Source of the DNA: Anaerohalosphaeraceae bacterium
GTDB taxonomy: Bacteria; Planctomycetota; Phycisphaerae; Sedimentisphaerales; Anaerohalosphaeraceae
Assembly: GCA_030641315.1 (NCBI GenBank)
Contig: DAOWHR010000181.1
Span: 1 to 34,986 of the forward strand
Reading direction: 5' to 3'
Length of the DNA: 34,986 nucleotides
The notes below the pieces were generated by a model that was given only the letters and a program-made list of their open reading frames with translations, ran no database searches and had not been told where the DNA came from. Shown here piece after piece: positions 1-34,986 of this stretch. Position 1 is the first letter of the stretch, and each line of letters starts with the position of its first letter. A program made the translations under genes and the position numbers.

Positions 1-401
1 ACACCGTGCTTTCGATGGGAGTTTTGTACCATAGGCGCGATCCGCTGGAGCATCTTGAAAACCTGCTTGCCCTTACCCTGGGCGGCGGTGAGGTCGTTCT
101 TGAAACGCTCGTGCTGGACATGGCAGGCAGTGATGTGCTTGTGCCGACAGGCAGGTATGCAAAGATGCGCAACGTCTGGAACATACCGACACCTACAGTG
201 CTTACCGGCTGGATGAAACAGGCTGGATTTGTAGATATCCGTGTGGTTGATGTTACAAAAACCACACATGCCGAGCAAAAGAAAACACCGTGGATGAACT
301 ACGAATCGCTGGCCGACTATCTTGACCCGGATAATGAGAACCTCACAACAGAAGGTCATCGAGCACCGGTTCGTGCTGTCGTAATCGCCCGAAAGCCATA
401 A
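1..401 (+). CDS. cmoB: tRNA U34 carboxymethyltransferase, C-terminal part (5' truncated by window edge)
   Basis: Only the last ~133 codons are present; the reading frame runs in from the left edge, so no start codon is visible. The visible part matches the C-terminal half of CmoB, which transfers the carboxymethyl group of carboxy-SAM to 5-hydroxyuridine at position 34 of certain tRNAs in the cytoplasm. Recognisable family stretches are SMGVLYHRRDPLEHL near the start, VLETLVLD, VLVPTGRYAKMRNVW, CmoB-like GFVDIRVVDVTKTTHAEQ and TPWMNYESLADYLDP, and the terminal PVRAVVIARKP. These correspond closely to the end of the enterobacterial protein as remembered, so the assignment is firm although the SAM-binding N-terminal half lies outside the window. 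The stop codon is immediately followed by a strong hairpin terminator. The partner CmoA, which makes carboxy-SAM, is not in the window. Confidence 0.93.
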   Translation, partial: TVLSMGVLYHRRDPLEHLENLLALTLGGGEVVLETLVLDMAGSDVLVPTGRYAKMRNVWNIPTPTVLTGWMKQAGFVDIRVVDVTKTTHAEQKKTPWMNYESLADYLDPDNENLTTEGHRAPVRAVVIARKP

Positions 402-437
402 AAAAACATCCGCAAGTCAGGCTTGCGGATGTTTTTT
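401..437. terminator. Bidirectional intrinsic terminator between cmoB and gcvPB
   Basis: A perfect inverted repeat: A6 plus CATCCGCAAG pairs with CTTGCGGATG plus T6, around a 5-nt loop. The G+C core is flanked by an A-tract and a T-tract, so it gives a hairpin with a U-tail when read from either strand. It lies between the convergent cmoB (+) and gcvPB (-) genes and can serve both. Confidence 0.93.
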
Positions 438-460
438 GAGATGATATTTACCTGTCAATA

Positions 461-1906
461 CTACAGTGACGCAATATCAACCTGTTTTGCCGCTTTTGTT
501 TCGTCAAGCCTGCCGATGGGGGTGGTTATCGGTGCTGCCAGCAGTTTTTCCGGTTCGGTCTCAGCTAGCTTAGCTATTTTTATCATCGCTTCAATGAACG
601 CGTCAATAGTTTCTTTGCTCTCAGTCTCGGTCGGTTCGATCATCATCGCTTCTTTAACTGTAAGCGGGAAGTACATTGTCGGCGGATGGTAACCTTCGTC
701 GATAAGTCCCTTTGCGATGTCAAGGCCGTGTACGCCAAACTTATTCTGCCTTGCGGCACTGAAAACACATTCATGTTTGCAGACCTGGGGGAACGGCAGA
801 TCGTAATAATTCTTCAGCTTTTCTTTGATGTAATTGGCGTTTAGGACAGCGTTGTCGGAAACTCGCTGAAGACCAACTTTACCCAGAGTGAGAATGTAGG
901 CATAGGCACGAAGAATGATGCCGAAATTGCCGTAGAACGGCGCGATGTAGCCAATGGTTTTCGGTCTGTCATACTCAAGGGCATACGTGCCGTCATCGCG
1001 TTTAACAACGATTGATACAGGCAGATAGTCAACCAGTTTTTCACATACGCCTACCGGTCCTGCGCCGGGACCGCCGCCGCCGTGCGGGGTAGCGAAGGTC
1101 TTGTGCAGGTTGAAATGAACGATGTCAAAGCCGATATCGCCGGGTCGTACCTTGCCGATGATGGCGTTGAGATTCGCACCGTCGTAGTATGCCAAACCGT
1201 CAACACTGTGTATGATGTCGCAAATCTCTTTGACGTGCGGATTGAACAAACCCAGTGTGTTGGGGCTTGTAAGCATCAGACCGGCAACCTCGTCGTTTAC
1301 CATTTCTTTCAGAGCGTTAATATCCATAAGGCCATTGTCGTCACTGGGGACGACGCTTACCGTATATCCGGCGATAGCTGCGCTTGCCGGGTTTGTTCCG
1401 TGAGCACTATCAGGGACAAGGATGGTTTTTTTTTCGTTACCTTTATCGCGATGGTACGCAGCCATCATCATTACACCCGTAAGTTCGCCGTGAGCACCTG
1501 CCATTGGCTGCATTGTAAATTCGGCCATGCCAGCTATCTCACGCAGGAGCATATCCATTTCATAAAGAACTTCAAGAGCACCCTGTGTCAAAATACCTCC
1601 AAGCCGAAGTTGAGGCAGCAGCGGATGAAGATGGGCGAAGCCCGGATAAGCTGCCACACGTTCGGTAACCTTGGGGTTGTATTTCATCGTGCATGAACCC
1701 AGCGGATAAAAATTTGTATCCACGCCGAAATTCATACGGGCCAATTCCGTGAAGTGCCGGACAACGTCAAGCTCGCTTAGTTCCGGAAGTTTGGCATCGT
1801 CGCTTCTGAGCAGTTCATCTTTCAGATGTATCGAAGTCGGCACATCACTTGGCGAAACATTTACACCTGTGCGACCCGGTTGGCTTTTATCATATATTAG
1901 TTTCAT
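461..1906 (-). CDS. gcvPB: Glycine dehydrogenase (decarboxylating), subunit 2 (P protein beta)
   Basis: This is the PLP-binding half of the split P protein of the glycine cleavage system. With GcvPA it decarboxylates glycine and loads the aminomethyl group onto the lipoyl arm of GcvH. The 481-residue length is normal for the split type. The PLP lysine is K269 in NLHKTFATPHGGGGPG, followed by the glycine-rich stretch typical of the family. Other hallmarks are FYPLGSCTMKYNP near residue 68, TMQPMAGAHGE near 131 and SAHGTNPASA near 167. The start codon overlaps the gcvPA stop in an ATGA arrangement, with GGAGG a few bases upstream, so the two subunits are probably translationally coupled in equal amounts. 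It is the last gene of the operon and ends just before the shared terminator at 401-437. Confidence 0.97.
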   Translation of the reverse strand: MKLIYDKSQPGRTGVNVSPSDVPTSIHLKDELLRSDDAKLPELSELDVVRHFTELARMNFGVDTNFYPLGSCTMKYNPKVTERVAAYPGFAHLHPLLPQLRLGGILTQGALEVLYEMDMLLREIAGMAEFTMQPMAGAHGELTGVMMMAAYHRDKGNEKKTILVPDSAHGTNPASAAIAGYTVSVVPSDDNGLMDINALKEMVNDEVAGLMLTSPNTLGLFNPHVKEICDIIHSVDGLAYYDGANLNAIIGKVRPGDIGFDIVHFNLHKTFATPHGGGGPGAGPVGVCEKLVDYLPVSIVVKRDDGTYALEYDRPKTIGYIAPFYGNFGIILRAYAYILTLGKVGLQRVSDNAVLNANYIKEKLKNYYDLPFPQVCKHECVFSAARQNKFGVHGLDIAKGLIDEGYHPPTMYFPLTVKEAMMIEPTETESKETIDAFIEAMIKIAKLAETEPEKLLAAPITTPIGRLDETKAAKQVDIASL

Positions 1907-3234
1907 AGTACTGCCTCCAAAGCTTCGGCAAGCATCGATATTTCCTGTTTTGTTCTTTTTTCGGTTACGGCGATGAGCATTGAATTTTCCATACCATCGT
2001 AATATCTGCTCAGCGGGAAACCAGCGGCGTAGCCCTTTTCGATCAGCCTGCCAACGACATCAGCGGCATCACATGGCAAGTCCAGAACGAATTCGTTATA
2101 GAACGGTTTTGCATGGAACCGGGGATATACGGAGGGTATTGCAGTCAGCTTTTCATAAGCGAAACAAGCCTTATCCGCACACAACTGGGCGACTTCTTTT
2201 AAGCCCTGTTTGCCAAGCAGCGATGAGTACACAAGTGCGTTAAGTGCACAGAGAGCTTCATTTGAGCAGATGTTAGATGTCGCCTTGTCCCTGCGTATAT
2301 GCTGTTCCCTTGCCTGGAGTGTGAGTACGAATCCATCTTTGCCGGTGGTGTCTGTTGTTCTGCCTGCGATCCGACCTGGCAGCTTTCTTGCGTACTTTTT
2401 TCTAGTTGCCATGAAACCCAGGTAAGGTCCGCCAAACGACATCGGCAGGCCAAGGCTCTGGCCTTCACCGGTAACGATGTCGGCTCCCATTTCGCCGGGC
2501 GTTTTAAGAATCCCCAGCGAGATCGGGTAAGCAGACATTATCAGCAGCGCGCCTTTCGCATGGCAGGCCTCGGCGATATCGGTATAATCGTCAATGATCC
2601 CGAAGAAATTCGGATTCTGCAATATAACGGCGCCGGTGTCGTTATCAATGCTGTCAATCAGCGACTGGCGATTTATCGAGCCGTTATCATTTTTTGTTTC
2701 GACAAGATCGATGCTGAGGTTACGCGTATATGAGTGGATCATTACGCGATAGATCGGATTTACCGAGTCGCCTATGATGACCTTGTTGCGTCTTGTTATT
2801 CTCAGCGCCATCATCATCGCTTCATACATCGCCGTTCCGCCATCATACATCGAGGCGTTGGACGCTTCCATATTCGTCAGACGGCAGATAAGTGACTGGT
2901 ACTCGTATATTGCTTGCAGCGTTCCCTGTGAAAGTTCCGGCTGATACGGAGTGTAAGCGGTGTAGAACTCGCTGCGTGATGTTATAGCACTTACCGCGGC
3001 TGGTATGAAGTGGTCGTAAAAACCACCACCAAGAAACAGCGTGAGGTCAATAGCGTTTTTGCCGGACAGAGCGGAAAACCTGCTTCGCAACTGCTGTTCG
3101 GAAAGTCCGTTCGGTATCTTGAGATCCTTTATACGCAGATCATCAGGAATGTCCGCGAAAAGATCGTCCATTGTCAGACCAATATCTGCAAGCATCTTCT
3201 GACGCTGCTGATCAGTATTGGCTATATAAGGCAT
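1903..3234 (-). CDS. gcvPA: Glycine dehydrogenase (decarboxylating), subunit 1 (P protein alpha)
   Basis: This is the N-terminal half of the split P protein, forming the alpha2beta2 enzyme with GcvPB. The 443-residue length is typical. Family signatures include FLGGGFYDHFIPAAV near residue 68, FYTAYTPYQPELSQGTLQ near 90, ASMYDGGTAMYEA near 127 and EGQSLGLPMSFGGPYLGF near 257. The C-terminal region carries QHIRRDKATSNICSNEALCA. The ATG is preceded by GGAG with good spacing. A gap of about 40 bases separates it from gcvH upstream, and the 3' end overlaps gcvPB by 4 bases. Split P protein is the usual form in many bacteria and archaea, in contrast to the single-chain form of enterobacteria and mitochondria. 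Nothing looks truncated. Confidence 0.97.
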   Translation of the reverse strand: MPYIANTDQQRQKMLADIGLTMDDLFADIPDDLRIKDLKIPNGLSEQQLRSRFSALSGKNAIDLTLFLGGGFYDHFIPAAVSAITSRSEFYTAYTPYQPELSQGTLQAIYEYQSLICRLTNMEASNASMYDGGTAMYEAMMMALRITRRNKVIIGDSVNPIYRVMIHSYTRNLSIDLVETKNDNGSINRQSLIDSIDNDTGAVILQNPNFFGIIDDYTDIAEACHAKGALLIMSAYPISLGILKTPGEMGADIVTGEGQSLGLPMSFGGPYLGFMATRKKYARKLPGRIAGRTTDTTGKDGFVLTLQAREQHIRRDKATSNICSNEALCALNALVYSSLLGKQGLKEVAQLCADKACFAYEKLTAIPSVYPRFHAKPFYNEFVLDLPCDAADVVGRLIEKGYAAGFPLSRYYDGMENSMLIAVTEKRTKQEISMLAEALEAVL

Positions 3235-3275
3235 TATAATTCTCCAGCAAATATTTCTGTGCAGATGTTATCCGA

Positions 3276-3656
3276 TTAGTCATCTTCAAATAATTTCTTG
3301 TACGCGTCAGCATCCATCAACTGTTCGACCTGGCCTGTGTCTGTTACCTGTATCTTGACGATCCATCCCTGCCCGTAGCAGTCCTGGTTTATCAGTTCCG
3401 GTTCGGCTTCAAGAGCATCGTTAACATCTGTTACAGTTCCTGAAAGCGGGCTGTAGACATCGCTTGCGGCCTTTGTGGATTCGACTACGGCAAGTTCGCC
3501 TTTGACAGTAACTTCTTTGCCTGTTTCGGGCAGTTCGACATAAGTGATCTCTCCGAGCGCTTCCTGCGCGTGGTCGGCAATGCCGACAGTTGCGATATTA
3601 CCTTCGATCTTAACCCATTCGTGCTCTTCTGTGTAATATAAGCCATCAACTATCAT
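3276..3656 (-). CDS. gcvH: Glycine cleavage system H protein (lipoyl carrier)
   Basis: This small lipoylated shuttle protein carries the aminomethyl intermediate from the P to the T protein and passes electrons to lipoamide dehydrogenase. The lipoyl lysine lies in VVESTKAASDVYSPLSG (K62 with the start used here). The N-terminal YYTEEHEWVK and the later DCYGQGWIVKI are also family hallmarks. The frame is open upstream to a TTG at 3671, but the ATG at 3656 is chosen. GGGAGA sits just upstream of it, and MIVDGLYYTEEHEW gives the normal N-terminus and a length of 126 residues. The gene follows gcvT by only 15 bases, inside one operon. Confidence 0.96.
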   Translation of the reverse strand: MIVDGLYYTEEHEWVKIEGNIATVGIADHAQEALGEITYVELPETGKEVTVKGELAVVESTKAASDVYSPLSGTVTDVNDALEAEPELINQDCYGQGWIVKIQVTDTGQVEQLMDADAYKKLFEDD

Positions 3657-3671
3657 TATGTATTCTCCCAA

Positions 3672-4952
3672 TTAAAATCTTTCAAATCTTGTCAAAACTG
3701 TTCCATCTATATCGGCGGCCAACTGTTGGCCGAGATCTGTTGACTGAAGTTTTCCTTTGGCGGCCTGACTCTGGCTGCGTGCAAGATAGTACACCGATGC
3801 CGCATCGTCAATGCTGCATTTGTCCTTTTGGACATAGGCAAGAGCTATCTGTGTTTTAGCGACGTTTGTCGAGCTTAAAATCCAGCCGACGCAGGTACCC
3901 TGTTCATCAAGAACGGCGTCATCTTCTCTTACGGGCCTTACGCCTTTACGACCGGGCAGGCTTAGCCGTACTACTTTCATTGTGTGAGAGTTGTGATTTT
4001 CGACCATAGCGGTCTTTCCAACAAAGCAGTCCTTATCGAGCTTCACCGCCCAGCCGTAGCCCGCTTCTATCGGAGATATATTGTGTTTGCCCGCAAGTTC
4101 GTGTCCGTAGAGCGGCAGACCCGCCTCAATACGCAGGCTGTCACGTGAACCAAGGCCACAGGGTTTTACGCCCAGATGCTCACCTTTTTCCATAAGCATC
4201 CGATGAACGTAACATGCGTTGTCCGGATGTGTGTAAATTTCAAACGCAACAGATGCGCCTGTGTAGCCTGTAGTTGAGAACGGGACATCAGCATTACCTA
4301 TTGCAGTTTCGACAAAGGCGAACGATCTCATGTTTGTTATCTGGTCTTTGGCGTTATCGTCCGACACCAGTGAAAGGAGAATGTCTTTGGAAGCCGGTCC
4401 CTGCAGGGCAATGTCCACACGGCAATCGGCACCTGAGGAGGGTTCGCGGAGGTTACGCATCTTGGGCATTTCAGTGATGGGTTTGGCGTTTGGTTCGTCA
4501 ATGACAATATCACCTGCAATAACACCCTTAAACCACGTTTGGACCTTGGCATCGTTGGCGGCATTTACAACGACCATGAAAAGGATTTCGCTTTTTCGGT
4601 AAATGATAATGTCGTCAAGCACCGCGCCGGTGCCATCGAGCACCTGTGAATACTGTGCCCTGCCGGTCTTAAGGTTCATTACATTGTTGACTGTTAGCTG
4701 GTCCAGGAAAAGAGCGGACTGGGGACCGGAAAATTCCAGGACTCCCATGTGTGTACAGTCGAAAATCCCGGCTGCGGTGCGTACCGCGTTATGTTCATCT
4801 GTTATCGATGAGTACCACAACGGCATCATGTAGCCGGCAAAGGGAACGATCCGCGAAGGTTCGGCTAGTGCTGCGTGTCTGGAATAAAGAGCACTTTGCT
4901 GCGGCCGGGCCTCTGGAACGGTAAACTCGAAGCGTTTACTTGTGTATTGCAT
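3672..4952 (-). CDS. gcvT: Glycine cleavage system T protein (aminomethyltransferase), long form
   Basis: GcvT releases ammonia from the H-protein aminomethyl group and transfers the one-carbon unit to tetrahydrofolate. Signatures in order are VPFAGYMMPLWY near residue 36, AAGIFDCTHMG near 60, VLDDIIIYR near 110, VVVNAAND near 127, TTGYTGA, CGLGSRDSLRIEAGLPLYG and PIEAGYGWAVKLDK. At 426 residues it is longer than the usual ~365. There is an N-terminal extension of about 25 residues and an insertion of about 40 residues before the final ADIDGTVLTRFERF, which matches the usual C-terminal strand. The normal GYTGE reads GYTGA here, so one usually conserved acidic residue is missing. The ATG is preceded by GAGG. 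It is the first gene of the riboswitch-controlled operon. Confidence 0.93.
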   Translation of the reverse strand: MQYTSKRFEFTVPEARPQQSALYSRHAALAEPSRIVPFAGYMMPLWYSSITDEHNAVRTAAGIFDCTHMGVLEFSGPQSALFLDQLTVNNVMNLKTGRAQYSQVLDGTGAVLDDIIIYRKSEILFMVVVNAANDAKVQTWFKGVIAGDIVIDEPNAKPITEMPKMRNLREPSSGADCRVDIALQGPASKDILLSLVSDDNAKDQITNMRSFAFVETAIGNADVPFSTTGYTGASVAFEIYTHPDNACYVHRMLMEKGEHLGVKPCGLGSRDSLRIEAGLPLYGHELAGKHNISPIEAGYGWAVKLDKDCFVGKTAMVENHNSHTMKVVRLSLPGRKGVRPVREDDAVLDEQGTCVGWILSSTNVAKTQIALAYVQKDKCSIDDAASVYYLARSQSQAAKGKLQSTDLGQQLAADIDGTVLTRFERF

Positions 4953-4976
4953 GACTTTGTCCTCAGTAACATAAAC

Positions 4977-5005
4977 AAAAAAAAATAGCGCATTTCAGCG
5001 GGCTA
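4977..5005 (-). terminator. Candidate riboswitch expression platform (terminator hairpin)
   Basis: Downstream of the second glycine aptamer the transcript reads TAGCCCGC-TGAAAT-GCGCTA followed by nine T residues. This gives a TAGC/GCTA plus GC/GC stem with a two-base bulge and a 6-nt loop. The stem is short, but the uninterrupted T9 tail just upstream of the gcvT ribosome-binding site suggests transcription attenuation. The 5' side of the stem abuts the closing strand of aptamer 2, so mutually exclusive pairing is plausible but not folded here. Confidence 0.55.
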
Positions 5006-5225
5006 CATTCCTCTGTCCGATTACCTGAGATAGTTATCCCTTCGGTGCCGCCAGTCAGGCGGTCTCTCCAGAGCATCGTCAGTCCGAGATCCTTTTACCT
5101 GAGAGCATCCCCGCAGAAAATACCATCAACGGGTTACACCTTCGGCGCTCTTTAGAACCACATTGAAGACATACCTGCCATTTATTAAAGGTTTAGTATG
5201 AAGTGATTCGAGAGTCTCTCTCACG
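5006..5225 (-). promoter_or_regulatory. Tandem glycine riboswitch (gcvT RNA motif)
   Basis: Two glycine aptamers lie in the gcvT leader. The first has GCGCCGAAGG at about 5148-5139 and CTCTCAGGTAAAAGG at 5105-5091. The second has CACCGAAGGG at 5047-5038 and CTCAGGTAATCGGACAGAGG at 5029-5010. These are the conserved cores of the class, and the two are joined by a short linker as in classic cooperative tandem switches. In aptamer 1 the conserved core is preceded by an unusually long side arm: CTCTCGAATCAC pairs with GTGGTTC and AGAG, with CATAC/GTATG higher up the arm. The location just upstream of gcvTHP fits the known role, activating glycine breakdown when glycine is abundant. Confidence 0.92.
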
Positions 5226-5248
5226 GCCATCAACCGATTACGAGAAGC

Positions 5249-5277
5249 CTTTTATCATCGCTATTGCAACTTGTCAA
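5249..5277 (-). promoter_or_regulatory. Likely sigma70-type promoter of the gcv operon
   Basis: TTGACA (5277-5272), a 17-base spacer and TAAAAG (5254-5249) lie directly upstream of the glycine riboswitch. The -35 box is a perfect consensus. A start near 5242 would give a leader of about 290 nt that contains the whole riboswitch. Confidence 0.65.
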
Positions 5278-5318
5278 GCACTTTTGCTGAAAAACAGATG
5301 AAATGCATTCGACAGGGG

Positions 5319-6194
5319 CTATTTGAAAAGAACCTGGAGTTGGTTCATTTTGTCAGCATGGATAGCATTTTTGTCTGTCCAAACGGCTAAATCAAGGCTT
5401 TTTCTGCAATTGCATGAGTCATTGCAAAGCGGAGTATCGCTTGCCAGAACGGCCTTTATCAGCTCGATAGCGTTTTGAGTCGCGGCAGTGAGATTTCCGA
5501 TTATTTCCGCAAGCAGATCCTGGGCGTCCACACCCGGTTCATGCTTTCGCCAGCAGTCATAGTCGCTTACAAGCGATATCATGGCATAACACATCTGCGC
5601 TTCACGAGCCAGCTTGGCCTCGGGCATAGCTGTCATCCCGATAAGATCGGCACCCCATGCAATGTGCATCAGGGACTCGGCGCGGGTCGAGAACTGCGGG
5701 CCTTCCATGCACACATAGGTACCGTCAGGGTGGGTGGTTGCCTGGATGTTCTTCGATGCGGCGATAATGGCATCTCTGAGGGAACCACAGCAGGGTTCGG
5801 ACATCGCACAGTGTACCGCGGCGGTTGAGTCAAAGAAGGTTGAGGTACGCTGGGTGGTCTTATCGATGAACTGGTCGACCACCACCAGGTCCTTTGGACG
5901 GATAGCTTCCTTGAGCGAGCCTACGGCTCCGCTTGCGATAACAGAGGTGACGCCAAGCTTTTTCAGCGCATAAATGTTAGCGCGATACGGAACATTTGTC
6001 GGCATGAAACGGTGGCCATTGCCGTGGCGATTTATAAAAGCGATCTGTCTGCCTTGCAGTGTGCCAATGCTAACGGGGACACTTGGCTTTCCAAACGGCG
6101 TGTCAATATCTTCAATACTCACGTTTTTAAGCTGCTCAACAAGAGCGTTGCCAAGTCCGGAACCACCTATTATACCAACTATATTGTCTGCCAT
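5319..6194 (-). CDS. mtnP: S-methyl-5'-thioadenosine phosphorylase (MTAP family)
   Basis: This enzyme phosphorolyses methylthioadenosine, a by-product of polyamine synthesis, to adenine and methylthioribose-1-phosphate. It belongs to the trimeric purine nucleoside phosphorylase family. Key features are the phosphate loop GGSGLG (10-15), RHGNGHRFMPTNVPYRANI (56-74), CMEGPQFSTRAES (162-174) and GMTAMPEAKLARE (187-199). The pair D211/D213 in SDYDCW fits adenine-type rather than hypoxanthine-type substrate recognition, so MTA is the favoured substrate. The 291-residue length is normal, although the last ~35 residues are Cys-rich and not recognisably conserved. The ATG is preceded by AGGA. The gene has its own likely promoter at 6234-6262. 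No clear terminator separates it from the gcv promoter 40 bases downstream, so some read-through into the riboswitch is possible. Confidence 0.92.
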   Translation of the reverse strand: MADNIVGIIGGSGLGNALVEQLKNVSIEDIDTPFGKPSVPVSIGTLQGRQIAFINRHGNGHRFMPTNVPYRANIYALKKLGVTSVIASGAVGSLKEAIRPKDLVVVDQFIDKTTQRTSTFFDSTAAVHCAMSEPCCGSLRDAIIAASKNIQATTHPDGTYVCMEGPQFSTRAESLMHIAWGADLIGMTAMPEAKLAREAQMCYAMISLVSDYDCWRKHEPGVDAQDLLAEIIGNLTAATQNAIELIKAVLASDTPLCNDSCNCRKSLDLAVWTDKNAIHADKMNQLQVLFK

Positions 6195-6233
6195 TTTATA
6201 TCCTGCCTAAATTATCAGTAATATTTCATTGTG

Positions 6234-6262
6234 AATATACACAGAATATCCCGGTGTGTCTA
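6234..6262 (-). promoter_or_regulatory. Likely promoter of mtnP
   Basis: TAGACA (6262-6257), an exact 17-base spacer and TATATT (6239-6234) lie about 40 bases upstream of the mtnP ATG. They are downstream of the terminator that ends the giant gene, so mtnP is probably transcribed independently. Confidence 0.5.
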
Positions 6263-6299
6263 TGGTTTATTTATGCGGTGGGATGTTTGCGAAATACGC

Positions 6300-6334
6300 A
6301 AAAAGGGCCGGGATAATAAAAATCCCGGCCCTTT
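6300..6334 (-). terminator. Intrinsic terminator of the giant beta-helix gene
   Basis: AAAGGGCCGGGAT and ATCCCGGCCCTTT form a perfect 13-bp stem around a 7-nt loop, with a T5 tail on the minus strand. It lies 41 bases after the stop of the giant gene and before the mtnP promoter. Confidence 0.92.
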
Positions 6335-6374
6335 GTCAATCATTCATGCTGACTAAAACCAAATGATCTGTTTA

Positions 6375-7510
6375 CTATTGAACTCCGTAGGCTTCACTCC
6401 ACTGGGAGACGTTATATTTAATCACACCCTGGGGGTCACGACCAATACTGCGTGTTTGGTGACGCCACCTGTATGTGTTGGCCGCAGGCACTATGATGTC
6501 AAAGACGTTCGGAGTAGGATTATTATCTGCATCAAACTTGACCCATCCGCTGCTTAAAGCACCGCTGACAGTCTCGAAGTAATACTCTACCGGTTCAGGT
6601 GATTCGGCATCTACGGCTACGGTAGCTCTCATGAAATGATGGGTGTAACCTTGCGTGTCTTTATAGCTTGTCGGCAGTGTTTCCCATGTAGACGGGTTCG
6701 GATCAGGAGGCGTACCATCCTCGACATCGACGCCGGCTATGACTGAGGCAACCGGTGATATAGCGATATTACCAAAGGCGTCCTTGACCAGGAAGTAGTA
6801 ATCATATGTCTCCCCGACAACCAATCCAGTATCCCGGAACTCTCTGTTTTCGGACCAGCTGCCAACCGCATTATCAATAAAGTACTGCCGTATTTCTTGC
6901 CCCGTAGCAGGCAGTGATGGAGTAAATGGCGTCATTGAGTATGTATATTCTCCTTCCTGCTCAGACGATTGACCGTAGGCGCTTCCTGCAAGAGAACCGT
7001 CGACGTCAATTCGGACAAAGAGGTAAGAGACAGGAGGACTATCGTCGATAGCCTCGTCTGCAATCATACCGACAGTATCGCTGCCTGTGGCGATACCAAG
7101 TGGAAGCTGTACCCACTGAATATTTTCCGGCGCCTGAATATCGACACCTGCAAGAGCAGAGGCTTCAGTTGACCAAGGGCTTTCATTGCCTGCCGCGTCA
7201 ACTACCTTGAACCTGTATGTATACTCTCTACCGCTGGTCAGAGATCCAACATCAGTGAACTCAAGTCTGTTCACCAGCGGTTCACCTGATGGGTTGGTGT
7301 CGTTGATCGTAATAGTCACGACAGGAGTAAATACTAATTCCGTTTCATCGCGTCTCTCAAGTACATAGTCAGTGTAGTAATTAGCAGGCGATTTTGTCCA
7401 GTCGCCTGTCCAAGCGTCAAACGCAGAAGCCATGGTCATTGTTACTGCAGGACCACCAGCATCGACACCTACTGGCTGACCATCCGGTTCCCATTCGGCT
7501 GGTGCAGGTG
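6375..7510 (-). other. Domain region: three Fn3-like modules at the C-terminus of the giant protein
   Basis: Three modules of roughly 110-140 residues each carry the fibronectin-III-type F-strand pattern: [18 protein letters not shown] in the first, [18 protein letters not shown] in the second, and a diverged [11 protein letters not shown] form in the third. The first two end in AGVD linkers. Such modules usually act as spacers or carbohydrate-adjacent adaptors in secreted bacterial proteins. They follow the dockerin-like pair directly. Confidence 0.7.
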
Positions 7511-10500
7511 CGATTATATCAGCATCCTGCCAGCAGCTTGCAAATATCGCAAAATCACGGATGTCGATCATATTGCTGAAGTCAAGATCAGCGCCGAGGC
7601 ACCATCCTATCTGCTTACAACCTGTGTCAAGCCATTGACCAGCCAAGATAGCCATATCGTCTATGTCAATGACACCTGTACTTGGCTGCTCTTTAATAAA
7701 GTCACAAACCCAGCACTGATCCGGTATCAGACCGAAAGTATGCGGATAGTGGTAACCAAGATCGAGGTTGCTGCTGTCATACGAATCAAACTCATAATCG
7801 GGATTCGTTGTCCTTGTGTGCAGACCCAGTTCAGCAGCGAATACTTCACTTCGCCCTTCAAGGCCGTCGGTATAATCAACACACTGGTTATTTTCCTGAG
7901 TGAGATAGTATTCACCAAGCAAATCATCGCTGGATGTAAACTGCGGATCAATGCCAGCATTGCTGGTCTGTTTGCCGCTATCATCCCAATCAAGTGTGCA
8001 TAGATCGTCAACGAATATTAGAGTTTTTCCGCCTTCGATGGAACTGTCCTTAATGCGTACTGTCGAAGGAATCGGATCGTTCTCAAATCCCGTAGCAATC
8101 GCGATCGTTCTTCCGTTAGTCTGATCAAAGAGGGTACCATCCTGATTGAACAGTGCGTTATCCCAGACGATAGAATAGATAATATCCGTTTGGCTGTTGT
8201 ATGCAGTGTAGATACCGGCACCAAAGGCATGGTCGAAAACATCCTGTTTCGATATGATATTATTGGCGACCGTACAACTTGTCAGTACAGGATCACTGAG
8301 CCAATTGACGGACAGACCAGCACCGTCTCTGCCGGAAATGTTTTCGGCGATAAGACAGTTGAATACCGAAGGACGTCCTGCGCTGTTACCAGTGAAGTAC
8401 AGACCGCCGCCTGAGGCAAAGGCCTCATTGTCCATTATCTGCGAGTGTGCGATATTCAGGTCCATGGACTCTGAGAATATACCGCCGCCCTTTGCCATGA
8501 ACTCAACAGTATCGATCACCTGTTCGACAGTGCCTGTAACATTGCCCTGAGTATCAACGACATCCACCAATCCGATAGTATACCCAACAAAGTTGTTTAC
8601 AATATCGGTGTTGGTGATGTCAGCAGAGCCTCGTGAGCCATAGATACCGCCTCCGAAATATGCCCTGTTATCAGCGACGTTACAGTCAGTCACTGCCGGT
8701 GCAGCATCAGCCCAGTACATACCTCCGCCAACTGCGGCTTCGTTACCTGAAATCTCGCAATTCTCAAAGACAGTCGCAGAAGTGTCCTTAAAGGCTACAC
8801 CACCGCCATGTCCGAGATATGCGTCCAGAACATAGGTGTCATCGGGCTTGGGAGCTGTGTTGCCCATGATCATACATTCAACAAACTGTGCTGCTGAACC
8901 CTGATCACAGTATGCACCGCCGCCAAATGTTGGGATGTCATAGCTAACAGACGGTGTACGCTCCTGTTGCGGATCACCGGATTCACCGCCTAAGCCGCTT
9001 TGTCCGCTTTGGGTGCTATTGTTGATAATCGTACATTCGATAAATTTAGGCAAACTATCTTCGGCACAATAAATTCCACCACCATACGCACTATAGTAGT
9101 CGTAGTCACCGATATAACCCCAAGCCTGCCATGGTGCGAACGACTCATCGCTCCATCCGCCTCCAACACCAGTTGGTATAGAGACACCGTCAATGGTGAA
9201 ATAGGTATCTCCATCACCATTATTACCACCATTACCGCCATTACCGCCTACAGCGAGACAGTCTGTGATAGTACAATTCGTCAGAGTCGGGGTTGCCCCT
9301 TCGTCTATGTAGATACCGCCGCCACGGGCAGTACCAGGCCATCCACCACGCCCACCGGCACCTGCATTACTTACATTGGCGCCGTTTCCGCCACTTCCCG
9401 CATATACCCGGCAGTTGCTGATGATCGTATTGACGATAATCGGGCTGGATTCAGGAGCACAGTATATTCCACCGCCTCCTGCCCAGGCACCATCGAAGCC
9501 GCGTCCGTTTTCAACGCCACCCTGGCCATTGGCACCGTTGCCTGCCCTTACGAAGAGGTCCCTGATAACACAGTTCTTAATAGAGGGAGATGCACCATGG
9601 CCGACATATATACCGCCGCCAAAGTAGTTTTGTCCCTGCGGAGCCTGAATCGTCCCAAGCTGAATGGTTATACCATCGATCTTGGCATCAGGACCGGTAT
9701 ACCTTGCAAACGTTATTGGACGTCTGTTCAGAGCCCCTGCCGGATTACCTGGCTCGTTCATATTAATAATAGTCCCTGCAACAATCGAGGGATCATCCGG
9801 GTTTGTGCTTGTTATTGTAACATCCTTATCGATGTACATCGATTGAGCATAGTACTCACCTGCGTCAAGTATGATGATATCACCATCTTTAGCAAAATCG
9901 ACAGCTTCCTGGATGGTCTCAAAGTTAGCCGGTACATAGTAAGTTACAGGATCTGCATTGCCGTCATCGGCAGACAAGATTGCCAGGTCAGCAGCAGTAT
10001 CAGTATCAAATATCTGCGGTACCATTTCAGCATCTTCACTGATCAACTCAAGATCAATCACATCATTGACGTAATCGACGACCCTTGGAGTGAGATATGT
10101 GTACATCTCTTCGCCGGTGATCCAGTTATCAGGAGTTGTGCTCGCCCAGTCGGCATTTCCGCTCATAGCCTGGAGCAGGTACTTTGTATATATACCGTGG
10201 TTGAATTCCTGGCTTTCAAACGCGGTCTGCGTTTCAGTACAAGCAGTCAGGACCACATGACTGGTTCCGGCAGCCTTGGTGAAGTCAGCGGCAAAGCCGT
10301 CGCCTACATCCGGTACGTTGTTTCCGATACCCTTAGCGATGAACGAAGAGTTTCCAGGTACTGTAGCCGAGAAGCTTGTATCCAGAATGACAGCATAACT
10401 GTCTGTTGCCAGTTTTCTGATCCATGAATAGAGATCATCATCGCTTATGTTCTGATAGTCGTAGACTACCAACTGTTCATCAAAATCATCAACTTCATCA

Positions 10501-13500
10501 AGCGGATAAGCGTCATCTTCGGTCGTTCCGAAACCTGAGAAGTAGAAGACGAAGACATCATCGTGATCTGCCTTGTCGACGATCTCGGCGATAGCGGCTT
10601 CTATGTTTGTCCTTGTCGCTGACGTATTCAGAAGCAGGTACATATTCTCAGCATTCCATTCCGGCCTGATAACCAGTTTGGAATAGAACTGAGTAGCATC
10701 ATAAGTCGCATAGTTAAGTCCCTGAATACTATAAATATTGTAGTCGTTTACACCAACGATCACAGAGTAGTATTTGGTTCCAACCGGTTCATATATCGCT
10801 TTGACGAGTTTGTCCTCAGTCATTGTGACAAGATTGTTGACATCAACAACAGAACCATCGTCAGCGCCTTCCCATCTTACCTGGAAACCTGCAGGAGGTG
10901 CTGTGACCCATACATCGACCACGGTGTCAGGATAATAAGTTCCACCGGCAGGTTTCAGTTCAACAACAGGAGTGAAGCCGGAAGGCATAGCAGGATCGAG
11001 TTCTGTTTCAACCGTCAGGTCATAACCGATCGACTCAAAGCGTACGGTTACGGTCCTGTCTTCGCTCATTGTAACGATGTTGGTCGAACCGTGGTACTTG
11101 TCATTGTCCGTACCCATCCAAACCACATGGAAACCAAATTCTTGCGGCATGGTAACTGTAAGTGTGACCTGAGCGTACTGCTGATACATCGGTCCGGTCG
11201 GTACAACAGTTGCGACAGGATTGAAGCCCGGCAGTATAAACTGATCAGGTATTACATTGACAGTCAACGTATAATCTATCAGCTCAAACGGAAGACGGTG
11301 ATAACCGAGATTGACAAGGCCATCATCAAAGACACTGTCTGTCCTGGTTGTTCGCCCGTCAAGCCCGATGACAGTGGCTGTATCGCTGCCCGCATCGAGA
11401 CACGGACTATCGATAAGCTGTAAAGCATCGATCTGGCTCAGGAAGAAGTCACCGACGAAGTTTGGATCGTCAACGATGTTTTTGCTGGCCGGGTCCCAAA
11501 CCATTTCGTTCGGGTCCCAGTACGGCAGTGAACATCCTTCTTCGACATAAATTGGTATGCCGGGTTTAAGGCTGGAGATCGCCATGCCAAGATTCACTCT
11601 CGGCTTGGTGATATTAACCTTTGTGTCAGTAACAGGATCACCCGATGTTATGAGCAATGAACGCATCTCCATCGGAGAGATATAGCGTCCAAGTTCTTTC
11701 ATCGCTGCGGACTGAACACTGATGACACAACCTGCGGCAAACGGACATGCAGAAGACGTTCCATTGAAGTATGGGAAGTAATCACCTGGATCGTAGCCGC
11801 CTTCACCGACTATATCAGTTGTATACATCGGATCTGCCGGTGCGAGGATATCAAGCAGTTCATCCGTATTGGAATAATCTGTAACCTGGTCATTATAGTC
11901 ATATACCGCACCAACGGATATTACATTGCTCATAGCGGCAGGGTATCCGATACCCTGACCGGCCGATCCGTCATTACCGGATGCAGCAAGAATGGTCATG
12001 CCCGCAGCTACAGCGCTTTCCGCGGCAAGTGTCATAGCAGGTGAAATCGCATCAGCTTCCGCGGCATCCTGCAGGAACATAGCCGATCCCCAACTGTTAC
12101 TAATAACCATGATCGGAGCGGTTGCATCATCATTCTGATGAGTAACACACCAGTCCCAGGATCGCAGACCGGCATCAAGTGTCATGTTGCCGTCCTCATT
12201 CATCATTTTGAGGGCATAGATATTTGCATTGTGAGCGACACCGCCAATATAGTCCCCGACATTACCAAGATCACCTGCAGCAATACCCGCACAGCAGGTA
12301 CCATGAGCATTATCGTTTGGCATCGGATCGGCATCACCGTCACCGAAATCGTAACCGCCGATAACCTTATCATTGGGGAACCCGCCGCCGCCGAGCATCG
12401 GATGCGTGTAGTCAACACCTGTATCAACAATAGCGACAGAAAGCCCCGTGCCGTCATATTTCATTCTTGCCTCTGTTGCATTAGCCAAAGGTATTGACTG
12501 AGCCAACGCAGGCTGAACATATATGACAGGTTCTATGTGCTTGACTGCTGGATTTGTCAGCAGTTTTTCAAGTGCGACTTTTGTGATCGAACCTGAGAAG
12601 CCTGCCAGGTTTTCAAATCTGTATCTCAGATCAAATTCAGCAGAAGACATTGAAGAAAGAACCGGAGCCTGAATATAACTGATCTCAGTTCTAAACTGTG
12701 CCTTTGACGCCTCTGATGTCCAGTCGACAGAATCCCGTAATCCTGCAGGTTCTACCAGTGTTACAATGATCTTCGCCTTTTCATTGCCGGCATCATATTC
12801 AGCGTAAATTTTCTCGCCGCTAACCAGCGTTGGCACTACCAATGGTGCCGGGGCGGGGTCAGTCTCGAAATCAACAAAAATATGTTGATTAGGATCTACG
12901 ATCGGACCAATATCTGTATATGTCATTTCTACAGTTGATGGCCTTGCGCCGTATTCATCGCCGCTGCCTACCGCTAACTGCGAACCAAGCACGCCGAGGT
13001 TGTCCCATATAATACTATCGATAACTTTGGCGAAGCTGTCGTAGGAGACGTACAAACCGCCGCCGAGGCCGCCTGCTTCTCCGAGACCACCGGTCACCGA
13101 GTTATCAGAAATTGTACAGTTACCGATGACAATATCGGTATTTCTGTTCACAGAAACCGCACCGCCGTCACGGCCTGCGGTGTTCTTGGTGAACAACGAA
13201 TTGAACAGTTCGTTCTGGAAAGCGTTGTCATTGTCACTGCCGTTGTAGTATACGGCACCGCCTGATGCGGATGCCCTGTTCTCTCTGAATATTGAGTTAA
13301 GAACGTTTACCTTTGATGTAACGCTATGGAAAGCACCGCCCTGACCGTACATGGTAGTAAGCGGAGCAATGTTCGCAGCGGCATTTCGCAGGAACTGTGA
13401 CTCGTTGATAACACCTTCCGTATCGAGAGCGTAAATACCTGCACCGTGATACGCGGTATTGTCAACTGAGTTACAGTCAACAACCTCAAGACCGCTAAAT

Positions 13501-16500
13501 GCGCTATAGACACCGCCGCCAAGGGTGGCATCATTGTCCGCGACCTCACAGCCTTGGAACCTGACTTCACAGCCGTCTTCGTAAGCTACGGCACCACCGA
13601 AACTGATATAAATATCATCAGGAACTCCAAACTCCGGTGCCTCAGGATCATCTGAGATCAGCGTAGTATCAGCGAAGTTTTCGGTGAAGTTACAATTAAC
13701 GAATTCAAGATCGCTGTCTTTAGTTGCATACACAGCACCGCCTGCGTTTGGAATATCGTAGCGTTGAACAGGTCTTGGAGGCGCTGGCCCAGATCCGCCT
13801 ATACCGCACAGACCGCCGTCAGTGTGGTTGCCGCGGAAGGAACAGCCGATGAACTTGGCCGAACTTGCGAACTCGCAATAAACCGCACCGCCGTAACCAC
13901 TGTATCTTGTCCAGTCATCGTACCGGTCATAGGCATTGCCGCCGCCCATGACAAATTCACCGTAGTACTCTTCGTATTCGGCCCAATTGTTGAACCTGTC
14001 CCAGCCGGTCCACTTGGCCCATAAGGACCAGTCGAACCTGTTGGCCTGAAGCGGGAAAGGACTTCTGCTGTACTTATCACCAAATGTCCAGCCATTCCAC
14101 CAGTCCCAGTTCGGATATTCTTCCTGTGTAGGCGACCATTCATAGTTGCCGCCGCGACCGCCGTATGGGTTTGGCGCACCATTGGCACCACCATTACCGG
14201 CATTGCCGCCGATAGCGGAGTTGTTAATAAAATCACAATCAAGGAATACCGGCTCACTGCCGAGTGAACAGAATACCGCACCGCCGTATGCACGACCTGC
14301 CCATCCGCCGTCACCGCCTGGCGCACCCGTACAACCCGTATTACCGTCCGAACCGTCACCGCCCAGAATAATATTGTCCCTGAATATACAGCTTGAAATA
14401 TTCGGTGAACTGTCAATGATGTTCAGCATACCTGTTACACTTCCGCCGTCACCACCGTCAACCGAACACCCGGGACCGGTAATAGCATTACCGCCAGATA
14501 TGCGATTGTCAGCAAAGACACAATTGCGAATTGTAACATCACTGTCTATCAAAACAACACCACTATTGGTCCATGCGTCTCCGCCAGTAAAGGTCAACCC
14601 TTCTATGATAGTATCAGGCCCTAAGCCTATTAATTCAAGATTGACTCCTTCAAGCACAGTAGCTGCCACTGAACCGCTGTCATCAGGATTTGATCCTGTA
14701 ATAGTAATGTTCTTGCCGCCAAGCTGAAGTGCATACAGCGGGAAAGCAGCCGAAGCCGAAGAGTAATGCCCAGGCGCAACAACAACAATGTCGCCTTCTT
14801 CGGCCTCATCTATTCCATGCTGAATAGACGTGTAATCATTATTGCTTCCGACAACTATGGTTCTTGGTTGATTGAAGGTTATGACAATATCTTTGTCACC
14901 TGTCATTATAACAGCATTGACCAGAGCAGTTGAAGAGTCATTAACTGTCCCGCCTGACCAGGTCTTCACCCGATAACCGCTGTTAGGAATTGCTGTGATC
15001 GTAACTGTAGCCCCGGCATAATACAAACCGGTATCGACTTCTACAGTTCCATTACCTCCGGGAACAGATACCGTCAAATTATACTGCGGCAAAGTGGTTG
15101 GATCATTGTAATGGTAACCAATGTCCACGACACCGGCATCAAGTGCTCCGACAGGATCGGTCGTGAAGATGTTCAAACCGTAGAAAGAAGCATCCCCAAC
15201 GCCTGTATTTACCGCGGCACTTGCGCCCTGGTTGAGATAGTACATCCCAAGCGGACCGGCTACGAATACCGGATCGCCGTCGACGTTGGCGCTGTTGCCT
15301 GCGACAGAATTGATACCTGCCGCTCCATTATAAGCCTGCCCTGTATTGGCATCGAAGTAGTCACCATCGGCGTTGTCAAAGAACAAGCTGCCGACAATCG
15401 AAGAATCTCCGCCGATCTGCTCTTCATAAACAGCATATTTAACGTTGCCTGCGAATATCGAATTGCTGATCTGAGGATTGGCTGTCCAGTCGCAATAAAC
15501 CGCGCCTCCAGCCTCATTAACCGTGTTGTCAGCAAATGTACAGCTTTCGATAAACGGTTTAGCATTGGCTGAACACATTACGGCACCACCTGTAAGGGTC
15601 GCATTGTTGCCAGTAAACAATGAGTTCTTAATGCTGTGAAGAATTCTGTCATTTGTACCGTTGAAAGCTATCGCACCACCGTATGACCTCTCGGCATCTG
15701 CTTTGTTGTTCTGGAAAATGCAATTTTGAATATCCGCACTTGAATTAACAAATGCAGCAGCACCGCCAATACCTTCCAGCAGAACGTCATAATGATCGTG
15801 AATAATGCCTGTCGCGTGGTTATTGCTCATTGTTCCGCCCGTGATCGTCGCGTCACTGTCGACAAGTGTCAAAGCACCTCCGCTCCATGCGGTGTTGCCC
15901 GCGAAATAACTGCCGGTTGATGTCAGAGTAAGATGATGAGCGTTAATAGCACCGCCAAGATCGGCTTCGTTTGCGGTAAAGGTACAGTTGTCGGTTAATA
16001 ATTCAAGTGTGCTATAGACCCGGGTTGTCACGTCGCCGACAGTACGTTCTGTGGAATAGGACATGTCTATGGCACCGCCGGTACCCTGGGCAACGTTGCC
16101 GCCGAACTGACAGTTTGTAAATGTCGCGTTGGACTTGAGGCTAACAGCACCGCCATTGCTCTGGGTCTCATTGCCCATAAACGAAGTGTTATCGACAAGC
16201 ACCTGCGGGCAATCCTGAGCGATATATAAGGCACCGCCCTGAACAGTAGAATTTCTGGCAGGGGGATCCCACGGCCAGGCATCGGGAAGTGCTGAATATT
16301 GAAATTCCGAAAGATCACGTGTGGCATTTTCCTGGAAAAGACAATCAAGAATATTGACCGTAGAATCACTTTCCACTCTCATGGCACCACTAATATTGTC
16401 GATGAAATCACAATTATCAAAGTCGACGTTACTCGTAGATTCGGCAAATACTGCACCGCCCATTGTATAAGCTATTAGCTCAGGGAACATCGTTCTAGGA

Positions 16501-19500
16501 GCTGTTTCAAACGAAGGATTTGTGTCAGACATTGAATTATACGCCAGGTTTTCAATGAATTGACAGTCGGTGTAATCAAGAATACTGCCTTGGCCACCAT
16601 AAACAGCACCGCCTGCGATATCGAAGCTGCCGATAGCCATACCATCTCCACCGGGTGCATCAAAATTATAAGGAGCCGCATAATTGGCAGTACCGATTCC
16701 CGCCGCACCGCCTGAATAGGCAAAGCCTGCGGAAGCGATATTATTGGCGAAAACAACCTGCTGGAATATCGGCAAACTTAGAGCGTCACTGTGAACCGCA
16801 CCACCGTAACCGTCCCCCATACCGGTACCGCTGTCACCGCCCCAACCGGCCTTACCGTTGCCAGTACTGCCGCCATTGCCGCCGATACCACCGCAGGCGC
16901 CTCTGGCCCTGTTATTTTTGATCGTACAATTGGTGATCGTCGGACTTGAAGCTCCAACACAAGCGACAGCCCCACCAAAGCCGTTACCGGTTCCGTTACC
17001 GGCAATACCGGCCGTCTGAGCGTTACCGACCATTACACTAAAGCCATGGTTTCCGTCACCACCCTGACCGCCTGTAACGGTACAGTCAGTGATAACGCAA
17101 TTCAATATCTTAGGTGAACTGGCGTTGTCGCAGAGAATCGCTCCGCCAAAACCGTCACCGTCAGCATCTTCACCGGAATTTGCCTGATTTGGAACACCAT
17201 CTTCAGTGATTGGAGGATTCGGTGGGAATGGATCAGGACCATTATTTACAGTTCCGTTACCGCCCAGCGCCCCAACCATATAACCATTAATAATTGTCAG
17301 ACCTGTAACAACACTGTCAGCACCTTCGCCATGGTTGAACAGGAACGCTCTTCTTGGTGTGTATCTGTTACCGCGACAGTCGATTATTGTATTTGCGATA
17401 ACATCCGGGTCGTCAGGATCGACGGATCTGACAGTTAAAGCTCTTCCCGAAAAATCAAGACCTTCATATATCTCCCTGTTGAAGCCCGGGTTAATATCTT
17501 CACCCTCGAAGTACCAGTCATGAAGCGCAACCGCATAGTCACCAAAAGTACCAAGGTAATGGGTACCCTGTTCCAAAACGATCTCGTCGCCCGGGCTGGC
17601 GTTTATGAAGGCCTCTTCCAGTGTCTGATATTGTGACGGGACCAGAAGAATCCTCTTGATAGGCTCCTCGAACTCGATAAATACACGTTTGTCCTCGTTA
17701 ACAAGTACACTGTTGTTCAGTTCTCTCCATGCCGGATCATTGTCCGCACCGTACCAGCGTCTCAGCGCATATCCCGCTTCCGGGAATGCCGTAAAGGTTA
17801 CGAGGAAACCGTTTATGTCGGGTTCTATGAATTGGTAGTCCAGCGGACTGCCATTGACTACGATCACTGTTACAAAGTCGTCTATTGCCGGGTCGAAGAA
17901 CTCAACGAGAACTTCGCCAAATATATCCACTACTTCTACATGCAGGTTAAAGGGGGCAGGTATAACATCGATAAGGTCGTCGTCTGTATGGGGCCTGTAA
18001 TGATAACCCATGTCCGCAAAGCCGAAATCCTGAAGCTCAAACACGCTGTCAGTAGTCAAATTCGCTGCCAGACCATAGCCGTCATTATTCTGACCGGGCC
18101 ATGGGAACATCGAATCAGTATAGGCATTTTGCTGGCCGGCATTAATACCCGGGCTGTCAGCCTGGTCAAGGTAGAAATCACCAAGCACACCAGTTAGGAA
18201 TAGGGGGTTGTTATTGATGTTACCGTCACCAGCGTCACCGTTTTCGATACATGAAAAAGTCGCTTCGCAGTTTGTAAGATCATCACCATTGACAAACGGA
18301 TCTCCCCATTGATCAAATGGACCAGCGCTCATTCCGATGATACAGTTGCTAATAGCAGGACTGGACTCGTCACTGAAAACACCGCCGGTAGGATTGCCCG
18401 CGCCGGGATCATCAGAAACGGGACCGTCAGCACCGGCATTGTTTACGATCGTACAAAGCTTGATAACCGCGTCAGATTCGGATAGATAGACCGAACCAAA
18501 ACCGTTTGTTATATTATGGCTGATAAGACACGATACAAAGTGACCAACCGGCTCGCCGTACCCGGAAACAGCGCCACCGAGAAAATCTCCGGTATTGCCA
18601 GTCATCTCAGTTCTTGTTATGATCGGGCCGATACCATTGTTATAGAAGACAGCTCCACCGCCCTGCCCTGCAGTGGCAATATTGTTGCGAAGTATACTTT
18701 CGTTAACCGTCGCCTTAGTACCGCCTTCCTCTGTTGCCAAAACAGCATTGTCAGACTGTGTCCTTAGGTAAAGCGCAGCGGCGTCAAGGGCAGGGTCTGC
18801 TGGATCGGCCTCTCCGGCCAAATCCTCAGCTTCTGTAGCAAGAGCATCGAGACCATCAAGCGTAGCGGTCAACTCTTCTTCACTCAGACCGGCAAATGCG
18901 ATAGCACCACCACCGTCAGCAATACAGTTCTCGATAATGCAGTTATTGATGTATGGACGGGATACACCCGTAACAAGAATACCGCCACCATTGGAACCAC
19001 CGGCCCCAATATCAGGGTCCTCAAAACCAACTCCGTTGATGATCGTGAAACCATCCAATATAGACGCATTTGTCTCAACTAACCAGAATCTGAAACCTCG
19101 TGTAAGACCTTCACAGTCGATGACCGTACGCTTTGGTCCGTTTTCACTGCGGACAGTAATAAGCCTGTTACCAAAATCAAGATTGACATTTCCGTCTCCG
19201 GTGTATGTACCATCGGGTACTACAACGATCTGGCCATCGATAGACGCATCGATAGCTTGCTGAATGGTTCCATAACGGCCCTTAATGTCAGCGAATTGAT
19301 CTTCGACACGGATATTGTATTCATACTCAACCCATACATCGGTATTGTCATTTAACAGCGTAACGTAAAGGATGCTGTCGTCATCAGGGTCCGCAATGAT
19401 ATTGGCCGGCAGATTGGCCAGATCAAGCTGTCCATAAGTACTGACATCATCACCAAAGTACCACGCTTTAATCGCAAATCCGTCCACTGGAGTTGCGGTA

Positions 19501-21401
19501 AACGTTATCGTGTAACCTTCCCAGCCTACAAGTAATTTTGGATCACCTTCCGAAGCACGCTCGTCCACTGCTGGTGTAAGCGGATCGTCCTCTGGCGGAG
19601 CGAGCCAACCTCGACTCGTTTGGTCTACAACATCCTCAACCACGCCTACGGTGAAGCTAATTTCAGGCCTCAGCTCGAATTCTAAAGTAACATTCTTGTT
19701 GCTGCCAATCATTGTAACAGCATTGATTTCATCAATGCTGGCGTCATCGTCAGTGCCTGTCCATGCTTTTACCTTGTAGCTTAACAGCGCTGCATCATAA
19801 ACTTCGGGCATCAACGGAAACGCTTCCAGACCGGCTATGGAACCTTCGGTATAACTGCCCCTTCGCGGAACGACATCACCTTCGCCGCCTACAATTCTTA
19901 CATCAAGATAGAGAAGCTTTTCAAAAGTAACACTTACAGACTTGTCAGCGTTCATTAAAACAGTATTTGTCAACTCAGTACCGGCCGGGTCGATCACATC
20001 ACCAAGCCACAATGAAACTCCATATCCCGCTTCGGGGGTAGCAACAACAGTAATGACCTCACCATCCGCGAATTTCATACCGTCGACTGGCGTGAGCGTG
20101 CCATGGTACAGACCATCGAGACTCTTGTTGACGGATGTAGATAGAATGAACTCAGCAAACTCAAATTTGACGGTAACATTTTTGTCACCGTCCATCGTAA
20201 CGACATTGATGTCGACATTGTCCAGCCGGTCAGCTTCTGTCCATGAGACAGTTCTGTAACCTGCGTCTGGTGTCGCGGTTAGCAAAATTTCGCTGTATGC
20301 CTTTACCGCTATACCCGGTGCGGGGTATTCAGGGTCAATGCTGCCGTTTGCGCCGTCAACTGCGGTGGTAAGTGTAAATGTTCCGGCAGCTCCTGTATTC
20401 GGGTAGTGATAGCCCAGGTCAGCAAGTCCCTGATCAGGCTCACTGTCTGTCCTTGTCGTATGGGCAATGCTGCTCAACACAGGGACATTTATCGCTGTCG
20501 CCCAATTTATACACGGGCTGTCATTAAGCTGACCTGCGTCGACCTGACTTAAATAATATGAGCCGTACATTCCCGGGCCATTCCTGAACATCGGATTGAC
20601 GAAAATATTTTCTCCGCCGATGTCAGCCGGGTCGGCCAGGCAGGAGTAACTTGCCATAATTCCTTCAAGGTCGTCATTGTTGCCGTTGAATATACAGTTT
20701 GTCATAGCGACAGTAGAAGCAGCAGCTTCGACAGCAGACGGTGCAGCTCCATTATTGCCTGCAATAGTACAATTTGAAATAGTTACAGTTGATCCGTAAA
20801 TGTCGATCGCGCCGCCAAGCTCGTCAGCTGAATTGTTAATTATCAAACAGTTGACCACGCTTGCGTTTGTTTCATAAAGCGCTATAGCACCGCCAAAATC
20901 AGCATTATTGCCGTTCATCACACAATCGACTATAACCGGAGTACCGCTGAAACAATCGATCGCACCGCCATAGATTGCCTGACAATTATCGATAACACAA
21001 TTCGATATCGTTGGCGAAGCGTCAATACATTCGATACCGCCGCCGTAATAGGAGGTGACACCGTTGATAATCGTAAAGCCTTCAACTACAGCTGCATTAG
21101 TTTCATAGCTGTGGAACCAGAAACCCCGACCGAGGAAACCGCAGTCGATGGTACACACAGCCGGCCCGCCGTCACTGCGCACGGTGATGTCCTTGCCGTT
21201 GAAGTCGATGTTGTAGTTGCCGGCGCCGTCATACGTTCCAGGCCCCATTATAACAACATCGCCAGTGTTTGCCGCGTCAACCGCTGCCTGAATAGTCGGA
21301 TAGCTGCCAGAGCCATCAGAGAACACTTGAAGATCAGCTGCAAAAGCAGAAGCAGCGGTCATTAACATCACAGTTAGAGCAAGAACGATTGTCTTTTTCA
21401 T
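6375..21401 (-). CDS. Giant secreted mosaic protein: beta-helix modules, subtilisin, dead caspase-like domain, dockerin-like and Fn3 modules (~5,008 aa)
   Basis: One open frame of about 5,008 codons. The chosen ATG (21401) has GAGGGTGG 5' of it and begins [21 protein letters not shown], a clear signal peptide; in-frame GTG and ATG codons 36-42 bases upstream would hide it. Order by residue: beta-helix 1 (~30-335), four InlB-like beta modules (~340-700), beta-helix 2 (~701-1135), InlB-like module, beta-helix 3 (~1255-2100), InlB-like module, beta-helix 4 (~2185-2840), S8 propeptide and protease (~2850-3280), beta-helix closing segment ending at 3367, two InlB-like modules, caspase-like domain (~3537-3800), beta-helix 5 (~3818-4555), dockerin-like pair (~4556-4625), three Fn3-like modules. 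Helix modules open with TIQAAVD-type and GDxVxxxxGxY motifs and carry chlamydial-Pmp-like GGAI and FxxN repeats. No membrane anchor, sortase or Por-type tail is evident. The role is unknown; a surface or matrix-associated protein is inferred. Confidence 0.9.
7525..7735 (-). other. Domain region: dockerin-like EF-hand pair of the giant protein
   Basis: Residues ~4556-4625 contain two similar half-repeats, [19 protein letters not shown] and [20 protein letters not shown]. Each has a D/N-rich loop followed by a hydrophobic helix, as in type I dockerin or planctomycete dockerin-like modules. The second loop keeps D, D, N and D ligands; the first is less canonical. Two CWxC/GWC-type cysteine clusters flank them. 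A calcium-binding adhesion or cohesin-docking role is inferred from the family; no cohesin is present in the window. Confidence 0.68.
9990..10790 (-). other. Domain region: caspase (C14)-like fold with both catalytic residues replaced
   Basis: Residues ~3537-3800 follow the caspase/metacaspase p20 pattern: [11 protein letters not shown], then [15 protein letters not shown], then [12 protein letters not shown], then [13 protein letters not shown], then [13 protein letters not shown]. Family members read FSGHG and D-x-C-x-S/N at the last two. Here the catalytic His is F3624 and the catalytic Cys is S3676. The spacing of 52 residues between them matches active enzymes, which supports true homology with loss of catalysis. 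Confidence 0.72.
11560..12860 (-). other. Domain region: subtilisin-type (S8) protease with I9-like propeptide
   Basis: Residues ~2850-2985 look like an inhibitor-I9 propeptide: [10 protein letters not shown], then [20 protein letters not shown], then a short stretch to [11 protein letters not shown]. The catalytic part follows, with Asp2993 in [13 protein letters not shown], His3033 in [13 protein letters not shown], oxyanion Asn in ILAASGNDG and Ser3216 in [12 protein letters not shown]. The triad and propeptide are complete, so an active, self-maturing protease is expected. It is inserted inside a beta-helix module of the giant protein. Confidence 0.9.
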
Positions 21402-22111
21402 AAATCCACCCTCAAAAGGCATATTTCGATTATTCATTATCACCTATCCATAGTTTAAAATAACTTACCTGTCACCAACAAAGAACAAAGGGCACAAACA
21501 CAGTATGCCCTCAGAAAACTCAAATCAACGTCATCTTATCGGATAATAGGCGCGGCAAGTTTAGCATAAATATATTCCATCAAAGGCATAAAAGTCAAGA
21601 ACAAAAGCCTGCGTAGTGATATTATGGGACTTATTATTGCCATATTCCAACATTAACACCAAGGTCCCATATTATTAACACTTCCAGTACTGGTCAAACC
21701 AGCGAAATCATCGAGTTGAGCAAGCTGGAAAGAAATTTACAAAAAAAAGTTTTTTTGGAATGACCTTCCATTTCCCTACTATATTGGCCGGTTTACCCTG
21801 AATCAAGCAGCAGACACCGATAATACCACACCCAGAACAATGTGCAACCACACCCATTGTCAAGTTCTTACACGTTTAAATTGGATACGCGAAGATGTCA
21901 TTGTCTTGTTCTATAATATATGACTCTTGCCAAGCAAGTCATCAATAATAACTGAAAGGAGTTGATGAATCATACGATATAATAGCTGGTTTGTGCGTCT
22001 TAATTGAATCATTGATAGAAAAAAACTTCCATTTCAGTGAAATATTAAGTATAAGTTAGCAAGACCACTTTTATAATGGCGTAATCCAGTCTTGTTTTTA
22101 TTGGTACAAAC
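21402..22111. other. Divergent intergenic region between the giant gene and aroA
   Basis: About 710 bases with no convincing gene. It holds the ribosome-binding site and likely promoter of the giant gene, an 8-bp inverted repeat TATGGGAC/GTCCCATA with a 33-nt spacer (21623-21671), an A8-G-T7 tract at 21741-21756, a small TGGAA/TTCCA repeat at 21756-21770, TATAAT-like boxes near 21912 and 21978, and ATTTCA-G-TGAAAT at 22031-22043. No convincing -35/-10 pair for aroA was found. A+T content is higher than in the neighbouring genes. Confidence 0.7.
21569..21598 (-). promoter_or_regulatory. Likely promoter of the giant gene
   Basis: TTGACT (21598-21593), an 18-base spacer and TATATT (21574-21569) face the giant gene. 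The implied leader is about 160 nt. An inverted repeat lies just upstream at 21623-21671. Confidence 0.55.
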
Positions 22112-23392
22112 ATGAATTTGACAGTTGAAAGATCGATCCTTCGCGGTCAGGCGGCTATTCCGGCCTCAAAGTCGCACACAATCCGTGCGGTGGCCATCGC
22201 TTCCCTTGCCGATGGCACCAGCACGATCCGCAATCCTTTGATATCAAGCGATACATTAAGCGCTGTTAGCTGTTACCGGGCGTTTGGCGCGATAATAGAT
22301 ACCAGCAGCAACTCATTATGGACCGTTAAAGGCGTTGGGAGCAGCCCCAAACCACCATCGAGTTCAATTGATTCAGGTAATTCCGGCACCACGATCCGTA
22401 TAGCTGCGGCATCGGCGGCACTTGCAAATTCTGCTGAAGCCATAATTCTAACCGGTGATGAACAAATACAGAGCCGCCCTATCGGACCGCTGCTTGAATC
22501 ACTGAACCACCTTGGTGCTAAAGCAGTGAGCGTAAACGGTAACGGCAAACCTCCAATCGCGATATCAGGCGGTATCATCGGAGGAAAAACCAGCATTAAG
22601 TGTATTACCAGTCAATACTTATCGTCGATTCTTTTGGCTGCTCCTCTGGCACCTGGCGATACAGAGATCGAAGTAACGCTGCTCAATGAGCCTGATTATG
22701 TTCAGATGACACTTGACTGGCTGGACAGGCAGCAGATCGAATATGAAAATCACCAGATGAAGTATTTCAAGATACCAGGCAAGCAGAAATTCAAGGCGTT
22801 TGATGAGACGATAGCTGCTGATTTTTCCAGTGCGACCTTTTTTCTATGTGCAGGGGCTGTCGCTAACGCCGATATCACCGTTACCGGTCTTGATTTTAAC
22901 GACAGTCAGCCGGATAAGGCTGTTGTCAACTATCTCAAGGCAATGGGGGCAAATGTTGAAATATGCGGAAATCAGGCCAGGATCAAAACGAGCAGGCTTT
23001 CCGGTACTGAAATAGATATGAACAGAACACCAGACGCGTTGCCTGCCATGGCCGTTACCGCTGCTTTTGCCGAAGGAGAAACCAGGCTTATTAATGTAGC
23101 TCAAGCCCGAAATAAAGAAACTGACCGCATCGCCTGCATGGCCACGGAATTGAAGAAAATAGATATTTGTGTTGAAGAATTGCCCGACGGCCTTATAATA
23201 CGCGGCGGAAAAATCAAATCCGAGAATTTCTGTGGGTATGATGACCATCGTATAGTTATGGCGTTGAGCCTGATCGGACTTTGTGCCGATGGTGTGACCA
23301 GCATCGATACGGCAGAGGCAATGAATGTTACTTTTCCTCAATATGTTACGCTGATGAACAGCATCGGCGCTAAAATGAGCATAAACCAATAA
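22112..23392 (+). CDS. aroA: 3-phosphoshikimate 1-carboxyvinyltransferase (EPSP synthase)
   Basis: AroA joins phosphoenolpyruvate to shikimate-3-phosphate, the sixth step of the shikimate pathway. Active-site motifs are all visible: K20-S21 and R25 in ASKSHTIRA, DSGNSGTTIR near residue 88, QSRPIGPLLESL near 120, SQYLSSILLAAPLAPG near 168, D308 in NRTPDALPAMAV, E336 in NKETDR and DDHRIVMAL near 376. The 426-residue length is normal. The usual GNAGT loop reads GNSGT, a minor change. No strong Shine-Dalgarno sequence precedes the ATG, unlike most genes here, so translation may be weak or leader-dependent. aroC starts 19 bases after the stop, so the two genes probably form an operon. Confidence 0.96.
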   Translation: MNLTVERSILRGQAAIPASKSHTIRAVAIASLADGTSTIRNPLISSDTLSAVSCYRAFGAIIDTSSNSLWTVKGVGSSPKPPSSSIDSGNSGTTIRIAAASAALANSAEAIILTGDEQIQSRPIGPLLESLNHLGAKAVSVNGNGKPPIAISGGIIGGKTSIKCITSQYLSSILLAAPLAPGDTEIEVTLLNEPDYVQMTLDWLDRQQIEYENHQMKYFKIPGKQKFKAFDETIAADFSSATFFLCAGAVANADITVTGLDFNDSQPDKAVVNYLKAMGANVEICGNQARIKTSRLSGTEIDMNRTPDALPAMAVTAAFAEGETRLINVAQARNKETDRIACMATELKKIDICVEELPDGLIIRGGKIKSENFCGYDDHRIVMALSLIGLCADGVTSIDTAEAMNVTFPQYVTLMNSIGAKMSINQ

Positions 23393-23411
23393 TTTTTCAG
23401 GAGACATTATA

Positions 23412-24734
23412 ATGCTAGGTTGCCATATCGGACGTTGCTTTCAGGTAACTGTCGCTGGCGGTTCATATCAGGACGGCCTTACGGCGGTTCTTCAGGGTCA
23501 TCCCCCTGGAATGAGTATTACAGAACAGGAAGTCTACGGAGATCTTCTTCTGCGGAAGCCCGGGGCAGATGAACTATCAAGCCCGCGAAAAGAGCCTGAC
23601 CTGCCGATCATCTATACCGGCTTAAACGCCGCAGACACTATCGAAGGTGCTGGCAACAAAAACCACACAAACGGTACGCCGATGACGATCCTGATCCCAA
23701 ACCTTGACAGGCACTTCATCCACATTAAACAGTATCAGGATACAAACCGGACACCAAGGCCGGGACATGCTTCCTATGCGTCATTTATAAAATACGGACC
23801 GGATGACGATGCAATCGGAGCGGGCATTTTCAGCGGACGATACACCAGCACCATTGTAGCTGCCGGTTACGTCGCTAAAAAGGTCCTCAAGAAACTTGGC
23901 ATTGAAGTGTTTTCGTACATAAAGGAAGCGGCTGGAGTGCAGTGTCCTGATATCGACTCTGCAAAGGCGATGGAATACACAGAAGCATACAAGAAAATGC
24001 GTTGTGATTACGATCCTTTCTATCAGCAGGTCTATGTATCGGGCAGGGTCAATCCTGAAATGCGGTTTCTTGAAAAAATGACGGTCTTTGCTCAGATTGA
24101 AAATGAGATCGACGCAATCAGGGACATGGCGCCAAAGATCGTACCTCAGGAAATAATCGACAAATACGGCGTCCATCACATTCTTTGCTGCCCTGACATT
24201 GACGCAGCCAACGCGATGGTAGAGGCATGCAATAACATTACCAAGACAGGCGACTCATCTGGCGGTATCGTAGAGGTTGTTGTTAAGGGAGCACCCGTCG
24301 GACTTGGCGAACCTGTGTTCAATAAACTTGACGCCGAACTTGGCCGGATGCTTGGCATCGGTGCTGTAAAAGGCGTTGAAGTCGGCGCTGGCTTTGCTGT
24401 TAAAGATATGACCGGCATTCAGAGCAATGACCAACTCCATTCAGAGGACGGCAAGGTCGTATTCGATTCAAACAACGCCGGCGGAATAACAGGCGGACTG
24501 GCTTCAGGTCAGGACATCATCGTTCGGCTTGCGGTAAAACCAACGCCGACGATAGATAAGCCTCAGCATACTATCGATAAGTACACCTGCGAAAATACCG
24601 CTCTGGCTGCTATTACACGACGTGATCCTACTATCGCTGGACGTATCTGGCCAGTGGCTGAGAACTATACCGCCATTGTCATACTCGACCATATTATTGC
24701 GCACTTAGGGTATCAACAGCTTAGAGCAATTTAA
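23412..24734 (+). CDS. aroC: Chorismate synthase, strongly divergent
   Basis: The family converts EPSP to chorismate using reduced FMN. Homology is clear from GHPPGMSITEQEVYGDLLLRKPG, RPGHASYASFIKYG, GLGEPVFNKLDAELGRML, AVKGVEVGAGF and SNNAGGITGGLASGQ followed by KPTPTI. It departs from the family at key places. The N-terminal GESHG motif reads GGSYQ, so the first conserved His is Tyr19. The GGGRSSARET motif reads GAGIFSGRYT (136-145). GRHDPC reads TRRDPT. The second conserved His (H119) is kept. There is extra sequence of about 40-50 residues around 165-230, making it 440 residues instead of ~360. AGGAG precedes the ATG. Linkage to an intact aroA suggests that it still serves the shikimate pathway, but altered chemistry is possible. 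Confidence 0.85.
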   Translation: MLGCHIGRCFQVTVAGGSYQDGLTAVLQGHPPGMSITEQEVYGDLLLRKPGADELSSPRKEPDLPIIYTGLNAADTIEGAGNKNHTNGTPMTILIPNLDRHFIHIKQYQDTNRTPRPGHASYASFIKYGPDDDAIGAGIFSGRYTSTIVAAGYVAKKVLKKLGIEVFSYIKEAAGVQCPDIDSAKAMEYTEAYKKMRCDYDPFYQQVYVSGRVNPEMRFLEKMTVFAQIENEIDAIRDMAPKIVPQEIIDKYGVHHILCCPDIDAANAMVEACNNITKTGDSSGGIVEVVVKGAPVGLGEPVFNKLDAELGRMLGIGAVKGVEVGAGFAVKDMTGIQSNDQLHSEDGKVVFDSNNAGGITGGLASGQDIIVRLAVKPTPTIDKPQHTIDKYTCENTALAAITRRDPTIAGRIWPVAENYTAIVILDHIIAHLGYQQLRAI

Positions 24735-24876
24735 TTTTTCGTGCTCGCTTTTTGCCTGTTGCGGCTTTGGCTGGCGACATCAAAGTTACTCGCAATATTT
24801 CAATATTGCTGTGTATTCTTCTTTGCCAGTCTTGTCCTCTAAAAGAAAATAGTAAGGGCAGTTAGTCTTGTTACAT

Positions 24877-24912
24877 AAAAAAAGGGACGTCAAATTGACG
24901 TCCCTTTTTTTT
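24877..24912. terminator. Bidirectional terminator between aroC and the secretin-like gene
   Basis: An A7 tract, GGGACGTCAA, one central base, TTGACGTCCC and a T8 tract form a near-perfect palindrome, giving a strong hairpin with a U-tail on both strands. It serves the convergent aroC (+) and secretin-like (-) genes. The 140 bases between aroC and this hairpin hold only a small GCAATAT/ATATTGC repeat at 24792-24809 and no gene. Confidence 0.93.
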
Positions 24913-24933
24913 ATTCAACATTTTCTGTTAGAC

Positions 24934-27900
24934 TTATTCCAATGCGGCAATCGCATCAGCTTCGGCCTCATCTTTAAGTATGATCGTAGGCTTAACCAGT
25001 ATCAAAAGTATCTGCTTGTCCTTGATCTCACTGCGGTTCGAGAAGAACCTTGAAATGATCGGTATCTTGTTAAGTATCGGGACACCGGATTCGATCTCAC
25101 GTTCAGCGGTCAGAGTAAGTCCACCAAGAAGCACCGTACCCATATCAGGAACAGTAACCCTGGTCTGTAAGTTTGTAGTCTGGGTCAGAGGCAATTCGAA
25201 TGATGCGGTAACCTCTTCGACACCGCCAGCACCATCAGGAACAAAAGTTGTAGTGGTACCAAACGAGCTTTCGAGTTCATCCTGAAGCACTGCGCTGATC
25301 CTGAGCAAGACATATTTCTTGTCCGAACTTATTGTCGGCGTAACACTCATCTGAATACCGCTTTGCAGCACATCCAGTTCGTTGACAACACTGCTGAAGT
25401 CCCTGAGATTGGTCCCTGTCGCAAGAGTAGTGGTTTCAACGGTAGCGTTTGAAACATAGTTCCTTTCCTTTGTCACATTGAGCGTTGCAGGTTCACCACT
25501 TAGAACTGTGGCCATGGGGGCACTAAGTGACCTGGCATGACTGCTTGACTGAGTCGCGTCAAGAAGCAATGTAACCTGAAGGTCGTCAGCGTAAGTAACT
25601 CCACCTGTCAGGGCCGACAATACGCTTCCGCCCAGACTGGAAGAAATCTTTGTGGCCAGAGGTGCAACAATTGAGTTTGACTCCTGTTCGAGAGCATTAA
25701 ATGTAAAGTGATGACCATCACCCAAACCGACCATTTCAACATCGATGCCGATATTCTCAAGCCAGTTTTCATCGACCAGTATGAACCTGGTCTCGATCAT
25801 AACCTGGTTATCTACAATTACTTTCAATTCATCGATAAGTTGTTTGATCTTTTCGTGCACCTCAGGTGTCTGCCACACGATAAGCATTGAGGTACCAAAT
25901 TGGGTAATTCTGCCTTCACCGGTAATCTCGTCTTCCAAAGTGGTTGAGCCGCCACCGCCAATATTGCCGCCGCCTGTGGTATTGTTGTTGCCCTGGTAGT
26001 CTTCGTCCCAGGTATCCGGTTCGATCTGAGTGATATTATATATAAGCTCTCTGACCCGGCTGAACGAGTTCGAACCACCGCCCATGCCGCCGCTCATACC
26101 GCCCATGCCGCCGCTCATACCACCCATGCCGCCGCTCATGCCGCCCATGCCGCCGCTCATGCCGCCCATGCCGCCGCTCATGCCGCCCATGCCGCCGCTC
26201 ATACCGCCGCTCATGCCGCCCATGCCACCGCTCATACCGCCCATGCCGCCGCTCATGCCACCCATGCCGCCGCCCATGCCGGATCTATCCTGGAATGGAG
26301 CACTTGAAAGTTCGCTGACATCATATATCCTCTGCTCATATTTTTCCGGCAGAGTTTCCTTGGTAGCTATCGTAATAATTCCATTTTCAAGAGAGTACGC
26401 CAGATCGGTAAGACCGCCGCTGACACCCTGAATAACCCTTTCAAGACCTGTCCTAAGCGGTATAGATCTCAGTCTTTCACCTGAAATTCCAATAGCGGTA
26501 TCTTGTTGGATAAATGCGTTATTCTCAAGATCGGTCCACAGAACAATTATCTGTAAAGGAGGTTCAACAGCATTAACAAGTATCTCGATAGCATCTTCCA
26601 GCGTTGTATCCGAAGTCAGTGAGGAAAGATCGACGGTCTCGTCCAACTGCTTATTGACCTCGACATCAAGTTCATTCTGACCCGACATTTCTTCTTCTTT
26701 GCGGCGTTCTACGATCTCTTTCCAGTTTTTCGGATGAGTAATAATATCAGAGTTGGGGATCCCAGCCTCATCTGCTCTATGGAACGCTTTGATCTCAGCT
26801 TCGTCAGCCCGGCGTCTTGTTTCTATCTGCTCTCTCCAATTCATGTTGTCTTCGAGCATATACTTCAAGGTCAACGCCTCATTGTTATTCTTGTCCAGAG
26901 CCAGAACCTTATCAACCTGTCCCATCGCCGCGTCATACTTCTGCTGCCTGACGAAAATACCGGCGTTATCAAGGGCTTCTTCGATGCTCGCTTCGCGGGC
27001 CATGTCAACTTCTTCTCTTATAGACTGCTGAAGTGCCTTTGCAGCTTTTGCAGCCTCTGCTTCCTGAGCATCCTGATATGTCTTCTCAGCATCTGATATC
27101 TGGTCATTCATCAATGAAAGCTGGCCATAGTTCTGTCTGAAGAGTTCTTCGCCAAGCAGAATTTTGTTCTTATTTACAACCGAAAAGGCCTTTGCGATCG
27201 CCTGCTTTGCAAGAGCGAACTCGTTGTGGGCAAGATGCTCGTTTGCGGTTTTGATCGCATCGGTAATGATAGCCTGGGTGTAACTTATCTGTACGAGGCG
27301 CTGTCGCTCTTTTTCATCATTGAACGTTCTGGGCTTATTTTCAACGGGAGCTGCGATTACCTCGACTGCTGGAGCAGCTTCAATCTTGACCTCGGTGACT
27401 TCATCAACTTTCACAACCACAGGTTCCGGTATTACAACAACTGGTTCCGGCTGCGGAGCATCGATCTTCGCGATGTAATCAGCTGCGGTAAGTCCTTTAC
27501 GCGAAATGTCCAGGTTGGATGCGGCAACTTCAGCAAAACCGGCCCTGGCTTTAGCCTTGTCACCTGCCTTAAGTGCGTCAACACTTCCGGCGAAGACATC
27601 TTCCATTTCTTTTTTCCTGGCCAATTCTGCGTCAGCCAGAACAGAACTGTTTACTTCTTCGATACAGCTGACGATCTCCAGACGTTCTTCGCTGGACAGA
27701 TAGGGGCTGTTGACAACAGCCTCGAACTTAACAAGTGCCGGTTGATACTTCTTATCGGATGCGAGCTTCTTGCCAGCCTTAATATCTTTTGCGATCCGCG
27801 TTTTTGCTGCTATCGCTTTGTCGGTGTTTTCAATATATGTTCCCAGATCGCTTTGCTGCTGCGAACTCAAATAGGTCCAATATTCCTTCTTGACCTGAAG

Positions 27901-28881
27901 CAGCTCTTTTTTCGCTTTGTCGTATGAACCCTGCTGGTACATCTTTGAAGCATTTTGAACCGCATCGACAGCCTTGGCCTGCATCGATTGGGACTTTTCA
28001 ATAAGTGTTATGAAGTCCTTTGGAGTGTTTCCTTTTGAAGTTTTAACTTTTACACCGGATTGGGCAACTTGAGAAAAACCTGTCTTTGCCTGCTCTAATT
28101 GTCCTTCTTTATACAGTTTTACGCATTCATCATACAGTTCCTGCATCTGCTGGGTTTTCTTAGCGTCGTCCTTCTGTGCTTCAGCAGCATCGCTGGCCGC
28201 CTTATCCTCAGCTATTTTCACCATCTTCTCGCTTGCGATCTTTGCGTTAAGAGAATCGTCGATGAGCCTGATATAATCCTGAGGAGTCTTCCCTTTGGAG
28301 CTTACAGATACCCCTGAAATGGCAACATCCGAAAAGCCCTTGCGTGCCTGATCGAGTTGTCCGGCTTTGTACAAAGAAATGCTCTTTTTGAATTGATCTT
28401 CCATCTGGTCACTGTATTGCTCGTAACTCTTATCTATCGCTTTGATCTGAACGCCGACCTGTGCGCGTTCCTCATCTGTCAGTGCGGCACTTCCCTTAAC
28501 ACTGTCCAGCAGTTCCTTGGCCTCTTTGAATCTTTTTTGCGCAGCGAGAGTGTCGCTTTGCTCGATGGCCTTAAGAACGTCGTCTCTGCCCTTGAGATCG
28601 CTGTCGATCTTTTGCAACATTGCGTCCAGTTCCGCGATCCCACTTGCAGAGAGATACTGACGGGTATCTTCAATGCTTAAGAGCCGCTGCCGGGCTTCCT
28701 TGAAGAGGCCCCGCTTGATCTGCTCCTGAGCTATCCCCATGGTCCACTTGGCCTTTTGCCTGGCCGAATCTTCCTTGGAAGGACCTTCTGCAAAGGCACT
28801 TGAAAGTGAAACACACGCAATAACGATAACGGCTGCTGCTATCAACAGCACTTGCCTTGGTGATACGAAGACTCTAGTCAC
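24934..28881 (-). CDS. Secretin-family outer-membrane protein with TPR-like N-terminus and Gly-Met-rich repeat
   Basis: The GTG at 28881 is chosen because GGAG lies 9 bases upstream; upstream in-frame TTG codons lack such a site. The 1,315-residue product has a signal peptide ending near AFA (31). Residues ~40-700 are helical and TPR-like with many K/E/A/Q residues, including three copies of a GFSxVAxSGV...KGxTPxDYI module (~169, ~256, ~428). Residues ~755-865 resemble secretin/TonB short N-terminal domains (IPLRTGLERVIQGVSGGLTD, then YDVSEL). A Gly-Met-Ser repeat follows (~866-935), then VHEKIKQLIDELK and VMIETRFILVDENWLENIG. The C-terminal secretin core ends in VPDMGTVLLGGLTL, VPILNKIPIISRFFSNR and ILLILVKPTII. 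Secretins form multimeric outer-membrane pores for type II secretion or pili. No other secretion gene is adjacent, so the partner system is unknown. Confidence 0.85.
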   Translation of the reverse strand: MTRVFVSPRQVLLIAAAVIVIACVSLSSAFAEGPSKEDSARQKAKWTMGIAQEQIKRGLFKEARQRLLSIEDTRQYLSASGIAELDAMLQKIDSDLKGRDDVLKAIEQSDTLAAQKRFKEAKELLDSVKGSAALTDEERAQVGVQIKAIDKSYEQYSDQMEDQFKKSISLYKAGQLDQARKGFSDVAISGVSVSSKGKTPQDYIRLIDDSLNAKIASEKMVKIAEDKAASDAAEAQKDDAKKTQQMQELYDECVKLYKEGQLEQAKTGFSQVAQSGVKVKTSKGNTPKDFITLIEKSQSMQAKAVDAVQNASKMYQQGSYDKAKKELLQVKKEYWTYLSSQQQSDLGTYIENTDKAIAAKTRIAKDIKAGKKLASDKKYQPALVKFEAVVNSPYLSSEERLEIVSCIEEVNSSVLADAELARKKEMEDVFAGSVDALKAGDKAKARAGFAEVAASNLDISRKGLTAADYIAKIDAPQPEPVVVIPEPVVVKVDEVTEVKIEAAPAVEVIAAPVENKPRTFNDEKERQRLVQISYTQAIITDAIKTANEHLAHNEFALAKQAIAKAFSVVNKNKILLGEELFRQNYGQLSLMNDQISDAEKTYQDAQEAEAAKAAKALQQSIREEVDMAREASIEEALDNAGIFVRQQKYDAAMGQVDKVLALDKNNNEALTLKYMLEDNMNWREQIETRRRADEAEIKAFHRADEAGIPNSDIITHPKNWKEIVERRKEEEMSGQNELDVEVNKQLDETVDLSSLTSDTTLEDAIEILVNAVEPPLQIIVLWTDLENNAFIQQDTAIGISGERLRSIPLRTGLERVIQGVSGGLTDLAYSLENGIITIATKETLPEKYEQRIYDVSELSSAPFQDRSGMGGGMGGMSGGMGGMSGGMGGMSGGMSGGMGGMSGGMGGMSGGMGGMSGGMGGMSGGMGGMSGGMGGGSNSFSRVRELIYNITQIEPDTWDEDYQGNNNTTGGGNIGGGGSTTLEDEITGEGRITQFGTSMLIVWQTPEVHEKIKQLIDELKVIVDNQVMIETRFILVDENWLENIGIDVEMVGLGDGHHFTFNALEQESNSIVAPLATKISSSLGGSVLSALTGGVTYADDLQVTLLLDATQSSSHARSLSAPMATVLSGEPATLNVTKERNYVSNATVETTTLATGTNLRDFSSVVNELDVLQSGIQMSVTPTISSDKKYVLLRISAVLQDELESSFGTTTTFVPDGAGGVEEVTASFELPLTQTTNLQTRVTVPDMGTVLLGGLTLTAEREIESGVPILNKIPIISRFFSNRSEIKDKQILLILVKPTIILKDEAEADAIAALE
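26074..26283 (-). repeat. 21-bp tandem repeat encoding GGMGGMS heptads
   Basis: About 210 bases of a 21-bp tandem unit within the secretin-like gene. Eight exact GGMGGMS heptads are interrupted once by a four-residue GGMS unit and end in a degenerate GGMGGGS. Silent changes (ATG-flanking CCG/CCA/ACC) show that the copies are not all identical. The tract is likely a flexible hydrophobic linker between the N-domains and the secretin core, and is prone to copy-number change. Confidence 0.95.
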
Positions 28882-28957
28882 CTTTATGTTCTCCAACAAA
28901 AGTTATGATCGCAAAAACCACGACCGCTTGTGCGGTCCAGATTGGTAGTTGGGTCAG

Positions 28958-28984
28958 TTTATAGGCTGACAAAATGTTTTGCAA
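28958..28984 (-). promoter_or_regulatory. Possible promoter of the secretin-like gene
   Basis: TTGCAA (28984-28979) and TATAAA (28963-28958) are separated by only 15 bases, so the match is weak. Between it and the start codon lies a GACCGC-TTGT-GCGGTC hairpin (28922-28937) in the predicted leader. Confidence 0.3.
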
Positions 28985-29163
28985 GAGAAAAAAACATTTC
29001 TCAATGCACCTGAACATTGTATATATTCAAATAATGCTGTATATTCCGATAACCGATAGGCACTGTGAGTCTAAAGGCCCTTATAAAACAATGATACAGC
29101 GATGGAAAATACGTTATTAATAGAGTAAACGAGACAAATAAGTTCATCAAAAAAGTGTAATTT

Positions 29164-29907
29164 ATGAAAAATAATACTGATAAACCGTTAATTCTGGCAG
29201 TTGAAACATCAGGCAGGGCCGGCTCGATAGCCCTCGGGACCGGTGATGACATCCTGTCAGAGATCACCTTTTCAGCCTCAATGCGGCATAATGCGGAATT
29301 ATTCCCCGCCATAAGCGATGTTTTGTCGCAGTTGGGCCGTAAACCCGCCCAAATCGGCCATATCTATGTTAGTACAGGCCCCGGCAGCTTCACAGGCATA
29401 AGAATAGCTGTCACAATGGCCAAAATGGTCGCCATGACAAACGGGGCAAAAATTGCCGCTGTAAACACCACCGATGCCCTTGTCCGCAACGCCGATGATT
29501 ATATATCTGCAAAAGGCGAGATTGTCGAGCGGGTCGCTACGATAATTGACGCCAAAAGGAGGCAGTTTTTTGTCGCGTTGTTTGAAAAAACACCAACCGG
29601 ATGGATAAAAACTCTTGATGACCGTATACTAAAAGCAGCCGATCTACTTGAACTGCTGCCCAATGACGGAAAAGCAACCTATTTGACTGGCGAAGGTCTT
29701 TTATACTATAAAGACAGCTTTACCGCCGACAAAACCATTGTAATCGACAGTCAGTACTGGCCCGCCAAAGCAAGACATGTCTATGCCGCTGGTCACCAGA
29801 TCGCCCAAAAGGGGCTTTTCACACCTGCTGGCGAACTTTTACCATCCTACCTCAGAAGGCCGGAAGCAGAGGAGAACTGGGAGAAAAAACAAGATCTCAC
29901 CGCCTGA
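29164..29907 (+). CDS. tsaB: tRNA threonylcarbamoyladenosine synthesis protein TsaB
   Basis: TsaB is an inactive ASKHA-fold partner of TsaD. With TsaC, TsaD and TsaE it makes N6-threonylcarbamoyladenosine at position 37 of ANN-decoding tRNAs. Diagnostic segments are LILAVETSGRAGSIAL (9-24), RHNAELFPAISDVL (near 42) and YVSTGPGSFTGIRIAVTMAK (near 68-87). The 247-residue length is typical. The C-terminal LLPSYLRRPEAEENW matches the usual Y-x-R-x-P-x-A end. The ribosome-binding site is weak, and the nearest purine stretch is AAAAAAGTG. The gene is alone: 263 bases separate it from the divergently placed secretin-like gene, and 268 bases from groEL1. The other t6A genes are not in the window. Confidence 0.93.
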   Translation: MKNNTDKPLILAVETSGRAGSIALGTGDDILSEITFSASMRHNAELFPAISDVLSQLGRKPAQIGHIYVSTGPGSFTGIRIAVTMAKMVAMTNGAKIAAVNTTDALVRNADDYISAKGEIVERVATIIDAKRRQFFVALFEKTPTGWIKTLDDRILKAADLLELLPNDGKATYLTGEGLLYYKDSFTADKTIVIDSQYWPAKARHVYAAGHQIAQKGLFTPAGELLPSYLRRPEAEENWEKKQDLTA

Positions 29908-30004
29908 GATACTGTCGGTTGATCACTGCCAAAACATGTCAGACTAACTTATCTTATTGCCAAAAGTGGCAGTAACAGGCAATTTCATCAGTAGAAACAA
30001 AGAA

Positions 30005-30030
30005 TTGCGCTCAATTTTTGAGTCACGCAA
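30005..30030. promoter_or_regulatory. Imperfect inverted repeat upstream of groEL1 (possible heat-shock operator)
   Basis: TTGCGCTCA and TGAG-TCA-CGCAA form an interrupted dyad (TTGCG/CGCAA and CTCA/TGAG) around a short A/T-rich centre. It faintly resembles a degenerate CIRCE element (TTAGCACTC-N9-GAGTGCTAA) but does not match it. No T-tract follows, so it is not a terminator. The rest of the 268-base tsaB-groEL1 gap holds a small TGCCA/TGGCA hairpin and A/T-rich promoter-like sequence near 30125-30150, but no clear -35/-10 pair. Confidence 0.35.
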
Positions 30031-30175
30031 AGCCTTTACTTTTAAGATCTTACGCGACATCTGGCCAGTTTAAAACTACTACCAAGTCACATTTGGTACC
30101 TGCTTTGCTACACATTTAACCGTGTCATTAATAATGTAATAATATTGTTTGAGAATAACAGGAGAAATACTTATC

Positions 30176-31870
30176 ATGGCAGTAAAAGATTTGGCATTTG
30201 AATCGGATGCAAGGACTTCTCTGCTGGCCGGCGTTGAAAAACTGGCAGCGGCTGTAAAGTCCACACTGGGTCCAAGAGGCCGTAACGCTATCATAGATAA
30301 AGGATGGGGCGGTCCGACCGTCACCAAGGATGGCGTAACTGTCGCAGAAGAGATCGAATTGGTCAACAAGGCTGAAAATATGGGCGCCAAGCTCGTAAAG
30401 GAAGCAGCAAGCAAGACTTCGAAGATCGCAGGCGACGGAACAACAACGGCAACAGTTCTAACGGAAGCAATGTTCAAAGAGGCATTTAGAAACCTTGCAG
30501 CAGGCGCAGACGCTATGAGCCTTAACCGTGGTTTCCAAAAAGCCGTAAAAGCGGCGACCGATAGGCTCATCGAGCTTTCAAAACCGATCGACATCACAAA
30601 AAAGGATGACATCGTAAACATCGCGTCGATCTCAGCAAACAACGATATTGAGATCGGCAAAAAGATGGCTGAGGCATTTATGCGGGTCGGCAAAGACGGC
30701 GTTATCACTGTCGAAGAGGGCAAAAGCCTTGAGACAACAGTTGATTATGTTGAAGGCATGCAGTTTGACCGCGGTTTCCTCTCTCCACATTTCGTAACTG
30801 ACCAGGACAACATGACTTGTGAACTCACAAAGCCTTATATCCTGGTATTTGAAGACAAGATCAGCAGCATTCAAAAGCTGGTTCCTCTGCTCGAAGCTGC
30901 GGCAAAAGCCAAACGCCCCCTGCTCATCATCGCAGAAGACGTTGAAGGCGAAGCTCTTGCAACTCTGGTAGTGAACAAGCTGCGAGGCATTCTTGATGTC
31001 GCTGCCGTTAAGGCGCCTGGCTACGGCGACCGCAGAAAAGCAATGCTTGAGGACCTGGCGATCCTGACTGGCGCACAGCCGATCTTCAAGGATCTCGGTA
31101 TCGAACTGGATAAGATCACTCTCTCCCAGCTCGGTCAGGCAAAGAAAGTTACAATCGACAACGACTGCACAATCCTCGTTGAAGGTGCTGGAGCTGACGA
31201 AGCCATCCAGGGACGTATCGCACAGATCAGAAAAGAAATCGATACAACAACAAGCGACTACGACAGCGAAAAACTTCAGGAAAGACTTGCAAAGCTTACC
31301 GGCGGCGTAGCACAGATCAACGTCGGTGCTGGCAGCGAAGCTGAAATGAAGGAAAAGAAAGCTCGCATCGAAGACGCACTGCACGCAACTCGTGCCGCAA
31401 TCGAAGAAGGCATCGTACCAGGCGGCGGCGTTGCTCTGGTTCGCTGCATCGAAAGCGTAAAAGCACTCAAACTCAAAGGCGACGAAAAGACAGGTGCGGA
31501 CATTGTTGCTAACGCACTTAAAATGCCCTGCTATCACATCGCAGACAACGCTGGCGCGGTCGGCAATCTTGTTGTCAACAAGATCGCACAGGGCAAGGAC
31601 GGATTCGGATACAACGCTGACACGGACAAGTATGAGGACCTCATCGCTGCTGGCGTTATAGACCCTGTAAAAGTAACACGTATCGCACTTCAAAACAGTG
31701 CAAGTGTTGCTGGCCTCTTGCTCACCACCGACTGCATCGTCACCGACAAACCAGGCACCAACGACGCTGCAATGGGCGGCGGTATGCCAGGCGGAATGGG
31801 CGGCATGGGTGGCGGAATGCCAGGCATGGGTGGAATGGGCGGAGGAATGCCCGGCATGGGAATGATGTAA
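30176..31870 (+). CDS. groEL1: Chaperonin GroEL, copy 1 (with Gly-Met C-terminal tail)
   Basis: This is a 60-kDa chaperonin that folds client proteins in the cytoplasm with GroES as lid. The start at 30176 gives [14 protein letters not shown]; an in-frame codon at 30149 would add nine residues unlike GroEL, and AGGAG lies 11 bases before 30176. Nucleotide-binding motifs are TLGPRGRN (near 31) and [15 protein letters not shown] (near 86). Later signatures are [20 protein letters not shown] and [14 protein letters not shown]. The protein has 564 residues because of a long [19 protein letters not shown]-type tail ending GMGMM, as in classical GroEL but extended. It is followed 69 bases later by groES and then a second groEL. 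Confidence 0.97.
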
Positions 31871-31939
31871 TCCCCCAAACCATTTAATTAAACTGATCAC
31901 AATAATAATTATAAATAGTAAAGACACAGGAGTATATAT

Positions 31940-32230
31940 ATGAAGCTTAAACCATTGGAAGACAGAGTAGTTGTTAAACCGCAGCAGGCAGAAGAAAAAA
32001 CCGCAGGCGGAATCGTTCTCCCCGGCAGCGCACAGGAAAAACCTCTTATGGGTAAGATCGTTGCCATCGGTGCCGGCAAACTTCTCGAAAACGGAGCACG
32101 CGGCGAAATGAGCGTCAAAAAGGGCGATGTCGTTCTATACGGGAAATACGGCGGAAGCGATGTCGAAATTGACGGAACAGAGTACAAGATCATGCGCGAA
32201 AGCGAAATTCTTGGCGTTGTTGAAAAATAA
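31940..32230 (+). CDS. groES: Co-chaperonin GroES
   Basis: GroES is the heptameric lid of the GroEL chamber. It has 96 residues, the usual length. The N-terminal LKPLEDRVVVKP, the mobile loop EKTAGGIVLPGSAQEKP with the hydrophobic IVL tripeptide that docks on GroEL, and the end EYKIMRESEILGVVE are all standard. CAGGAG precedes the ATG. It lies between two groEL genes, 69 bases after the first and 52 before the second, so it can supply a lid for both. No terminator is visible on either side. Confidence 0.97.
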   Translation: MKLKPLEDRVVVKPQQAEEKTAGGIVLPGSAQEKPLMGKIVAIGAGKLLENGARGEMSVKKGDVVLYGKYGGSDVEIDGTEYKIMRESEILGVVEK

Positions 32231-32282
32231 AGGATGAAACCGCATTTTTGTCAATTGAGACAATTACTGGAGGTTAGCAAAT

Positions 32283-33899
32283 ATGGCAAAACAAATGATA
32301 TTCGGCGAAGCGGCAAAGGCCCAGCTAAAAGACGGCTTGGGACAATTGGCTTCAGCCGTAAAAGTAACAATGGGACCGACAGGCAGAAACGTACTGATCA
32401 GCAAGAGCTACGGTTCACCTAAGGTAACAAAGGACGGTGTTTCGGTAAGTAAAGAGATCGAGCTTCCCGAAGTATTCCAGAACATGGGCGCTAAAATGGT
32501 TAACGAAGTCGCCAACAAGACCAGCGACCTGGTCGGCGATGGTACGACAACAGCGACGGTACTTGCAGAAGCGATCTTTAACGAAGGTCTCAAGCACGTT
32601 ATCGCAGGCGTAAACCCAATAGCTGTCCAGCGAGGCGTCAACAAGGGTGTGATCGCTGCTACTGATTATATCAATAAAGTCGCAAAACCCGTCAAGGGCC
32701 ACGATGACATCGCCAAGGTCGGCGCTATCAGCGCCAACAACAATCCTGAAGTCGGCGAGATTCTTGCTGACGCAATGGACAAGGTCGGCAAAGAAGGCGT
32801 TATCGAAATCGAAGAAGGCAAGGGCCTGGAAACAGAGCTTACAGTCGTAGAGGGTATGCAGTTTGACAAGGGCTATCAGTCACCATACTTTATGACCGAT
32901 CCTAACTCTATGGAAGCTGTTCTCGAAGACGCGTATGTACTGCTCCACGAAAAGAAGATATCGAACATTCGCGAACTCATTCCGCTTCTGGAAAAAGTCG
33001 CACAGGTCGGTTCACCCCTCGTCATCATCTCAGAAGAGGTCGAAGGCGAAGCACTCGCCGCACTGGTTATCAACAGACTCCAAGGCGTTCTAAAAGTCGC
33101 AGCAGTCAAGGCCCCGGGCTTTGGTGACCGCAGAAAAGCAATGCTTCAGGACATCGCAACACTCGCGGGCGGCCAAGTCATCACCGAAGACCTCGGCATC
33201 AATCTCGAAGGAGTTGAGCTTTCCGAACTTGGAAAAGCCAAAAAGATCATCATCGGTAAAGACAACACGACCATCATCGAAGGTCAGGGTACCAAAAAAG
33301 GTATCAAGGCACGCTGCGACCAGATTCGCAACCAGATCGAAAAGACCACCAGCGAATATGACCGTGAAAAACTACAGGAAAGACTCGCCAAGCTTACTGG
33401 CGGAGTTGCCGTAATTAAAGCCGGTGCCGCTACCGAAAGCGAAATGAAGGAAAAGAAGGACCTTCTCGACGATGCTTATCACGCGACAAAAGCTGCCGCA
33501 CAGGAAGGCATCGTACCAGGCGGCGGAGTTACGTTCCTCCGTGCGATTGCGGAAGTTGAAAAGGCAAGACCAAAGGCAAGAGGCGATGAGAAGGTCGGAA
33601 TCGACATCCTCATCAACGCTCTTAAGGCTCCGACAAAACAGATCGTAGACAACGGTGGCGTCGAAGGTGACGTGATCGTCGCTCAACTGCTCGAAAAAAA
33701 GGATAACATCGGCTACAACGCTGTAACAGGCGAATTCGTTGACATGATAAAAGTCGGCATCATCGATCCTGCAAAGGTAGCAAGGATCGCCCTGCAGAAC
33801 GCCGCTTCGGTTGCTGCACTTATGCTGACAACTAACGTGCTGATAGCTGACCTCAAAGACGATGACGAAGAAAACGCGACGACAGGAGCTGTTATCTAA
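32283..33899 (+). CDS. groEL2: Chaperonin GroEL, copy 2 (no Gly-Met tail)
   Basis: This is the second full-length chaperonin, 538 residues. It has [11 protein letters not shown] (near 32), [14 protein letters not shown] (near 85), [21 protein letters not shown] and [15 protein letters not shown]-type motifs (here [10 protein letters not shown]), so the ATPase core is intact. It differs widely from copy 1 and ends in [13 protein letters not shown], an acidic tail with no GGM repeat. The loss of the flexible tail, which in well-studied GroEL lines the cavity floor, suggests a different client range. GGAGG lies upstream of the ATG. A terminator follows 16 bases after the stop. Confidence 0.97.
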
Positions 33900-33914
33900 A
33901 TTAAGTATCTCAAT

Positions 33915-33960
33915 ATGCCGATCCCGTCACGATGTTGTGTGTGGATCGGCATTTGTTTTT
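33915..33960 (+). terminator. Intrinsic terminator after groEL2
   Basis: ATGCCGATCC and GGATCGGCAT form a 10-bp stem around an 18-nt loop, followed by TTTGTTTTT. The T-tract ends only 16 bases before the dnaJ start codon, so dnaJ expression probably depends on read-through from the groE genes. Confidence 0.82.
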
Positions 33961-33976
33961 ACAGGACGATAGCCAA

Positions 33977-34986
33977 ATGGCAAAACGGGATTACTATGAG
34001 GTTCTTGGGGTCAAAAGAGAAGCTTCGCAGGATGATATAAAGCGATCCTACAGAAGACTCGCGATGAAGTATCACCCTGACAAAAATCCGGGAGATAATA
34101 CTGCCGAAGGAAAGTTCAAGGAATGCGCCGAAGCTTATGAAGTGTTAAGCGATGCCGACAAGAAACAGCGTTATGACCAATACGGCCACGACGGACTGCG
34201 CGGCGCGGGAATGCACGATTATTCCCACATGAATGTCCAGGACATAGGCGACATGTTCGGCGACATCTTCGGTGATTTCTTCGGAGGCGGCGGACGAAGA
34301 CGACGAACCGCAAGACCGAACGCGCCGACGCGAGGCTATGACCTGGAAACGGTGGTCGAGCTTTCGCTCGAAGACATCGCCGGTGGCACTGAAAAAAGCA
34401 TTGAGTTCACCAGACAGGACAACTGTACCGAATGCGACGGTAGCGGTAACGCAAAAGGTTCTCAGCCAAGTACATGCACAACGTGCGGCGGCGGCGGACA
34501 GGTGCAAAAAGCCGGACTAGGCGGCTTTTTCCAAATGGTCTCAACCTGCCCGACATGCCAGGGAGCAGGCAAGGTTATCACTAACCCATGCAAAAAATGC
34601 CGCGGCAAAGGACAGGTCCCAAAGAAACGAGCCGTAAGCATCAAGATACCGGCCGGTGTCCATGAGGGTCAGGGCATACGTGTCTCAGGCGAAGGCGAAC
34701 CGGGCAAATTCGGCGGACCAAGGGGCGACCTCTACTGCTATGTGCGTGTAAAGGTACATCCGTTCCTGATGCGCGACGGCAACGACCTTATCGCGACCGT
34801 ACCGATCAGTTTCACTCAGGCAACGCTCGGCACGATGATCGAGGTCCCCAGCCTCAACGGCGCGAAACAGTTGAAGATACCTCCCGGCACGCAGCACGGC
34901 AATGTATTCCGCATCAAGTCTGAAGGACTGCCCGACATCAGGAGCAGAAGAAAAGGCGACGAACTTGTCAAAATCGTGATCGAGAT
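33977..34986 (+). CDS. dnaJ: Chaperone DnaJ (Hsp40), 3' truncated by window edge
   Basis: The first 336 codons are present and the frame is still open at the edge. DnaJ stimulates the ATPase of DnaK and delivers unfolded substrates. The J domain (about 1-70) carries the essential HPD triad at 33-35. A short Gly/Phe-rich linker follows ([13 protein letters not shown], 94-106). All four zinc-finger CxxCxGxG repeats are present at C150/C153, C167/C170, C191/C194 and C205/C208, so this is a type I DnaJ. The C-terminal substrate-binding domain runs to the edge. The ATG has AGGA 10 bases upstream. dnaK and grpE are not in the window. The gene follows groEL2 behind a terminator. Confidence 0.97.

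Follow-up and report, generated by a model that had tools for sequence, protein, structure and literature searches.

Ssp of Serratia carries an N-terminal protease that caps a single beta-helix and cuts itself free (PMC9977779). Dockerin_1 domains are reported to be proportionally more frequent among huge proteins of Planctomycetota (PMC11573180), and a giant protein of Ca. Menyafoubacter contains tandem CASH helices (PMC12057145). Pseudo-orthocaspases are known in other bacteria, with Tyr-Ser as the commonest change (PMC6426788). In the literature searched (bioRxiv and most subscription papers lay outside it), no description was found of a domain placed in the end loop of a helix, or of a pseudo-caspase, in giant planctomycete proteins.

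The window, i.e. the whole stretch of 34,986 nucleotides analysed here, comes from an Anaerohalosphaeraceae bacterium. On its minus strand, an open frame of 5,008 aa, counted from the ATG, runs from position 21401 to 6375, and the plus strand across 6375-21401 is crowded with stops. The ATG is preceded by a ribosome-binding-like sequence (GAGGGTGG), and an alternative start, a GTG, is located upstream of it at 21443. Residue numbers given below run from this GTG; the ATG is thus residue 15, and residues 15-5022 of protein P0001 correspond to the ATG frame. A signal peptide (21339..21401, minus strand) was read from the sequence at the start of the frame. A preliminary description of this DNA had reported an uninterrupted frame of ~5,000 residues encoding a secreted mosaic; the frame is present, on the minus strand, and the listed domains were detected behind the signal peptide, with corrections for the protease, the caspase-like domain and the dockerin-like pair.

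The window is one of the 479 contigs of a MAG assembly, and this could suggest that the giant is an assembly artefact or a fusion of adjacent genes. We give this reading almost no weight. Genome G009 contains a collinear frame of 6,922 aa with 36-42% identity across almost the whole length (residues 9-2858 at 36%, 1070-4967 at 42%), a homologous single-frame giant is present in a one-contig genome (G005), and composition is even. In addition, the order from the subtilisin (S8) to the caspase-like (C14) domain is repeated in five further genomes of the same family, so the giant is not an assembly join, a flaw that the preliminary description had considered. An assembly chimera was therefore rejected, as independent homologues share the collinear order.

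We propose, with a probability of about 0.5, that the giant is a Sec-exported scaffold of the envelope or matrix with a built-in self-cutting protease and a non-catalytic pseudo-caspase. Each of its parts is already known singly, and its function we infer.

Domain layout and related giants

Pfam and NCBIfam profile scans, run on overlapping pieces of the protein, gave matches to Beta_helix, Chlam_PMP, Flg_new_2 (InlB-like), Inhibitor_I9, Peptidase_S8, Peptidase_C14 and, weakly, fn3; those to Peptidase_S8 and Peptidase_C14 are far above chance. Among the families named in the preliminary description, S8, C14, Beta_helix and the InlB-like modules were thus recovered, I9 and fn3 were recovered weakly, and dockerin gave no match at E 0.1. 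Block motifs and helix matches (Beta_helix, Chlam_PMP) distinguish five beta-helix blocks, in agreement with the earlier count. Their right-handed parallel fold (PF13229) is indicated by Pfam matches and by the rung pattern in an AlphaFold model of block 4, while the Chlam_PMP matches within the blocks account for the Pmp-like GGAI/FxxN repeats described before.

All features of the giant are encoded on the minus strand. Block 1 (residues about 48-350; 20394..21302), recognized by block motifs and a NosD-like match, is followed by an InlB-like (Flg_new_2) cluster of three stretches (about 355-715; 19299..20381; E 8e-24) and by block 2 (about 716-1150; 17994..19298), supported by profile matches and block motifs. 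A second InlB-like module (about 1205-1260; 17664..17831; Pfam E 7.5e-7) precedes block 3 (about 1263-2115; 15099..17657), which is matched by Beta_helix (E 2.8e-15) and Chlam_PMP. A third module (about 2122-2195; 14859..15080; Pfam E 3.4e-13) leads to the first part of block 4 (about 2196-2848; 12900..14858), distinguished by Pfam, strand motifs and the model. Behind the protease and the end of block 4 there are two further InlB-like modules (3388-3553; 10785..11282), assigned by motif and without a significant Pfam match, so that the several modules expected of this type were found. Block 5 (about 3832-4570; 7734..9950; Beta_helix E 2.6e-17) carries no insert.

When the S8-to-C14 stretch was used as a query against 148 related genomes, matching frames reached 12,792 aa, and about 24 related giants were recognized. 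The order of S8, linker, C14, helix and C-terminus is common to the window and genomes G003, G007 and G010; G018 has the same pieces, interrupted by contig gaps. All six giants with a C14 domain belong to the window's own GTDB family. The combination and order of domains, for which the preliminary description knew of no characterized protein, did not appear in any description found, but the order is recurrent within this one bacterial family. The giants form a coherent, apparently undescribed family with members exceeding 10,000 aa.

In the class, for which 397 genomes were scanned, the matches listed place the inserted protease only in the window's taxonomic order, in at least three families, and outside that order only frames of 661-1155 aa were seen, with the I9-S8 part alone aligned; few candidates were scored per genome and the counts are lower bounds. 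A scan of named genomes gave no matches with a single protein query, and an alignment query gave matches. Those of full length, including the helix, came only from planctomycete-labelled records (Sedimentisphaerales, Phycisphaerae, Anaerohalosphaeraceae, and two Pirellulales contigs of one MAG), while the protease-only matches extend to Verrucomicrobiota, Hydrogenedentota, Myxococcota and others.

The subtilisin zymogen and the end loop of the beta-helix

The I9 prosegment (2880-2980; 12504..12806) is weak by sequence (Pfam Inhibitor_I9, E 0.005), and the best PDB matches of the block 4 model are unautoprocessed pro-subtilisins. The S8 subtilisin domain (2981-3296; 11556..12503), which starts AQSIPL, was identified by Pfam (Peptidase_S8, E 5e-40), alignment and fold match. 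Its catalytic residues D3007, H3047, N3157 and S3230 are intact; of the copies compared, 37/37 keep the catalytic His and Ser, and each of the 35 that extend to the Asp has it. The pro/mature junction is LAQSIPL, with LAQ[SAG]IPL or near variants in most copies and different sequences (RQAIAL, AQALAL and others) in some. Mature subtilisin begins AQSVPY, and the junction resembles this start. The earlier assignment of an apparently active subtilisin zymogen thus fits the retained residues, prosegment and junction. Self-processing of the giant is predicted from sequence, and the conservation of the junction makes this prediction specific and testable.

In a tree with outgroups, the inserted S8 copies fall into one group, separate from standalone enzymes (SH-aLRT 93). 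Two copies are exceptions, i.e. L194, an N-terminal protease, and L138, which is cut short near a contig end soon after the protease, and because of them up to three label changes are needed. The tree without outgroups does not fix the number of insertion events.

By sequence, the zymogen is placed in the last coil or loop of block 4, which resumes behind it at PIYVEEGC (3297-3387; 11283..11555; strand motifs). In nearly all giants with the full zymogen, I9-S8 is preceded by a ...STVxVxYSDI... strand and followed by an IYVEEGC... strand; in the exceptions (G113, G026 and G104) it is found at the protein N-terminus. In other blocks, including block 5 of the window, the two flanking strands are separated by a short linker only. 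The AlphaFold model of block 4 (mean pLDDT 79.6, pTM 0.67, 34 sequences) has the order helix rungs, zymogen, closing strand, and the suggested geometry of the insertion is drawn from sequence and strand order.

Profiles for both sides of this slot yielded 69 paired block ends across the related giants. Gap sizes fall into three classes with no values between them: 32/69 block ends have no insert, 10/69 have gaps of 218-280 aa and 27/69 have gaps of 445-470 aa. The largest inserts are I9-S8 in all 27 blocks, while the intermediate ones comprise VWA (5/10) or nidogen-like (NIDO, 3/10) domains and two inserts without a significant Pfam match (G013 giant, 2870-3129, and G006 giant, 2262-2543), which are perhaps further domain types. 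Neither the slot position of the protease nor the other inserts in relatives had been part of the earlier reading. The three-mode gaps and varied inserts suggest that the last helix coil acts as a domain socket. More speculatively, the socket might be a general site for working domains, in which self-cleavage of the zymogen would leave a non-covalent split beta-helix held by its cap, a switch for maturing or dismantling the scaffold.

Two giants contain several inserts in slots of the same type. The 12,792-aa frame of G095 (C56, L046-L048) and the 10,565-aa frame of G052 (C19, L049-L050) each have two I9-S8, one VWA and one nidogen-like insert. The latter has, besides the two inserted copies, another and only distantly similar S8 domain (31% identity) close to its N-terminus (residues 187-445).

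An intact S8 triad would also be expected of a degradative exoenzyme, whose helices bind polymers or prey and whose subtilisin digests protein for food or predation, self-cleavage being mere zymogen activation. This is possible at less than even odds. Standalone relatives look like secreted enzymes, several of them with dockerin-like tails; a protein-degrading dockerin complex has been proposed for freshwater planctomycetes (PMC6461901), and a predatory role for a PVC giant with tandem CASH beta-helices (PMC12057145). However, the VWA and nidogen-like domains in the same slot of relatives point to a general scaffold, and the Pfam scan of the giant showed neither a lyase nor a glycosidase domain.

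The caspase-like domain, the C-terminus and the neighbouring genes

The C14 p20 domain (3554-3826; 9966..10784) was assigned by Pfam (PF00656, E 2.7e-12), NCBIfam (NF047832, E 1e-13, under its curated cut-off) and alignment. Its motifs are SGFG and LDTSFS instead of the usual SGHG and D-x-C-x-S, i.e. Phe and Ser replace the catalytic His and Cys. An active caspase was rejected on this ground: the caspase-like fold of the preliminary description stands, without the catalytic dyad, and judging from these residues the domain is catalytically dead, a pseudo-enzyme. Within the giants, the Cys is lost in 6/6 C14 domains (S, G, G, S, G and D) and the His in two of them as well, while each of the 20 further C14 domains that were compared from the taxonomic order keeps the dyad. 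The six giant copies are recovered as a single clade (99/96); copies with an intact dyad are placed closest to it, at weaker support. The six Cys losses are therefore not independent, since a single early loss would explain them all.

Behind block 5, alignment of homologues distinguished a degenerate dockerin-like pair (4577-4640; 7524..7715), whose second repeat retains several Asp. Dockerin_1 (PF00404) gave no match below E 0.1 in the giant, and matches in 6/22 homologous C-termini do not include that of the window. The window's own genome has 21 Dockerin_1 matches and no cohesin (PF00963) was found in it; as this genome is 90% complete, this is not proof of absence. Cohesin matches were found in 2/59 genomes (G005 and G041), each in a frame of ~2,000 aa. 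The dockerin-like pair proposed earlier is thus present as a degenerate form below the family model, and a cohesin-based complex in the same genome was set aside, as no partner was found in the 90% covered. The protein ends with about three Fn3-like modules (4645-5022; 6378..7511), weak by sequence (fn3, E about 0.01-0.015) and clear by fold, with Foldseek matches of the C-terminal model to titin and contactin Fn3 tandems (E 3e-13 to 2e-9), which bears out the earlier assignment. No C-terminal autotransporter beta-barrel was found, and a type Va autotransporter was rejected.

The giant might alternatively be a stalk-displayed maturation protease like NalP and SphB1, with further proteins that the same cell secretes as its main substrates. 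Subtilases on beta-helical carriers are known, e.g. Ssp with its protease capping the helix (PMC9977779), and there is one close copy only of this subtilisin type in the genome; yet no barrel was found and no substrate is known, both of which count against such a role, which we hold to be unlikely.

The surrounding genes are largely of housekeeping type, i.e. glycine cleavage genes and those for a nucleoside phosphorylase, aroA, aroC, tsaB, two chaperonins and a DnaJ-like protein. The two adjacent Cpn60 chaperonin genes, followed by the DnaJ-like gene (30149-33899, plus strand), are also found as a set beside the giant locus in G005. A 1,321-aa protein encoded at 24934-28899 (minus strand) contains a secretin domain, long repeats in its N-terminal part and a stretch rich in GGMSGGM. 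Where the flanks are long enough, most relatives in families f1 and f7 have a secretin gene next to the giant or near it, and in five genomes (G052, G084, G095, G096 and G113) this gene has the same orientation as the giant and precedes it by only 40-140 bp. The link may reflect an inherited neighbourhood, because aroA, aroC and tsaB often travel along. Given this and the fact that no secretin was found near giants of family f2, a dedicated exporter was rejected. The window's own genome has eight secretin genes above the cut-off.

Proposed role and comparison with known systems

The most likely reading of the sequence is a scaffold protein of the matrix or surface that is secreted and has a built-in, self-maturing protease. 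The five tandem right-handed beta-helices with InlB-like linkers, ending in the dockerin-like pair and Fn3 modules, would form a scaffold in the cell envelope or extracellular matrix. After export the zymogen would fold and cut itself at LAQSIPL, before A2981. With the signal peptide gone, a part of ~2,950 residues would comprise helices 1-4 together with the prosegment, and the protease would be on a second part of ~2,040 residues along with the pseudo-caspase, helix 5, the dockerin-like pair and Fn3. The two parts would probably be held together by the helix cap, or would separate, so that the scaffold is released or remodelled. The active protease could then work on nearby proteins, and the pseudo-caspase may serve as a non-catalytic binding or regulatory module.

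This scaffold reading is supported by the signal peptide and envelope-type domains, by the retained S8 residues, conserved junction and pro-subtilisin fold match, and by the three-mode slot gaps, collinear homologues, grouping of the inserted S8 copies and single-clade loss of the Cys. Against it count the junctions that vary in some copies and the weak I9 sequence match; no attachment signal was identified and, in this genome, no cohesin was found. A mid-chain cut could also harm a scaffold unless the pieces stay together. If the socket rule holds, it lifts the giant above an arbitrary mosaic to a repeatable architecture, and the question of function in giant planctomycete proteins can be addressed at a single loop, a single active-site serine and a single predicted cleavage site.

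Like the subtilase autotransporters Ssp, NalP and SphB1, the giant combines an S8 protease and a right-handed beta-helix in one secreted protein. In Ssp, however, the protease is N-terminal to the helix and a C-terminal barrel is required, whereas the giant, in which no barrel was found, has five helices, and the last coil of one of them holds a zymogen that brings its own I9. The chlamydial Pmp proteins share the GGAI/FxxN repeat signature; the giant differs from them by the same lack of a barrel and in that a single chain unites several helices with a protease. Standalone I9-S8 proteases of Planctomycetota, Verrucomicrobiota, Hydrogenedentota and others resemble its protease (about 42-55% identity, I9 prosegment, junction region), but most are frames of 550-1,800 aa with the protease usually near the N-terminus, outside a beta-helix slot. 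Huge planctomycete and PVC proteins are similar in size, secretion and the presence of beta-helices or dockerins, and no description of a protease slot or pseudo-caspase was found for them (PMC11573180, PMC12057145). Finally, described pseudo-orthocaspases share the p20 caspase fold with a replaced His-Cys dyad and are mostly from photosynthetic lineages (PMC6426788), whereas the copy in the giant has Phe-Ser and is part of a secreted giant scaffold, which adds a secreted planctomycete lineage to the pseudo-caspases.
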